This document shows, one piece after another, positions 1-64,000 of a DNA stretch of 64,000 nucleotides; positions within the stretch are counted from its first letter, which is position 1, and each line of letters begins with the position of its first letter. This stretch comes from Aliiruegeria haliotis (GTDB lineage Bacteria; Pseudomonadota; Alphaproteobacteria; Rhodobacterales; Rhodobacteraceae), in the NCBI RefSeq assembly GCF_003003255.1, contig NZ_PVTD01000005.1:1-64000 (forward strand). Reading direction: 5' to 3'. The translations under genes and the position numbers were made by a program. The notes beneath the pieces were generated by a model. It saw nothing but the letters and a program-made list of their open reading frames with translations. It searched no databases and was not told the DNA's origin.

Positions 1-74
1 CCGGGAGCCTCAGCCGCGATCTCCGTAACCTCGAACGTCTTCTCGCCACGATAATAGGCCGCCAAAATCGACAT
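1..74 (-). CDS. zinc-binding (medium-chain) dehydrogenase, N-terminus only
   Basis: Only the first 24 codons are present; the rest lies beyond the left edge. The ATG at 74 has AAAGGAA at a good Shine-Dalgarno distance. The peptide begins MSILAAYYRGEKTFEVTEI and runs into a Pro/Gly turn, which is how medium-chain alcohol/polyol dehydrogenases of the roseobacters usually start (an AAYY-G-F-V pattern ahead of the GroES-like zinc domain). No catalytic residues are visible, so the family is an inference from the N-terminus alone. It runs in the same direction as the solute-binding protein gene upstream, but a 509-base gap separates them. Confidence 0.45.
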   Translation of the reverse strand, partial: MSILAAYYRGEKTFEVTEIAAEAP

Positions 75-409
75 CGTTCTTTCCTTTCAGGCCGCAGGGT
101 GCAGTTCTGCCCCTGCCATCTCTCATGCTCCGATTCACCGACGCCGACCACGATCCTCAGTGACGCAGTGGCTCGGAGCACCACACACTGCATCGATATC
201 CAGTCTCCCGTGCGACCGTGTCGATCGCTCCGGGAATGACTACTCCGCCGACGGTTCGTGGAATTGGACCAGCAGGGAAGACAGCGACACTTCGGCCGCG
301 CGGAGGTGTCTGGCCCTCACATCCAATGGTCCAACAGCCGCTTGCGGAAGTTTCGCTACAACACCTGCTCCTCGTCCGATCATCGTCTTTCGAGCACAGC
401 AGAACTCAT

Positions 410-438
410 ACCAAAAATTCATTTTTGGTCAAGTCAAC
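410..438 (-). promoter_or_regulatory. candidate operator inside a promoter
   Basis: Perfect 9-base arms ACCAAAAAT (410-418) and ATTTTTGGT (421-429) are separated by two bases. On the minus strand a -35-like TTGACT (438-433) lies immediately upstream, so the palindrome would fill the spacer and reach the -10 region (TGGTAT-like). This is the usual place for a repressor site. The likely target is the dehydrogenase gene starting at 74, which would then have a long leader. A weaker plus-strand promoter (TATATG near 442) could also be covered. No regulator gene is in view. Confidence 0.4.
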
Positions 439-538
439 TCGTATATGAAATGATTGCAACCCACGCTGTCTTGACTTGGCGGCTTGCGATCCACCGCAAA
501 CAGCTATTGCCCAAGATCGGCACAGCCTTGCGGGGAAC

Positions 539-560
539 CGCCGCCCAAAGAGAGGCGGCG
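539..560 (-). terminator. possible terminator after the solute-binding protein gene
   Basis: CGCCGCC (539-545) and GGCGGCG (554-560) pair with an 8-base loop about 24 bases past the stop codon at 584. No T-tract follows on the minus strand, so it may be a Rho-assisted end or a 3' stabilising stem rather than an intrinsic terminator. Confidence 0.35.
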
Positions 561-583
561 ATTTCCGTCATTCACGACCGGGT

Positions 584-2149
584 TCAGTTCACGGTCACCC
601 AGCGCAGGATGAAGAAGTTGTCCGGCCGCTGGGTAAGCTCGATATTCGAGCGTACGCCCCAGACGAGAGGCTGGACGTAGAGCGGCACATAGGCGACCTC
701 CTCTTGCAGGATCGTCGCGGCCTCATCCAGCATTGCCTGTCGCTTGGTGTCGTCGATCTCTGACTGGATCATCGGCAGCAACTCATCGATGCGGGCATTG
801 GAATAGCCACCGAAGTTCCAGCTTCCGAGCTTCTTGTCGGGGTTCGGCGTCGAGGCGAGAAACCGCAGCGGATGCTCGGCATCGAACGTGCCTGGCGACC
901 AGCCAAGCAAGTACATGTCGAAGTTGTCCGCGCGCAGTTCCGGCCAGTAGTTCTGCACCGGCATGGCATCGAGTTCGGCGGTGATGCCGACTTGTGCCAA
1001 CAAGCTGACCACGGCCTGACAGACAGCCTCATCGTTGAGGTAGCGATTGTTGGGGCACTTCAGGCCAAAGGAGAACCCATCCGGGTAACCGGCCTCCGCC
1101 AGCAGGGCTTTCGCGGCGTCGACATCGAATGCCGGACGCTCCGAATGTGCCTCCGAGTACCCGCGCATTGCCGGGCTGACCAGTTGGCTGGCGGGTTCGG
1201 CATTGCCCCGCATGATGGTTTGAAGGATCGCCGGGACATTCACGGCCTGCGCAACCGCCTGCCGGACCTTGACGTCCTTGAACGGATTTGGCTTGCCGGC
1301 ATCGGCGGTGAACTTCAGTTCATCGGCCTCGTGTCCGAAGCCAAGCATGATGACACGGGCTTCGATACCCTGAATGATCTTCACATCCGGATTCTCGGAC
1401 AGTCGCGCGGCATCCTGGATCGGCACCGGGTTGATAAGATCGACCGCGCCGGAGAGCAGAGCGGCAACCGCGGTGGCCGGGTTCTGGATCGGTGTGAATT
1501 CGGCGCGAGTGATATTGTGTTCGACCTCGCCCCACCAATCGGCATGCGGTTCGAGGATCGTCTTCAACCCGGTCTCCCGCGAGGTCACCTTGAACGCGCC
1601 GGTTCCATTGGCGTTCAGCGTCGCGAAGTTGCCGTTTTCCTTGTCGGGTGCTGCGGACCCGTTCGCCTCGGCCCAACCCTTGTCCATGATCATCCAGTTG
1701 GCGATGGAGTCGGGAAAGATCGGGTTGGGCGCGGTGGTCAGGATGTCGATAGTGTAGGGGTCGACGACCTCGACGGATGAGACGGGGGCAAACCAGCTAC
1801 GGGTATCGGCGGACTCGCCCGAGGCGCGCTCGTAGGAGAAGAGCACGTCTTCGGCATCAAAGGTGGCGCCATCGTGGAATGTGACCCCCTCGCGCAGCGT
1901 GAAGCGCCAACCTTCGCCGTCGCCGATCGGCTCCCAGCTTGTTGCGAGCGCTGGCTCGATCTTCATGTCCTTTCCACGACGGACAAGGCCTTCGTAGACG
2001 TTGTTGAGAAAGCCGAGAACCGGTGTCGAATTGACCGCGTGGGGATCCAACGTCTGGGGGTCGGTCGTCCCGGCCCACTTGAAGTCCTCGGCGACGGATT
2101 GCGTTCCGACCAGCGCAAGAAGCGCTGTCGCCAGGCCAAGATGTTTCAT
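584..2149 (-). CDS. ABC transporter substrate-binding protein, family 5 (peptide/nickel type)
   Basis: A 521-residue periplasmic binding protein of the SBP_bac_5 (DppA/OppA) family. The N-terminus MKHLGLATALLALVG is a signal peptide ending near VAED. The mature part shows family landmarks: DPQTLDPH, an NVYEGLVRR segment, WRFTLREGVTFHDG, AEDVLFSYERA, a KVRQAVAQAVN block and a C-terminal VPLYVQPLVWG. It would deliver an oligopeptide or other small solute to an ABC permease. The ATG at 2149 is chosen over one 19 codons upstream because AAAGGAA lies about 7 bases before it and the signal peptide begins there. No permease or ATPase genes flank it, so it is an orphan in this window; the substrate cannot be told. 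Confidence 0.88.
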   Translation of the reverse strand: MKHLGLATALLALVGTQSVAEDFKWAGTTDPQTLDPHAVNSTPVLGFLNNVYEGLVRRGKDMKIEPALATSWEPIGDGEGWRFTLREGVTFHDGATFDAEDVLFSYERASGESADTRSWFAPVSSVEVVDPYTIDILTTAPNPIFPDSIANWMIMDKGWAEANGSAAPDKENGNFATLNANGTGAFKVTSRETGLKTILEPHADWWGEVEHNITRAEFTPIQNPATAVAALLSGAVDLINPVPIQDAARLSENPDVKIIQGIEARVIMLGFGHEADELKFTADAGKPNPFKDVKVRQAVAQAVNVPAILQTIMRGNAEPASQLVSPAMRGYSEAHSERPAFDVDAAKALLAEAGYPDGFSFGLKCPNNRYLNDEAVCQAVVSLLAQVGITAELDAMPVQNYWPELRADNFDMYLLGWSPGTFDAEHPLRFLASTPNPDKKLGSWNFGGYSNARIDELLPMIQSEIDDTKRQAMLDEAATILQEEVAYVPLYVQPLVWGVRSNIELTQRPDNFFILRWVTVN

Positions 2150-2796
2150 GGCGTTCCTTTCTGTCCTGTGCCGCGACATGGAGACCTGACACGCCAGAAA
2201 TGGCAAGGTTCGCTGGAGCGATATCGCTCACGTCGCCGTGATCTGCCGACGACGCGAAGAGGTGTGCACGGTGCATTCGACCGCGGGCATGGCCACAGGT
2301 GCGCATGGAAAACCGGCGGGAGGTCGGCTTTGGCGACGGGCAGCCGGTGGCGAAGGGACACGCAGTTGGGGCCTTTGCATTCGCTTGGGTCGAACCTGTG
2401 CATGGCCGCAATCCGGCAATGGCAATCCCATGCGCGCCAGTATCGGGCGCCCGCAGGCTTTTGGGCACTGTCGGGCATCGCCCGGACATGGCGATGTGCC
2501 CTTGGCGTGGTCTTTTGGAGTTCCGTGATCGCTACGGTATGTGGGGCGTGAAACGGCCAGACATCGTGTCGGGTCACCGAGGGCGGCGCGGACCTTTTGC
2601 AAGCCTGTTCAACAGGTCAGAAAAAGGACGCTGGCCTGCGCCGTTCGCAGGCAATCCGGGCATCATCGGGCATTCCGGCATCCCGTAGGGCGTCCGATAT
2701 CCTTGTTGACAGATCGAAGGCGATAATTGTCTGCTTCAATCTTGGTGTTTCCCATTCACTCGTGATGGCAGGCATGACACGTCGCCCGGAGCCCAG
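2150..2796. other. 647-base divergent intergenic region
   Basis: Lies between the divergent solute-binding protein and SulP genes, so it must hold both promoters. A TTGACA (2706-2711) and a GATAAT (2722-2727) are visible near the SulP side, but their 10-base spacing does not fit one promoter. A plus-strand ORF of 129 codons (2299-2688) has no ribosome binding site and no recognisable family; I do not call it a gene. Nothing else stands out. Confidence 0.5.
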
Positions 2797-5007
2797 ATGG
2801 CACAGACAGCAGACAACGCGCACAGCCGGGTCGGACCAATCGGACTGGTTCTGAGCGGCACACTTGTGGGGCTGACCTCGGTTGTCTTCGCGATCTCGTT
2901 TGCCGCGATTATTTACAACGACAGGCTGGCGCCGTTCCTTGAGCGCGGTATTGCGCACACCCTGTTGGGCGCATCGATCATGGCCGCCATCGGCGCCTTT
3001 CTGTTTTCCTATCGCGGGACCATCGGGCAACCGCAGGATATCACTGCAATCCTGTTGGCCGGCGCTGCGGCGACGATTGCGGCGGGGCCGGTATCGGCTG
3101 ATCCCGAGGTGCTCTACACGACCGTTTTCATGATGGTTGCCATTGCCGCGGTCGCAGCGGGTGCCGTGTGTGTCATCCTCGGGACGATCAAGGTCAGCTT
3201 CCTCGCTCGATTTACACCCTACCCGGTGCTGGGCGCCTTCCTTGCCTCAACCGGCTATTTCCTCACCATGGGAGCGATCGGCCTTGTCCTCGGCCGGAAC
3301 GTGACAATCTGGGATATGGGCTTCATCCTTGCGCCACAGAACCTCGCAGCCTGGGCGCCGTGGGTGATCCTTGGTGGCGCCATGGATGTCGCAATACGAA
3401 AGGTACCGGGAAACCACACTTTGCCTGTCTGCATCCTCGGTGCCGCCGCGGCGTTCTTCGTTTATATATATGCAGCCGGAATTGGCCTGGAGGGCGCCGA
3501 GGCACGGGGCTGGCTACTGGGACCGTTTCCCGAAGCAGGGTTCCTGGGCGAGATCGGCAGGGTCAGCCCGTCCCTGACGGATTGGCCGGCAATTGCAACG
3601 CAGGTGCCGGTGTTGCTCGCGGTCATCGGGATGACGCTCCTTGGTGGCATGCTCAACCTGACGGGATTGGAGCTGACCATTGGGGAAGATCTCGAAATCG
3701 ACCGGGACCTCCGCACCATCGGGGTCACCAATATCGCGACAGGTGGTGTCGGTGGGTTGGTGGGCTATCCCCTGCTCGGAGAGACCATCTTTGCCTGGCG
3801 CATCGGGTTGAAGGGAACGGCCGCAGGCGTCAGCGCCGCGCTGACCTGTCTTGTCACCTTTCTGTTTGGTGCCGACGTGCTTGCGCTGATGCCCAAGGGG
3901 TTGCTCGCCGCCGTCGTCGCCTTCCTTGGCCTCGATCTGCTGCGCACCTGGCTCTGGCATGAACGCCAGAAATTGCCATGGCAGGATTTTCTCGTGATTC
4001 TGCTGACCCTCGCCGTTGCGGCGACGATCGGCTTTCTGGAAGCGCTTGCCTTTGGTCTGTGCGCCTCGGTCGTCGTTTTCATCGTCTCCTATGCCCGGTT
4101 GAATATCGTGCGGTCTGTGTCCGATCTTCGCGAACGCCGGTCGACCGTCGAGCGGAGCGCGCCGCAGGCGACATGTTTGAGCGGGGCCGGAGATCGGGTT
4201 CTGGTGGTTGAACTGGCCGGGCATCTGTTCTTCGGGTCGGGTGCCGGGCTGCGAAAGGCCATCTGGCAGCGCATCAATACGCCGGTCGCTCTGGATATGC
4301 TCATTCTTGACTTCAACCATGTCTCGGGAATCGATTCTTCGACGATTCTGAACCTGAACCGGATGCGCTCGGATTGCGATGCACGTGGAATTGAACTCGC
4401 GCTTTCCGGGTGTTCGGCCTTTGTTGCCGACAGGATCGCGCGCTTCAATATCCACCACAGCGAAAGACGGCTGGTCCACTACCCGACCTTGAATGATGCC
4501 TTGGAGGTTGCCGAGGAACGCATTCTTGCCCAGACCCCACCAGCCGCCGATGTCGACGGGCTGCCCTTTCTGGACGAGCTGGCACGGCGCCACCCGGCGC
4601 TCGACCTCGCATCGATGTTCAAGACTCTGGACTGCTCCGATGGAGATATCGTGCTCCGGCAGAACGACTGCACCAACGGCATATTCGTCCTGTTGCAGGG
4701 GCAAGTGAGGGCGACGATCAGCATGAGCGGGCCCAATGACCTGGAAGTCGCCCGCTTTCTTCCGGGATCTCTGATCGGAGAGATCGCGTCCTATGGAGAG
4801 GTCGAGCGCACCGCGACGGTCTCCTCGATCGGATCGTCGCGGCTCATGCGCATTGATCTGGCCCATATCGACGAGGCTGATGCGCTGAGCCCGGGGTTCG
4901 CCGCGGATTTTCACCGGCTGGTGGCCCGGCGCCTCGCCCGTCGCCTGCGGCGAACAACCTTGGAGGTCAAACAGACCCTGGATCGCCAATCACCTGTTGG
5001 CCAATAG
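2797..5007 (+). CDS. SulP-family anion transporter with STAS and cyclic-nucleotide-binding domains
   Basis: 736 residues. Residues about 15-430 are a hydrophobic, multi-span SulP (SLC26-like) transporter core. About 460-560 form a STAS domain (LVVELAGHLFFGSG, then LDMLILDFNHVSGIDSST). About 602-715 form a cNMP-binding/Crp-type beta-roll (GDIVLRQ, GIFVLLQGQVRA, FLPGSLIGEIASYGEVERTA). The protein would move an inorganic anion such as sulfate or bicarbonate across the inner membrane, with transport tuned through the cytoplasmic domains. The PGSLIGE stretch matches the phosphate-binding cassette only loosely, so real nucleotide binding is uncertain. ATG at 2797 has GGAG upstream. It is monocistronic as far as can be seen. 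Confidence 0.9.
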   Translation: MAQTADNAHSRVGPIGLVLSGTLVGLTSVVFAISFAAIIYNDRLAPFLERGIAHTLLGASIMAAIGAFLFSYRGTIGQPQDITAILLAGAAATIAAGPVSADPEVLYTTVFMMVAIAAVAAGAVCVILGTIKVSFLARFTPYPVLGAFLASTGYFLTMGAIGLVLGRNVTIWDMGFILAPQNLAAWAPWVILGGAMDVAIRKVPGNHTLPVCILGAAAAFFVYIYAAGIGLEGAEARGWLLGPFPEAGFLGEIGRVSPSLTDWPAIATQVPVLLAVIGMTLLGGMLNLTGLELTIGEDLEIDRDLRTIGVTNIATGGVGGLVGYPLLGETIFAWRIGLKGTAAGVSAALTCLVTFLFGADVLALMPKGLLAAVVAFLGLDLLRTWLWHERQKLPWQDFLVILLTLAVAATIGFLEALAFGLCASVVVFIVSYARLNIVRSVSDLRERRSTVERSAPQATCLSGAGDRVLVVELAGHLFFGSGAGLRKAIWQRINTPVALDMLILDFNHVSGIDSSTILNLNRMRSDCDARGIELALSGCSAFVADRIARFNIHHSERRLVHYPTLNDALEVAEERILAQTPPAADVDGLPFLDELARRHPALDLASMFKTLDCSDGDIVLRQNDCTNGIFVLLQGQVRATISMSGPNDLEVARFLPGSLIGEIASYGEVERTATVSSIGSSRLMRIDLAHIDEADALSPGFAADFHRLVARRLARRLRRTTLEVKQTLDRQSPVGQ

Positions 5008-5158
5008 GTTGGCCACACATGCGGGGCATTCCCGGCGAACCCGTCCCTGCTGGCCGCTTTCGGGCCGCGAAGCTTGAAGCGACGTTTCTCAAGAGGGTTT
5101 CCCTTCGGCCCCCGATCCGGCTATTGCGCTCCCTGACCGTACCGCCGCCGAGGATCCA

Positions 5159-5779
5159 ATGGCCCAGATAGAATCCCTCTTCGTCACCCGTCTCTACCGC
5201 GCCGAGTTGAAGGAACTCGGCAAGCCAATCGACCCGGTAGAGATGGAAAACTCCTGCCTTGTCGTCGCCGAGGACGACGAGGCCGGGCAGGAATGGTGTG
5301 AGCAGAACGGCTATCCGGGCTACACCAGCTATGCCTCGCTGACCGATCTGCCGTGGCGGTTCCCGATCTTTGCCGACCTGGTCGAAGTGCTCGACCAGCA
5401 TGTGGCGAAGTTCGCCGAAGATCTTGAGTTCGACCTCGATGGGCGGACGTTGAAGCTGGAGGATCTCTGGATCAACATCCTGCCGGAGGGCGGCACACAT
5501 TCGTCCCACCTCCACCCGCATTCCGTCATCAGCGGCACGACCTATGTTTCGATGCCCGAAGGCGCCAGCGCGCTGAAGCTGGAAGACCCGCGGTCGGGGC
5601 GGATGATGGCAGCGCCAGCACGGCTCAAAACCGCACGGCGCGAGCTACAGACTTTCATTTATGCGAAACCGAAGGTCGGTGACGTGCTGCTCTGGGAGAG
5701 CTGGCTGCGCCACGAGGTGCCGATGAACATGGCCGAGGAAGAGCGTATCAGTGTCAGCTTCAACTACGCCTGGGCCTAG
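5159..5779 (+). CDS. TIGR02466 family protein (putative 2OG-Fe(II) oxygenase)
   Basis: 206 residues. The jelly-roll core of this family is recognisable: a histidine-rich metal site THSSHLHPHS (His114, 117, 119, 121) followed by SGTTYVSMP, then LLWESWLRHEVPMN with His185 and RISVSFN with Arg196, which would complete a His...His/Arg 2-oxoglutarate site. Family members are called putative 2OG-Fe(II) oxygenases; their substrates are not known. ATG at 5159 follows GAGG. The gene stands alone between the SulP gene and the ribosomal cluster. A 7-base inverted repeat (5773-5779 with 5798-5804) overlaps its stop codon and may help end the transcript. Confidence 0.8.
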   Translation: MAQIESLFVTRLYRAELKELGKPIDPVEMENSCLVVAEDDEAGQEWCEQNGYPGYTSYASLTDLPWRFPIFADLVEVLDQHVAKFAEDLEFDLDGRTLKLEDLWINILPEGGTHSSHLHPHSVISGTTYVSMPEGASALKLEDPRSGRMMAAPARLKTARRELQTFIYAKPKVGDVLLWESWLRHEVPMNMAEEERISVSFNYAWA

Positions 5780-6090
5780 ACGCCGAGGTCGCGGTGCCTA
5801 GGCCGGTGGCAGCCGTCTTCGCGTTGCGGGATGACCGCGTTCGCACGGACCGGAGGCCAGTCCAGCACGCCTGCCGGCCACGTCGAAGGTGCAGTGTTGG
5901 GCGGCGTGGCAGCATTTCTTGCGCAGGCCCCCCTTTTTTGTTGCCCTCACCGATACTCACCCTTATAGAGCGGCATCCTGCGGATTCCCGATGACGGGAT
6001 TCGTGCGACCAAGTCTAATCATCCGTCAGGTCCCGAGTGACCCTGTATCAATTCCAGGGGCTCACTGACGTTTTGAGAAAGGAAATGGCG
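5780..6090. other. 311-base leader region of the ribosomal operon
   Basis: No coding sequence is apparent. It carries a C-run followed by six T residues (5928-5939) and directly after it a strong promoter candidate (5941-5969). In most proteobacteria rplP and the rest of the S10 operon would precede rpmC; here they do not, so this region must start transcription of the ribosomal block anew. Confidence 0.6.
5941..5969 (+). promoter_or_regulatory. sigma-70-type promoter for the rpmC-rpmD operon
   Basis: TTGCCC (5941-5946) and TATAGA (5964-5969) are separated by exactly 17 bases. The predicted start near 5976 leaves about 115 bases of leader before the rpmC ATG at 6091. It is the best promoter match in the gap and the operon needs one here. 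Confidence 0.55.
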
Positions 6091-6297
6091 ATGAACGCCA
6101 CCGAACTTCGTGATCAGACTCCGGACCAGCTCCGCGAGAAACTGACCGATCTGAAGAAAGAAGCCTTCAACCTGCGGTTTCAGCAGGCAACGGGCGCCAT
6201 GGAAAACACCGCGCGCACCCGTCAGGTTCGTCGTGACATCGCGCGTGTGATGACTGTTCTGAACGAAAAGGCGGCGTCGGCCGCAGCGGAGGCTTAA
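6091..6297 (+). CDS. rpmC: 50S ribosomal protein L29
   Basis: 68 residues, [15 protein letters not shown]... with the typical [15 protein letters not shown] and [15 protein letters not shown] helices of L29. It sits near the polypeptide exit tunnel. ATG at 6091 is chosen over ATG 6085 because AAAGGA (6078-6083) is then 7 bases away; the longer reading to 6037 has no support. First gene of the block rpmC-rpsQ-rplN-rplX-rplE-rpsN-rpsH-rplF-rplR-rpsE-rpmD. rplP is not upstream. Confidence 0.97.
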
Positions 6298-6300
6298 TCA

Positions 6301-6531
6301 ATGCCCAAGCGTATCCTTACCGGCACCGTCACCAGCGACAAGAACGAGCAGACCGTAACCGTCCTTGTCGAGCGTCGCTACAAGCACCCGCTTCTGCACA
6401 AGACGATCCGTTCGTCGAAGAAGTATCGCGCCCATGACGCGAAAAACGAATTCAAGACCGGCGATCAAGTCCGCATCCAGGAATGCGCGCCGATCTCGAA
6501 GACCAAGCGCTGGGAGGTGATTTCGGCGTAA
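6301..6531 (+). CDS. rpsQ: 30S ribosomal protein S17
   Basis: 76 residues beginning [21 protein letters not shown], with the conserved [11 protein letters not shown] and [10 protein letters not shown] motifs of S17, an early-assembling 16S rRNA-binding protein. It starts three bases after the rpmC stop, so the two are translationally linked. Confidence 0.97.
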
Positions 6532-6562
6532 GCCGGTCTCACGCTCAGTTTGATCGAAACCC

Positions 6563-6589
6563 TGGGGGGAAGAGCAAGAACATCCCCCA
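6563..6589 (+). other. G/C hairpin in the rpsQ-rplN spacer
   Basis: TGGGGG (6563-6568) pairs with CCCCCA (6584-6589) around a 15-base loop, in the 76-base gap between rpsQ and rplN. No T-tract follows. It is one of five such stems in the longer spacers of this ribosomal cluster. Confidence 0.4.
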
Positions 6590-6607
6590 AAGGTCGGGAG
6601 AAACCTA

Positions 6608-6976
6608 ATGATCCAGATGCAGACCAATCTGGATGTCGCTGACAACTCCGGTGCTCGCCGGGTTCAGTGCATCAAGGTCCTCGGCGGCTCCAAGCGGAAA
6701 TACGCATCCGTGGGCGACATCATCGTGGTGTCGGTCAAGGAAGCCATCCCGCGTGGCCGTGTGAAGAAGGGTGACGTGCGCAAAGCCGTCGTCGTCCGGA
6801 CCGCAAAGGAAGTGCGTCGCGAAGACGGCACCGCCATCCGCTTCGACCGTAACGCTGCCGTCATCCTCGGCAACAACGGCGAGCCGATCGGTACCCGTAT
6901 CTTCGGACCGGTCGTGCGCGAGCTGCGTGCGAAGAACTTCATGAAGATCATCTCGCTCGCCCCGGAGGTGCTGTAA
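6608..6976 (+). CDS. rplN: 50S ribosomal protein L14
   Basis: 122 residues, the usual length. It starts [21 protein letters not shown] and contains the L14 signature [19 protein letters not shown] and the C-terminal [19 protein letters not shown]. It forms part of the subunit interface. GGGAGAAACC supplies the ribosome binding site. One base separates its stop from rplX. Confidence 0.98.
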
Positions 6977-6977
6977 G

Positions 6978-7283
6978 ATGGCTGCCAAACTGAAAAAGGG
7001 CGACAAGGTCGTCGTGCTCGCTGGCAAGGACAAGGGCAAGACTGGTGAGATCCAGGCCGTGTCCCCGAAGACCGGCAAGGCTGTTGTCGAAGGCATCAAC
7101 ATTGCCGTTCGTCACACGCGCCAGACGCAGACGAGCCAGGGTGGCCGCGTGGCCAAGGCCGTGCCGATCGATCTGAGCAATCTTGCTCTGGTCGATGCCA
7201 ACGGCAAGGCGACCCGCGTCGGTTTCCGTGAGGAAGACGGCAAGAAGGTCCGCTTCGCCAAGACCACGGGGGACGTGATCTGA
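6978..7283 (+). CDS. rplX: 50S ribosomal protein L24
   Basis: 101 residues with the N-terminal KOW motif ([20 protein letters not shown]) and the [13 protein letters not shown] segment of L24, an assembly initiator of the 50S subunit. Its TGA stop overlaps the rplE ATG by one base (TGATG), suggesting translational coupling. Confidence 0.98.
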
Positions 7284-7846
7284 TGCTCGATACTGCCAAC
7301 TACACCCCGCGTCTCAAGGCGTTCTACGCCGAAACGATCCGTGCCGCGATGAAGGAAGAATTCTCGTACAAGAACGAGATGATGATCCCGAAGCTGGAAA
7401 AGATCGTCCTGAACATCGGTGCGGGCACCGAGTCGGTGAAAGACTCCAAGAAAGCCAAGGGCGCTGCGGACGATCTGACCGCCATTGCGGGCCAGCAGGC
7501 CGTCGTGACCAAGGCCAAGAAGTCGATCGCGACCTTCCGCGTGCGTGAAGGCATGCCGCTCGGCGCCAAGGTGACCCTCCGCGGTGACCGGATGTACGAA
7601 TTCCTCGATCGCCTGATCACCGTCGCGCTGCCGCGCGTCCGCGACTTCCGCGGCGTCTCCGGCAAGTCGTTCGACGGTCGTGGCAACTACGCCATGGGCC
7701 TCAAGGAACACATCGTCTTCCCCGAGATCGACTTCGACAAGGTCGACGAGGCCTGGGGTCTGGACATCGTTATCTGCACCTCCGCTCCGACGGATGCGGA
7801 AGCCAAGGCGCTGTTGAAGCATTTCAACATGCCGTTCAACAGCTGA
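7283..7846 (+). CDS. rplE: 50S ribosomal protein L5
   Basis: 187 residues, slightly longer than the usual 179 through an N-terminal MLDTANYTP extension that is common in alphaproteobacteria. It has the L5 signatures [51 protein letters not shown] and the C-terminal [14 protein letters not shown]. It binds 5S rRNA in the central protuberance. Confidence 0.98.
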
Positions 7847-7858
7847 GGGACCTGACCT

Positions 7859-8164
7859 ATGGCTAAGAAAGCAATGCTCGAACGCGAGAAGAAGCGGCAG
7901 CAGCTGGTGGAGAAGTACGCCACCAAGCGCGCGGCGCTGAAAGAGATCGCGAATGACGAAGAGCGTCCGATGGAAGAGCGGTTCAAGGCCCGGCTGAAGC
8001 TGGCCAAACTGCCCCGCAATTCCTCGGCCACACGCCTGCACAACCGTTGCCAGGTCTCGGGCCGTCCGAAGGCTTACTACCGTAAGCTGAAGATGTCGCG
8101 GATCGCGCTGCGGGACCTCGCCTCCGAAGGCAAGATCCCCGGCATGGTCAAGTCCAGCTGGTAA
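7859..8164 (+). CDS. rpsN: 30S ribosomal protein S14
   Basis: 101 residues, the long zinc-free (C-minus) form: the C-terminal [27 protein letters not shown] lacks the CxxC pairs of the zinc form. Ends with PGMVKSSW as expected. Short spacers on both sides keep it in the operon. Confidence 0.98.
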
Positions 8165-8176
8165 GGAGGAGATAAA

Positions 8177-8566
8177 ATGAACGATCCTCTTGGTGATATG
8201 CTGACCCGTATCCGCAACGCTCAGATGCGCGGCAAGTCCACGGTTCGCACCCCTGCGTCCAAGCTTCGTGCCTGGGTTCTGGATGTGCTGGCCGACGAGG
8301 GCTACATCCGTGGCTACGAGAAGGTTGAGGACTCTCAGCACCCCGAAATCGAAATCAGCCTCAAGTACTTCGACGGTACTCCGGTCATTCGCGAGCTCAA
8401 GCGCGTCTCGAAGCCCGGTCGTCGTGTGTACATGTCGGTTGGTGACATTCCCTCGGTCCGTCAGGGCCTGGGCGTCTCCATCGTCTCCACGTCCAAGGGC
8501 GTGATGTCGGATGCAGCGGCTCGCTCCAACAATGTTGGTGGCGAAGTTCTCTGCACCGTCTTCTAA
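8177..8566 (+). CDS. rpsH: 30S ribosomal protein S8
   Basis: 129 residues. [16 protein letters not shown] at the start and the C-terminal S8 signature [19 protein letters not shown] are clear. S8 binds 16S rRNA and in enterobacteria represses the spc operon by binding its mRNA; whether that applies here is not visible. GGAGGAG upstream is a strong ribosome binding site. Confidence 0.98.
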
Positions 8567-8577
8567 GGAGGTCAGGA

Positions 8578-9111
8578 ATGTCTCGTATTGGCAAGAAACC
8601 GGTCGAGCTGCCGTCGGGTGTCTCCGCGTCTCTCTCCGGTCAGACCATCGAGGTGAAGGGTCCGAAAGGCACCCTGAGCTTCAACGCCACCGATGATGTG
8701 ACGCTCGCAGTCGAGGACAACCAGGTTGTCGTCGAGCCGCGTGGCAAGTCCAAGCGTGCCCGCCAGCAGTGGGGCATGTCCCGCACCATGGTCGGCAACC
8801 TCGTCACCGGCGTTACCGAAGGCTTCAAGAAAGAGCTCGAGATTCAGGGTGTCGGTTACCGTGCCCAGATGCAGGGCAACACGCTGAAGCTGAACCTCGG
8901 TCTGTCGCATGACGTTGAGTTCCCGGTTCCGACCGGCATCACCGTCACCTGTCCAAAGCCGACGCAGATCGTAGTTGAGGGCATCGACCCCCAGCAGGTC
9001 GGCCAGGTCGCGGCGAACATTCGCGAGTGGCGCAAGCCGGAGCCCTACAAGGGCAAGGGCATTCGCTACGCTGGCGAGTTCATCTTCCGCAAGGAAGGCA
9101 AGAAGAAGTAA
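8578..9111 (+). CDS. rplF: 50S ribosomal protein L6
   Basis: 177 residues with the duplicated L6 fold. [15 protein letters not shown] opens it and the C-terminal signature [15 protein letters not shown] is intact. GGAGG lies 8 bases ahead of the ATG. Confidence 0.98.
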
Positions 9112-9122
9112 GGACGAGAGAA

Positions 9123-9482
9123 ATGGCAAACAGCAAACGGACCCTGTTCCTGAAGCGCCGCCTGCGCGTCCGGAACAAACTTCGCAAATCGAACCCCGGC
9201 AAGCTGCGCCTTTCGGTGCACCGCTCGGGCAAGAACATCAGCGCTCAGCTGATCGACGATGTCCAGGGCAAGACCCTGGCGTCCGCCTCCTCGCTGGAGA
9301 AGGATCTCGGCATCGTTGGCAAGAACAACGTGGAAGCCGCCGGCAAGGTGGGCACCGCGATTGCAGAGCGCGCCAAGAAGGCCGGTGTCGAAGAGTGCTA
9401 CTTCGACCGCGGAGGCTTCCTCTTCCACGGAAAAGTGAAGGCTCTGGCCGACGCTGCCCGTGAAGGCGGACTGAAGTTCTGA
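9123..9482 (+). CDS. rplR: 50S ribosomal protein L18
   Basis: 119 residues from ATG 9123 ([21 protein letters not shown]). The earlier in-frame ATG at 9027 lies inside rplF and is ignored. Conserved [18 protein letters not shown] and [26 protein letters not shown] identify L18, which carries 5S rRNA to the ribosome. Confidence 0.97.
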
Positions 9483-9489
9483 ACCCTGC

Positions 9490-9509
9490 GGAGGGCCCCC
9501 GGGCCCTCC
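9490..9509 (+). other. strong GC hairpin between rplR and rpsE
   Basis: GGAGGGCCC (9490-9498) and GGGCCCTCC (9501-9509) are perfect complements starting 8 bases after the rplR stop. There is no following T-tract, so it is not a standard intrinsic terminator; pausing, processing or partial attenuation are possible. A 120-base spacer here is unusual within an otherwise tight operon. Confidence 0.5.
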
Positions 9510-9602
9510 CGATGATCCGGGAGCCGCGTTCGCCTGCGGGGGTGGCTCACCTGGATTGAGACAATCGTGGCCGTGAGCGGCCCATGAGAAAAGGAATGCC
9601 GA

Positions 9603-10202
9603 ATGGCAAGAGAACCCAACCAACGCCGGGGCAACCGTCGCGACCGTGACGAGACCCCGGAATTCGCCGATCGCCTGGTTGCGATCAACCGCGTCTCCAA
9701 GACCGTCAAGGGTGGTAAGCGTTTCGGCTTTGCCGCGCTCGTGGTTGTTGGCGACCAGAAGGGCCGCGTCGGCTTCGGCAAGGGCAAGGCGAAGGAGGTC
9801 CCCGAGGCCATCCGCAAAGCCACAGAGCAAGCCAAGCGCCAGATGATCCGCGTGCCGCTGCGTGAGGGCCGTACCCTTCACCACGACATCGAGGGTCGCC
9901 ACGGTGCCGGGCGCGTCGTCATGCGCACCGCCCCGCAGGGTACCGGTATCATTGCCGGTGGTCCCATGCGTGCCGTGTTCGAGATGCTGGGTGTTCACGA
10001 CGTCGTTGCCAAGTCGATTGGCACGCAGAACCCCTACAACATGATCCGTGCCACCATCGACGGTCTCAAGAAGGAATCCAGCCCCCGCATGGTCGCGCAG
10101 CGTCGCGGCAAGAAGGTGGCTGATATTCTGAAGAAGCCCGAAGATGCCGCTCCTGCTGCCGAGGCACCCGCCGACGCCGCCGAAGCGCCGGCTGAAGCGT
10201 AA
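9603..10202 (+). CDS. rpsE: 30S ribosomal protein S5
   Basis: 199 residues; the core matches the family ([19 protein letters not shown], then [13 protein letters not shown] and [15 protein letters not shown]). An Ala/Pro/Glu-rich tail of about 30 residues after ADILKKPED extends past the enterobacterial length, as in other alphaproteobacteria. S5 works in mRNA unwinding and decoding fidelity. ATG at 9603 follows AAAAGGAA. Confidence 0.98.
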
Positions 10203-10215
10203 GGAGTAGCGACAC

Positions 10216-10404
10216 ATGGCCAAGACCATCGTTGTGAAGCAGATCGGTTCCCCGATCCGCCGCCCCGCCGTCCAGCGCCAGACGCTGATCGGCCTGGGCC
10301 TGAACAAGATGCACAAGACCCGCGAACTGGAAGATACCCCTTCCATCCGCGGAATGGTTGCCAAGATCCCGCACCTCGTAGAGATCATCGAAGAGCGCGG
10401 CTGA
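10216..10404 (+). CDS. rpmD: 50S ribosomal protein L30
   Basis: 62 residues, [21 protein letters not shown]..., with the L30 pattern [25 protein letters not shown]. Last gene of the first ribosomal block; an intrinsic terminator follows, cutting it off from rplO, which normally comes next. Confidence 0.97.
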
Positions 10405-10428
10405 CAGGCCCAGCCATTGGTACTTGAG

Positions 10429-10463
10429 AGCGCCCCGCGGGAAACCGAGGGGCGCTTTCCTTT
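10429..10463 (+). terminator. intrinsic terminator after rpmD
   Basis: AGCGCCCC (10429-10436) pairs with GGGGCGCT (10449-10456) and is followed by TTCCTTTG. It ends the rpmC-rpmD transcript about 25 bases past the stop codon. Confidence 0.8.
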
Positions 10464-10504
10464 GTCTGGAGCGTAGTTGCCGCTGTTCGTATCGGCGCAG
10501 GCCT

Positions 10505-10684
10505 TTATCGGAGTTGCCACGGATCCGGTCCGTACGTGCATCCGCAATCCAGTCCGACGTCCTTGCGCAGGTGCCCGGACAGCGACAGGCCACGCATTTG
10601 CTGATCGCGGCAGAGCGAGGCGATCTCTTCATCGAGTGCCCGGCGAAGCGGGTCGCGGCGGTGGGTGAAAATGCGTTTCAGCAT
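10505..10684 (-). CDS. 59-residue DUF1127-like small protein
   Basis: A short minus-strand gene with a textbook ribosome binding site, GAGGAG about 7 bases before ATG 10684. The peptide starts MLKRIFTHRRDPLRRAL, is basic at the N-terminus and contains SLSGHLRKDVGLDCG, which resembles the L-x-D-(I/V)-G-L motif of DUF1127/YjiS-like proteins. Some rhodobacterial DUF1127 proteins bind RNA (CcaF1 in Rhodobacter). Three cysteines (25, 47, 49) are unusual for the family, and the last two form CGC. It faces the rpmD terminator and diverges from the phosphorylase gene. The assignment rests on one motif; that it is translated is likely from the ribosome binding site and reading frame. Confidence 0.6.
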   Translation of the reverse strand: MLKRIFTHRRDPLRRALDEEIASLCRDQQMRGLSLSGHLRKDVGLDCGCTYGPDPWQLR

Positions 10685-11100
10685 GGTGGTCTCCTCTGTC
10701 CAAGATTTGATTCGAAGCGATCGTAATTCCTCAAGTGAACTTTAGATCAAGGGGGAATGCCGGGCCTTTCCGGAGGGAGGCGTGGCTTTCCCTTGGCGCA
10801 GTGGCTCGGGCCTTGGCCAGGCGCAATTTCCTCCCGCGCTCCGATGGACTCCGATCCCACATTGGCGGCAAGCCGGTGAACCAACGCCGCGCCGGTGCGC
10901 TGAACCGGCCACTAACGCCGCGGTGCTTTTTGACCGGCGCTGTGGCGGTTCTGGCGAAAATGCTGGCGGGTCGGGCTCGGGACGCCCATGGCAGTGGCAT
11001 TGCGTCCGCGCAAGCCGAAGCACGCGGCCGACAGGGCCGATCTCGCTTGAACTCCAAAGCGTTTTGGCGCTTTCCTTTCGGGAAGGCGAGGTCGGACGTG
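10685..11100. other. 416-base gap upstream of the phosphorylase gene
   Basis: The reading frame of the phosphorylase stays open back to 10735, but that stretch lacks a ribosome binding site and does not resemble the family, so I treat it as non-coding leader. At 11056-11073 an inverted repeat AAAGCG-6 bases-CGCTTT lies about 28 bases before the start codon; it could be a LacI-type operator half-site pair or an RNA stem. Both divergent promoters should be in this gap, but no clear -35/-10 pair was found. Confidence 0.45.
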
Positions 11101-12846
11101 ATGCAGAGAACCAGTACCAAATTCCAGGCCCGGCTGGGCGCTCTTCTGGAGCAGATTTATCCCGGGGAAGATCGTGAGCGGTTGGCAGGGGAGATCGTCG
11201 AAGCCTTCTGGCCGGACGGACGCAAGGCCCGTTCGCGGGCCCGCAAGCCCAGCAACAACCTGTGGGACGAATCCGATACGCTGGTCATCACCTACGGCAA
11301 CTCGATCGTCGATGGCGCGCACAAGCCGCTCGACCTGTTGCGCCACTTCCTTGAGGAAAACGTATCGGGAGTGATCAGCGGGGTGCATATCCTGCCTTTT
11401 TTCCCGTTCACCTCGGATGACGGCTTCGCGGTCACGGATTATCGCGCCGTAAACTCGAACCTGGGAAGCTGGTCCGACATCAACCGCATTGCCGACGAGT
11501 TCAGGCTGATGTCGGATCTGGTGCTTAACCATGTCTCCAGTTTCTCGACCTGGTTCCAGGAGTACCGCCAGGGACATGCGCCGTTCGACAGGTTCTTCTT
11601 CGAGGCGTCGCCGGACGACGACCTGAGCGACGTTGTTCGGCCGCGCACCTCACCGCTGCTGCGGGAGGTCGATACGGCAATGGGCACTCGCTATGTCTGG
11701 TGCACCTTCAGTCACGACCAGGTGGACCTCGATTTCACCAATCCTGAAGTCCTTCTGGAGTTCATTCGGATCATGCGGCTGCATGTCGACAACGGTGTCC
11801 GCATCCTGCGCCTCGATGCCGTGGCATTCATCTGGAAGGAGCTGGGCACAAGTTGCGTCCACCTGCCCCAGACACATGCCATCGTCCGCCTCATGCGATT
11901 GCTCTTCGACTATGCCTCCGAGCCCGTGGTACTGCTGACGGAGACCAACGTGCCCAACGCGGAGAACCTCTCCTACTTCGGGGCGATGAACGAGGCGCAC
12001 TCGATCTACAACTTCTCACTGCCGCCGTTGATCCTGCACGCGATGATGAACGGCACGGCCCGGGAGCTGAACCGCTGGCAGATGGCAATGCCGCCAGCAC
12101 AGCTCGGCTGTGCCTACCTGAATTTCACGGCCAGTCACGATGGCATCGGGATGCGCCCGGTCGAGGGATTGCTCAGCCAGGAGGAGACCGACGCCCTCGT
12201 GGATGCCGTCCGCGATTTTGGCGGGCTGGTGTCCATGCGATCCCTGCCCGGCGGGGGTGAGAAGCCCTACGAGTTGAACATCACATGGTTTGACGCCATG
12301 GCCGGCACCGTCTCCGGCCCCGACCAATGGCAACTGGAGCGTTTTCTTTGCTCCCAGACGATCGTCATGGCGCTGGAAGGGCTTCCGGCCTTCTATATCC
12401 ACTCGTTGATCGGAACGCCGAATGATCACGAGGGTGTCGAGAAGACCGGCATCAACCGTGCCATCAATCGCCACCGCTGGGACTACGACACGTTGCGGGG
12501 ATATCTGGCCGATCCGGAGAGCATCCACGCCCGGGTGCTGGCGGAGATGAAGCGGCGGATCTCCATTCGGATCCGACAGAAGGGGTTCCATCCGAACGCG
12601 ACGCAGTTCACTCTGCATCTTGGGGACCAGTATTTCGGGTTCTGGCGTCAGAGCCTCGACCGGGCGCAATCGATCTTTGCCATTCACAACGTGACCAACG
12701 AGGAGGTCGTGCTGCCGGTGGGGGCGATCAACCTGATCGGTGGCGAGACCTGGGTGGATCTGCTGTCAGACGAACCCATCGATGCGGGGCGCGGGAAGAT
12801 CACCTTCGCGCCCTACCAGTGCCGCTGGATCACGAATGTGACCTGA
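11101..12846 (+). CDS. GH13_18 sugar phosphorylase (sucrose/glucosylglycerate phosphorylase-like)
   Basis: 581 residues, an alpha-amylase-superfamily phosphorylase that would split an alpha-glucoside with phosphate to glucose 1-phosphate. GH13 regions are clear: nucleophile Asp239 in GVRILRLDAVAF, acid/base Glu281 in LLTETNVPN, and His346-Asp347 in NFTASHDGIG. The length and the YGNSIVDGAHKPL and GTPNDHEGV segments fit the glucosylglycerate/glucosylglycerol phosphorylase branch (E. coli YcjM relatives) better than the shorter sucrose phosphorylases, but substrate cannot be fixed by eye. ATG 11101 has GAGG 7 bases upstream. It heads a likely operon with the GDPD (53-base gap) and phospholipase A2-like genes. 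Confidence 0.85.
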   Translation: MQRTSTKFQARLGALLEQIYPGEDRERLAGEIVEAFWPDGRKARSRARKPSNNLWDESDTLVITYGNSIVDGAHKPLDLLRHFLEENVSGVISGVHILPFFPFTSDDGFAVTDYRAVNSNLGSWSDINRIADEFRLMSDLVLNHVSSFSTWFQEYRQGHAPFDRFFFEASPDDDLSDVVRPRTSPLLREVDTAMGTRYVWCTFSHDQVDLDFTNPEVLLEFIRIMRLHVDNGVRILRLDAVAFIWKELGTSCVHLPQTHAIVRLMRLLFDYASEPVVLLTETNVPNAENLSYFGAMNEAHSIYNFSLPPLILHAMMNGTARELNRWQMAMPPAQLGCAYLNFTASHDGIGMRPVEGLLSQEETDALVDAVRDFGGLVSMRSLPGGGEKPYELNITWFDAMAGTVSGPDQWQLERFLCSQTIVMALEGLPAFYIHSLIGTPNDHEGVEKTGINRAINRHRWDYDTLRGYLADPESIHARVLAEMKRRISIRIRQKGFHPNATQFTLHLGDQYFGFWRQSLDRAQSIFAIHNVTNEEVVLPVGAINLIGGETWVDLLSDEPIDAGRGKITFAPYQCRWITNVT

Positions 12847-12899
12847 GCGGGCGGCTGCGCGCCCTATCGATGGGTGCCGAAACGGGAGGAGGAGCGGTC

Positions 12900-14741
12900 A
12901 TGCAAGACGGTCCAATGCGTACGCTGAGCGACAGTTTCCACGGGGCATGGGTGCTTCGGTGGCCATTCCTGCTGTCCCATCTTGTGTTCTCGGTACTGGT
13001 CTACGCGATCCTGACGCCATTGCTGGCGCTCGGTTTGCGGGCGGCGCTGTTTTTCTCCGGGCAACCTGCATTGTCGGATTTCGACATTGCCGCCTACCTG
13101 CTCTCTCCGGTCGGTTTCGTCTGCGGCTTGCTTGTCGCGAGCCTGTTTCTGAGTGCCGCCGTTCTCGACCTGGCCTTCATGATGGCGATCTCGCAGGATG
13201 TGCGACAGACCGGGCAGCGGCGTTTCGAAACTAGTGTTTTGAAGATCCTGGCGCGGTTGCCGAAGGTCATCGACTTTATCTGCCGGTTCCTGCTGCGGCT
13301 TTTGGTAATCATGGCGCCGTTCGTTGTCGCGGTGTTGCTGGTGGCGCAGCAATGGCTCACGGAATACGATATCAACTACTACCTGACGGAGAAGCCTCCC
13401 GAGTTCTATCGCGTCCTGGTGGTCGGCGCGATCCTCCTTGCGATCATGGCAATCGTGCTGCTTCGCAAGCTCTCGGACTGGGCCGTTGCCTTGCCGCTGG
13501 TGCTCTTCGATCAAAGCTCGCCGCGAGAGAGCTTTGCGCGAAGCTACGACCAGATGCAGGGACAGCGTGTGCCGTTCCTACTGGCTGTCTGTGGCTGGGC
13601 ACTGGTGTCTTCTGTGCTGATTGCCATGACGCTGGCAGCCGCTCATGGGATTGCCGGCTGGATGGCGGGTCGGATCGGGGCGGATCTCGGACGTCTGGCT
13701 ATCGCCTTTGGCGGATTGCTGGCACTCTGGTCCGTTCTCAATCTGCTGGTCACGGCGGTGACGTCCGGCGCCCTGGCTCAGCTCATCATGTACACGGCTG
13801 GCTGGCCGGGCGCCGCGGAGGAAGCCACCCCGGCTCACAAACCGGCCTTGAGGGTAGCCTTGCTTGGAGGTCTTGCGCTTGGGGTCGTATTGGCCATTGG
13901 CGGCGGGTCCGATCTTCTCGGGCATTCCGCGGAAGACGAGATACAGGTGATCGCTCATCGTGGTGCAGCCGGTGCGCGGCCGGAGAACACCATGGCCTCC
14001 TTCGCCCTTGCCATCGAGGACAAGGCCGATTGGATCGAACTGGATGTTCAGGAAAGCGCCGATGACGAGGTGATCGTCATGCACGACAGCGACTTCATGA
14101 AGATTGCCGGTGTGGACCTGAAGACCTGGGACGCAACGGCCGACGGGCTGGCCGATATCGACATCGGCAGTTGGTACGAGGAAGATTATTCCGGCGAACG
14201 GACACCCACGCTGCGCGAGGTTCTGGAACTGGCGAAGGACAGTGGCACCAGGGTTCTGATCGAACTGAAGTACTATGGCCATGACCGGATGCTGGAGCAG
14301 CGCGTGGCAGACGTGGTCGAGGAGACCGGCATGCAGGATCAGGTCCGGGCCATGTCCCTGAAATACGGTGCCGTTCAGAAAATGAAGGCACTGCGCCCGG
14401 AGTGGAAGGTTGGTTTGCTGGCGACGGCGACGGTTGGCAACGTCACCGCGTTGGAGGCAGATTTCCTGGCGGTGAACATGGCGGCGGCGTCTCTCCGGCT
14501 AACACGGGCTGCGCACGAGGCGGGCAAGGAGATCTATGTCTGGACCGTCAATGACCCGCTGGGCATGTCGCAGATGGCCAGCCTTGGCGTCGATGGCCTG
14601 ATCACCGACGAACCGGCGCTCGCCCGTGAAGTTCTGTCGCAGCGTGCAGGGCTCAGTTCCGTCGAACGGCTGGTTCTCGGGCTTGGCAGCCAGCTTGGCC
14701 TGAAAGTCTCTGACAAGGTGTATCGTGATGCCTCGCCGTAG
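12900..14741 (+). CDS. glycerophosphodiester phosphodiesterase with N-terminal membrane domain
   Basis: 613 residues. Residues 1 to about 340 are a multi-span membrane domain of the GPDPase_memb type. From 350 on there is a complete GDPD TIM barrel: IAHRG (His353, Arg354), PENTMASF, WIELDV (Glu380, Asp382), VMHDSD, and a C-terminal VWTVNDPLGM and GVDGLITDEP. It would hydrolyse glycerophosphodiesters to glycerol 3-phosphate and an alcohol at the membrane. ATG 12900 follows GGAGGAGGAG; an upstream ATG at 12819 lies inside the phosphorylase gene and is rejected. Its 3' end overlaps the phospholipase gene by 14 bases, so the two are translated together. Confidence 0.92.
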   Translation: MQDGPMRTLSDSFHGAWVLRWPFLLSHLVFSVLVYAILTPLLALGLRAALFFSGQPALSDFDIAAYLLSPVGFVCGLLVASLFLSAAVLDLAFMMAISQDVRQTGQRRFETSVLKILARLPKVIDFICRFLLRLLVIMAPFVVAVLLVAQQWLTEYDINYYLTEKPPEFYRVLVVGAILLAIMAIVLLRKLSDWAVALPLVLFDQSSPRESFARSYDQMQGQRVPFLLAVCGWALVSSVLIAMTLAAAHGIAGWMAGRIGADLGRLAIAFGGLLALWSVLNLLVTAVTSGALAQLIMYTAGWPGAAEEATPAHKPALRVALLGGLALGVVLAIGGGSDLLGHSAEDEIQVIAHRGAAGARPENTMASFALAIEDKADWIELDVQESADDEVIVMHDSDFMKIAGVDLKTWDATADGLADIDIGSWYEEDYSGERTPTLREVLELAKDSGTRVLIELKYYGHDRMLEQRVADVVEETGMQDQVRAMSLKYGAVQKMKALRPEWKVGLLATATVGNVTALEADFLAVNMAAASLRLTRAAHEAGKEIYVWTVNDPLGMSQMASLGVDGLITDEPALAREVLSQRAGLSSVERLVLGLGSQLGLKVSDKVYRDASP

Positions 14742-15306
14742 ATTGCTTGCGGCGGCGGCCGCACTCGCAGCGCTTCCGATGTCGGGGCTCTCTGCCGATG
14801 GCCTCACAACCGGTGTTCTCTCCCGCGCGGTGGAACTGCCTGCACACGAGTGGCTTTCGGCCGTCCGAACCACGCCGGATGCGGAGCCTGATGTCTTCGT
14901 GACGGACGGTTGCTCGGGCGGAATGTCCAGCCTCTGGACCTATACCGCGGAGCGATACCCGGCATTTGCGGAGGCTCACAACGGTGTGCCGCCCTGGGAA
15001 TCCTGCTGTGTGACCCATGACCGAGCCTATCACACCGGAGGCGACGACCCCGACCCGGAAGCAAGCTACGCGGCGCGGGTCTCGGCTGATGAGGCATTGC
15101 GGGCTTGCGTGGCGGCAACGGCGGATGACCGGGATGCCATCTTGCGCGACCTGTATGGAATGACCGAACCGCAGGTGAGGCTTGCCTATGAGGCTATCGC
15201 GACCGCGATGTTCCAGGCCGTCAGGTTGGGCGGCGGTCCCTGCACCGGCCTGCCGTGGCGGTGGGGCTTCGGCTATCCTCATTGCTGGTCCCGCGCCAAA
15301 GAGTAG
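14728..15306 (+). CDS. secreted phospholipase A2-like protein
   Basis: 192 residues with an RRR-plus-hydrophobic signal peptide (MPRRRLLAAAAALAALPMSGLSA). The sequence ESCCVTHDRAYHTGGD (Cys93, Cys94, His97, Asp98, Tyr101) is the CCxxHDxxY catalytic/calcium motif of phospholipase A2, and Cys62 precedes a Gly-rich GGM loop. It would release a fatty acid from a glycerophospholipid outside the cytoplasm. GTG 14725 is an equally good start on spacing from AAGG. Overlap with the GDPD gene suggests a lipid-headgroup pathway: acyl removal, then phosphodiester cleavage. Family call is from the motif only. Confidence 0.75.
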   Translation: MPRRRLLAAAAALAALPMSGLSADGLTTGVLSRAVELPAHEWLSAVRTTPDAEPDVFVTDGCSGGMSSLWTYTAERYPAFAEAHNGVPPWESCCVTHDRAYHTGGDDPDPEASYAARVSADEALRACVAATADDRDAILRDLYGMTEPQVRLAYEAIATAMFQAVRLGGGPCTGLPWRWGFGYPHCWSRAKE

Positions 15307-15405
15307 CCGCGCAGTAGATTTGGATGGCGATCCGCTGCCTGCGCGCGCGCCAAGGTGCTTGCGGGGCAAGAATGACCGTAACAGGTGTCTGGTGTTCGCC
15401 GGGTG

Positions 15406-15434
15406 TTGATCCCGGGGCCGAGATTGCCTATACG
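15406..15434 (+). promoter_or_regulatory. promoter for rplO-secY-adk
   Basis: TTGATC (15406-15411), a 17-base spacer and TATACG (15429-15434) lie about 100 bases ahead of rplO. With the terminator after rpmD and the inserted genes, this ribosomal block needs its own promoter. Confidence 0.55.
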
Positions 15435-15531
15435 CCCCCGGTGGTCCTCCGTGACCCGACTCAATCAAGAAGAAACGCCGTGGTCGTCCCTCCAGTCGCT
15501 ATGGGGGCGTATCCGGCTTAGGAGAAGCGAC

Positions 15532-16005
15532 ATGAAACTGAATGAACTGAGCCCCGCTGCGGGCTCCACCCCCTCGAAGAAGCGCGTTGGCCGTGGTCCG
15601 GGTTCCGGCAAGGGCAAGACCGCCGGTCGTGGTATCAAGGGTCAGAAGTCCCGCTCGGGTGTGGCTCTGAACGGCTACGAGGGTGGCCAGATGCCGCTCT
15701 ACATGCGTCTTCCGAAGCGCGGCTTCAACAAGCCGAACCGGAAGTCCTGGGCGGTCGTCAACCTCGGCATCCTCCAGAAATTCATCGACAACGGCAAGAT
15801 CGACGCCGGCGCGCCGATCACCGAAGACGTGCTCGTTGCATCCGGTCTCGTCCGCCGCAAGCTGGACGGCGTTCGGGTGCTCGCCAAGGGCGAGTTTTCC
15901 GCCAAGGTGGACCTTCAGGTCTCCGGCGCATCCAAGTCTGCCGTCGAGGCAGTGGAGAAAGCCGGTGGCTCGCTGGCGGTCACTTCCGCGAAGTCGGCCG
16001 AATAA
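15532..16005 (+). CDS. rplO: 50S ribosomal protein L15
   Basis: 157 residues from ATG 15532 (GGAGAAGCGAC upstream). [22 protein letters not shown] and the Gly/Lys-rich [20 protein letters not shown] segment are diagnostic. It starts a second ribosomal block with secY and adk. The in-frame extension to 15385 has no support. Confidence 0.98.
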
Positions 16006-16053
16006 GAGGTTGTGGGGGGAGGCAATGCCCCTTACTTAAACTCAAGTTTTCCA

Positions 16054-16085
16054 GCGCCGCCGACCGGAAGACGGTTCGGCGGCGC
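16054..16085 (+). other. very stable hairpin ahead of secY
   Basis: A 13-base arm (16054-16066) pairs with 16072-16085 with a single bulge and a 5-base loop; almost all pairs are G-C. It ends 20 bases before the secY ATG, just upstream of its ribosome binding site, with no T-tract. A role in secY translation or mRNA processing is possible but not shown. Confidence 0.5.
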
Positions 16086-16105
16086 ACGTACAAGAGAGAC
16101 CGCGA

Positions 16106-17461
<1,356 letters not shown>

Positions 17462-17486
17462 GGCCTTTTCGAGAAAACCGTGAATG

Positions 17487-17510
17487 GGGCGCCTTCGGGC
17501 GCCCTTTCTT
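17487..17510 (+). terminator. intrinsic terminator between secY and adk
   Basis: GGGCGCC (17487-17493), a TTCG tetraloop and GGCGCCC (17498-17504) are followed by TTTCTT. It would reduce or end secY transcription before adk, which lies 280 bases after the secY stop. adk therefore may depend on partial read-through or an unseen promoter in 17511-17741. Confidence 0.75.
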
Positions 17511-17741
17511 GTTTCTGGCTGTCCCATGGCATCCTGTCGCCGGAGCGAATGGCGCGGACCGAGGCGCCGAAGTTGCTGTGCGCCGGGCACAGTCAATGGA
17601 GGTGGCGCGCGGCTGCGCGCTCGTGTCGATGGACAGCCGGTGGGGCATCCTTTAGCAAATGTCTGGCTGCCGTTTTGGCGGCCAGCGAAGGACCGGCCTC
17701 GCTCACGGCCGACCGACAGCCAGAAAAGGACTTGCTCGTCG

Positions 17742-18389
17742 ATGACCAACATCATTCTGCTCGGCCCGCCGGGTGCCGGCAAAGGAACCCAGGCCCGCAA
17801 ACTCGTCGAGGAACGGGACATGGTTCAGCTTTCCACCGGCGACATGTTGCGCGAGGCCAAGGCCAGCGGATCGGAGATGGGCAAACGTGTCGCCGAAGTG
17901 ATGGAGCGCGGCGAACTGGTGACCGACGAGATCGTCATCGGCCTGATCGAGGAAAAACTGACCTCCGGTGGTGGCGGCGGCGGGTTCATCTTTGACGGTT
18001 TCCCCCGAACGCTTCCGCAAGCAGATGCACTGCGTGAACTGCTCGACCGAGTGGGCCTGTCGCTCGACGCGGTTATCGAGATGCGCTGCAATGACGAGGC
18101 ACTCGTTTCGCGGATCACCGGCCGCTATACCTGCGGCGATTGCGGTGAGGGCTATCATGAGACTGCCAAGCCGACGACCAGGGACGGCGTTTGCGATGTC
18201 TGTGGTTCCACCAACATGAAACGCCGGGCGGACGACAACGAAGAGACGCTGCGCTCGCGGCTGATGGAGTACTACAAGAACACGTCGCCACTGATCGGCT
18301 ACTACTATGCCAAGGGTCAGCTTAAATCGATTGACGGGCTGGCGGAGATCGACGAGGTCGCCGCATCGATTGCCGAGGCGATGGGCTGA
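17742..18389 (+). CDS. adk: adenylate kinase
   Basis: 215 residues; interconverts AMP + ATP and 2 ADP in the cytoplasm. P-loop GPPGAGKGT (residues 8-16), the [12 protein letters not shown] motif, and a zinc-type LID with Cys131, Cys134, Cys151 and Cys154, unlike the zinc-free E. coli enzyme. A run of six glycines (SGGGGGGF) before FIFDGFPR is unusual. ATG 17742 is chosen because the P-loop must start close to the N-terminus; the in-frame upstream extension to 17484 overlaps the terminator. Confidence 0.97.
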
Positions 18390-18907
18390 TATTGGACGAC
18401 GGCTGGCGGCACCCCGGCGTTGCCCGCCGCGTCGCACAGGACGGCCGGGCTGTTTCAGAACAAGAGGCCCCGTCCCTGCATCGATCTTCGGAGCGACCTT
18501 TTTCCGGACGGCGCCCGCTCGAACACGCAGCACGCCGTGGGCGCCGCTTCGGCCCGCATGTTGTTCTGTCTTTGCGGTCCGGTTCTTTCCGGGGCGATGG
18601 TGGCAGCGAAGGGGGTGCCGCCGCCGCTTGACGCCGGTCGCGCTCTCTGAGACCCTCGTTGCGCGACGACAGGTCCGGAGGGGGATATTTCGAAATCCCT
18701 TGACAGTCGATGAATGGGGGCCTTGACGGCCGCCATGTTAGCATTTACTTGACAGCTTCTCATTCGAGAATCGCTGACCTCACCCACGCATCCAGTGCAC
18801 AGGTCCGATCAGCGAAGAATCGGCCCGGTGGCGTGCGTGCTGTCGGGCTTCTGTTGTGAAAAAAGGTTCTGGAGCTACGGAACCGCAACCATGAAGGAAC
18901 ATTCCTC
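18390..18907. other. 518-base gap and leader before rpsM
   Basis: No credible gene. Three -35-like hexamers occur in a row, TTGACA (18700-18705), TTGACG (18723-18728) and TTGACA (18749-18754); only the second has a weak -10 (TTACTT at 18745-18750). The rpsM operon promoter is most likely among them. An ATG at 18891 opens a short 24-codon frame that overlaps the rpsM start in another frame; it is probably incidental, since it sits on the rpsM ribosome binding site. Confidence 0.5.
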
Positions 18908-19276
18908 TTGGCACGTATTGCTGGGGTCAACATCCCGACCGCCAAGCGCGTCCCGATCGCGCTGACCTATATCACCGGTATTGGCAACACCTCCGCCGAA
19001 GCCATCTGCGAAGCCGTCGGTATTGACCGGACCCGCCGCGTCAACGAGTTGTCCGACGCCGAAGTCCTCGCCATCCGCGAGCACATCGACGCCAACTACA
19101 CGGTGGAAGGCGACCTGCGCCGCGAAACGCAGATGAACATCAAGCGTCTGATGGACCTGGGCTGCTATCGCGGTCTGCGCCACCGCCGCAACCTGCCCGT
19201 GCGCGGCCAGCGTACCCACACCAACGCCCGCACCCGCAAGGGCCCGGCGAAGCCGATTGCCGGCAAGAAGAAGTAA
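18908..19276 (+). CDS. rpsM: 30S ribosomal protein S13 (TTG start)
   Basis: 122 residues: [21 protein letters not shown]..., with [24 protein letters not shown] at the C-terminus. S13 lies in the head of the 30S subunit. The start is TTG at 18908; GAAGGAA (18893-18899) is 8 bases upstream and no in-frame ATG precedes the conserved second residue. First gene of rpsM-rpsK-rpoA-rplQ. A UUG start on such a highly expressed gene is notable. rpmJ, which often sits just upstream, is absent here. Confidence 0.97.
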
Positions 19277-19291
19277 GGGAGGGCAGCACAG

Positions 19292-19681
19292 ATGGCACGC
19301 GATCGTCGCGCAACAAAGCGCAAGGTTTCCAAGAACATCGCCTCCGGCGTTGCTCACGTAAACTCCTCGTTCAACAACACCAAGATCCTGATCTCCGACG
19401 TGCAAGGCAATGCGATCGCATGGTCGTCCGCCGGTACGATGGGCTTCAAGGGTTCCCGGAAGTCGACCCCCTATGCCGCTCAGATGGCCGCCGAAGACGC
19501 CGGCCGTAAGGCACAGGAACACGGCGTGAAGACGCTGGAAGTCGAAGTCCAGGGCCCGGGTTCCGGCCGTGAGAGCGCCCTGCGCGCTCTGGCTGCGATC
19601 GGCTTCAACATCACGTCCATCCGCGACGTGTCGCCGATTGCCCACAACGGCTGCCGGCCTCCGAAGCGCCGTCGCGTCTGA
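19292..19681 (+). CDS. rpsK: 30S ribosomal protein S11
   Basis: 129 residues. [17 protein letters not shown] and the C-terminal [21 protein letters not shown] are unmistakable for S11, part of the platform of the 30S subunit. Sixteen bases after rpsM with GGAGGG upstream. Confidence 0.98.
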
Positions 19682-19702
19682 GGCACAGGACTGAAAGATT
19701 CC

Positions 19703-19728
19703 GGATCGCGCCGCGACAGGCGCGGTCC
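19703..19728 (+). other. GC hairpin between rpsK and rpoA
   Basis: GGATCGCGCC (19703-19712) pairs with GGCGCGGTCC (19719-19728), one G-U pair included, with a 6-base loop. No T-tract follows. It lies in the 118-base spacer before rpoA. Confidence 0.45.
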
Positions 19729-19799
19729 GACTGCGCATTTTGATCCTCGGGCGTTCACCTTCTCGGACATGGAAGGCGAACAGGTATGGAGGCACATAC

Positions 19800-20816
19800 A
19801 TGATCCACAAGAACTGGCAGGAACTGATCAAGCCCACCCAGCTGGACGTCAAGCCCGGCGCCGACGCAAGCCGCAAGGCGACCGTCGTGGCCGAGCCGCT
19901 GGAGCGTGGCTTTGGTCTGACGCTGGGCAATGCCCTGCGCCGGGTTCTGTTGTCCTCGCTTCAGGGGGCCGCGATCACCAGCGTCCAGATCGACAACGTT
20001 CTGCACGAGTTCTCGAGCGTTGCCGGCGTCCGCGAGGACGTGACCGACATCGTCCTGAACCTGAAGGGTGTGGCGATCCGCATGGAAGTGGACGGGCCGA
20101 AGCGCCTGTCGATCTCCGCCAAGGGGCCTGGCGCCGTAACGGCTGCCAATATCTCCGAATCGGCCGGGATCGAGGTCCTGAACAAGGATCACGTGATCTG
20201 CCACCTCGACGATGGCGCTGACCTCTACGTGGAGCTGACGGTCAATACCGGCAAGGGCTACGTGGCGGCGGACAAGAACCGCCCCGAGGACGCCCCGATC
20301 GGTCTGATCCCGATCGATGCGATCTACTCGCCGGTCAAGAAGGTCTCATACGACGTGCAGCCCACCCGCGAGGGCCAGGTTCTGGACTATGACAAGCTGA
20401 CCATGAAGATCGAGACAGACGGGTCCGTCACCCCGGATGACGCGCTGGCATTCGCTGCGCGGATCCTGCAGGACCAGCTGTCGATCTTCGTCAACTTCGA
20501 GGAGCCGGAATCGGCTGGTCGCCAGGAAGAGGACGATGGCCTCGAGTTCAACCCGCTTCTGCTGAAGAAAGTGGACGAGTTGGAACTGTCGGTGCGTTCG
20601 GCAAACTGCCTGAAGAACGACAACATCGTCTACATTGGCGACCTGATCCAGAAGACCGAAGCCGAGATGCTCCGCACCCCGAACTTCGGCCGCAAGTCGC
20701 TGAACGAGATCAAGGAAGTACTTTCGGGCATGGGCCTGCACCTCGGCATGGATGTCGAGGAATGGCCGCCGGAGAACATCGAGGATCTCGCCAAGAAGTT
20801 CGAAGATCAGTTCTGA
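19800..20816 (+). CDS. rpoA: DNA-directed RNA polymerase subunit alpha
   Basis: 338 residues, the normal alphaproteobacterial length. [12 protein letters not shown] starts at ATG 19800, then the assembly domain ([18 protein letters not shown]) and, after a linker, the C-terminal DNA/activator-binding domain ([34 protein letters not shown]). The upstream in-frame extension to 19740 is not needed. Confidence 0.98.
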
Positions 20817-20826
20817 TCTTCGACCC

Positions 20827-20850
20827 GGTCGCGCCTCTTGGGGCGCGACC
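20827..20850 (+). other. GC hairpin between rpoA and rplQ
   Basis: GGTCGCGCC (20827-20835) and GGCGCGACC (20842-20850), 6-base loop, 11 bases after the rpoA stop. No T-tract. It resembles the other stems in this cluster and may set different levels of RpoA and L17. Confidence 0.45.
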
Positions 20851-20938
20851 CGCACGACCCGGGCATGAAGCCCCAAGGAGAGCGGCCCGCACGCATGGGC
20901 TGCCGGACAAAGCAAAACGCTAAGCAAGGAAAAACGAA

Positions 20939-21349
20939 ATGCGTCACGCCCGCGGATACCGCCGCCTGAACCGTACTCATGAGCACCGTAAGGCGCTCTT
21001 CTCCAACATGGCCGGCTCGCTGATCGAGCATGAGCAGATCAAGACGACGCTGCCCAAGGCCAAGGAACTGAAGCCGATCGTCGAGAAGCTGATCACGCTC
21101 GGCAAGCGTGGCGACCTGCACGCCCGCCGTCTGGCCGCGTCCAAGCTCAAGCAGGACCAGCATGTCGCGAAGCTTTTCGAAGTCCTCGGCCCGCGCTACG
21201 CCGAGCGTCAGGGCGGCTATGTCCGCGTGCTGAAGGCCGGCTTCCGCTATGGCGACATGGCGCCGATGGCGATCATCGAACTGGTTGACCGCGATGTCGA
21301 CGCCAAGGGTGCTGCCGATCGCGCCCGCGAAGAGGCCGCCGAGGAGTAG
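20939..21349 (+). CDS. rplQ: 50S ribosomal protein L17
   Basis: 136 residues. [21 protein letters not shown] and [21 protein letters not shown] are the L17 hallmarks; a 15-residue acidic/Ala tail ends the protein. AAGGAAAAACGAA is the ribosome binding site. Last gene of the alpha operon; a terminator follows. Confidence 0.98.
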
Positions 21350-21381
21350 CCTCCGGCGCTTTACAGCTAATCAATTCGCTG

Positions 21382-21407
21382 AGGCCCTCGCATTGCGGGG
21401 GCCTTTT
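21382..21407 (+). terminator. intrinsic terminator after rplQ
   Basis: AGGCCCTCGC (21382-21391), loop ATT, GCGGGGGCCT (21395-21404), then TTTT into 21407. A ten-pair stem with one G-U pair. Ends the rpsM-rplQ operon. Confidence 0.8.
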
Positions 21408-21525
21408 GCGTTCCGGGTGCTGACATGGCGATGCCGCATAGCCCGTCGCATGGTCCGGGTGTCCCCCAGCGTCAATCCGGCGCTTTCGGGTTGACCAAAC
21501 CGTCCTGTGCTGGTCGAAACGCGCC

Positions 21526-22137
21526 ATGCAGGACCGTAGGAAGATCGACCGGGAGCTCAAGGCCTTGGGGCTTCTTTCCCCAAGAGGCTACTTTGTGGCG
21601 CTGCACATTCGGTTCGCGGCCCCGTTGATGACGTTCCATTCCTACGATCGGGAGTGGGTCGACCGCTACACTGCGCAGGCCTACGCGATGCGAGACCCGA
21701 TGACGGCCTGGGCGTTCTCGACCACGGGTGTCACGCGGTGGAGCGAGGCCGGCGTTCCGGATCCATTCGGGATCATGGTGGAGGCCGCAGACTACGGATT
21801 GCGCTTCGGAATCCAGGTGGCCTGCGGTCCGATTTCCTCCCGTACCATTGCCGGCAGCGCCCGTCATGATCGCGAGTTCACGGCGCGCGAGATGGCCGAT
21901 ATCGAAGGGATCGTTCAGACCTTGCATGGCCTGACCGAGCCGCCGGAAAGCCTCACGCAGGCCCAGGTCGAGGCGCTGCGGCTCGTCGCAGCGGGAGAGC
22001 GCCACGCGGCAGCCGCCGCGCGGCTCGGGATCTCGGAAAGTGCCCTGAAGGCTCGCCTGAGTTCCGCCCGTCGGCGGCTGATGGCGCGTACGACTGCCGA
22101 AGCGATCCAGCGTGCGCGGGATGCGCGCCTGCTCTGA
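21526..22137 (+). CDS. LuxR-family regulator with autoinducer-binding domain (solo)
   Basis: 203 residues. The N-terminal domain keeps residues that contact acyl-homoserine lactones in TraR/LuxR: Trp44, Tyr48, Asp57-Pro58 and Trp72 (EWVDRYTAQAYAMRDPM, then TRWSE). The C-terminal helix-turn-helix (LTQAQVEALRLVAAGERHAAAAARLGIS, ALKARLSSARRRL) is recognisable but departs from the usual TxRExEVL and TVKxH patterns. It would be a transcription regulator responding to a signal made elsewhere or from outside; no luxI is nearby. The start ATG 21526 has a weak ribosome binding site. This position after rplQ is common in Rhodobacteraceae. Confidence 0.8.
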   Translation: MQDRRKIDRELKALGLLSPRGYFVALHIRFAAPLMTFHSYDREWVDRYTAQAYAMRDPMTAWAFSTTGVTRWSEAGVPDPFGIMVEAADYGLRFGIQVACGPISSRTIAGSARHDREFTAREMADIEGIVQTLHGLTEPPESLTQAQVEALRLVAAGERHAAAAARLGISESALKARLSSARRRLMARTTAEAIQRARDARLL

Positions 22138-22182
22138 AAGGGGCGGCTTTTCCTTTCGCGACGGCAGGCTTAGGGTGCGGCC

Positions 22183-23505
22183 ATGGCCGATCTCTTTGAC
22201 ACTCCATCCGACCGCGAATCCGGTGCATCGGCGCCGCGCCCGCTTGCGGACAGGCTTCGACCAGCAGCATTGTCCGAAGTCATCGGTCAGGACCATCTGC
22301 TTGGCCCCGAGGCGCCGCTTGGTGCCATGCTAGCGTCAGGATCGCTATCCTCGCTGATCCTCTGGGGCCCTCCCGGTGTCGGCAAGACCACGATTGCGCG
22401 CCTGCTGGCGGACGAAACCGACCTCCACTTCGTACAGATCAGTGCGATATTCACCGGGGTGCCGGAGCTTCGGAAGGTCTTCGAGGCTGCGCGGATCCGG
22501 CGTCAGAACGGTCAGGGAACGTTGCTTTTCGTCGATGAGATCCATCGGTTCAACAAGGCCCAACAGGACGGTTTCCTGCCCCACATGGAAGACGGGACGA
22601 TCGTGCTTGTCGGCGCGACAACCGAAAACCCGTCCTTTGAACTCAATGCCGCCGTCTTGAGCCGGTCGCAGGTATTGGTGTTGAACCGGCTCGACGAGGA
22701 CGCGCTGGAGCGGATGCTGATCCGCGCGGAGGCGGAGATTGGCGCGAAACTGCCGTTGTCCCGGGGCGCCCGGGAGGCGCTTGTTTCCATGGCAGACGGC
22801 GATGGCCGGGCATTGCTGAACCTGGTGGAGCAGGTATCGGGTTGGCAGGTCTCAGAACCTTTGGATGCCGATGGTCTCACGCGGCGCCTGACCCGTCGTG
22901 CGGCACAATACGATAAATCTGGCGATGCGCATTACAACCTGATTTCAGCGCTGCACAAATCGGTGCGCGGGTCGGATCCGGATGCGGCCCTCTACTGGCT
23001 GGCGCGGATGCTGAAGGGCGGCGAAGACCCCCGCTACCTTGCGCGGCGAATCACGCGCATGGCGGTCGAGGATATCGGGCTCGCCGATCCGCAGGCGCAG
23101 GGCGTCTGCCTGCAATCCTGGGAAACCTACGAGCGTCTGGGCAGCCCGGAGGGGGAGCTGGCCCTAGCGCAGGCCGTGGTCTACCTGGCTCTGGCGCCAA
23201 AGTCGAATGCGGCCTACGCGGGGTACAAGGCGGCGATTTCGGCCGCGACCCGCACTGGGTCCGAGCCGCCACCCAAGCATATCCTGAATGCGCCGACCTC
23301 GCTTATGAAGGATCAGGGCTATGGCGATGGCTATCAGTACGATCACGATGCAGAGGACGGGTTTTCCGGTCAGAACTACTTTCCTGAAACGATGAAACGC
23401 GGGATCTACTACCTGCCGGTCGAGCGTGGCTTTGAACGGGAACTCAAGCGGCGCCTCGACTTCTTTGCGAAGCTGCGATCCCAGCGGGGGGGCGAAGAGC
23501 GCTGA
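22183..23505 (+). CDS. rarA: replication-associated recombination protein A (AAA+ ATPase)
   Basis: 440 residues, RarA/MgsA, a clamp-loader-like AAA+ protein acting at stalled replication forks. Walker A GPPGVGKT (62-69), Walker B TLLFVDEIHRFNKAQQD, sensor GATTENPSF, and the C-terminal tetramerisation part (HYNLISALHKSVRGSDPDAALYWLARML, DIGLADPQA). Ends GGEER. The start ATG 22183 lies 45 bases after the LuxR gene. Confidence 0.96.
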   Translation: MADLFDTPSDRESGASAPRPLADRLRPAALSEVIGQDHLLGPEAPLGAMLASGSLSSLILWGPPGVGKTTIARLLADETDLHFVQISAIFTGVPELRKVFEAARIRRQNGQGTLLFVDEIHRFNKAQQDGFLPHMEDGTIVLVGATTENPSFELNAAVLSRSQVLVLNRLDEDALERMLIRAEAEIGAKLPLSRGAREALVSMADGDGRALLNLVEQVSGWQVSEPLDADGLTRRLTRRAAQYDKSGDAHYNLISALHKSVRGSDPDAALYWLARMLKGGEDPRYLARRITRMAVEDIGLADPQAQGVCLQSWETYERLGSPEGELALAQAVVYLALAPKSNAAYAGYKAAISAATRTGSEPPPKHILNAPTSLMKDQGYGDGYQYDHDAEDGFSGQNYFPETMKRGIYYLPVERGFERELKRRLDFFAKLRSQRGGEER

Positions 23506-23651
23506 CAGGACGAGATCACGCGATTGTTTGATTCGGGGCCAAAAGCGTTTCTTCAAAAAATCACGGCAGCTGTGCAAAAATCACCGACAGCAATTCCGCC
23601 GCGCTTCGTATAACGAGGTAGCATCCCCAGCTTGCAAGCAAGGAGATTTCT

Positions 23652-24107
23652 ATGCGCAAGTACGTTTTCGTCGCCATCGCCCTTTCCCTACCGAGCCTCG
23701 CCATTGCCGACGCGTTGACCGATGCGGTCAAGACCCGGCAGGAACATATGAAGACCTACGGCAAGAACATCGGCATGCTGGCCAAGATGGCCAAGGGCGA
23801 GTTGGACTACGACGCCGATGCTGCGCAGGCTGCGGCCGATACCATCGTCGAATACTCCACGAAGGATCAGTCCGGATACTGGCTGCCCGGAACCTCGTCC
23901 GAAGACATGCCCGGTGTCTCCTATGCGTTGCCGGCGCTTTGGACCGACGGTGCCAAGGCAGGTGAAATCGCAAAGGAATTTGTTGCCAACGCCGCTGCGT
24001 TGCAGGCAGTTGCCGGCGCGGGTCAGGGCGAGATGGCAAAAGCTCTCGGTGCTGCCGGCAAAAACTGCAACGATTGCCACAAGTCCTTCCAGGCCAAGAA
24101 AGACTGA
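23652..24107 (+). CDS. cytochrome c' (class II c-type cytochrome)
   Basis: 151 residues with a signal peptide (MRKYVFVAIALSLPSLAIA). The haem motif CNDCH (139-143) sits near the C-terminus, and the rest is helical, as in cytochromes c' of the four-helix-bundle type. These periplasmic proteins bind NO or take part in electron transfer. AGGAGA is ideally placed before ATG 23652. It is followed at once by a cytochrome b561 gene, a pairing known from other proteobacteria, so the two may exchange electrons across the membrane face. Confidence 0.9.
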   Translation: MRKYVFVAIALSLPSLAIADALTDAVKTRQEHMKTYGKNIGMLAKMAKGELDYDADAAQAAADTIVEYSTKDQSGYWLPGTSSEDMPGVSYALPALWTDGAKAGEIAKEFVANAAALQAVAGAGQGEMAKALGAAGKNCNDCHKSFQAKKD

Positions 24108-24112
24108 CGCCA

Positions 24113-24784
24113 ATGACCGACAGGCCGCCGAAAACCGAGACTCTTCACCGGGTTCGCCTTTGGGACCCATTCGTGAGGATCTTTCACTGGTTGCTGGCGG
24201 TCTGCGTGATCGTGACGTGGTTGTGGGGACAGATCAATCCGACCGGTTTTCTGACCCTGCACTTCTATCTTGGCTACACCATCATCGGCCTGCTGGCGTT
24301 CCGCCTGATCTGGGGCCTGTTCGGTCCATGGCCGGCCCGGTTCCGGGATTTTGTCTATGCGCCGGGCACGGTGGTCGCCTATCTGCGCACCGCCAGTCTC
24401 CGGAGGCCAAGCCATTGGCCGGGCCACAACCCGGTTGGCGCATTCTCGGTGTTCCTGCTTCTGGGTGCGCTCGCGTTTCAGGCCTACACCGGGCTCTACA
24501 CGGATCCCGATGATTTCATCAATGCGGGTCCGCTCGTGGCAGGGGCGGAGGGCGCGAGGGTCAGTTGGGCCACGTTCTGGCATCAGACCATGGCTCCCGT
24601 CATCCTGCTTCTGGTTGTGCTGCACCTGAGCGCCATTGCGTTCTACAGGTTTTGGAAGCGGGAAAACCTCGTTCCGTCGATGATCAACGGTGAAAAGGTC
24701 GTGAAGGGCTATGTGCCTGCCGACCGGATCATCGAAGACCTTGAAGAGGAAGCGGCAGCAACCGGAGATCGTCGCACGGCTTGA
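24113..24784 (+). CDS. cytochrome b561-type membrane protein
   Basis: 223 residues, four transmembrane helices with haem-ligand histidines: RLWDPFVRIFHW at the start, TLHFYLGYTIIG in helix 2, GHNPVGAFSV, and FWHQTMAPVILLLVVLHL in the last helices. This is the bacterial di-haem cytochrome b561 (Ni/Fe-hydrogenase b-subunit-like) fold, which passes electrons from the quinone pool. Five bases from the cytochrome c' stop, so co-translated with it. Confidence 0.88.
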   Translation: MTDRPPKTETLHRVRLWDPFVRIFHWLLAVCVIVTWLWGQINPTGFLTLHFYLGYTIIGLLAFRLIWGLFGPWPARFRDFVYAPGTVVAYLRTASLRRPSHWPGHNPVGAFSVFLLLGALAFQAYTGLYTDPDDFINAGPLVAGAEGARVSWATFWHQTMAPVILLLVVLHLSAIAFYRFWKRENLVPSMINGEKVVKGYVPADRIIEDLEEEAAATGDRRTA

Positions 24785-24815
24785 CAACCGCGTCCGGGCG
24801 CAGGACAGAGCGCCC

Positions 24816-25199
24816 ATGATCTGGTCCCTTCTCCACGTGGCCCTCGGTGGCGCAATCGGAGCATCGCTTCGCTACCTTACGGGTATCGGCACCCTGCGCC
24901 TGTTCGGGCCGGGTTTCCCGTATGGCACCCTGACGGTCAATATCGTCGGTTCCTTCATCATGGGATTCATCGTCGTTCTGCTGGAGCGAAAGGGTGGCAA
25001 CCACCTCGCACCCTTTCTCATGACCGGCATCCTCGGCGGCTTCACGACTTTCTCGGCCTTCTCCCTCGACACGATCTTCCTGATCGAGAAGGGGCAGGCC
25101 GGAACGGCGCTGGTCTATGCCGGGGCGTCCTTTGCGTTGTCGTTGACGGCACTGGTCGCCGGGCTCTGGCTCGCCAGAACCATGGTGGTGTTGCCATGA
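24816..25199 (+). CDS. crcB: fluoride ion channel CrcB/Fluc
   Basis: 127 residues with four membrane segments. GGAIGASLRYL, PYGTLTVNIVGSFIMGF and ILGGFTTFSAFSLD are the signature blocks of Fluc channels, including the Phe residues and Asn of the pore. It exports fluoride. The stop overlaps the next ATG by four bases (ATGA). Confidence 0.95.
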   Translation: MIWSLLHVALGGAIGASLRYLTGIGTLRLFGPGFPYGTLTVNIVGSFIMGFIVVLLERKGGNHLAPFLMTGILGGFTTFSAFSLDTIFLIEKGQAGTALVYAGASFALSLTALVAGLWLARTMVVLP

Positions 25200-26242
25200 G
25201 TGGTGTTCAGCAGATCGAGATTGCCGGCGATGAGGGCGACCAGCGCCTGGATCGCTGGTTCCGTCGCCGCTTTCCGCATATTGGCCAGGGCCGGATCGAG
25301 AAGATGTGCCGCAAGGGCGAAATCCGCGTAGACGGTGGGCGGGTGAAACCGGCGACCCGCGTCGAGGCAGGGCAGGTCGTGCGCGTGCCGCCGTTGCCCG
25401 AGCCCGGTGACGTGGCCGCACAGCCAGCACGCCCACAGGTTTCCGAGGCCGATGCAAAGGCGATCCGCGCGGCGGTCATCTATCGCGACGACCACATCAT
25501 CGCGTTGAACAAGCCCCCCGGACTCGCGACCCAGGGGGGGAGCAAACAGACCCGCCACGTGGACGGATTGTCCGAAGCGCTTCGGTTCGGGTTGGACGAG
25601 AAACCGCGATTGGTGCACCGGCTCGACAAGGACACATCCGGTGTCCTGCTGCTGGCCCGCACCCGTGCGATGGCAGGTGCGCTGACAGAGGCCTTCCGTG
25701 CCCGTGATACGCGCAAGATCTACTGGGCGGCAGTGGCCGGAGCGCCAACGCCGACGATGGGAACGATCCGCTTCGGACTGGTAAAGGCGCCGGGACGCGG
25801 CGCTGGCGGCGAGGGCGAGAAGATGCGGTGCATCCACCCCCGCGATGTGGACAGCACACCGGGGGCCAAGCGCGCCACGACAGACTATGCCGTTCTGTCC
25901 GATCTCGGGGGCCGGGTGAGCTGGGCGGCACTGGTGCCGGTCACAGGCCGGACCCATCAGCTTCGCGCCCATATGGCCGAGATCGGACATCCGATCATCG
26001 GAGATGGCAAGTACGGTGGGTCCGGGCAGGAGAACCTCGGCGATGGCTGGGGGGCCGGGTTGGGCGGCGCGCTCTCAAGCAAGCTGCACCTGCACGCGCG
26101 CTCCCTGAGCCTGACGCACCCTGTAAACGGCGGTCGGCTGGTTCTGACTGCGCCCCTGCCTGAGCATATGGAGCGCACCTGGAAGATGCTGGACTGGCAT
26201 GCCGGTGACGTACCGCTCGACCCCTTCGAGGAGTTGGAATGA
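25196..26242 (+). CDS. RluC/RluD-family 23S rRNA pseudouridine synthase
   Basis: 348 residues. An S4 RNA-binding domain at about 15-75 (QRLDRWFRRRFPHIGQGRIEKMCRKGEIRVDG) is followed by the catalytic domain with HRLDKDTSGVLLLAR, where Asp144 is the catalytic aspartate, and the GRTHQLRAHMAEIGHPIIGD motif. It would modify uridines in 23S rRNA; RluC versus RluD specificity cannot be told. Overlaps crcB and the HAD gene by four bases each. Confidence 0.93.
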   Translation: MSGVQQIEIAGDEGDQRLDRWFRRRFPHIGQGRIEKMCRKGEIRVDGGRVKPATRVEAGQVVRVPPLPEPGDVAAQPARPQVSEADAKAIRAAVIYRDDHIIALNKPPGLATQGGSKQTRHVDGLSEALRFGLDEKPRLVHRLDKDTSGVLLLARTRAMAGALTEAFRARDTRKIYWAAVAGAPTPTMGTIRFGLVKAPGRGAGGEGEKMRCIHPRDVDSTPGAKRATTDYAVLSDLGGRVSWAALVPVTGRTHQLRAHMAEIGHPIIGDGKYGGSGQENLGDGWGAGLGGALSSKLHLHARSLSLTHPVNGGRLVLTAPLPEHMERTWKMLDWHAGDVPLDPFEELE

Positions 26243-26928
26243 TCGCTGCCGATCCCCTCCGGCTCATCGTGTTTGACGTCGATGGCACCCTTGTGGACAG
26301 CCAGGCGCATATTCTCGCCTCCATGGCGCATGCCTATGCCTGCCTGGAGGTGGAGCCGCCTACCCGGGAGGATATTCTTGGTATCGTCGGGCTGTCGCTG
26401 CCGGTTGCCATGGCGCGCTTGTCCCCTGAGTTGACCGCAGAGCAACATGGCAAGCTCGTAGAGGGGTACAAGAACAGCTTTGCCGATATCCGGAAATCCG
26501 GTGCCCCCCTCGAGATGTCGCCACTCTATCCCGGTGCGCGGGACGTGCTTGACCACCTTCTGGGCCAAGACGAACCGCTTGTGGGGATCGCGACGGGCAA
26601 GTCGCGGCGCGGCCTGACGCATCTGCTCGATGCGCACGGGTTGACCGGGGTCTTTGCCACCGAACAGGTGGCCGACAATCACCCCTCCAAGCCGCACCCC
26701 TCGATGCTGCTGACGGCGTTGGAGGAAACCGGGGTCGAGGCCGCCAATGCCGTGATGATTGGCGACACCACGTTCGATATCGAGATGGGACGTGCGGCCG
26801 GTATGGCCACGATCGGCGTGAGTTGGGGATATCACCCGACCGAAGCGCTTGCGGCGGCGGGAGCCGAACGGGTCGTGGACCGATACGAAGATCTACCCGG
26901 CGCTATCGAACGAGTCTGGGAGGGCTGA
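26239..26928 (+). CDS. HAD-superfamily hydrolase (subfamily IA)
   Basis: 229 residues. VFDVDGTLVDS carries the nucleophile Asp13 and Asp15; GIATGKSRRGL is motif II, KPHPSM holds the Lys, and NAVMIGDTTFDIEMGRAAGM the final acidic motif. A phosphoglycolate-phosphatase-like small-molecule phosphatase; its substrate is unknown. Start overlaps the rluC-like gene (ATGA) and the ATP12 gene begins immediately after its stop. Confidence 0.92.
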   Translation: MIAADPLRLIVFDVDGTLVDSQAHILASMAHAYACLEVEPPTREDILGIVGLSLPVAMARLSPELTAEQHGKLVEGYKNSFADIRKSGAPLEMSPLYPGARDVLDHLLGQDEPLVGIATGKSRRGLTHLLDAHGLTGVFATEQVADNHPSKPHPSMLLTALEETGVEAANAVMIGDTTFDIEMGRAAGMATIGVSWGYHPTEALAAAGAERVVDRYEDLPGAIERVWEG

Positions 26929-27645
26929 ATGGCCGAGTGGAAGGTAAAGCGGTTCTGGAAGCAGGCCTCGGCGGTCAAGGCCGAGGACGGCTGGGCGATC
27001 GCGTTGGACGGACGGCAGGTCCGGACGCCGGCAAAGGCGCTTCTCGTGGTTCCAAGTCTGCCACTGGCCGAAGCCATTGCCGCGGAATGGGATGCGCAGG
27101 AAGAGCAGATCGACCCGCTGTCGATGCCGCTGACCCGGTCGGCCAATGCCGCCATCGACAAGGTGGGCCCACAGTTCTCCGAGGTTGCGGAACTGATTGC
27201 AGCCTACGGGGATACCGACCTCTGTTGTTACCGTGCCGAGGGACCGGAGCGGCTGTGCGCCCGGCAGGCAGAAGCGTGGAATCCTTTGCTGGACTGGGCG
27301 CGAGTTGCGATCGGGGTGGAGCTGGTGGCAACGGTAGGGGTCATTCCCACGGCGCAGGCGACAGAGAGCCTGGAGCGACTGCGCAAGGAAGTGGCGGCGC
27401 AGGATGCCTTCACCGTCACCGCGCTGCACGATCTGGTGAGTCTGTCGGGCTCGCTCCTGATCGGGCTTGCTGCGCTGCAAGGGGCCTTCCCGGTCGAAGA
27501 CCTGTGGTTCCGCTCAAGAATTGATGAAACCTTCCAGGAAGGCGAGTGGGGCGTGGACGACGAAGCTGCCGCGGATGCCACCCGCAAGCGGGACGCATTC
27601 CTGCATGCCGCAAGATTCCTTGAACTTTCCCGCGCGACTGCCTGA
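26929..27645 (+). CDS. ATP12 family F1-ATPase assembly chaperone
   Basis: 238 residues, an ATP12-type protein (KRFWKQASAVKAEDGWAIALDGRQVRTPAK, then AAEWDAQEEQIDPLSMPLTRSANAAIDKV). ATP12 helps assemble the alpha subunit into F1 in mitochondria and alphaproteobacteria. Directly abuts the HAD gene; crcB-rluC-HAD-ATP12 is one tightly packed unit. Confidence 0.94.
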   Translation: MAEWKVKRFWKQASAVKAEDGWAIALDGRQVRTPAKALLVVPSLPLAEAIAAEWDAQEEQIDPLSMPLTRSANAAIDKVGPQFSEVAELIAAYGDTDLCCYRAEGPERLCARQAEAWNPLLDWARVAIGVELVATVGVIPTAQATESLERLRKEVAAQDAFTVTALHDLVSLSGSLLIGLAALQGAFPVEDLWFRSRIDETFQEGEWGVDDEAAADATRKRDAFLHAARFLELSRATA

Positions 27646-27784
27646 ATCCCGCAATCGCCAGCAGATCCCTGCACAGGAATTCATCACAATGGTCGTGTGG
27701 CCTGATTTGCAAGGGAGTCGGTGAACCTCATCCCAGAGTGGCCTTGACGTTTTCCCGGGAATTTGCCCAAAGTTGATGCGTTGA

Positions 27785-27800
27785 GAGAGGGAGACCTCTC
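27785..27800 (+). promoter_or_regulatory. hairpin in the bztA leader
   Basis: GAGAGG (27785-27790), loop GAGA, CCTCTC (27795-27800) lies 80 bases before bztA. A second small stem, CACCC/GGGTG (27842-27846 with 27853-27857), sits just upstream of the ribosome binding site. The promoter itself is unclear; TTGACG (27744-27749) is the best -35 but has no good -10. Confidence 0.3.
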
Positions 27801-27880
27801 TTGCGTAGCAAATCTGGGCGAAAACGCTCGAAAAAACCACTCACCCACTCGCGGGTGTGGACCATCAGGAAGAGGTACAC

Positions 27881-28900
27881 ATGAAGAAGACCGTATTCGT
27901 AGGGGCCCTGGCTGTAGCCGGCCTGTCTGCCGGTATTGCGGCTGCCGATACGTTGGCCGACGTACAAGCACGGGGCAAGCTGAACTGCGGCGTGGCCACC
28001 GGCGTTCCCGGCTTCGCTTACACCGACGCCAATGGCGACTGGCAGGGCTTTGATGTCGCCGTCTGCCGCGCCGTTGCGGCCGCCGTGCTCAGCGACCCGA
28101 CTGCTGTGGAGTTCGTGCCGACCACCGGCAAGACCCGCTTCACCGCCCTCGCTTCCGGCGAAATCGACATGCTGGCGCGGAACACCACCTGGACCTTCTC
28201 CCGTGACGTCGACCTCAAGTTCGATTTCATCGGCATCAACTACTATGACGGCCAAGGTTTCATGGTTTCCAAGGAACTGGGTGTTTCCTCTGCGAAGGAA
28301 CTCGACGGCGCAACCGTCTGCATCCAGACCGGCACCACGACCGAACTCAACCTTGCGGACTTCTTCCGCATCAACAACCTGAGCTACGAGCCGGTCCCGA
28401 TCGAGACCAACGCCGAGGCCCAGCAGCAGTACCTGGCCGGTGCTTGTGACGTCTACACGACCGACGCCTCCGGCCTTGCCGCCACGCGTGCGTCCTTCGA
28501 GGATGCTGCCAACCACGTGATCCTGCCGGAGATCATCTCCAAGGAGCCGCTCGGTCCGCTCGTGCGCCATGGCGACAATGAGTGGGGCGACGTGGTCCGC
28601 TGGACCCTGAACGCGCTGATCGCCGCCGAAGAGCTCGGTGTGACCTCCGCCAACGTTGCCGAACTGGCTTCCGCCGCCGGCAACAACCCGGAGATCAACC
28701 GTCTGCTTGGCACCGAGGGCACCCTCGGCGAGATGCTCGGCCTCGACGCCGACTGGGCCGTCAAGGCGCTGTCCGTCTCCGGCAACTACGGTGAGGTGTT
28801 CGAAAAGAACATCGGCGAGACCACCCCGATCGGTCTGGCCCGCGGCCTGAACGCTCAGTGGACTTCCGGCGGGCTTCTCTACTCCCCGCCGTTCCGCTAA
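27881..28900 (+). CDS. bztA: glutamate/glutamine/aspartate/asparagine ABC transporter, binding protein
   Basis: 339 residues; periplasmic family-3 binding protein with signal peptide MKKTVFVGALAVAGLSAGIAAA. Landmarks: GKLNCGVATGVPGFAYTDANG, GFDVAVCRAVAAAV, FTALASGEIDMLARNTTWT, ATVCIQTGTTTELNLADFF. This is the BztA/AapJ type, which feeds acidic amino acids and their amides to a two-permease ABC importer. ATG 27881 is preferred to an ATG eight codons upstream because GGAAGAGG lies between them. Expressed above the permease genes if the hairpin behind it attenuates transcription. Confidence 0.95.
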   Translation: MKKTVFVGALAVAGLSAGIAAADTLADVQARGKLNCGVATGVPGFAYTDANGDWQGFDVAVCRAVAAAVLSDPTAVEFVPTTGKTRFTALASGEIDMLARNTTWTFSRDVDLKFDFIGINYYDGQGFMVSKELGVSSAKELDGATVCIQTGTTTELNLADFFRINNLSYEPVPIETNAEAQQQYLAGACDVYTTDASGLAATRASFEDAANHVILPEIISKEPLGPLVRHGDNEWGDVVRWTLNALIAAEELGVTSANVAELASAAGNNPEINRLLGTEGTLGEMLGLDADWAVKALSVSGNYGEVFEKNIGETTPIGLARGLNAQWTSGGLLYSPPFR

Positions 28901-28911
28901 TCTGACTGGGG

Positions 28912-28943
28912 AAGGCGCGGCCATGGCCGCGCCTTTCTTCTTT
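28912..28943 (+). terminator. attenuating terminator between bztA and bztB
   Basis: AAGGCGCGGCC (28912-28922) and GGCCGCGCCTT (28925-28935) pair almost end to end and are followed by TCTTCTTTG. Its place just after the binding-protein gene fits the common pattern in which read-through is partial, so that binding protein exceeds membrane components. Confidence 0.8.
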
Positions 28944-29028
28944 GTTCCCCAGACAACGATAAACTCCGGATCGCGGAGCGTGGGGCAAACCCCGCCCGAG
29001 GAGAATCCGGAAAGCCGCAGGGATACAC

Positions 29029-30345
29029 ATGACCTCACTGACCGACCCGCCGAAGGAGTCGTTCAGGCTCGGCATGCTGATCTACGATACCCGGTATCGC
29101 TCGCTTACAATTCAGGTTGTTGCGCTCATCGGGTTCATGATCTTCGCCGCCTGGCTGATCAACAACACGCTCGTCAACCTCGCCGTACAGGGCAAATCCA
29201 TTGGATTCGGGTTCCTGAGCGATCCCGCCGGATATGATATCAACCAGCGGTTGCTTGACTACAATTCGCAATCCACCCATTGGCGCGCTGCCTTCGTCGG
29301 CCTGTTGAATACGCTGCTTGTGGCCTTTCTCGGCTGCATCACGGCAACCGTCATCGGCGTTCTGGTAGGCATATTGCGGCTTTCCAACAACTGGCTCGTC
29401 GCCCGCCTGATGACGATCTACGTCGAGATGTTCCGCAATGTGCCGGTGCTGCTCTGGATCGTTTTCACGATGGCGATCCTGATCGAGACGCTGCCGGCAC
29501 CGCGTGCTTTCCGCGGCGAGAATCCCGAGGCATCGATGGTGCTGTTCGATTCCGTCGCCTTCACCAACCGCGGTGTCTACCTTCCCGAGGCTCTGTTCAG
29601 CCGTGGGCTTGGCGATATGCCGATCTTCCCGGATCGCGACAGCCCGGCCTGCCAGCCGACCGAGGACGGCTCCGTCGAGGATGGATGCGGTGTCTTCCAG
29701 ATCAGCCTGGACCTGATCCTGATCCTGGCGGTCTTCGGCGCTGGCCTCTATGGCTCCAGCGTCATCCGCAAGCGCGCCGACCGCATCCAGAACCAGACAG
29801 GCGACCGGCCCACGACGTGGTACCTCCGCCTCGGCGTGGTGTCCATTCCCACGCTTATCGTTCTGGCAGCACTTGGGTTCCACCTGGGCTATCCGGCCCT
29901 GAAGGGGTTCAATTTCCAAGGTGGCACCTATCTTCGAAACTCGCTGATCGCACTGTGGCTGGCGCTGTCGCTCTATACAGCCGCCTTCATCGCCGAGATC
30001 GTGCGCGCCGGTATCCTGGCCATCTCCAAGGGTCAGACAGAGGCCGCCTCGGCTCTTGGCCTGCGGTCAAACCGGATCATGAGCCTCGTCATCCTGCCAC
30101 AGGCGTTGCGGGTCATCATCCCGCCGCTGATCTCCAACTATCTCAACCTGACCAAGAACTCGTCGCTGGCGATTGCGGTGGGATACATGGATATCACCGG
30201 AACGCTGGGCGGCATCACCATGAACCAGACGGGCCGTGAGCTCGAATGTGTTCTGCTGCTGATGCTCGTCTACCTCGCCATCTCGCTGACCATTTCGGCG
30301 GTGATGAACTGGTACAACGAAAGCGTAAAGCTGGTGGAGCGTTGA
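29029..30345 (+). CDS. bztB: amino-acid ABC transporter permease BztB
   Basis: 438 residues, much longer than a simple HisM-type permease because a large loop (about 150-260) is inserted, as is typical of BztB/AapQ. The C-terminal EAA loop is EAASALGLRSNRIMSLVILPQALRVIIPPLISNYLNLTKNSSLA. About eight membrane spans. AGGGA lies 6 bases from ATG 29029. One base separates its stop from bztC. Confidence 0.95.
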   Translation: MTSLTDPPKESFRLGMLIYDTRYRSLTIQVVALIGFMIFAAWLINNTLVNLAVQGKSIGFGFLSDPAGYDINQRLLDYNSQSTHWRAAFVGLLNTLLVAFLGCITATVIGVLVGILRLSNNWLVARLMTIYVEMFRNVPVLLWIVFTMAILIETLPAPRAFRGENPEASMVLFDSVAFTNRGVYLPEALFSRGLGDMPIFPDRDSPACQPTEDGSVEDGCGVFQISLDLILILAVFGAGLYGSSVIRKRADRIQNQTGDRPTTWYLRLGVVSIPTLIVLAALGFHLGYPALKGFNFQGGTYLRNSLIALWLALSLYTAAFIAEIVRAGILAISKGQTEAASALGLRSNRIMSLVILPQALRVIIPPLISNYLNLTKNSSLAIAVGYMDITGTLGGITMNQTGRELECVLLLMLVYLAISLTISAVMNWYNESVKLVER

Positions 30346-30346
30346 C

Positions 30347-31633
30347 ATGACAGATATCAAGTTCGTTCGCGACGCCATGGTCGAAGAGCAGGAACCGCCT
30401 GCCGCAACCGCCGGATTTGTCGGCTGGATCCGGGGGAACCTCTTCTCATCGACCTTGAACGCGATCCTCACGATCCTGTCGGGCGGGTTCATCCTCTTCG
30501 TCATCTCGGCGCTTCTGCCCTGGATCATCTCGCCCACCTGGAACGCAGGTTCTCTGCGGGAATGCCATGAGATCCTCGCTGGACACGAAGGTGCATGCTG
30601 GGGCGTCATCCGAGAGCGCTGGTTGCAGCTGCTGTTCGGGTTCTACCCGTCGGAGCTCTACTGGCGCGTGGTGCTCGACTTCGTTCTGCTGATTGTTGCC
30701 GTTGCGCCGGTGCTCTTTACCGGCCTCCCGCGCAAGATGCTGGCCTTCTCGGCGATCTACCCGTTCCTGATGCCCTGGCTGCTTTGGGGCGGGACGGTCT
30801 GGCTGCCGATTGCCGTCGCGTTTGGCTTCGTGCTTGGGTTCCTGGCGCACCGTTTCGCCAAGCCGATCATCGGTGGTCTGGGCGGCGCGATCCTCGCGTT
30901 TCTCGTGCCGGTCGTCTGGTGGCTGTTCCTTGCCGGACCCGTTTCCGGGGGATTGGCGTCGGTCCTGCCGCTGGCACTCGAAACGGTGGAGAGCCGGAAC
31001 TTCGGTGGCTTCATGCTCTCGATCACAATCGGCGTCGTCGCCATTGCCATCTCGCTGCCCATCGGCATCGTGCTGGCGCTTGGACGGCAGTCGGACCTGT
31101 TGATCGTGCGATCGCTCTCGGTGGGCTTCATCGAGTTCATCCGGGGGGTTCCGCTGATCACCCTGCTCTTCGTGGCATCGACATTGTTGAATATCTTCAT
31201 GCCGCCGGGCACTGATTTCGACATCATCATGCGCGTTATCATCATGGTGACGCTCTTCGCCTCAGCCTACATGGCCGAGGTGATACGGGGCGGCCTTGCG
31301 GCGCTTCCCAAGGGCCAGTACGAGGCGGCGGATGCGTTGGGGCTCAACTTCTGGATGTCTCAGCGGCTGATCATCATGCCGCAGGCGCTTAAGATCTCCA
31401 TCCCCGGCATTGTCTCGACCTTCATCGGTGTCTTCAAGGACACCACGCTGGTGTCGATCATCGGCCTGCTGGACCCGATCGGGCTCTCGACGACGATCCG
31501 TGCCGACCAGAACTGGAACGGTATCGTCTGGGAGCTTTATGGCTTCATCGGCCTGTTGTTCTTCATCTTCTGCTTCTCCATGTCCCGCTACTCGATGTTC
31601 CTGGAGCGCAAGCTTCAGACGGGCCACCGCTAA
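30347..31633 (+). CDS. bztC: amino-acid ABC transporter permease BztC
   Basis: 428 residues, the partner permease. After an N-terminal region with several membrane spans comes the conserved permease part ([18 protein letters not shown], then [43 protein letters not shown]). In Rhodobacter capsulatus BztB and BztC form the heterodimeric channel. Confidence 0.95.
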
Positions 31634-31643
31634 GGAAACACCA

Positions 31644-32435
31644 ATGTCAGAAATTGCTCTTGAACGCGAAGTCGATCGTTCGCACATGCAGGTCTCCGAC
31701 AAGGTGGCCATCCAGATCTCCCACATGAACAAGTGGTACGGGACCTTCCACGTGCTGCGGGACATCAATCTCAGCGTCAATGAAGGCGAGCGGATCGTTA
31801 TTGCCGGCCCCTCGGGCTCCGGCAAGTCGACGCTGATCCGCTGCATCAACCGCCTGGAAGAACATCAGGCGGGCGATATCGTCGTCGATGGAACCGAACT
31901 CAGCTCGGATCTGAAGAACATCGACAAGATCCGCTCCGAGGTCGGGATGGTGTTCCAGCACTTCAACCTGTTCCCGCACCTGACGATCCTGGAGAACTGT
32001 ACGCTGGCGCCGATCTGGGTCCGCAAGATCCCCCGCAAGGAAGCGGAGGAGACGGCGATGCACTTCCTGGAAAAGGTCAAGATCCCGGAACAGGCCCACA
32101 AGTACCCGGGCCAGCTTTCGGGCGGACAGCAGCAACGCGTGGCCATCGCGCGCTCGCTGTGCATGATGCCGCGGATCATGCTCTTCGACGAGCCGACGTC
32201 GGCGCTCGACCCGGAAATGATCAAGGAAGTGCTGGAAACGATGATCCAGCTCGCCGAGGAAGGAATGACCATGCTATGCGTGACCCACGAGATGGGCTTC
32301 GCCAAGCAGGTCGCCAACCGGGTGATCTTCATGGACCAGGGCCAGATCGTTGAGCAGAACGAACCCAACGAGTTCTTCAACAATCCGCAGCACGAGCGGA
32401 CGAAGCTGTTCCTGAGCCAGATCCTCGGGCACTGA
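31644..32435 (+). CDS. bztD: amino-acid ABC transporter ATP-binding protein BztD
   Basis: 263 residues. Walker [10 protein letters not shown] (55-63), signature LSGGQQQR, Walker [13 protein letters not shown] and the switch His in CVTHEMGFA are intact. ATG 31644 follows TAAGGAAAC. Last gene of the bzt operon. Confidence 0.96.
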
Positions 32436-32456
32436 TTTCGCAGGATATGCCAATGG

Positions 32457-32493
32457 AAGCCGCGGTCCGGAGACGGGCCGCGGCTTTGCCTTT
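32457..32493 (+). terminator. terminator after bztD, overlapping the convergent protease gene end
   Basis: AAGCCGCGG (32457-32465) pairs with CCGCGGCTT (32478-32486), with extra inner pairs, followed by TGCCTTT. The convergent protease gene stops at 32492, so the stem also lies just beyond that gene and may serve both strands. Confidence 0.7.
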
Positions 32494-33394
32494 ACGGGGC
32501 GAGGGCGACGTGCTCGGCGTCAGGCACCATCGCACGCAACCAGGCACCTATATCGGTTGCATCCGTGCCTTCCAGCGAGCCGCGCCATGTTGGGGTATAG
32601 CTGCCGTGCCGGTCGGGTTGGCGGGGGATGACGTCCCCACAGATCGCGCGGTCGGGCGTGCCCGAGCCCCACAGGACGCCAACCATGATCTCGCGCCCGG
32701 CCTGTTCCAGCAGCAGTGGGCTGCCGGAATCGCCCGGCAGGATGCGCCGGCCGTCACTACGATTCGGGGGCAGGCCGACGACATGGCAGTCATTGCGCCC
32801 CCAGTACGCCACCTGGCCGGTCTGTCGAACCGGGGCGGGCGCCAATTCAATGCGGGGCATCCCGAACCCTGCATATCGCAGGCGGTTGGCTGCAAGGATG
32901 CGGTCCGGGTTGAGCGGGGGGATGCTTGCCACGGGAAATGGTCGCGCAAGGTAGAGCGGCAGCGTGGTCCGGATGCGCAGGAGGGCCATGTCGGCGCAAC
33001 GGGGTAAGGCATAGGCCGTGACCTTCCGCACAAGTCGGTTCTTCTTTCGGCGGTCACCAAAGGTCAGTCGGAGTGTCGGTGTCTGGCCACTGCCGGACGG
33101 GTACCATGTGAACGGATCCTCCCAACTGCCCTTCTGCAATCCGCTTTGCTGGGTCAGCCCCTTGCAGGCGGCGAGTTCGGCGTCGGGAGGTTTTTCGGCG
33201 CGGAACACTGGCGGCAGGCAATGGGCGGCCGTCAGGACAACGGTGTTGGAGATCAGTGTGCCCGTGCACCCACCCACCGTCGCCACGGCATTGCGCAGAG
33301 GATCGTGGCGGTCGTCGCGCACCTGTATGTCGACGCTGGTTTCTTGCGCGACGGCTGGAAGGGTGAGGAGCAACAGGGCAAAGAGAACACGCAT
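32492..33394 (-). CDS. secreted trypsin-like serine protease
   Basis: 300 residues with a signal peptide ([17 protein letters not shown]). The S1-family catalytic triad is complete: His58 in VLTAAHC, Asp135 in CADMALLRI, Ser223 in GDSGSPLL. Six or more cysteines, including Cys43 and Cys59, suggest disulfides, fitting export. The longer reading from 33424 is dropped because the signal peptide starts at ATG 33394. The substrate is unknown; such proteases are commonly periplasmic or extracellular. Confidence 0.88.
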
Positions 33395-33585
33395 GGGCTG
33401 CACGCTAGGCCGCAACCCACGCACTGTCGAGAACCGGCCCCGGATACAGCCGGCTCGTGCCGCCGCCCCGCCCTATGCGGCAACACGCGGTGACTGGCGC
33501 ACCGGCATCGCGCAGCACGGTCGTTCGGGGGGGCGAATGTGGAGCCGCCCACCCGCAGAAGGCGCTGGACCGGTGCAGGCGAAGA

Positions 33586-33614
33586 TTGACAGAGACGGCC
33601 AAGAGAAACATTAC
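33586..33614 (+). promoter_or_regulatory. promoter for nadD
   Basis: TTGACA (33586-33591), 17-base spacer, CATTAC (33609-33614), about 40 bases ahead of the nadD start. The -35 is consensus, the -10 weak. Confidence 0.45.
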
Positions 33615-33653
33615 GGCGAGGATCCGGGGCACACCGCGAGGAAAGAGGCCGAC

Positions 33654-34253
33654 GTGAGACACAATCTGCCCTATGCGGCACCGGACCAGGTGATCGGCCT
33701 GCTCGGTGGGTCCTTCGACCCGCCGCATGCCGGACATCAGCATATCTCGAGGGAGGCGTTGCGCCGTTTCGGGCTGGACCGGGTCTGGTGGCTGGTGTCA
33801 CCGGGCAATCCCCTGAAGGCGCGCGGCCCCGCGCCGCTGGAGCGTCGGGTGGCGGCAGCGCGGGCTCTCGTTCGACACCCAAGGATCCAGATCACCGATA
33901 TCGAGGCGCGAATTGGCACGCGCTACACTGCGGAGACACTTCAGGCGATGATGCGTCTGTATCCGCGTGTGCGGTTCGTCTGGCTCATGGGGGCGGACAA
34001 CCTCGCGCAGTTCCATCGCTGGGATCAGTGGGAGTGGATCATGGACAATGTGCCGGTCGGCGTATTGGCCCGACCCGGCGACCGGCTTTCGGCGCGTCGG
34101 TCCCGTGCGGCCGCGCATTACGCCCGGTGGCGTATCCCGGGACGCTGGAGCCAGATGCTGGGCCATGCATCAACGCCTGCCTGGTGTTTCGTGAACGTGC
34201 CGATGCTGGATATTTCTTCAACCGAGATCCGCGCATCCGGCCGCTGGGGTTGA
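33654..34253 (+). CDS. nadD: nicotinate-nucleotide adenylyltransferase (GTG start)
   Basis: 199 residues; makes deamido-NAD from nicotinate mononucleotide and [14 protein letters not shown] (18-28) holds the nucleotide-binding GxFxPxHxGH motif and ISSTEIR (187-193) the second one; [13 protein letters not shown] is also conserved. The frame stays open far upstream to 33018, but that part is antisense to the protease gene. GTG 33654 follows AGAGGCC and gives a normal N-terminus. In many alphaproteobacteria rsfS would follow; here it does not. Confidence 0.9.
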
Positions 34254-34257
34254 CCGC

Positions 34258-35109
34258 TCATTTACGGAGCCGGAAGGAGGCGATGCCGGACAGGAAGATG
34301 ATGGCAATGCCCGCCATTGCAATGCCGTCGGGCAGATCGCCGAAGAAGACGAGACCGAAGAAGGTCGCCGCGATCAGTTGGAAGTAGACGAACGGCGCGA
34401 GGCGGGATGCTGGCGTGTGGGCATAGGCCATGATCAGGAGCAGGTTTCCGAACATGGAGGCGAATGCGGACACCAGAGTCTGTCCGGCAAGAGGCCAGGT
34501 CGGCGTGGGCAGCAACGGGAGTGCGATCGGAGCGAGAACAAGCGACCCGATGACCATCTGGCTCAGCAGCAACTCGACCGGTGAGCCCAGCCCCGCGAGC
34601 CAGCGGCTTGAGGTCAGGTAGGAGCCGTAGCAGACCCCTGCGAACGCCGCGATGCCGATACCGGAACTCATGCCGAATCCCGGGCGCACGACCAGCAGAA
34701 CCCCTGCGAAACCAACCAGCAGAATCACCGTGCGCGCCAGAGAGACCCGTTCACGCAGCAGCATGGCCGAAAGCGCATAGCTCAGGATCGGACCAATGAA
34801 GAAGGCACCGAAGACATCGGCAATGGGTTCGGTTCGCAAGGCCGTAGCCATGGAACTGATCGCGCCGACGATCAGCAATCCGCGCACCCAGATCCGCCAG
34901 TTCGCATAGAGTCGCAGGTGCGGGGTCTGCCCGTTGGCCGCCAAGATAGCAAGGGACGCCACCGCGCCGACAACGAAGCGCGTCCACGCGACGTAGAAGG
35001 GCGAGGTTCCATGCGCGGAGACAAGGACCTTGGCCGCGCTGTCCGCGAGTGGGATCAGCGCCATGGCAAAGAGCATGATGGCGACGGAACGCGAGGTGAG
35101 GCCGGTCAT
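34258..35109 (-). CDS. EamA/DMT-superfamily transporter
   Basis: 283 residues with ten hydrophobic spans in two EamA repeats (MLFAMALIPLADSAAKVLV at the start; IADVFGAFFIGPILSYALSAMLLRERVSL; GNLLLIMAYAHTPASRLAPFVYFQLIAATFFGLVFFGDLPD). A drug/metabolite exporter of unknown substrate. Start uncertain: ATG 35109 is chosen from the position of the first membrane helix; ATG 35181 has a better ribosome binding site (TGGAGTG) and would add 24 residues. The still longer frame to 36210 is antisense to the PBP4 gene. Confidence 0.85.
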   Translation of the reverse strand: MTGLTSRSVAIMLFAMALIPLADSAAKVLVSAHGTSPFYVAWTRFVVGAVASLAILAANGQTPHLRLYANWRIWVRGLLIVGAISSMATALRTEPIADVFGAFFIGPILSYALSAMLLRERVSLARTVILLVGFAGVLLVVRPGFGMSSGIGIAAFAGVCYGSYLTSSRWLAGLGSPVELLLSQMVIGSLVLAPIALPLLPTPTWPLAGQTLVSAFASMFGNLLLIMAYAHTPASRLAPFVYFQLIAATFFGLVFFGDLPDGIAMAGIAIIFLSGIASFRLRK

Positions 35110-35346
35110 GCTGCCCTGCCTAGCGGTGCCCATTTCAAAGGGAAAGCCGTGAGCCGGGCAGGTGGAGTGGCTGTCGGGCATTGGCAACACTCCATCGCGG
35201 CGGTGAGCGTGACAGTGACCGGTGCTGGACAGGAGATTCCCGCAAGTCAGATAACGCTGGGCAGTGGGGCCCGTGTTGGTGACAATGCGGTGAATTGCCG
35301 GTGCGGGCGCTTGTGGCTTGCTCGGGGCTTTGATTGAGTTGTCTGC

Positions 35347-36852
35347 ATGTCTCAACGACCGACCTCGTTTAATCGCCGATGGATTTTGGCCGGGCTCCTT
35401 GCCGGGGCGGCGGACGCAGCCCTTGCGGCCCCGCCTACACGGTCCCTGCGGCCGGCGCCGCGCCCCGGGGGGGCCGGTGCGCGCCTCTACCCTTCGGCGG
35501 AGTTGCTGGTGGAGCGGTCTCGGCTTGGTGACGCCAAGGTGGCTTTTGCGGTGGCGGATGCCGAAACCGGCGAATTCCTGGAGACGATGAACCCTTTCCT
35601 GCCTCAACCGCCGGCAAGCACGGCAAAGGCGATCACGGCGCTCTACGCGCTGGACAGCCTTGGTGCGGACCATCGGTTCAGCACTCGGGTCGTCGGCACC
35701 GGCCCCGTGGAAGACGGCCTGCTCAAGGGAGACCTCGTGCTGGTTGGTTCGGGTGATCCGACCCTCGACACCAACCGCCTTGCAACGCTGGCCGCAAACC
35801 TCAAGGCCGCGGGCGTCCACTCGGTCGAGGGGAAATTCCTGACCTGGGATGGTGCGTTGCCGATTGTCCATGCGATCGATGCCGATCAGCCGGTTCAGGT
35901 GGGCTACAACCCGGCGATCTCGGGACTGAACTTGAACTTTAATCGGGTGCATTTCGAATGGCGAAGGGCTGGATCCGGCTGGAACACGACGATGGACGCG
36001 CGGTCCGACAAGTATCGGCCCGATGTCACGGTTTCTCGCATGTCCATCGTGAAGCGCCGCTACCCGATCTACACCTATGAGGATGGCGGCGAGGTGGATC
36101 GCTGGACAGTCGCCAGCGGTGCCCTCGGCGGTGATGGTGCCCGGTGGCTGCCCGTGCGCAAACCCACCGCCTATACCGCGGAGGTGTTCCAGATCCTTGC
36201 GCGGTCGCATGGAATCGACCTCGATGCCGCGGGCTCCGCGCCGGAAAAACCGGATGGAACGGTTCTCGCCGAGGTTGAAAGCACGGAGTTGCGCAGCATG
36301 GTGAAAGCCATGTTGAAGTACTCCACGAATATCACTGCGGAGGCTGTTGGGCTTGCCAGTTCCGCCGCGCGCGCCGGGGGTGTGCCGGAACCGTTGCCAA
36401 TCTCCGCGGGGAGGATGTCAGCATGGCTCGGTGCGCGCGTGGACAGCTCACGTGTTGCCTTGCTGGATCACTCCGGTCTGGGGGGCGCCAGCAGGATTAC
36501 CGCTCCGGACATGACCCGCGCGATGGTCCGCCTCGGCCCGGCGGCCGGGTTGGAGCCGCTGCTGAAACCCTTCTACATCCGGGATTCGCAGGGACGGTCT
36601 GACAGGAACCACCCGGTCAAGGTAAACGCCAAGACCGGGACACTGAACTTCGTCAACGCGCTGACTGGCTATATCAACCCGCCGGGCGGCCGAAAGCTGG
36701 CCTTCGCGATCTTCATCTCCGATGTGCCGCGCCGCGATGCACTGACTGTGGCGCAGCGGGAACGGCCAGAGGGCGGGCGCACATTCGCCAATCGTGCGCG
36801 GCGGCTGCAATCCCGCCTGATCGAGCGCTGGAGCGAGGTGCACGCTGCCTGA
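35347..36852 (+). CDS. dacB: D-alanyl-D-alanine carboxypeptidase/endopeptidase (PBP4 family)
   Basis: 501 residues with an N-terminal Arg-containing signal (NRRWILAGLLAGAADAALA). Active-site motifs of class C penicillin-binding proteins are all present: SxxK at Ser91-Lys94 (ASTAK), SxN at Ser326-Asn328 (YSTN) and KTG at 429-431 (NAKTGTLNF). It trims peptidoglycan stem peptides in the periplasm. ATG 35347 is only weakly preceded by a ribosome binding site. Confidence 0.93.
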   Translation: MSQRPTSFNRRWILAGLLAGAADAALAAPPTRSLRPAPRPGGAGARLYPSAELLVERSRLGDAKVAFAVADAETGEFLETMNPFLPQPPASTAKAITALYALDSLGADHRFSTRVVGTGPVEDGLLKGDLVLVGSGDPTLDTNRLATLAANLKAAGVHSVEGKFLTWDGALPIVHAIDADQPVQVGYNPAISGLNLNFNRVHFEWRRAGSGWNTTMDARSDKYRPDVTVSRMSIVKRRYPIYTYEDGGEVDRWTVASGALGGDGARWLPVRKPTAYTAEVFQILARSHGIDLDAAGSAPEKPDGTVLAEVESTELRSMVKAMLKYSTNITAEAVGLASSAARAGGVPEPLPISAGRMSAWLGARVDSSRVALLDHSGLGGASRITAPDMTRAMVRLGPAAGLEPLLKPFYIRDSQGRSDRNHPVKVNAKTGTLNFVNALTGYINPPGGRKLAFAIFISDVPRRDALTVAQRERPEGGRTFANRARRLQSRLIERWSEVHAA

Positions 36853-36871
36853 GCCGCGCGCATTCGCATCC

Positions 36872-37294
36872 TCAGACGATCATGTGACGTGCCCGCGCAC
36901 CGCGTTCAATCGCGGCGGCGTTCAGACGCGGGATGTTGAACTGGTGGCGGACCTCTTCGAGCATCCGAAGCTCCTCTTCCGACAACCGGCCGTCGGCGGC
37001 GGCCACGTCGCAGCACAATGCGTAGGAGGTCTCGAAAAGATGCTCGGGCAATGCCTTGCGCGCCAGTCCAAGCAACGCATCGACGCCGTCTTCGTCCTCA
37101 AAAAGATCGAAGACCAGATTGGCCATGGTGCGGATATGGTCCACGTCGTAGTTGGCAAAGACGGGCAGATGGTTCACCACCCGCTCGATCGTGACAAGTT
37201 CGGACGTGCGAATGTTCTCGTCGGACACAGAGGTGGCGATCATCACCGCGACGAGCGCGTCCTGCGGGGATAGGGGGTTCGGGTCCTGGGGCAT
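36872..37294 (-). CDS. TerB-like protein
   Basis: 140 residues, all-helical and acidic. DALVAVMIATSVSDENIRTSELVTIERVV and ALCCDVAAADGRLSEEELRMLEEVR resemble the two helical halves of TerB/DjlA-type domains with their Asp/Glu-rich turns (AADGRLSEEE). Such proteins bind metal and are linked to tellurite resistance or membrane stress, but no other ter genes are near. ATG 37294 follows AAGGAGCCC. Convergent with dacB. Confidence 0.75.
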   Translation of the reverse strand: MPQDPNPLSPQDALVAVMIATSVSDENIRTSELVTIERVVNHLPVFANYDVDHIRTMANLVFDLFEDEDGVDALLGLARKALPEHLFETSYALCCDVAAADGRLSEEELRMLEEVRHQFNIPRLNAAAIERGARARHMIV

Positions 37295-37434
37295 CTTGGG
37301 CTCCTTCGCGGCTATGCTATGCCCTGATTTATTGACGCTGGCGCTGCCCCGCAATAGGGAGAGGGCCGTTCGGGCTCAGGGTCCGAACATTTTCGCGTGG
37401 CATGGGGCCACGCCATGACAGGAAAGACGTTTCA

Positions 37435-39018
37435 ATGTCCGAGATGCGCGAAGCAGCGATGACCTCCAAGGCCTGGCCCTTCGAAGAGGCGCGGCGGGTG
37501 CTGAAACGCTACCAGAAGGCACCGCCCGAGAAGGGATACGTGCTGTTCCAGACGGGATATGGACCCAGCGGTCTGCCGCATATCGGTACTTTCGGAGAGG
37601 TGGCCCGCACCACGATGGTGCGCCGCGCCTTCGAGATGATGTCCGACATTCCGACCCGGCTGATCGCCTTTTCCGACGACATGGACGGGTTCCGGAAGGT
37701 GCCGGGCAACCTGCCCAATCAGGAAATGCTGGCGGAACACCTCGGCCTGCCGTTGACGGACGTGCCCGATCCCTTTGGCACCCACGAGGGCTTTGCCCAG
37801 CACAACAACGCACGGCTTTGTGCATTTCTCGACAGCTTTGGCTTCGAGTACGAGTTCGCCTCGGCGACCGAGTACTACCGCTCCGGGCGGTTCGACGAGA
37901 TGCTGCTCGTGGCGCTTGAGCGATTCGACAAGATCATGGAGATCATGCTGCCGACGCTGGGTGAGGAGCGGCGGGCGACCTATTCGCCCTTCCTGCCTGT
38001 CAGTCCGAAGACGGGTCACGTTCTCCAGGTCCCGACGCTGGAACGCAATGTCGAAAAAGGCACGATCGTCTACGAGGAACCGGATGGCGAGCGTGTCGAG
38101 GTGCTGGTGACTGGTGGCCATGTAAAGATGCAGTGGAAGCCCGACTGGGCGCTGCGCTGGGCCGCGCTCGGCGTCGACTATGAGATGTCGGGAAAGGACC
38201 TGATCGATTCGGTCACCCAGTCGACAAAGATCTGTCGCGCGTTGGGCCAGAAGCCGCCGGAGACACTCTCCTACGAGCTGTTCAACGACGAGAATGGGCA
38301 GAAGATCTCCAAGTCGAAGGGCAATGGCCTGTCGATGGAGGAGTGGCTGACCTATGCGGCGCCGGAATCGCTGAGCTATTTCATGTACCTGAAGCCGAAG
38401 ACGGCAAAGCGGCTGTATTTCGACGTCATCCCGAAGGCCGTGGACGAGTACCACCAGCAGCTCAATGCCTATCCCGGGCAAGATCTGAAGGCGCGGCTGA
38501 ACAACCCCGTGTTCCATATCCACGGGCACAACGTTCCGTCCTCCGACATGGTGGTGAATTTCGCCATGCTGCTGAACCTTGCCTCCGTTGCGGGGGCCGA
38601 GGACAAGGATGCGTTGTGGGGCTTCATCAAGCGCTATGCGCCCGAGGCCAGCGCGGAGACCCATCCGCATCTCGACGAGGCGGCCGGGTTTGCCGTGCGG
38701 TTCTACAATGACTTCGTGAAGCCGGCGAAGACCTTCCGCGCGCCAGACGACAAGGAACGCGCCGCGCTTGAGGATCTCGCCGGGCGCCTGCGGGCGTGGG
38801 ACGGCGGGCTCGACGCGGAGGAACTGCAGAGCGTCGTCTTCGCCGTCGGCAAGGCGCATGAGTTCGAGCCGCTGCGAGATTGGTTCAAGGCGATCTACGA
38901 GGTGCTGATGGGTGCCAGCCAGGGCCCGCGTTTCGGCGGCTTCATCGCACTCTACGGTGTGGAAGAGACCGTGGGGTTGATCGAGAAAGGTCTGGCCGGC
39001 GAGCTGCTTTCCGCCTGA
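37435..39018 (+). CDS. lysS: lysyl-tRNA synthetase, class I
   Basis: 527 residues. Class I LysRS, the archaeal-type enzyme used by many alphaproteobacteria instead of the class II form. HIGT (49-52) in PSGLPHIGTFGE and KISKS (290-294) are the class I signatures; FSDDMDGFRKVPGN is typical of this enzyme. ATG 37435 is chosen; ATGs at 37402 and 37456 are possible. A terminator follows. Confidence 0.95.
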   Translation: MSEMREAAMTSKAWPFEEARRVLKRYQKAPPEKGYVLFQTGYGPSGLPHIGTFGEVARTTMVRRAFEMMSDIPTRLIAFSDDMDGFRKVPGNLPNQEMLAEHLGLPLTDVPDPFGTHEGFAQHNNARLCAFLDSFGFEYEFASATEYYRSGRFDEMLLVALERFDKIMEIMLPTLGEERRATYSPFLPVSPKTGHVLQVPTLERNVEKGTIVYEEPDGERVEVLVTGGHVKMQWKPDWALRWAALGVDYEMSGKDLIDSVTQSTKICRALGQKPPETLSYELFNDENGQKISKSKGNGLSMEEWLTYAAPESLSYFMYLKPKTAKRLYFDVIPKAVDEYHQQLNAYPGQDLKARLNNPVFHIHGHNVPSSDMVVNFAMLLNLASVAGAEDKDALWGFIKRYAPEASAETHPHLDEAAGFAVRFYNDFVKPAKTFRAPDDKERAALEDLAGRLRAWDGGLDAEELQSVVFAVGKAHEFEPLRDWFKAIYEVLMGASQGPRFGGFIALYGVEETVGLIEKGLAGELLSA

Positions 39019-39037
39019 CCCGGCGTGGCGTGAAGTC

Positions 39038-39070
39038 AACGGCGGTGCCCACCCGGGTGCCGCCGTTTCC
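39038..39070 (+). terminator. intrinsic terminator after lysS
   Basis: AACGGCGG (39038-39045) pairs with CCGCCGTT (39060-39067), with five inner pairs (two G-U) around an ACCC loop, followed by TTCC. Twenty bases past the stop. A second long inverted repeat, GACGCCGGG/CCCGGCGTC (39093-39101 with 39117-39125), follows before the next gene. Confidence 0.7.
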
Positions 39071-39157
39071 TGTTGAGCCTTTTGAGGGATTCGACGCCGG
39101 GTCGCCTTTGACCTTCCCCGGCGTCACGCTAGGTCCTCTCGCAACGGAGGATCAGCG

Positions 39158-39568
39158 ATGTTCTACAGAGAAGCTCTTGGCGTGGTGATGTTGGCGGTTC
39201 TGGCGCAGATGGCCCCCGCGCAGCAAGCTTCCTCGGGCAGTGTCGAAGACGTGATCCGCGACCAGATGGCGGCCTTCCAGTCTGACGACTGGGAGCGCGC
39301 ATTCGGGCACGCCTCCCCTTCGATACAGGGAATCTTCAGAACGCCGGAGACTTTCGGAGAAATGGTTCGGCGTGGCTATCCGATGGTCTGGCGCCCCGGC
39401 GAGATTCGCTTCGGGGCAATGTCGGAGAAATCGGATCGTCGTGTCCAGGTTGTGATCGTGACCGATGAGCGAGGCGTGCCGCACGCGCTGGAATACGAAA
39501 TGGTCCCGGCGCCCGAAGGGTGGAAGATCAACGGTGTGCGCCTTCTGCAATCGGACGTCGGCGCCTGA
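39158..39568 (+). CDS. DUF4864 domain secreted protein
   Basis: 136 residues with a hydrophobic leader (EALGVVMLAVLAQMAPAQ). The body, VIRDQMAAFQSDDWERAFGHASPSIQGIF then GGYPMVW-like RRGYPMVWRPGEIRFG and EYEMVPAPEGWKINGVRLL, matches DUF4864, a small NTF2-like family of unknown function. GGAGG precedes ATG 39158. Confidence 0.8.
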   Translation: MFYREALGVVMLAVLAQMAPAQQASSGSVEDVIRDQMAAFQSDDWERAFGHASPSIQGIFRTPETFGEMVRRGYPMVWRPGEIRFGAMSEKSDRRVQVVIVTDERGVPHALEYEMVPAPEGWKINGVRLLQSDVGA

Positions 39569-39574
39569 CAAGGG

Positions 39575-39775
39575 TCAGTAGTGCGGCGGACGCTCGTCCG
39601 AGAACACGGCTCCGCCGCCGCCCTCCGATTCCTGCTCTGCGGCACGCTTGAGCAGCATTTGCACCCGTCGATTAAGGACCTCGATTTCCTTGCCCTGGCG
39701 CGCGACAATATCGGAGAGATCCTCCGTCGCGGCGCGTAGGAAAGCCAGTTCTTCCTCGATTTTCTGGTCGCTCAT
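39575..39775 (-). CDS. slyX: SlyX family protein
   Basis: 66 residues, a coiled-coil followed by a Gly-rich segment and the family's C-terminal ERPPHY. KIEEELAFLRAATEDLSDIVARQ and EIEVLNRRVQMLLKR form the heptads. Function unknown. ATG 39775 gives the standard length; the longer frame to 39853 runs into the hisS leader. Convergent with the DUF4864 gene, six bases apart. Confidence 0.88.
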   Translation of the reverse strand: MSDQKIEEELAFLRAATEDLSDIVARQGKEIEVLNRRVQMLLKRAAEQESEGGGGAVFSDERPPHY

Positions 39776-39873
39776 GACTGCATGCTCCAATGCGACCTTT
39801 TCCCGGGCCGCCTTGCGGGGTTGGCTGCCTTGGGCTAGACGCTGCCGCGACAAGAGAACCCGAGGACCTTCCG

Positions 39874-41352
39874 ATGGCTAAGGACAAGAAGCCCCGCCGC
39901 CCCAAGGCAGAGACGCCCAAGGGCTTCCGCGACTATTTTGGCGCGGAAGTGGCTGAGCGCAACCATATGCTTGGGCAGATTGCGGAGGTCTACCATCTTT
40001 ACGGGTATGACCCGCTGGAAACTTCTGCCGTGGAGACCGTCGAAGCATTGGGCAAGTTCCTGCCCGATGTCGACCGCCCGAACGAAGGTGTCTTCGCGTG
40101 GGAAGAGGATGGCGACTGGCTGGCACTGCGATATGACCTGACGGCGCCGCTCGCGCGGGTGGCGGCCCAGTTTCGCAACGATCTGCCGAACCCCTACCGG
40201 CGCTACGCGATGGGGCCAGTCTGGCGCAACGAGAAACCGGGGCCCGGGCGCTACCGCCAGTTCTACCAATGCGATGCGGATACCGTCGGCGCGCCGAGCG
40301 TGGCCGCGGATGCGGAGATTTGCTCCATGCTCAGCGATACGCTGGAGCGTGTGGGCATTCCGCGCGGCGACTACCTGGTGCGGATCAACAATCGCAAGGT
40401 GCTGAATGGTGTGCTGGAGGCCGTGGGGCTTAACCCGGCCGAGGATCAGGCAACCGCCGACGCGGTTCTGCGCACCATCGACAAGTTCGACAAGGTTGGC
40501 GCGGACGGCGTGCGGCAACTGCTGACCACGGGACGCAAGGACCAGTCGGGTGCCTTCATCGACGGCGTCGGTCTCGGGGATGCGGTCGCGGACACCGTTC
40601 TGGCGTTCATGCAGGCCAAGGGTGCGGATGCCGCTGCAACGATTGCGTCCTTGCGTGAAGTGGTTGCCGGCTCGCCAACAGGGGCGACCGGTGTCGACGA
40701 ACTGGAACAGATCGGCGCGTTGCTCGCCGCACAGGGATACGGACCCGACCGGACGGAGATAGACCCGTCGGTTGTGCGGGGCCTGGGCTACTACACCGGT
40801 CCGGTGTTCGAAGCCGAGCTGACCTTCGAAATCATGGACGCCAAGGGCAGGCCGCAGCAATTCGGCTCGGTCGCTGGTGGCGGCCGCTATGACGACCTCG
40901 TCAAACGCTTCACCGGGCAGGCGGTGCCCGCGACCGGGGTGTCCATTGGCGTCGACCGGCTGCTCGCCGCGTTGCGGGCAAAAGGGCGCATGGATGGCAT
41001 AGCCCAGGGTCCGGTGATCGTTACCGTTATGGATCGCAACCGCATGGCCGATTACCAGGCGATGGTTGGCGAGCTGCGCAATGCCGGCATCCGGGCGGAG
41101 GTCTATCTCGGAAACCCGAAGAACTTCGGCAACCAGCTCAAATATGCAGACAAACGTCTGTCGCCCGTTGCGGTGATCGAGGGCGAGGATGAGGCGGCGC
41201 GGGGCGTCGTGCAGGTCAAGGACCTCGTGCTTGGCGCGAAGATCGCGGAAAGCGCGAGCCTCGAAGAGTGGAAGAGCCAGCCGGCGCAGCGCGAAATCCC
41301 GCGCGGCGATCTCGTTGCCGAAATCCGCAAGATGCTTCGGCAGGAAGGCTGA
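39874..41352 (+). CDS. hisS: histidyl-tRNA synthetase
   Basis: 492 residues; class II synthetase charging tRNA-His. [41 protein letters not shown] (motif 2), the histidine-specific [14 protein letters not shown] (300 on), and motif 3 [13 protein letters not shown] are clear, and an anticodon-binding domain ends the protein. ATG 39874 follows a CGAGGACC ribosome binding site; the frame to 39790 is ignored. Precedes hisZ and hisG, forming one unit. Confidence 0.96.
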
Positions 41353-41355
41353 GAT

Positions 41356-42471
41356 ATGCCCAGCAAGGACCAGATCCGGGCAGAGGCTGCCCGGCTTCAG
41401 GCGGTATTCCAGGAGGCCGGGGCGACCCCTGTCGATCCCGATATCCTGCAACCCGCAACCGCGCTGCTGGACCTGTACGGAGAGGACATTCGCGCCCGCG
41501 CCTATGTCACGGCGGATCCGCTCAAGGGGGAGCAGATGCTTCGCCCGGATTTCACCGTTCCGGTCGTGCAGATGCACGTGGCCAACGGCCATTCCGGCGA
41601 GGCGCGCTACACCTATGCCGGTGAGGTCTTTCGCCGTCAGGAGATGATCGAGCCCGGCCGGGATAACGAGTATTTCCAGGCGGGTATGGAGATCATCGAT
41701 GCAGCCGATCCGGCAGCGGCCGAGGCGGAGTTGTTCGTTCAGTTCTCCGCGCTGCTCTCGCCGCTGAAACTGCGAGCGGAGATGGGGGATATCGGCTTGC
41801 TGGCCGCGGCAGTCGAGGGGCTTGACGCCTCGGATGCGCGCAAGGCGGCCCTGCTGCGCCACATCTGGCGCCCGCGCCGGTTCCGGGCGCTGCTGGACCG
41901 CTTCGCCGGTCGCGCGAAGGTTCCCGCGAGCCGGACGGCACTGCTCAGGCGGCTGGAGTCCGAGGCACCGGAGGAGATCATCGCCGCAGAGGGGCTGTTC
42001 ATCGGTCTCCGCGAGCCGGCTGAAGTCGTCCAGCGCATGCGGACATTGCAGGAAGATGCGGAAACCCCACCATTGTCGGCCAACCAGGTGGCACTGATCG
42101 ACGACCTGCTGGAGATCCGCGAGACGCCGTGGAATGCGCTGGCGCGGCTTCGGGACATTGCCGTGGACCTGCCCGTGCTGGATGCCTCTCTGGACCGGCT
42201 GGAACGCCGCCTGGACGTGATGTGCGAACGCGGGGTGGACCTCGCGCGGCTGGAGTTCGACACCAGCCACGGCCGCTCGACAATGGAGTATTATGACGGT
42301 TTCGTCTTCAGTTTCTCGGTTCCCGGCCGTCCAGACCTGCCGCCGGTGGCGCTTGGTGGGCGCTATGACGCGCTCACGCGCGTGCTGGGGCAGGGGCGGG
42401 AGATCCCGGCGGTCGGCGGCATGGTCCGGCCCGGCCTGTTGCTGGAACTGGCCACGGAGGGCGCGAAATGA
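41356..42471 (+). CDS. hisZ: ATP phosphoribosyltransferase regulatory subunit
   Basis: 371 residues, a HisRS paralogue that lacks the anticodon domain and serves as the regulatory subunit for short-form HisG. GEDIRARAYVTADPLKGEQMLRPDFTVPVVQMH, AGEVFRRQE, and FDTSHGRSTMEYYDGFVFSF show the synthetase-like core. Three bases after hisS; its TGA overlaps the hisG ATG. Confidence 0.94.
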   Translation: MPSKDQIRAEAARLQAVFQEAGATPVDPDILQPATALLDLYGEDIRARAYVTADPLKGEQMLRPDFTVPVVQMHVANGHSGEARYTYAGEVFRRQEMIEPGRDNEYFQAGMEIIDAADPAAAEAELFVQFSALLSPLKLRAEMGDIGLLAAAVEGLDASDARKAALLRHIWRPRRFRALLDRFAGRAKVPASRTALLRRLESEAPEEIIAAEGLFIGLREPAEVVQRMRTLQEDAETPPLSANQVALIDDLLEIRETPWNALARLRDIAVDLPVLDASLDRLERRLDVMCERGVDLARLEFDTSHGRSTMEYYDGFVFSFSVPGRPDLPPVALGGRYDALTRVLGQGREIPAVGGMVRPGLLLELATEGAK

Positions 42472-43160
42472 GCCTGAAACTCGGGGTGCCCTCCAAGGGC
42501 AGGCTGATGGAGAAGACCTTCGACTGGTTCGGTGCGCGCGGTCTGGATATCCGGCGCACGGGATCGGACCGCGAGTATGCGGGCGCCGTCGGCGGCATCG
42601 ACGGTGTGGATCTGGTTTTGCTGTCAGCTGGCGAAATCCCGCGCGAGTTGAACGCGGGGCGCATTCACCTCGGCGTCACGGGCAGCGACCTCGTGCGAGA
42701 ACGGATCCCGGGCTGGGAAAGCCGTGTTGAAGAGCTTTCGCGGATGGGCTTTGGGCAGGCCGATCTCATCATCGCGGTGCCGAAGTGTTGGGCCGATGTG
42801 GACACGGTGGAGGATCTGGATGCGGCAGCGTCCGCATTCCGCAAAGTGCACGGCCACAGGCTTCGGATTGCCACCAAGTATCACCGGCTGGTGCGTGAGT
42901 ACCTTCGGGAAATGGGTGTCGCGGACTACAAGCTGGTCGACAGTCAGGGTGCAACCGAAGGCACGGTGAAGAACCTGACGGCGGAGGCCGTGGCGGACAT
43001 CACCTCCACCGGGGAGACATTGCGGGCGAACCACCTGAAGATCCTCGCGGACGGGATGATCCATCGCAGCCAGGCGACCTTGTTCCGTTCCAAGACAGCT
43101 AGCTGGAGCATGGCCCAGAAGGCGGCTCTGAATGAACTGGCGGAGATGATCTCCGCCTGA
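42468..43160 (+). CDS. hisG: ATP phosphoribosyltransferase, short form
   Basis: 230 residues, the first enzyme of histidine synthesis. LGVPSKGRLMEKT, ELNAGRIHLGVTGSDLVRE and VKNLTAEAVADITSTGETLRAN are conserved. It lacks the C-terminal regulatory domain of the long form, hence its need for HisZ, encoded just upstream with a four-base overlap. Confidence 0.96.
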   Translation: MSLKLGVPSKGRLMEKTFDWFGARGLDIRRTGSDREYAGAVGGIDGVDLVLLSAGEIPRELNAGRIHLGVTGSDLVRERIPGWESRVEELSRMGFGQADLIIAVPKCWADVDTVEDLDAAASAFRKVHGHRLRIATKYHRLVREYLREMGVADYKLVDSQGATEGTVKNLTAEAVADITSTGETLRANHLKILADGMIHRSQATLFRSKTASWSMAQKAALNELAEMISA

Positions 43161-43167
43161 CGGCGTG

Positions 43168-43530
43168 CTATTCGGTGATCATGCCCTGGATGTGCTGGAT
43201 ATAGGCTTCGCGCAGGGGAGCCATCTGCGACAGCTGCTCATCGGTGAAGGTGCAGGGCCTGGCGAACCAGTTGTCGCTGAGTTCCTGCCGTTCGATCGCG
43301 CGCGCGACTTGCTTCCCCATTGACCCGTTCAACATGCCGGCCATGTCTGAACCAAGCATCTCGTCCAGTTCCGGTTTGAGGACGTCTGCGGGCCGAGACG
43401 CCCATTCAAGGATCTGGTCGCAATCCTTCCCGTCCAGAAACAGCTCGGGCGCCATGTTCTGGGACTGTGCGGGCAGGCTGGCGGCAGCGATCGACAGGAA
43501 GATCGATGGAAACAGGACGCGAAGGGACAT
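43168..43530 (-). CDS. small secreted protein of unknown function
   Basis: 120 residues; I do not recognise the family. MSLRVLFPSIFLSIAAASLPAQSQ is a signal peptide. The mature part is acidic-helical with two cysteines (GKDCDQIL and ARPCTFTDEQ) that could form a disulfide, and an EWASRPADVLKPELDEML segment. A GGAA lies about 7 bases before ATG 43530. Runs convergent to hisG, eight bases apart, and downstream of the DUF1489 gene in the same direction. Confidence 0.65.
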   Translation of the reverse strand: MSLRVLFPSIFLSIAAASLPAQSQNMAPELFLDGKDCDQILEWASRPADVLKPELDEMLGSDMAGMLNGSMGKQVARAIERQELSDNWFARPCTFTDEQLSQMAPLREAYIQHIQGMITE

Positions 43531-43597
43531 GGGACAATTCCGTTGCTCAAAAAAACCGTCCCCGAAGGTGGGCACATCCCTGCCATCGGTCAAGGGG

Positions 43598-44029
43598 TCA
43601 GCGCACGCCGATTTCCGCCAGTGCGGCGGACAAGGCCGGGGGCAGGGGGTCCTCATGTTGCCGGGCCTTAGCAAGGTCGGCGGGGGCATCCTCGGGTTTG
43701 AGGTAGCGCCAGCCCTGGAACGGACGCTTGGGCACGGCTTCCGTCCGGTGCACGGTCGTGTCGAGCACAAGCGCACAGCGGGTGATCCCGTCGCCGCCCA
43801 GAACCTCATCCAGCCGGACAATGCGCTGTCGAGCGAGAATCAGTCCCTTGAATACCCAGTAGAGCGATCCGCCATTGAGGATCTCGGCCTCGCGCTTCGG
43901 CCACATGCGGGTGATGTGACGCGGTGCGCCGTCAGGGCCCCAGGCGCGTGGCGAGCCCTGCCACTCCAGCAGATCCTCCACGTTTTCGGCACCGACACAG
44001 AGTTTTACGAGGTTGACGACGTTATCCAC
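43598..44029 (-). CDS. DUF1489 family protein
   Basis: 143 residues; VVNLVKLCVGAENVEDLLEWQ, RMWPKREAEILNGGSLYWVFKG and PKRPFQGWRYLKPEDAP match DUF1489, an alphaproteobacterial family of unknown function. GTG 44029 is preferred over GTG 44041 because GGGGGA lies just upstream and homologues start at VNLVKLC. The start codon falls inside a perfect TTATCCACA box. Confidence 0.85.
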   Translation of the reverse strand: MDNVVNLVKLCVGAENVEDLLEWQGSPRAWGPDGAPRHITRMWPKREAEILNGGSLYWVFKGLILARQRIVRLDEVLGGDGITRCALVLDTTVHRTEAVPKRPFQGWRYLKPEDAPADLAKARQHEDPLPPALSAALAEIGVR

Positions 44030-44030
44030 A
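44022..44030. promoter_or_regulatory. DnaA-box sequence upstream of nrdJ
   Basis: TTATCCACA is the strongest DnaA box. It lies 122 bases upstream of nrdJ and at the start codon of the DUF1489 gene. A looser match (TCCCCCACA, 44034-44042) follows. DnaA regulates nrdAB in E. coli; a similar role here is only a suggestion, and a single 9-mer can occur by chance. Confidence 0.35.
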
Positions 44031-44100
44031 GATTCCCCCACAGGCGAGGCATATAATGTACCCCTTGCGTCGCGAAGATCAAACTGTGGTGGATTTCAGC
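44028..44100. promoter_or_regulatory. divergent promoter region of DUF1489 gene and nrdJ
   Basis: TATAAT (44052-44057) is a consensus -10 for nrdJ, but its -35 is poor. On the minus strand TTGATC and, 18 bases on, CATTAT fit the DUF1489 gene. No B12 riboswitch or clear NrdR box is visible in the short leader. Confidence 0.4.
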
Positions 44101-44151
44101 GTCGCTTCATTCTAGTGTGGTTCTCCTTCCGCGAGCTTTCAGGAAACGCCC

Positions 44152-46416
44152 ATGACCCGCTTTGCCGCCCCGATCGCCGAATCCATCTGGGATATGAAAT
44201 ACCGCCTGAAACAGGCGGATGGCGCGCCGCTGGACCTGTCCGTGGAGGACACCTGGCGCCGCATTGCGCGCGCACTTTCCGAGCAGGAAAGCGATCCGGG
44301 ACACTGGGAGAACAAATTCTACGCCGCGCTGGAGGACTTCCAGTTTCTCCCGGCCGGTCGGATCACCGCGGGGGCCGGCACGGGCCGAGTCGTGACGCTG
44401 TTCAACTGTTTCGTCATGGGGACGATTCCCGATGACATGGGCGGGATCTTCGACATGTTGAAAGAGGCTGCGCTGACGATGCAGCAGGGAGGGGGAATCG
44501 GCTACGATTTCTCCACGATCCGCCCGCGCGGTGCGGATGTGAAGGGCGTTGCCGCCGACGCCTCCGGGCCTCTGTCCTTCATGGATGTGTGGGATGCGAT
44601 GTGCCGGACAATCATGTCGGCGGGGTCGCGCCGCGGCGCGATGATGGCAACGATGCGCTGTGACCATCCCGATATCGAGGATTTCATCACGGCCAAATCC
44701 GATCCTGCACGGTTGCGGATGTTCAACATGTCGGTGCTGGTTACCGATGCCTTCATGGAGGCCGTGAAGGCCGACGGACCGTGGGAGCTGCAGTTCGACG
44801 GCAAGGTCTACCACACGGTCCAAGCGCGCGACCTCTGGAACCGGATCATGCAGTCGACCTACGACTATGCGGAGCCGGGCGTGATCTTCATCGACCGGAT
44901 CAACGCAATGAACAACCTCGCCTATTGCGAGACGATTGCAGCCACCAATCCTTGCGGAGAACAGCCGCTGCCACCCTATGGCGCCTGCTTGCTGGGGTCG
45001 ATCAACCTCGCGAGGCTGGTGTCCGCCCCGTTCGAGGACGCTGCGGAGATCGACGAAGGCGCGCTGGACGAGCTGGTCACCACCGCGGTGCGGATGATGG
45101 ACAACGTCGTCGATGCGTCCCGCTTCCCGCTGGAGCAACAGGCACAGGAGGCGCAGGCAAAGCGACGGATCGGGCTCGGCGTGACCGGTCTCGCCGATGC
45201 GCTGCTCATGGTTGGGCTGCGCTACGGATCGGAGGAAGCGGCGCGTCAAACCTCTCGCTGGCTGCACCGTATCGCTCGCGCCGCGTATCTGGCGTCGGTG
45301 GATCTGGCACGGGAGAAGGGGGCCTTCCCGCTCTTCGATGCCGAGAAGTACCTTGAAAGCGGCGCGCTCCAAAACATGGATGAGGATGTCCGTGAGGCGG
45401 TCCGAACCCACGGCGTTCGCAACGCGCTGCTGACATCGATCGCGCCGACCGGAACGATCAGCCTCTATGCCGGCAATGTCTCTTCCGGGATCGAACCGGT
45501 CTTTGCCTATTCCTACACGCGGAAGGTCCTTCAGAAGGACGGGTCCCGAACCGAGGAAGAGGTGGTGGACTACGCCGTGCAGATGTGGCGGGACAAGTAC
45601 GGCGACCGGGATCTGCCGTCGCACTTTGTCGACGCCCAGACGCTTGCGCCCAGCGATCACGTGCGGATGCAGGCGGCGGCGCAGAAATGGGTGGATTCGT
45701 CCATTTCAAAGACCATCAACTGCCCCGAAGACATCGACTTCGACGCCTTCAAGGACGTTTACATGCAAGCGTGGGATTCGGGTTGCAAGGGATGCACGAC
45801 CTATCGACCCAACGATGTTACCGGTTCGGTCCTGTCGGTCAGCGAAACCACCGATGCGACGCCAGAGGCCGATCAGGGTGCGGATGTGATCTACCTCTCC
45901 GAGCCGCTGGACCGTCCGCAGGCACTTGAAGGCAACACCTACAAGGTCAAGTGGCCCGACAGCGAGCATGCGATCTACATCACGATCAACGACATCGTTC
46001 TGAACGGCACGCGACGACCTTTCGAGGTCTTCATCAACTCCAAGAACATGGAGCATTTCGCCTGGACGGTTGCGCTGACTCGGATGATCTCGGCGGTGTT
46101 CCGGCGTGGCGGTGACGTCTCGTTCGTCGTGGAGGAACTGAAGGCGGTGTTCGACCCGCGCGGCGGTGCCTGGATGCAGGGGAAATACGTGCCCTCCATT
46201 CTGGCTGCAATCGGCGGTGTCATCGAGCGACACCTGATCTCGATCGATTTTATCGAGGGAGAAGGACTTGGACTCAAGTCGGATCCAGAGGCAGAGCGCG
46301 TCGCCGTCGGGGATCGACCGAAGGGCCCGGCCTGTCCGTCCTGTGGCCAATATGACCTGAGAATGGTCGAGGGATGCATGACCTGCATGAACTGCGGGCA
46401 TTCCAAGTGTAACTAG
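44152..46416 (+). CDS. nrdJ: adenosylcobalamin-dependent ribonucleoside-diphosphate reductase (class II)
   Basis: 754 residues. Oxygen-independent class II enzyme that uses B12 to start the thiyl radical. The active-site Cys268 and Glu270 lie in NPCGEQPL and the paired Cys86 in LFNCFVMG. QQGGGIGYDFSTIRPRGA and LLTSIAPTGTISLYAGNVSSGIEP are typical. A C-terminal zinc-ribbon-like tail has several CxxC pairs (CPSCG, CMTCMNCG). ATG 44152 follows AGGAAAC. No class I nrdAB is in the window. A TATAAT lies upstream. Confidence 0.96.
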   Translation: MTRFAAPIAESIWDMKYRLKQADGAPLDLSVEDTWRRIARALSEQESDPGHWENKFYAALEDFQFLPAGRITAGAGTGRVVTLFNCFVMGTIPDDMGGIFDMLKEAALTMQQGGGIGYDFSTIRPRGADVKGVAADASGPLSFMDVWDAMCRTIMSAGSRRGAMMATMRCDHPDIEDFITAKSDPARLRMFNMSVLVTDAFMEAVKADGPWELQFDGKVYHTVQARDLWNRIMQSTYDYAEPGVIFIDRINAMNNLAYCETIAATNPCGEQPLPPYGACLLGSINLARLVSAPFEDAAEIDEGALDELVTTAVRMMDNVVDASRFPLEQQAQEAQAKRRIGLGVTGLADALLMVGLRYGSEEAARQTSRWLHRIARAAYLASVDLAREKGAFPLFDAEKYLESGALQNMDEDVREAVRTHGVRNALLTSIAPTGTISLYAGNVSSGIEPVFAYSYTRKVLQKDGSRTEEEVVDYAVQMWRDKYGDRDLPSHFVDAQTLAPSDHVRMQAAAQKWVDSSISKTINCPEDIDFDAFKDVYMQAWDSGCKGCTTYRPNDVTGSVLSVSETTDATPEADQGADVIYLSEPLDRPQALEGNTYKVKWPDSEHAIYITINDIVLNGTRRPFEVFINSKNMEHFAWTVALTRMISAVFRRGGDVSFVVEELKAVFDPRGGAWMQGKYVPSILAAIGGVIERHLISIDFIEGEGLGLKSDPEAERVAVGDRPKGPACPSCGQYDLRMVEGCMTCMNCGHSKCN

Positions 46417-46613
46417 TGTTCGGGTACATCGACAGATCCTGCGCATGGACGGAATGCAATCCCGCCGATACGTTTCCATCCCGCACGGCTTTTTCCTTCA
46501 CTTATGGCCTTGGTGCCGCTTGGCCATGGCCGACTGGGCACGATAACGCTGCGAGTGTCGGTGTGTCGGTCCGATGAGGGGCCGGGGCGGCTGCAACCGG
46601 CAAAAGTGAGGGC

Positions 46614-46631
46614 CCACCTGGATTCAGGTGG
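46614..46631. other. perfect hairpin in the gap after nrdJ
   Basis: CCACCTG (46614-46620), loop GATT, CAGGTGG (46625-46631). It lies 200 bases past nrdJ, without a good T-tract on either strand. The rest of the gap 46417-46686 shows nothing else recognisable. Confidence 0.35.
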
Positions 46632-46657
46632 TTACAACCGTTCCTTTCATGCGCTCG

Positions 46658-46683
46658 AAAAAAGCGTCTTCACCCAACGGGTG
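46658..46683 (-). terminator. weak terminator after the epimerase gene
   Basis: On the minus strand a short stem CACCC/GGGTG (46683-46671) directly follows the epimerase stop and TTTTTT (46663-46658) comes 7 bases later. The stem is only five pairs. Confidence 0.35.
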
Positions 46684-46686
46684 GCG

Positions 46687-47643
46687 TCAAGGCATTGCTG
46701 CCTTTCGTGCGGGCGGGCGATGGTGCGCTCCCTTGAGCATATCCGCGATACCGGTTTCCAGCGGCATCGAGGCACGAAATCCAATATGCTCTTCCGCGAG
46801 GGTCGGGCAGCCCGACGAGTGGCGAATGTCGCCGAGACGGTCGGGGCCGAAAGAGATCGGTGTCTGCGACCCTGCCAGTCGGTTGACCATTCGCGCCAGT
46901 TCCAACACCGAGATCGTCTGCCCGGAGCAGATGTTCAGCGACAGGAACAGTCCGGGTTCCGCAGACACTGCGAGTTTCATGGCAGCGGCCAGTGCCGTGG
47001 CGACCTCATCGACGTGGATGAAATCCCGTGTCTGGCCCCCATCCCCGTTCACATGCAAGGCTGCGCCGTTTCTTGCACCCTCGACGAAGCGGGTCAGGAC
47101 GCCGGAATAGGGCGAGTTAGGCGCTTGTCCGGGGCCGAAGATGTTGAACGGGCGAAGCGCAACACCACGTGCTCCGCGCAGTTCTGCGGCCGACTTCAAA
47201 TGGCGTTCACCGCCAAGTTTGTCGATCGCGTAGGGCGACTTGGGTGCCGGAACCGCCTCCTCGCGAACGGGAAGCTCCTCCTGCTCGCCGTAGATGGCCG
47301 CCGATGAGGTGAAGACGACAGGCAATTCGCCGGTGGCCTCCAGCAGCGTCACCGTGCCTTGCAGGTTGGTACGGCTGGCCTCGGCGCGATGGCTGGAACA
47401 CAATTCCACCGAGGAAATCGCGGCCAGGTGAAACACTCCATCCACATCGCGGAGTGCCGTGTCGATGGCGCGGCGGTCACAGATATCGCCTGTCACCAGT
47501 TCGATGTGCGGATCAAGGCGGGCAGGATCACCCGAGGACAGGTTGTCGAGCACGACGATCTCGTGCCCCGCGTTCAACAGTGTCTCGCAGAGAACTGACC
47601 CGACGAAACCGCAGCCGCCGGTGACCAGGTAACGTTCGGTCAA
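46687..47643 (-). CDS. NAD-dependent NDP-sugar epimerase (GalE/WbpP-like)
   Basis: 318 residues from TTG 47643. Rossmann motif GGCGFVG (9-15), TSSAAIYG with the catalytic Ser, and YAIDK (Tyr138, Lys142) define an extended SDR. LRPFNIFGPGQ and RDFIHVDEVA are typical of UDP-glucose/UDP-GlcNAc 4-epimerases. It would supply an epimerised sugar nucleotide, perhaps UDP-galactose for the mutase encoded nearby. GGAG directly after the kpsT stop makes TTG 47643 the best start; ATG 47670 inside kpsT lacks such a site. Last gene of the minus-strand export operon. Confidence 0.85.
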   Translation of the reverse strand: MTERYLVTGGCGFVGSVLCETLLNAGHEIVVLDNLSSGDPARLDPHIELVTGDICDRRAIDTALRDVDGVFHLAAISSVELCSSHRAEASRTNLQGTVTLLEATGELPVVFTSSAAIYGEQEELPVREEAVPAPKSPYAIDKLGGERHLKSAAELRGARGVALRPFNIFGPGQAPNSPYSGVLTRFVEGARNGAALHVNGDGGQTRDFIHVDEVATALAAAMKLAVSAEPGLFLSLNICSGQTISVLELARMVNRLAGSQTPISFGPDRLGDIRHSSGCPTLAEEHIGFRASMPLETGIADMLKGAHHRPPARKAAMP

Positions 47644-47653
47644 GTGCGGCTCC

Positions 47654-48334
47654 TCATTCGTCGTCCTCATCGGCTCGTGAGCTGTTCATGTTGTACTGGT
47701 GATGCGCGATCGCATCTTCGACGTTTTCGTAGTACACGAGCTGCCCGTTATCCAACACAGCTCCTGATGTGCAAATTTGGCGCACGAGCCGCAAACCGTG
47801 ACTGACCACGATTGCACTGCCATTTGCAAGACGGTTCAGGAAATAATCCCGGCTCTTGGACTTGAAAGACGCATCTCCCGTGGCTGTGCTCTCGTCCACG
47901 AGGTAGGTGTCGAACTGGATACCCATGGACAGGCCGAAGGACAGACGACCGCGCATTCCCGAGGAATACGTGCGAACTGGCAGATGATAGTGCACCCCAA
48001 GCTCGGCGAACTCCTCGACGAATCGTACCAGCTCGTCAGTGTCCACGCCGTAGACACGGGCGATGAACCGCACATTCTGCGCGCCGGTCAATTCCTTGTG
48101 AAAGCTCCCGGCGAAGCCAACGGGCCAGGAAATCGTGCCGTCCGACGTGATGAATCCGCTGTCAGGTTCGAGAGTCCCGGCAATCATTTTCAGCAGGCTG
48201 GACTTCCCCGCACCGTTGCGTCCCAACAGCCCGACGCTTTCGCCGGTTGGAAAGACAGCATTTACCCCGTTCAGAATCGTCTTGGACTCCCCTGACAGGT
48301 GAAATGTCTTTCTGAGGTCATGCAGCTGGATCAC
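47654..48334 (-). CDS. kpsT: capsule polysaccharide ABC exporter, ATP-binding subunit (GTG start)
   Basis: 226 residues. Walker A GRNGAGKS (38-45), the divergent signature YSSGMRGRLSFGLSMG and Walker B TYLVDE are those of polysaccharide exporters such as KpsT/CtrD rather than importers. It powers the KpsM channel. The start is GTG 48334, 12 bases after the kpsE-like gene; AGGCGAG is the ribosome binding site. Confidence 0.92.
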   Translation of the reverse strand: MIQLHDLRKTFHLSGESKTILNGVNAVFPTGESVGLLGRNGAGKSSLLKMIAGTLEPDSGFITSDGTISWPVGFAGSFHKELTGAQNVRFIARVYGVDTDELVRFVEEFAELGVHYHLPVRTYSSGMRGRLSFGLSMGIQFDTYLVDESTATGDASFKSKSRDYFLNRLANGSAIVVSHGLRLVRQICTSGAVLDNGQLVYYENVEDAIAHHQYNMNSSRADEDDE

Positions 48335-48346
48335 GGGGTGTCTCGC

Positions 48347-49897
48347 CTACCTGCGATCCCGGATCGAATAGTAGATCAGCACACAAACCGACCATGCACC
48401 GAGTGCGAACAGGCCGATGAGGGCCAGTATGACTTCCCGTTGGGGATACTCTGCTTCCTCGGCAAGTGTAGGTTTCTCATGTGCGGCGAGATAGCGGGTC
48501 TGCCGTTGTGCTTCCGCCTGCGCCGCGTCGTAGTTGGCGAGTGCGGCGAGGTAGGTCTGCTCGGCAAACTCGCGGTCCACCGTCAGGATCTCATATTCGC
48601 CGACAAGAGAGGCGAAAGCCCTTGCCCCGGGACCGGTCTCTCCGATGCCGAACTTCTTGCGCTCCTCTGCGATGCGGTTCTCGATTACATCGATCCTCTG
48701 CTCGCCCTGTCGAATTCGGGGATCACCGGAGCGGGTGTTGTCGCGCAGCATGTCGAGCTCGATCAGGGCGTCCGCAAGCTGCGCCTGCAAGTTGTTGAGC
48801 AGGCCCATTTGCCCTTGGATGTCGGCGTTCGGATCCACGATCTGCGTCCGCGCCCGGAAGTCGGTCAACGCCTTTCGGGCTTCCTTCAAGCGTTGCTCGG
48901 CAAGCTTCAACTCATTGCGGGCGTACTGCGTGGAGTCTTCGCGTGCGACACGGCTTAACTCGTTGATGATGCGGGAGCTTTCTTCCAGGATTGCCTGCGA
49001 GATGGCCTGTGCGTCCTCCGGCCGGAAGGCCAGCACGCGCGTCTCCAGCAAACCGGAACCGCCGTCGTAATAGATGGTGACCATCCGTTTCCAGTAGCTC
49101 AGGAGATCCTCGATCGAGGCGTCTTTCTCGATGGTGAAAATGGGGTCGTTCTCGGGGACGGAGTAGATCTTTCGCAGGTCGAGCTGGTCGTCGATGAGTT
49201 TCACCAGACCGTGGCTTTGAATATACGCATAGAGGATGTCGGTATCGGAGGTGTCGCCCGAGCCGAAGTCAATCACGCCACCGATCACTTCGGCCGCGTT
49301 GGCCCCCTCCTCCCTGCGGACGGAGAAGCCCATGGTGGAGGCGTACTGGTCCGCAGCGTGGGTAAACAGATACCAGCTGGCTACCACCAACGGGGCCAAG
49401 ACCATAAGCAGAAAGCTGATCAGGACGCCGTAGTGACGCTTCTTTCTTTGGGCAGGTGGCGCCGGGGGCATTACTGGAATGGTTGGGAGATCGAGCTTGG
49501 AAGCGATTGGCGACACGCCGGCTTCTTTCGCGGCCTCCCGGTCCAATGGAGTCATAGGCAAACCGACTCCCTTGCCTTTGCCCTTTCCTCCCTTCTTTCC
49601 GAGTTTTCCGCGCCGTCCGACGGGTTTGTTGCGGCCCTGTTGCTGGGCACGCATGCCGGCACGCAGCCTGGCGTTTGGGCCCTTGCCGCGTTTTCCGTTG
49701 CCGCGACCTGCACCCGCGCCGGCGGGCGCTGTGTCCACAGCGTCCTCGGCAGGTGGTTCTGGCGTGGCGTCTGCGCCTGCCGTCATGCCGGGCTCGGCAT
49801 TGGCCGCTCGCCATGATTTGAAACCTGCCTGCTCGTTGTCCTGGGTCGTATCGGCCGGAGTGGTGTCACTCGGACCGCTTTTTTCGATTTTTCCCAC
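48347..49897 (-). CDS. kpsE: KpsE-like capsule export inner-membrane/periplasmic protein with a basic N-terminal tail
   Basis: 516 residues. One membrane span at about 157-178 and another near the C-terminus flank a large periplasmic domain with coiled-coil helices (NELKLAEQRLKEARKALTDF, QAQLADALIELDML), the polysaccharide co-polymerase PCP-3 layout of KpsE/CtrB. Unusual is the roughly 155-residue cytoplasmic tail: residues 63-110 hold 17 Lys/Arg and no acidic residue (RGKLGKKGGKGKGKG). GTG 49897 is preferred because AGGA is 7 bases upstream; TTG 49912 has none. First gene of the kpsE-kpsT-epimerase operon. Confidence 0.85.
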   Translation of the reverse strand: MGKIEKSGPSDTTPADTTQDNEQAGFKSWRAANAEPGMTAGADATPEPPAEDAVDTAPAGAGAGRGNGKRGKGPNARLRAGMRAQQQGRNKPVGRRGKLGKKGGKGKGKGVGLPMTPLDREAAKEAGVSPIASKLDLPTIPVMPPAPPAQRKKRHYGVLISFLLMVLAPLVVASWYLFTHAADQYASTMGFSVRREEGANAAEVIGGVIDFGSGDTSDTDILYAYIQSHGLVKLIDDQLDLRKIYSVPENDPIFTIEKDASIEDLLSYWKRMVTIYYDGGSGLLETRVLAFRPEDAQAISQAILEESSRIINELSRVAREDSTQYARNELKLAEQRLKEARKALTDFRARTQIVDPNADIQGQMGLLNNLQAQLADALIELDMLRDNTRSGDPRIRQGEQRIDVIENRIAEERKKFGIGETGPGARAFASLVGEYEILTVDREFAEQTYLAALANYDAAQAEAQRQTRYLAAHEKPTLAEEAEYPQREVILALIGLFALGAWSVCVLIYYSIRDRR

Positions 49898-49992
49898 GGT
49901 TCGTTCCTGCAAACCACAATAAAGCCATGGAAGACTTTTGCTCCTTCCTACATAGTCCCGCCTGCTTTATCCAGTGTGGCAGAAAGCACAGC

Positions 49993-50796
49993 ATGGACGA
50001 ACTACTCAAACCGGTCTCCCGCCCGCGGAGTTTCAAGACCAGCCGAACCATTGTCGCGTTGATCCTGCGTGAGATGCAGACGACCTACGGAAGGAACGCC
50101 GGTGGCTACCTCTGGGCGATCCTGAACCCGGTTGGTGCGCTGGCGATGTTCGTGCTCGTCATCGCCGTCGGTCTGCGCATCCGAACGCCCGGCTTGGGCA
50201 CCAACTTCCCGTTGTTCTACGCGACCGGCTATCTGCCACTGCAGCTGACGCTGACAACGATCTCCAAGGTCGCTGGCTCGTTGAACTACTCCAAGCCACT
50301 GCTCAACTACCCTGGCGTGCAATACACGGACGCGATCATTGCGCGGTTCGTGCTGAACTTTATCACGCAATGTGTGGTCGGCGTAATCATCTTTGTGGGT
50401 ATCCATGTTCTGTGGGACCTCAACACGATCCGGAACCTTCCGGCGATCGTCGCCTCTTTCGTACTGGCTGCATTTGTGGGGTTGGGGATCGGAGTGCTGA
50501 ACTGCTTCCTGTTCTCCGTCTCGTCGATGTGGCAGTCGACCTGGGGCATCCTGACCCGACCGCTGTTTCTGCTGTCCTGCATCTTCTTCATCTTCGAGGA
50601 CGTCCCGTCCCAATATCAGGACGGTTTGTGGTGGAACCCCCTGATCCACGTGGTCGGACTGATGCGACGCGGGTTCTATGCCACCTACGAGGCGCCCTAC
50701 GTGTCAATCGTCTACCTTGTGTCGGTTTCCCTGATCTGCATGACGCTTGGGCTTCTGTTCCTCAACCGCTTCCACCTGAGCATCCTGAATCGCTAG
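49993..50796 (+). CDS. kpsM: capsule polysaccharide ABC exporter, permease subunit
   Basis: 267 residues with six membrane spans: REMQTTYGRNAGGYLWAILNPVGALAMFVLVIAVGLR at the start and the C-terminal QDGLWWNPLIHVVGLMRRGFY, typical of ABC-2 exporters of the KpsM/CtrC group. Together with KpsT it moves lipid-linked polymer across the inner membrane. ATG 49993 is the family-like start; the frame from 49927 adds 22 unlikely residues. Divergent from the kpsE-like gene, with about 95 bases between the starts. Confidence 0.92.
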   Translation: MDELLKPVSRPRSFKTSRTIVALILREMQTTYGRNAGGYLWAILNPVGALAMFVLVIAVGLRIRTPGLGTNFPLFYATGYLPLQLTLTTISKVAGSLNYSKPLLNYPGVQYTDAIIARFVLNFITQCVVGVIIFVGIHVLWDLNTIRNLPAIVASFVLAAFVGLGIGVLNCFLFSVSSMWQSTWGILTRPLFLLSCIFFIFEDVPSQYQDGLWWNPLIHVVGLMRRGFYATYEAPYVSIVYLVSVSLICMTLGLLFLNRFHLSILNR

Positions 50797-50823
50797 CTGG
50801 CTCCCCACCCGAACGCACATGTC

Positions 50824-52338
50824 ATGAGAATCCTCTTCTACAACTGGGTCGACTACTTCGATCACCAGAAGCGCGGCGGCGGGGTGACCCAGTACCAGCG
50901 CAATGTGCTCGATCACCTTGATCAGTGTTCGGGTGTGAGCTGTTTTTTCCTGTCGAGTGGCACTTCCTACGATCTGGGCGGCAAGGCTCCGCGATGGGCG
51001 AAGGTCGTGCACGGGCCGAAAGACGGGCGCGACCGCCGGTTCGAGATTGTGAACTCGGAGTGCCAGGCGCCGTCTCACATGTCCTTTGGCGACCCCGCGC
51101 AGGTGGAGGGAGCAGCCACGGTCGAGGTTTTCGCGGATTTCATTGCGCGACACGGACCCTTCGACGTCATCCACTTCAACAATCTCGAAGGCATACCGGT
51201 GGACGTCCTCGCGCTGAAGGCCAGGTTGCCGCAAACCCGGTTCGTGTTCGCGCTGCACAACTACTATCCCTTCTGTCCGCAGGTGAACTTCTGGCACCAG
51301 GAGCGTCAGCATTGCTCGGACTTCGAGGGCGGTGCCCGCTGTGCAAAGTGCCTTCCGTTCAAGCTGAACCCACGAATGGGCCGATTGGCCAACGCGGTGA
51401 ATTTCACCCTGCACAAGGGTGGGTTGGGTCCCGGCACCACGTTTCACACCCATGCCGCCGGGCCGGCCATGGGCTACGGGATCAAGGCGGTTCGCAAGTT
51501 CGCAGCTGCCCGTCGCGCCGCCGCGACACGACAGGGGGAGAAGTTTGCTCGTTCCGCCGCACCACAACCTGCGGTGGACCCCTTGGTCGCGGGCGCATTT
51601 CGGCAGCGCCGAAGTGAATTCGTCGCGGCGATCAATGCGCACTGTGACGACGTGCTCTGCGTTTCCGATCGCGTCCGACTGATCGCCGAGACACACGGGA
51701 TCTCCCCGTCGCTCCTGCACACCAGCTATATCGGTAGTGACCACGCCGATCGCTTCGCCGAAACCAATCCGCGCGCCAGGATCCTGCACGAGGATGGCAC
51801 GGCAAAGATGGCGTTTCTCGGCTACATGCGCCGGGACAAGGGGTTCTTCTTCCTGCTTGACGCGCTGGAGGCCATGCCCGCCCACCTTCTGGAACGGTTG
51901 CATGTGCTTTTTGCGGCCGCAGGTCGGGACGACGATATCGCGAGGAGGTTCGCGGCGCTTGAACGGAGACTTGCCTCACTCACTTGGGTCAACGGCTATT
52001 CCAGGGACAGCATGGACGAGATGTTGAGCGATGTGGATTTCGGGATTATCCCGGTTCTGTGGGAAGACAACTTGCCCCAGGTCGCCATCGAAATGCACGC
52101 TCGCCACATCCCGCTGCTGACCAGCGACAGGGGCGGCGCGCAAGAGCTTGGCCGCTTTCCAAACATGGTGTTCCGCTCCGAGGATGCTCAGAGCCTTCAC
52201 GAAAGGATCGAGGCGATTCTTGGTGGTGAGATCGACCTCAACGCCTATTGGGCCGGGGCGATGCGCCCCGTGTCGATGGAGCAGCACGTGGCAGAGCTTC
52301 TGGCGATATACGGCCGAAAGACTCTCCCCGCGACTTGA
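50824..52338 (+). CDS. GT4-type glycosyltransferase (first of a tandem pair)
   Basis: 504 residues. N-terminal MRILFYNWVDYFDHQKRGGGV, then HFNNLEGIP and a typical retaining GT4 C-terminal half: GYMRRDKGF, and EDNLPQVAIEMHARHIPLL, where the acidic residues bind the sugar nucleotide. A long basic insert (about 185-260) separates the halves. Likely adds a sugar to the surface polymer in the cytoplasm. Twenty-seven bases after kpsM. The next gene is a clear paralogue. Confidence 0.85.
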   Translation: MRILFYNWVDYFDHQKRGGGVTQYQRNVLDHLDQCSGVSCFFLSSGTSYDLGGKAPRWAKVVHGPKDGRDRRFEIVNSECQAPSHMSFGDPAQVEGAATVEVFADFIARHGPFDVIHFNNLEGIPVDVLALKARLPQTRFVFALHNYYPFCPQVNFWHQERQHCSDFEGGARCAKCLPFKLNPRMGRLANAVNFTLHKGGLGPGTTFHTHAAGPAMGYGIKAVRKFAAARRAAATRQGEKFARSAAPQPAVDPLVAGAFRQRRSEFVAAINAHCDDVLCVSDRVRLIAETHGISPSLLHTSYIGSDHADRFAETNPRARILHEDGTAKMAFLGYMRRDKGFFFLLDALEAMPAHLLERLHVLFAAAGRDDDIARRFAALERRLASLTWVNGYSRDSMDEMLSDVDFGIIPVLWEDNLPQVAIEMHARHIPLLTSDRGGAQELGRFPNMVFRSEDAQSLHERIEAILGGEIDLNAYWAGAMRPVSMEQHVAELLAIYGRKTLPAT

Positions 52339-52443
52339 CCTCGTACCCGCGACCAAGCATGTCGCATTGCAGTGCAGCACCGAGCCCGTACACCAGTGAA
52401 TAGCCTTGCGGACCAACGCGACAGCAGGAACGAGCGCTGATTG

Positions 52444-53991
52444 ATGAAAATTCTCTATTACAACTGGGTCGACTACCTCGACGCTGAAAAGCGCGGCGGG
52501 GGCGTCACTGTCTACCAGAAGAACCTGATCACACATCTTGGTCAGAAGTCGGATGTGGATGTGTATTCTATATCCTCGGGCATTTCATACGACATGTTCT
52601 CCAACGCGCCCCGCTGGGAGCCGGTCCGGCACGGGTCAAAGGAGAATCGCGCCCGACGGTTCGAGATCATCAACTCGGCGGTGATGTCTCCCGGGCACCA
52701 CGCATTCGGCCACCGGAGCCAATTGAACGATGAAGCGACGGTTCAGGTGTTCTTTGACTTCATCGAAACGCATGGTCCGTTCGATGTTGTGCATTTCAAC
52801 AACCTCGAAGGGATACCGGCGGCCGCGATGACGCTCAAGGAGCGGTTTCCGGACACCAAGGTCATATTCAGCCTCCACAACTATTTCCCGGTCTGCCCGC
52901 AGGTGAACCTGTGGCAGAGAGAGCGGCGCAACTGCCTCGATTTTGAGGGAGGGCGGAAATGCACCGATTGCTTGCTGGAGATGCCCAAGGCCAACCAGAT
53001 TCGGCAGGCCAACGCGCTCGCCTATGTTCTGAAGAAGAACGGGATTGCTCCGGGAACCGGACTGTTTCGGACCTTGTTCGGCCCGGCCTACAGGTTGGCC
53101 AACAAGGCGCTGCGCGTCTCCCGAAAATGGTCGAGCGGCAGCAGGGAGGTGCTCGACTTCGCGAATGCGGTCGGCCCCGATGCCGACGTCGGCGAGTTCG
53201 CCGGCAAGCCGCTGTACCAAAGGATCAGCCTGGCCGACTACTACAGCGCAAGGCGGGAGAAGATCGTCGCGATCATGAACGAGAACTGCGACCGGATCCT
53301 GTGCGTGTCCAACCGCGTAGGCGAGGTGGCGGCGAAGTTCGGACTCGACCCGGCGTTGCTGGAGACCAGCTACATCGGCACGCAACAGGCAGACCTTTTC
53401 GAGAAAACCGAGGCGAAACCTTCACTGGTGAAGGAGGACGGGACGGTCACACTGGGCTTCCTGGGCTACATGCGGCGCGACAAGGGGTTCTATTTCCTGA
53501 TGCGGGCACTGAAATCGCTGCCCGAAGACCTCGCCAACCGCATCAATCTCGTTGTATGCGCCAAGACCGGTGAAGAGGACGCTATGGCGCGGTTGAACCA
53601 GGTGGGCAATCATCTGAATGATGTGCTTCATGCGGACGGCTATTCCCACAACCAACTCGACGCCTTGCTGGAGCGGGTAGACGTCGGCGTCGTGCCGGTC
53701 CAATGGGAAGACAACCTCCCGCAGGTCGCCATCGAGATGCACGCCCGTCACATACCGTTGCTGACAAGCGATCTGGGCGGGGCGCAGGAGCTGGGCAATA
53801 CCCCGTCGATGGTCTTTGAGGCCAACAGTATCAAGAGTTTCGAGAGTCGGATTCGCGATATTCTCGATGGAAAGGTCGACCTTGAGGCGTATTGGGCCAA
53901 TGCGATGCCGCCCGTGTCGATGCAGGATCACGAGGCGCAGCTGCTCGACCTGTATCGCAGGCTTGTATCCGGGGTCGCGGCTGCGGCATAG
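52444..53991 (+). CDS. GT4-type glycosyltransferase (second of a tandem pair)
   Basis: 515 residues. It shares long identical blocks with the preceding gene (YNWVDY, KRGGGVT, HFNNLEGIP, GYMRRDKGF, EDNLPQVAIEMHARHIPLL), but differs in the central insert and in many loops, so it is a diverged duplicate, not a recent copy. Both keep CLHN-like LHNYFPVCPQVN and a cysteine cluster (RRNCLDFEGGRKCTDCL). ATG 52444 is preferred to the TTG one codon earlier. The 105 bases before it show nothing. Confidence 0.85.
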   Translation: MKILYYNWVDYLDAEKRGGGVTVYQKNLITHLGQKSDVDVYSISSGISYDMFSNAPRWEPVRHGSKENRARRFEIINSAVMSPGHHAFGHRSQLNDEATVQVFFDFIETHGPFDVVHFNNLEGIPAAAMTLKERFPDTKVIFSLHNYFPVCPQVNLWQRERRNCLDFEGGRKCTDCLLEMPKANQIRQANALAYVLKKNGIAPGTGLFRTLFGPAYRLANKALRVSRKWSSGSREVLDFANAVGPDADVGEFAGKPLYQRISLADYYSARREKIVAIMNENCDRILCVSNRVGEVAAKFGLDPALLETSYIGTQQADLFEKTEAKPSLVKEDGTVTLGFLGYMRRDKGFYFLMRALKSLPEDLANRINLVVCAKTGEEDAMARLNQVGNHLNDVLHADGYSHNQLDALLERVDVGVVPVQWEDNLPQVAIEMHARHIPLLTSDLGGAQELGNTPSMVFEANSIKSFESRIRDILDGKVDLEAYWANAMPPVSMQDHEAQLLDLYRRLVSGVAAAA

Positions 53992-54022
53992 CAGGCTGAG
54001 CGCCCCGTGCGGGCGGGACTGA

Positions 54023-55189
<1,167 letters not shown>

Positions 55190-55204
55190 AGCGGTCGGAC
55201 GGGA

Positions 55205-56857
55205 TTGGAAGAGCAGGTGCCGCCGCAAGGTGTTTCGACAGAAACAAACGGAGACCCGCGGATCTCGGTGATCCTTCCGGTCTACAATGTCGCCCCGTAT
55301 GTCGGTGCCTGTATCGAAAGCCTGAAGGCGCAGACCTTCACCGATTTCGAAGTTATCATCGTTGACGATGGCTCCACAGACGGTAGCGATGCGGTTGCCT
55401 GGAGCGCAGTCGCCAACGACCTCCGGTTTCGTCTGCTGTCGCGACCGAACGGCGGTTTGTCAGCGGCCCGGAACCACGCGCTACCCCATGCACGCGGCAC
55501 GTTCATCAGCTTCGTCGACAGCGACGACCGGCTGTCGCCGCACTACCTTGCAACGTTATACGATGCGTTGGTGAGCACCGGGGCGGACTGGTGCGCCTGC
55601 GCGGTTCGGTTTTGCGATGCCGATGGCACACATGTGGACCACTCGGCGATCCACGGCGTGCCGTTTCCGGCCGCTGAGGGGGCTGGACCGGTTGTGTACC
55701 AGTTTGACGATTGGCGGGATGTCATCCGGCATTTCCCGTCGGCCTGGAACAAGCTCTACCGGCGTGAGTTTATCGGCGATATCCGCTATATCGAGGGCAC
55801 CTACTACGAGGACCACCCATTCTTCAACGCCTTGGCCACGCAGACCGATCGCATGGCCTATGTCCCACAGCCGCTTTACTGGCAAACCCAGGGCCGGCCT
55901 GGGCAGATCACCCGTGTCGGCTCCACTCGGGTTTTTGAACAGTTCCGCATCCTCGACGAGATGAAGGCTATCATGGAGGCAACATCGCGGCCGGGTAAGG
56001 CGGAAGCCTTTGAGCAAATCACCACCCGCCTGCTGTTCGAACGCAGCACGGCCGTGGGAGATACGGACTTGCGGACGGATCTGGCGCTGCGTGGGCAACG
56101 ATACCTTGCCGAGAACGGGATTGCCTATCGGCCGGAGTGGGATCCCTTCATCGGTCGCGCCTGGGGGCACATGGTGAATGGACACCTGCCGCTGTCGGTG
56201 GTTCTGCCGGTGGAGGAGGTCGATGACGCCCTGGCCGCGACGCTGTCATGCCTGAAACTTCAGTGGGGCTCAGATTTCGAGACCGTCCTGGTTCGAACCC
56301 GCTCTAGCGAAGCGTCCAGGGTTAAGCTACTTGAGATTGCGGCCAAGCTGCCAAGGTGCACTGTCCTCGCGGCCGGGCTGGAGTCGCGCGAAGGCGCAAT
56401 CGCACACGGGATCAACTGCGCGCGCGGCGCCTACGTCATGTTGCTGAATCCGGGTGATGTCGTGCCGCACTATTCCCTCGGCAACCGCTCCGAGCGGGTG
56501 GTGCGCGCTGGTGCGGGGATTGGCCTGCCCATAGCGGCGGCGGGGCTTCCCGATCAGCACGGCCCGCGAAACCCGTACGACCCGCTGGGAAAGCTGGAGA
56601 GCCCTGACGAGCGTATTCGCCATCTTTGTTCCGGGGAGGTGTCGACAGAATGGCCTCTTGCAGACACGCTGTTCCAAAAACAGCTGTTCGACCCGCGTGC
56701 CCTTGCCACCTTGCCGGCACTGCTTACAGCAACGAGACTCTGGGAAGCAGTCGGTGACTCGTCCCATGTGATCGTGGGATTCGATAGCGCCGATGTCAGT
56801 ATGGAGTCTGCCGCAAAACCTTCGGTTTTTTTGCCGCAGGAGCCGAAGCCATGGTGA
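55205..56857 (+). CDS. GT2 glycosyltransferase with a degenerate second domain
   Basis: 550 residues. Residues about 19-250 are a GT-A fold glycosyltransferase: RISVILPVYNVAPYVGACIESLKAQ, DDGST (54-58) and DSDD (105-108) as the metal site, and PSAWNKLYRREF. From about 335 a second region (LSVVLPVEEVDDALAATLSCLKLQ, YVMLLNPGDVV) repeats the GT2 opening without its DxD. Start unclear: TTG 55205 and GTG 55217 are both possible. Lies 15 bases after glf. Confidence 0.8.
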   Translation: MEEQVPPQGVSTETNGDPRISVILPVYNVAPYVGACIESLKAQTFTDFEVIIVDDGSTDGSDAVAWSAVANDLRFRLLSRPNGGLSAARNHALPHARGTFISFVDSDDRLSPHYLATLYDALVSTGADWCACAVRFCDADGTHVDHSAIHGVPFPAAEGAGPVVYQFDDWRDVIRHFPSAWNKLYRREFIGDIRYIEGTYYEDHPFFNALATQTDRMAYVPQPLYWQTQGRPGQITRVGSTRVFEQFRILDEMKAIMEATSRPGKAEAFEQITTRLLFERSTAVGDTDLRTDLALRGQRYLAENGIAYRPEWDPFIGRAWGHMVNGHLPLSVVLPVEEVDDALAATLSCLKLQWGSDFETVLVRTRSSEASRVKLLEIAAKLPRCTVLAAGLESREGAIAHGINCARGAYVMLLNPGDVVPHYSLGNRSERVVRAGAGIGLPIAAAGLPDQHGPRNPYDPLGKLESPDERIRHLCSGEVSTEWPLADTLFQKQLFDPRALATLPALLTATRLWEAVGDSSHVIVGFDSADVSMESAAKPSVFLPQEPKPW

Positions 56858-56930
56858 TCGGTACAGCCAGATTGCGAAGCCAGACCCTTTGTGGTCAACA
56901 GGACCCAAGATTGCCGACGAGGAATTTATC

Positions 56931-59900
56931 ATGCTGTTGAGCTGTCAGATTGCCGGAGAAACGACTTGGGAATGCCTTCTGCGGAAGGATCGGTTCGATC
57001 ATGCGAATGTCTCTTTCTTCGATGCCGAGGGGGAGGATATCCTCTTCCATCTCTCCTTTCGGTTTCCGGTCGGGGCGATGGTTTTCAACTCGCGGTTCGA
57101 CGGCACCTGGGGTGGCGAGGTCGTCAAGAAATGCCCGGTCGTAGCCGACGAGACCCCGCTCCGCATTTCCTTCACAAGCTCCCATATCAGGGTCGAGGTC
57201 GCCGGTCGGGAGATTCTCCGTCATCGCCGACGCTCCGGTGCCGCCCCGATCCACTGGTTTGACCTCCATGGCGGGTTTTCCGATCTGCGAATCGATGGGG
57301 CTGATGGGGGCCCTGCCACTGTCATGGGAGAGCTCGCCTTCACAGAGCCTTTTGCCCTTGAAGGGTGGGCAATCGACGTCGGTGCAGAGAAACAGGACAT
57401 TCGGATCAAGTGTTCCGGTGGGGTTGGCGACTTGCCGCTGGCACGGCTGACGCGTCCGGGACTTGCCGAGGCCGCGGCCTGTTCGCAGATCAAGCTCGGC
57501 GTGAGTGCAATCCTCCCGGGCCGGTTCTGGCACAATGTACCCGAGGGCGAGGACCTTACCCTCCAGCTCGTGTGCAATGGCAAGCCCTGCGCAGCGCCGC
57601 TCCGGATCAGCCGACGGGAAATCGTCGAGATCGTTGAAGCCGCACTCGACGTGGGTTCCGACAAGAAGAAGATCGTCGATATCGGGAAGGCCGCCGCCAG
57701 TTCGAAGCCGGACAAGAGCAAGGATGCCTTTCTTCTGGTTTCGGCGGTCGAACACGCAGCCTTCGCCGATATCATTGACGACTTGAGCGCGGGCGCCCGG
57801 AAGAACCTCCTAGACACGGTCACAGCATACAAGCTGCAGGATCTACTTCCGTCCAGCCGCCTGATTGGTGATGTCGAAACAGAAGAGTTCGCCGAGATTG
57901 ACAGGGAAACGGCCTTCACCGCGCCCGTGAATGCCGTCCAGAAGGATCTCGCCCGCTTTTTGGCGAAGCAGGAGACCCCGGACCCGGCGGCCTTTCTTGC
58001 GTCCGAAGGCGATCGATTGATCGAGACGATGGAGCCGGAGCAGGCCCGGCTACTGGCGCTACGCCTGACGGAAGTGTTCTGCACTCACGGCGCGATTGAC
58101 GCGCTGAATGGGTTTGCGATGGCCGCGCGGCTTGGTCGCGCAGATCCGAAGCCGCCATCCTGGCAACGATCGCTGAGGCTGCCTCTCGATGTGCACAATG
58201 GGGAACGCGAGCCGGTCGTGGGCTTCTTTCAGTGGCTGGCAGAACGACCGAAGGCCTGGATATCCACGGCGAACCTCGGCTGGAGCATGCGCCAGATCGT
58301 GGAGAACTGCCCACCATTTCTTACCGACACCGACCGCGAAACTGCGGCGCGTGCATTCGTGGACTACGTCGGAACGCAAGCAGACGATTATTGGGGAACA
58401 AGCCCGTGCCGCCATCTGGTCGACACGATGGTATCCCTGCTTGAGAACCGGCACCTGTTCTCTTCCCATTTCAATGACTGGTTGGTTTATCGTGCCATTC
58501 GAATCTACTGGATGTCTCCCGGTTTCTGGACAGCATTGCAGGCCCGCCCCACGGCGGAAGCCGTGTTGGCCGAGCCGGCATTGGGGCGGGCCTATGCAGC
58601 TTGGGAACGGCTCGAAAGCGCGGTTCTGGAGCCCGATCAACCGGTCCAACGGGGTGCACCGCTACCGCCATATTCCGAGGCAACGTCCCAGGCTGTTCGA
58701 GAACTGGCGCTTGCGGGACGGCAGGTCCAAAACCTTGCCGCGATAGATCCCTTTCTCGAGCGGGATCTTGCACTTCGTCGTCTGGCCATGCCCAATGGCC
58801 GACATCTGGATGGGGCGACGCCCGATTTCATCGCGCAGTCCGTCCGTGAGTTCTCCAAGGAAGTGCCGGCGAATGAGTACGTTGCGCTTCAGGAACGTGC
58901 GAGCCGGCATGCCGTGGAGTGGATCGCCGACCTGGGCACGGATCCCGAAGCCAGCGAGGCGCAGTTGCAGGGTATCGCGCCGCTTCTGCGCGTGATCAGT
59001 GGGCGCCGTGCGGGTTTCGTCGGCATCGCGACCGCTATTTCAATGGTCAGCGCCGCCCTGCGGGAAGGCGCGGATCGGGAAGCAGAAGCCGCGGCACGCC
59101 TTGTTCGGGCGCTTCTCACGTCCGTTGCGGCCTGGGACCAGAAGGATATTCAGGTTTCGCCAGCGGTCCGTATGTCGGCATTCGGTTTGCGGCAGACAGC
59201 GCTGGTCACGGGGAATCCACAGGCCCATGTTCTGTTGGACCACTTCACCGACGCACTTGCCAACGTTCCCGAACCCGCCAGTTCCGAGATGGAACGGATG
59301 ATTCCGCGCGGTGGCATGGCAGCCTTTTTCGACACGCTTGTGGTGATCTTCTCTTGCCGTCCGTTGTTGGAGACGCGGGTCAAGGCGCAGCGGGAAACCT
59401 GGATCAGGGACCTGCAGGACCGGGGTATTCCGTATGTGATTGTCGTTGGCGATGGGGATGATCGGCTGGAGGGAGACGTGCTCCACCTGAACACGCCCGA
59501 TGGCTACGAAGGATTGCCGCGGAAGGTTCTTGACGCTGTTCGCTGGGTACAGGCAAACACCGCGTTCAGCCATATGTTGAAAATCGACGACGATTGCTTC
59601 CTGAGTGTCGACCGGTATTTCCACAGCCAGAGCTATCGAAAGTTTGCATACTACGGCCGCAAGCTCACCCGGGATGTCGGTCAGACCGATCGTACCTGGC
59701 ATCTGTCGCGGGCGAAGGGTGGTCTGCATGAGCTCGACATCGACCGGTCTCCAGAACCCTCGGACTATGCCGAGGGCGGTACAGGATACGCTCTCAACCG
59801 AACCATCATGGAGATCCTGATCCGGACAGCGGACACCCCGAAAGGCGCACAGCTGACGCTGAGTTCCATCATGGAAGACAAGCAGACTGGTGATCTTCTG

Positions 59901-61049
59901 GGAATGTGCGGAATCCTTCCCGACAGCGAGGATTTCGATGCCTGCGTGATGCGCCGGTCGCACTCGAAGGCCCATCCCGTCAGCCGTTGGGTCAATACTT
60001 TCCTGCCCTCGGCGTCGAGCCCGGCAAAGGTAGCCCATCTCGATTCTGCTGACCTGCAGCCGCTCGCGGCAAGAACCCACGCCAGCGACGGTCTGTATCC
60101 GAAGAAGGTCTGGCCATCGTTCAAAGCGCCCATAATGGGCCACAATTCCAACATCGTGGAACTGGTCTGTTCCGAGGAGCAGTTCACCCGGGTCAATACC
60201 GAGGACCTCGTGGTCGTCTGCTGCGCACGCAACGAAAAGGTCATGCTGCCGCATTTTCTGGATCACTACCGGCGAATGGGCGTCAACGGGTTCCTCATGA
60301 TCGACAATTTCTCCGATGATGGATCTCTGGAGTACCTCCTGGAGCAACCGGATGTGGCGACGTTCTCGGCTGAAACCGACTACTCGGAGTCGCAATATGG
60401 TGTTGCCTGGCAGCAGGCGGTCCTTTCAGCATTTCGGCAAAACCGTTGGTCGCTGGTTGCGGATGCCGACGAACTGCTCGTTCTGCGAAGCGACGAACCC
60501 TCGCTGCCCGACGTGGTCAAAGGTGACGACCTGCAAGGCTTTGATGCTGCGCGAGTATTCATGCTGGATCTATATCCGGGCGGCGATCTGTCTGATGCGC
60601 GCCTCGGCGATGACGGGCCGTTCGACGTTGCGGGGTTTGTGGATCGCGAGCCGTTCCTGTCAAACTCTTCGTCAGGGGGGCCGTTCTCCAATGCCGAGAC
60701 CTACACCAGCAGCCTTCGCCATCGACTCCTGCCCGGGTCGCGGCCGGAACTCTTCGTGGCCCAAAAGATTGCGCTGTTGAAGTACAAGCCCTGGATGCGG
60801 CTCTCAGCCGGGCTTCACTATGTCGCCAACGCGCAAGTTGCGCCGCGTGACATGATTTTCGCCCATTTCAAGTATCACGCGGACTTCCATCGCAAGGTAC
60901 GGGAAGAGACGGAGCGTGGCGAACACTTCAACAATGCAGAGGAGTATCGTCGATACAAGGCGTTGCTCTCCGAAGGTCGGGACAGCCTTTTCGATCCGGA
61001 GGTGTCTGTGCCTTGGAGGGACTGCGATTGGGTCAAGGCGCGGCTGTAG
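56931..61049 (+). CDS. trimodular protein: galectin-like N-terminus, GT31-like and GT2_4-like glycosyltransferases
   Basis: 1372 residues. Residues 1-123 look like a galectin: HLSFR (His40, Arg44), VFN (Asn53) and TWGGE (Trp60, Glu63) keep the sugar-binding order and most spacings of galectin-1, though the Asn between His and Arg is Ser and the last Arg is Val. About 124-230 is a second beta-rich region, and 230-790 a helical stretch. About 800-1000 resembles GT31 beta-1,3-galactosyltransferases: KIDDDCF (883 on), YAEGGTGYALN and EDKQTGDLL. From 1093, VVCCARNEKVMLPHFLDHYRRMG with ADADE (1177 on) is GT2_4-like. GAGGAA 7 bases before ATG 56931 supports the start. Likely builds a galactose-containing polymer. 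Confidence 0.75.
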   Translation: MLLSCQIAGETTWECLLRKDRFDHANVSFFDAEGEDILFHLSFRFPVGAMVFNSRFDGTWGGEVVKKCPVVADETPLRISFTSSHIRVEVAGREILRHRRRSGAAPIHWFDLHGGFSDLRIDGADGGPATVMGELAFTEPFALEGWAIDVGAEKQDIRIKCSGGVGDLPLARLTRPGLAEAAACSQIKLGVSAILPGRFWHNVPEGEDLTLQLVCNGKPCAAPLRISRREIVEIVEAALDVGSDKKKIVDIGKAAASSKPDKSKDAFLLVSAVEHAAFADIIDDLSAGARKNLLDTVTAYKLQDLLPSSRLIGDVETEEFAEIDRETAFTAPVNAVQKDLARFLAKQETPDPAAFLASEGDRLIETMEPEQARLLALRLTEVFCTHGAIDALNGFAMAARLGRADPKPPSWQRSLRLPLDVHNGEREPVVGFFQWLAERPKAWISTANLGWSMRQIVENCPPFLTDTDRETAARAFVDYVGTQADDYWGTSPCRHLVDTMVSLLENRHLFSSHFNDWLVYRAIRIYWMSPGFWTALQARPTAEAVLAEPALGRAYAAWERLESAVLEPDQPVQRGAPLPPYSEATSQAVRELALAGRQVQNLAAIDPFLERDLALRRLAMPNGRHLDGATPDFIAQSVREFSKEVPANEYVALQERASRHAVEWIADLGTDPEASEAQLQGIAPLLRVISGRRAGFVGIATAISMVSAALREGADREAEAAARLVRALLTSVAAWDQKDIQVSPAVRMSAFGLRQTALVTGNPQAHVLLDHFTDALANVPEPASSEMERMIPRGGMAAFFDTLVVIFSCRPLLETRVKAQRETWIRDLQDRGIPYVIVVGDGDDRLEGDVLHLNTPDGYEGLPRKVLDAVRWVQANTAFSHMLKIDDDCFLSVDRYFHSQSYRKFAYYGRKLTRDVGQTDRTWHLSRAKGGLHELDIDRSPEPSDYAEGGTGYALNRTIMEILIRTADTPKGAQLTLSSIMEDKQTGDLLGMCGILPDSEDFDACVMRRSHSKAHPVSRWVNTFLPSASSPAKVAHLDSADLQPLAARTHASDGLYPKKVWPSFKAPIMGHNSNIVELVCSEEQFTRVNTEDLVVVCCARNEKVMLPHFLDHYRRMGVNGFLMIDNFSDDGSLEYLLEQPDVATFSAETDYSESQYGVAWQQAVLSAFRQNRWSLVADADELLVLRSDEPSLPDVVKGDDLQGFDAARVFMLDLYPGGDLSDARLGDDGPFDVAGFVDREPFLSNSSSGGPFSNAETYTSSLRHRLLPGSRPELFVAQKIALLKYKPWMRLSAGLHYVANAQVAPRDMIFAHFKYHADFHRKVREETERGEHFNNAEEYRRYKALLSEGRDSLFDPEVSVPWRDCDWVKARL

Positions 61050-61117
61050 TCGCGCCACTTGGCCGGCGGCGGATCCCGGAGGCTGGGAGCCGCTCGGTCA
61101 CATCCAGAAAAAGGGCG

Positions 61118-62110
61118 TTATTCGGCAGGTTGACCGAAGGCAGGGCTGGAAGCACGGTCCTGGGCCAACATCGTAACCTCGGCATGGGGGCGGCTACGTT
61201 TACCGATGATGCCGTCACGAACACCGTGCCAGAGCATCTTGTAGTACGCGCGGCGGGCGTCCCCGTAGTGACGCCCGGCCGATAGCCACTTGGTCAGGAT
61301 CAGCAACAAGACCGGCCAGAACAGCATGCCCGCTGCAAAACGATACACCAGCAACCCGTTCCGCGCCGTGTAGTAGGCTTTCCAGATCGGGTTGTAGATA
61401 CTGGCCTTGCCGTCGTTCGGTGTGTTGAATTCATGCTCGAACTCGAGTTCGGGCACGAAGCCGATCTTCAGGCCGGCTTTCCGCAGACCGAGTGTATAGA
61501 GAACGTCGTCGCCGTAGATGAACAGGCTGCCGTCGGGATATCCCACCTGGCGGATCGTGTTTCGCGGGATGAAAAGACCCACGAAGGACGTTGCATCGAT
61601 CTCGCAAGGATCGGAGGAATAGGCACTGTCACCAATGTGAAACCCACCGCGGGACCTTCCGACAAGTGTTCCGCCCATGGTGCGGAAGAAGGTGGGCAAG
61701 TGCCAGAAGGGATTGATCGTCGGGCGGTTCATCTCGCAGATCCGGCCGTCTTTCAGGTAGACGGCGGCCGAGACCGCTCCCCATCCATTCATTTCCCCTT
61801 TTCGAAATCTCTCGAAGCAGCCGGGCTTGGGGCGAGCGTCGTCGTCCATGATGACGATCCAGTCGGGGTCGTCTTCCTCCACGGCCTTCCGCAAGCCAAG
61901 TTCGAAACCGCCGGCACCGCCGAGGTTGCCGGGCGCAAAGATGACCCGTACCCGGGAATCGTCCAGTGTCGAAAGCCAATCCTTTGTGCCGTCGGTGGAC
62001 CCGTTGTCGATCACGAATACCCGATCACACGGCTCATTCAGTAGGCGATGCAATGTACGTTTTATTTGCTCGAGGCGATTGTACGTGACCACGACGGCGG
62101 CCAATGTCAT
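61118..62110 (-). CDS. GT2 glycosyltransferase, galactofuranosyltransferase (GlfT)-like
   Basis: 330 residues. VVVTYNRLEQIKRTLH, DNGSTDGT, NLGGAGGF (62-69) and IVIMDDDARP with Asp89-91 are the hallmark of GlfT-type GT2 enzymes that use UDP-galactofuranose, matching the mutase nearby. A C-terminal hydrophobic stretch (FAAGMLFWPVLLLILTKWL) suggests membrane attachment. ATG 62110 starts at the conserved domain; no clear ribosome binding site is seen, and 51 further codons are open upstream. Convergent with the trimodular gene. Confidence 0.85.
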   Translation of the reverse strand: MTLAAVVVTYNRLEQIKRTLHRLLNEPCDRVFVIDNGSTDGTKDWLSTLDDSRVRVIFAPGNLGGAGGFELGLRKAVEEDDPDWIVIMDDDARPKPGCFERFRKGEMNGWGAVSAAVYLKDGRICEMNRPTINPFWHLPTFFRTMGGTLVGRSRGGFHIGDSAYSSDPCEIDATSFVGLFIPRNTIRQVGYPDGSLFIYGDDVLYTLGLRKAGLKIGFVPELEFEHEFNTPNDGKASIYNPIWKAYYTARNGLLVYRFAAGMLFWPVLLLILTKWLSAGRHYGDARRAYYKMLWHGVRDGIIGKRSRPHAEVTMLAQDRASSPAFGQPAE

Positions 62111-62430
62111 CGGCGAATTCGGTTCGCGCTCGTTTTCGACGCCCCTGATTGGAGCGAAAGGGCTATTTGCGGCACCCACACGACCGGACGCCTCATCGGC
62201 GCTTGGGAAATTGTGGACCACGCGTCCCCCGCCTACTGTCCAATTCAAGAAAACAACACCCAACCTAGTATTCCCGGTTTCGGCCCTCCGCAGAAAATGC
62301 CATGCGATGAGGCGGTTCCGAGATATTCCCGTTCCCGCGAGTCGTCGCAGGAACGGCGCTGTTTGTCAAAAGACGATATCAGGAATGTCGGCAATAAACC
62401 GCCTGATTCCCATTTGCCGCCCGGGGTTTA
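62111..62430. other. 320-base gap between the GlfT-like and KpsD-like genes
   Basis: Both flanking genes run leftward, so the promoter of the GlfT-like gene should lie here. A minus-strand TTGACA (about 62370) exists without a good -10. ATAAACC/GGTTTAT (62394-62400 with 62425-62431) form an inverted repeat across the kpsD stop. The frame extending the GlfT-like gene to 62263 has no ribosome binding site and is not taken as coding. Confidence 0.45.
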
Positions 62431-63525
62431 TCACCGCAGTTGGTTGTTGTAGCCGATCAGGGTGCCAAGAATTCCGAACACAGTGGAGGCGGCATTCACC
62501 GGCGATTCCGTTACAAGAACGGTGTCTCCAGAGTAGATCGGGAATTTCCCGGCGCTGAACAGCCCATCTGCGGTGGTCATGTCGATTGCAAAAACCGTGC
62601 GGGCGTTCCGCGGGCCGGTGCTGTCGCTGCGGACAGCCGATGACGGGTATTGTCGCAAAATGAGCACACCTTGCGGATTTGCTCGACGATCGTCGATGCC
62701 GGCCATGAGCGACAGGGCGTCCAGAGCGGAGATTTTGTCCTCGGAGAAGTAGACTGCCTCCTCCGTTCCAGTTGCCCCGAGCGCACGGAAAAACCGGTCA
62801 TCGTCCACCAGCGCAACCTTATCGCCGCCCTTCAGAATCGTGTCGGCATTTCCGTTTTCATAGAGCCGCTCAAGCGAGGTTCCATAGGTCTTTCCGGCGC
62901 GAATCAGGCGTACCTGGGGATTGCGCAATTGATCGGGCCCGCCGCCTTGGCTGATCAGGTTGAGCACCGTGAAGTGGCCTTCGGGCAGGGGCACGGTACC
63001 AGGGCTTCGAACGCCTCCAACAAGGCTCACCGAGCCTCTCGTGCCGGGCGAAACCGACAGTTGGACCTGCGCTGATGGAACGATCGCCGTCATTTCCTGT
63101 TCAATCACGCGCCGTGCGGCGTCCGGCGTCCTGTTGGCCACGTCGACATATCCGATGTAGGGCACGAAAACCTGCCCCCTCTCTGTCACGCGGAGGTTGG
63201 TGACCTCGGTAAGTTTCGAGGTCGGCGAGGTCAGCAGCGAGTTTTCCTCGCTGTCCCAGATCGTCAGGTCGATCCGGTCGAACGGCTGAATGCGAATGTC
63301 GCCGCTCGCTGCGGTGTGGTTGATCCAGCTGAATCGGCGGACGTTGTCCGTCGCGGGCCAGGTTGCGAGCGCAGGGACTGTGTCCCGGGTCACCGAGTAG
63401 AGAGAGAGGTTCGGAAACTCCGAGTTTACCTCTGCAAGTACCTCTCGTTCGATCGGCGCGCCACGAGGAAGGGCGCAGGCCCCCAACAGTATGAAGACCA
63501 TCAACGGCCGAAGCATGCTCAGCAC
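62431..63525 (-). CDS. kpsD: capsule polysaccharide export outer-membrane lipoprotein (KpsD/Wza type, GTG start)
   Basis: 364 residues. A lipoprotein signal with lipobox ILLGAC (Cys17). The Wza-like core has DRIDLTIWDSEE (polysaccharide export domain, PF02563-like), then SLBB-like segments (SVSLVGGVRSPGTVPLPEGHFTVLNLISQGGG). It would form the outer-membrane exit of the capsule exporter. GTG 63525 follows GGGGGA; ATG 63516 is the alternative. It is set apart from kpsE/T/M by the glycosyltransferase genes. Confidence 0.88.
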   Translation of the reverse strand: MLSMLRPLMVFILLGACALPRGAPIEREVLAEVNSEFPNLSLYSVTRDTVPALATWPATDNVRRFSWINHTAASGDIRIQPFDRIDLTIWDSEENSLLTSPTSKLTEVTNLRVTERGQVFVPYIGYVDVANRTPDAARRVIEQEMTAIVPSAQVQLSVSPGTRGSVSLVGGVRSPGTVPLPEGHFTVLNLISQGGGPDQLRNPQVRLIRAGKTYGTSLERLYENGNADTILKGGDKVALVDDDRFFRALGATGTEEAVYFSEDKISALDALSLMAGIDDRRANPQGVLILRQYPSSAVRSDSTGPRNARTVFAIDMTTADGLFSAGKFPIYSGDTVLVTESPVNAASTVFGILGTLIGYNNQLR

Positions 63526-63710
63526 AGTATCCCCCAGGTTTTTGTTTGGCGGCGCCAGATTGGCAGCGGCTCCGCCTGCGAAGAGATACCGTCAGCGGCT
63601 CGGGACGGTCAACCACTTGGAGCCCGAGTCAGTGCGACGCAGGGCCGGAAGTGATCCGGGCGGTTCGTCCTCGGCGGGGGTGTCCGGACCACTTGCGAAG
63701 GCCAGAGAAC

Positions 63711-64000
63711 TCAAAGAATGACGTCGCCACGGTCGAACTCCGCGAGCGAGAAGTCGGCGATGATCAGCGTATCACCGCTCTTGAAGTCGATGGTCAGGGC
63801 GCGGCTCCCGGATACAAGCCCCTTCAGCGTCCCGAAATTGGGAAGGCTGAAGCCGGTCAGATCCAACTGGTCCAAACCGTCCTGCCAATCCGTGATCCTG
63901 TCCCGTCCACCGTTGCGGGTGAACTCGAAAATGTCGGTCCCGCGGCCACCCGTCAGCGAATCGTTCCCCGGGCCGCCATGCAGGCGGTCGGTACCATCGC
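63711..64000 (-). CDS. RTX-type calcium-binding protein, C-terminus only
   Basis: The last 96 codons of a minus-strand gene cut by the right edge. GTDRLHGGPGNDSLTGGRG is the glycine/aspartate nonapeptide repeat of RTX (haemolysin-type) proteins, and DIFEFTRNGGRDRITDWQDGLDQLDL the usual capping sequence before a type I secretion end (LIIADFSLAEFDRGDVIL). A secreted protein, perhaps an enzyme or a surface protein. The gap to kpsD, 63526-63710, holds nothing clear. Confidence 0.85.
   Translation of the reverse strand, partial: DGTDRLHGGPGNDSLTGGRGTDIFEFTRNGGRDRITDWQDGLDQLDLTGFSLPNFGTLKGLVSGSRALTIDFKSGDTLIIADFSLAEFDRGDVIL

Follow-up and report, generated by a model that had tools for sequence, protein, structure and literature searches.

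What is a galectin domain doing at the head of a bacterial protein that also carries two glycosyltransferase domains? Galectins are galactose-gripping domains known chiefly from animals and fungi, and the gene considered here lies in the marine bacterium Aliiruegeria haliotis, where one open frame of 1372 amino acids occupies positions 56931-61049 (+) of the window (the whole 64,000-nucleotide stretch of DNA analysed). The ATG at 56931 has a GAGGAA stretch ahead of it; an alternative in-frame ATG lies upstream at 56793, and a start there would run into the preceding gene. When the frame was read and translated, the coordinates, the frame and the residues His40, Arg44, Asn53, Trp60 and Glu63 given by the initial annotation proved correct, and its reading of the protein as galectin-like with two glycosyltransferase domains was supported by profile matches, predicted fold and alignments. 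By sequence and prediction, the protein has a galectin domain with its conserved pocket residues and two transferase domains whose motifs are intact, and its gene sits in a polysaccharide cluster. The protein is laid out as follows.

56931..61049, + strand: whole gene (galectin, middle region, GT31-like, GT2_4; 1372 aa)
56958..57284, + strand: galectin domain (residues ~10-118)
57048..57119, + strand: putative sugar pocket, from alignment: His40 (57048), Arg44 (57060), Asn53 (57087), Trp60 (57108), Glu63 (57117)
57318..59315, + strand: fast-evolving middle region (residues ~130-795; mean pairwise identity 0.28-0.29 over 13 rows)
59328..60065, + strand: GT31-like domain, beta-1,3-galactosyltransferase family (residues ~800-1045; DDDC and MEDK motifs)
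60213..61046, + strand: GT2_4 glycosyltransferase domain (residues ~1095-1372; RNE, DNxSDDG and DADE motifs)

The galectin domain and its putative sugar pocket

The Pfam galectin profile PF00337 matched residues 25-116 with an E-value of 8.8e-8 (32.1 bits against a curated cut-off of 22.1), and among the 10 proteins scanned whole (Aliiruegeria and nine relatives) it scored at or above the cut-off in six and under it in four (17.8-21.2). PDB sequence searches with the N-terminal domain matched galectins, the best match being the N-terminal domain of a Toxascaris galectin, and the initial annotation's proposed structure prediction gave a galectin beta-sandwich over residues 9-117 in the fold search, although the model was moderate (mean pLDDT 58.9). 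When residues 1-130 were shuffled 200,000 times, a loose version of the motif arose in 70 of the shuffles, and 20,000 shuffles of the full-length sequence gave it 57 times. The profile match and the predicted structure are much stronger evidence than this shuffle test. On sequence and predicted fold, the N-terminal domain is a true galectin-family lectin domain. A comparison of the domain with 50,697 phage records returned no match at E 1.

The five residues named in the initial annotation as a pocket align with those of solved galectins and are conserved in the family. Aliiruegeria has all five, and so do 16 of the 17 full-length members. That set leaves aside G216 (broken frames) and G660 and G583 (other architecture), and G1141 and G1139, identified by matching contig coordinates with the Sulfitobacter D7 and Thalassococcus S3 genomes, were not counted twice in it; all four members found later, outside the profile, also kept them. 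Before residue 780, they were the sole invariant positions in an alignment of 10 diverse sequences; invariance in the middle region is lowered by three rows that are not homologous in that part. The galectin domain has a mean pairwise identity of 33%, and across 12 orthologues the pocket residues belong to its few invariant positions. This list omits Palleronia, dropped after its differences were seen; with Palleronia, whose pocket is without Arg44 and Glu63, invariance over all 13 rows is limited, among the five, to His40, Asn53 and Trp60.

The fit to animal galectins is not complete. The classical set includes the Asn of HxNxR and the Arg of WGxExR, and Aliiruegeria has Ser42 and Val65 instead; orthologue alignments have an invariant Ser42 and no conserved Arg in WGxExR. 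Ser42 occupies the position of galectin-1 Asn46, where the Toxascaris N-terminal domain also has Ser, so that Ser42 alone does not exclude galectin membership. The same domain bears on the spacing of the motif: the Arg-to-Asn interval is indeed short, as had been pointed out, but it lies within the range of the family, since the Toxascaris domain aligns gap-free there.

The transferase domains and the gene cluster

The middle region (residues ~130-795) had no Pfam match, and the best match of its profile in the PDB was unconvincing (E 0.026). For the GT31-like domain that follows, the proposed assignment held in the family and fell slightly short in the Aliiruegeria protein itself, where PF01762 scored 21.3 over residues 843-895, just under the cut-off of 23; this profile was above its cut-off in 6/6 scanned relatives of the same architecture and had no match in the other three scanned (the L014 fragment, L021 and L022). 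A profile of the GT31 region matched human B3GALT6 (E 3.4e-7), and the DDDC and MEDK motifs, which we take to be the DxD metal site and the downstream acidic ED motif of GT31, were found in all 17 full-length members (Aliiruegeria and G007 read SIMEDK). Judging from these matches, the domain is probably a beta-1,3-galactosyl- or related transferase. The GT2_4-like domain was confirmed by a match of PF13704 to residues 1100-1194 (E 5e-22; 78.7 bits against a cut-off of 27.5), together with its motifs, including the DADE type, in 17/17 full-length members. The predicted model of the GT31 and GT2_4 half had a pLDDT of 31.8, too low to show how the domains are arranged. By hydropathy, no membrane-like stretch was detected in the 1372 residues (top 19-residue Kyte-Doolittle mean 1.54), and on that basis the protein is probably cytoplasmic and soluble. 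An NCBIfam search with the whole protein gave no match.

The gene is clustered with transporter and export genes, here and in relatives. Its neighbours in the window are listed below.

47654..48334, - strand: KpsT-like ABC ATPase (PF00005; 68% identity to the ATPase of the Thalassococcus S3 plasmid cluster; 226 aa)
48350..49462, - strand: homologue of the plasmid clusters' 'sugar transporter' protein (tblastn, 60% identity to the Thalassococcus S3 protein)
49927..50796, + strand: KpsM-like permease of a polysaccharide ABC exporter (PF01061; top NCBIfam match KpsM, under its cut-off)
50824..52338, + strand: GT4-type glycosyltransferase (profile match; homologues near the galectin gene in relatives)
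52441..53991, + strand: GT4-type glycosyltransferase (profile match; homologues near the galectin gene in relatives)
54035..55189, + strand: UDP-galactopyranose mutase, glf (PF03275, E 2e-81; TIGR00031 above cut-off)
55205..56857, + strand: upstream GT2 glycosyltransferase (profile match; fused in some relatives)
61118..62263, - strand: GT2 glycosyltransferase (top NCBIfam match galactofuranosyltransferase GlfT1, 69 bits against a cut-off of 330)
62431..63525, - strand: Wza/VexA-like outer-membrane polysaccharide export protein (PF02563; NCBIfam export-protein matches under their cut-offs)

The mutase, described initially as beside the galectin gene, is close by but one gene away, with the GT2 gene at 55205-56857 in between. 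In 10 of the 17 full-length members a fusion joins that GT2 to the N-terminal end of the galectin protein; on the tree this fusion amounts to two changes, with few starred branches. A mutase was found in 8/8 genomes with the full-length protein and in 23/142 others (Fisher P 1.5e-6, with genomes that are not independent); G047 and G100 were excluded from both sides, and the 149-genome set was taken to contain no further member. In the genus with the second architecture, both genomes that encode the galectin protein also encode a mutase, which is missing from both genomes that lack the protein. The mutase lies on a separate contig in G153 and more than 100 kb distant in G016, and G216, whose galectin-protein gene is broken, had no mutase match. 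The association may reflect the cluster instead of the lectin.

A proposed role in chain assembly and its alternatives

The reading that we favour, with moderate confidence, is that of a cytoplasmic multi-domain glycosyltransferase in an ABC-transporter-dependent surface polysaccharide pathway, whose galectin domain holds the nascent chain for the transferases. The galectin domain would bind a beta-galactoside unit in the growing chain or in its primer, and the bound chain would stay on the enzyme while the GT31-like and GT2_4 domains and the GT2 partner, fused or adjacent, add sugars. By analogy with other ABC-exported glycans, the chain would be completed in the cytoplasm before export, so that a cytoplasmic lectin could reach it. 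Product-binding lectin domains are described as aiding transferases in GnT-IVa and the GALNTs (PMC9296478). We counted against this reading the Ser42 and Val65 replacements, the damaged pocket of Palleronia, in which both transferases are kept, and a mutase association that may be cluster-linked.

The ligand could be something other than a beta-galactopyranoside (galactofuranose, rhamnose, an amino sugar or a nucleotide sugar), with the chain- or substrate-holding role unchanged. We regard this as unlikely, if the most serious of the alternatives: the invariant Ser42 and the unconserved Arg of WGxExR speak for it, the mutase and the GlfT1-like neighbour point to galactofuranose in the glycan, and three plasmid clusters contain rhamnose genes. 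However, His-Arg-Asn-Trp-Glu is part of the residue set with which galectins recognise galactopyranose, according to the motifs given in PMC13084444, and the top PDB match likewise has Ser in place of Asn.

Less probable still, the lectin could act as a checkpoint that senses when a chain has been completed or capped, or that links synthesis with the exporter, like the carbohydrate-binding module of some Wzt ATPases. Such modules are described as gating ABC-dependent O-antigen export (PMC11231755, PMC10629545), and the KpsT-like ATPase, at just 226 residues, leaves scant room for one. Here, however, the lectin sits on a transferase and not on the ATPase, and G047, which retains GT2 and GT2_4, lacks both the galectin and the GT31 domain, a joint absence that suggests a link between the lectin and the GT31 transferase.

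That the galectin fold is kept for structure or for protein-protein contacts and binds no sugar seems very improbable. Some animal galectins bind sugar weakly, and Palleronia keeps its transferases despite the damaged pocket, but the presence of the pocket residues among the few invariant positions of the 12 orthologues (Palleronia omitted), at so low an identity, speaks against it. A chance motif or a wrongly assigned jelly-roll domain, conceivable for so short a motif and a fold model of moderate quality, is given negligible weight, because the Pfam match, the PDB sequence searches and the fold search are in agreement and speak strongly against it.

Relation to known systems

The initial annotation overstated the case in describing a new design, because land plants have fusions of PF00337 with PF01762: GALT1-GALT6 (CAZy GT31), described as galactosyltransferases of glycan synthesis, likewise hold galectin and GT31 in a single polypeptide (PMC4687291, PMC5225481). 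The plant enzymes are described as predicted type II Golgi membrane proteins, whereas the bacterial protein is without a membrane-like stretch, has ~680 residues between galectin and GT31, carries an additional GT2_4 domain and is set in a polysaccharide cluster. A survey that examined 52 bacterial genomes gave the PF00337-PF01762 pair as confined to land plants (PMC5225481), a result that the bacterial protein contradicts. Among the matches listed in the open-access literature there was no report of a bacterial galectin-GT31 protein; one published table, however, has its 'Galactoside' (PF00337) column filled for cyanobacterial orders, which counts against novelty.

Other likenesses are partial. 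The Toxascaris leonina galectin (4hl0), galectin-9 and chicken GRIFIN have sequence, predicted fold and the five pocket residues in common with the bacterial domain, but the animal and nematode galectins stand alone, whereas the bacterial one is part of an enzyme, has Ser in place of Asn46 and lacks the Arg of WGxExR. Human B3GALT6 and B3GALT5 (GT31) match the profile up to the DxD motif, over just ~55 residues, and are stand-alone Golgi enzymes. WbbB and its relatives, ABC-dependent O-antigen polymerases, also combine several transferase modules per protein with ABC export, but the binding module described for such systems is on the ATPase, and the main text of PMC11231755 does not use the word 'lectin'. 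The mycobacterial arabinosyltransferase EmbC, too, is a bacterial transferase that carries a lectin-like module for sugar binding; as described in PMC3044687, it is a membrane enzyme with a different lectin-like fold, a galectin-like fold being noted there only for another Emb loop.

More tentatively, bacteria may have arrived independently at the plant galectin-GT31 pairing, as a cytoplasmic clamp that holds the nascent chain for two to three transferases of one polypeptide. Before ABC export, such a clamp would set the processivity of synthesis, or the pattern of repeats, for a biofilm or capsule polysaccharide that contains galactose or galactofuranose. If so, at least two bacterial architectures would have galectins taking part in glycan building as well as in glycan reading. 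Galectin domains with intact pocket residues are extended into bacterial glycan assembly by this protein. The role of the galectin domain in the plant transferases is named as future work in PMC4687291, and a probably soluble bacterial system lets that role be tested directly. Five plasmid copies of the protein are annotated just as 'glycosyltransferase' or 'glycosyltransferase family 2 protein'.

Domains and conserved residues of the galectin protein

The galectin protein was divided as follows.
56931-61049 (+), open frame encoding 1372 amino acids
Residues 25-116, galectin domain (PF00337, 32.1 bits against a cut-off of 22.1, E 8.8e-8)
57318-59315, middle region of ~660 residues separating the galectin and GT31 domains
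Residues 843-895, Galactosyl_T match (PF01762, 21.3 bits against a cut-off of 23)
Residues 1100-1194, GT2_4 domain (PF13704, Glyco_tranf_2_4, 78.7 bits)

The initial annotation had placed a galectin-like pattern, His40, Arg44, Asn53, Trp60 and Glu63, ahead of a GT2_4-like domain; the five residues occupy these positions in the protein sequence, and the profiles recovered both domains. For TRANSFERASES, a GT31 profile identified human B3GALT6 (E 3.4e-7) and B3GALT5 (E 2.1e-4). The GT31 motifs DDDC and MEDK, and the GT2_4 motifs RNE, DNxSDDG and DADE-type, were found in all 17 full-length members, which comprise this protein and relatives of the same architecture. Full-length relatives also align over the middle region, where a search against Pfam matched no family, and the whole protein had no match in NCBIfam. 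As judged from sequence, the domain on this bacterial polysaccharide-building enzyme truly belongs to the galectin family, and its putative pocket is conserved.

Before position 780, the five pocket residues were the sole invariant residues in a 10-sequence alignment, which takes in the second architecture (described below) and one fragment, and whose other-architecture rows depress invariance over the middle region. In a set of 12 full-length orthologues that excludes Palleronia, 9 of the 109 galectin-domain positions were invariant (Asn26, Phe29, His40, Ser42, Arg44, Asn53, Trp60, Glu63 and Gly114), and the nine include each of the five that had been named in advance (chance ~1e-6 for randomly drawn positions). 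After Palleronia was added (13 rows), three of the five remained invariant, as did Ser42, and mean pairwise identity was 0.33 in the galectin domain versus 0.60 and 0.63 in the transferase domains. The complete set was present in 16/17 full-length members, counting the window's own, and in all four of the latest-found members, which lay outside every profile's input. The putative pocket is what evolution appears to retain in the galectin domain. The Ser42 position, Asn46 in galectin-1, is likewise Ser in the N-terminal domain of a Toxascaris galectin. Compared with the conserved galectin motifs HFNPRF, VCN and WGxExR given in a review (PMC13084444), the window protein has HLSFRF, VFN and WGGEVV. 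In the member from Palleronia sp. LCG004 (L060:13024-18417), Gln replaces Arg44 and Pro replaces Glu63 while both transferases are retained, making it a natural variant with the putative pocket lost.

Gene context and a possible role for the lectin

The polysaccharide cluster contains, in order:
47654-48334, KpsT-like ATPase, at one end
Sugar-transporter homologue, KpsM-like permease and two GT4 genes
UDP-galactopyranose mutase and a GT2 gene
56931-61049 (+), galectin protein
GlfT1-like GT2 and Wza/VexA-like export protein

Several of these genes have homologues close to the galectin protein in relatives; within the stretches searched, a homologue of the export protein was found in Tropicimonas only. 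The upstream GT2 is fused to the galectin protein in 10 of the 17 members (42-48% identity over ~420-450 residues). The mutase was present in 8/8 genomes with the full-length protein versus 23/142 other family genomes (P 1.5e-6, for genomes that share kinship), and this association may reflect a link with the cluster instead of the galectin protein. It lies on a separate contig in one genome (G153) and >100 kb from the galectin protein in another (G016). In the second-architecture genus, a mutase match was seen in 2/2 genomes with the galectin protein and 0/2 without, on a different contig from the galectin gene.

A homologue in genome G047 (L054:7071-10622) lacks both galectin and GT31 and retains the fused GT2 and GT2_4; this one case suggests that lectin and GT31 are tied to each other. 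In genome G100 (L055:6684-8432), two-frame mutase matches are followed directly by part of the C-terminal end of the galectin protein, which looks like a decayed cluster remnant.

The window protein is probably cytoplasmic, since no membrane-like stretch was seen in it. ABC-dependent pathways finish their chains in the cytoplasm, and ATPase-borne binding modules can gate export (PMC11231755, PMC10629545). The proposed role of the galectin domain is to keep a galactose-containing acceptor or product in place for the transferases joined to it. There are parallels in other enzymes: lectin domains guide GALNT catalysis, and that of GnT-IVa binds product and impairs activity when mutated, unlike that of POMGnT1, which is apparently unrelated to enzymatic activity (PMC9296478).

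Distribution and novelty

Counting the window's genome, PF00337 was found in 8/295 sampled genomes of the family, 3/385 of the class and 2/398 of the phylum, and in 0/14 control genomes; a bacterial galectin profile matched 9/196 genomes of the order. The transferase-half profile matched 247/295 family genomes, most of the matches listed being in the GT2_4 part only, and matched at full length in 8/295, among them G099, where PF00337 had not picked up the galectin domain. Judged by these matches, GT2_4 itself is common, and the special feature is its joining to GT31 and galectin. The copy in G216 lies on a short contig (L014:1-6689) and is broken, split across several reading frames. An uncultured relative from Tropicimonas, which belongs to Roseobacteraceae, is 51% identical across its entire length, and five Roseobacteraceae plasmids carry the protein (Thalassococcus S3, Tropicibacter oceani, Sulfitobacter D7, Sulfitobacter W027 and Palleronia LCG004).

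A second architecture, with an N-terminal galectin followed by GT2 and GT25 (L021:9475-13146, L022:4833-8534), occurred in 2/4 sampled genomes of another alphaproteobacterial family. The first match of its galectin domain was an adenovirus galectin fibre (E 2e-8). Ankyrin-repeat designs also matched and were taken as spurious (best 3.4e-8, over 18 residues that failed alone).

Galectin and GT31 domains are joined in Arabidopsis GALT1-GALT6 (PMC4687291), and a survey of 153 genomes, 52 of them bacterial, reports the pair in land plants only (PMC5225481). The bacterial protein has this pair in common with GALT1-GALT6 but differs in layout, anchor and partners, so convergence would be the simplest reading. 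Since cyanobacteria are already tabulated with PF00337 (PMC10655256), galectin domains in bacteria are not in themselves new; what is new is the form of the galectin-transferase fusion.

Ahead of the polysaccharide cluster, 39790-43160 encodes two histidyl-tRNA synthetase-like proteins and HisG in a row, the second synthetase-like protein perhaps being HisZ, among housekeeping genes for lysyl-tRNA synthetase and ribonucleotide reductase.
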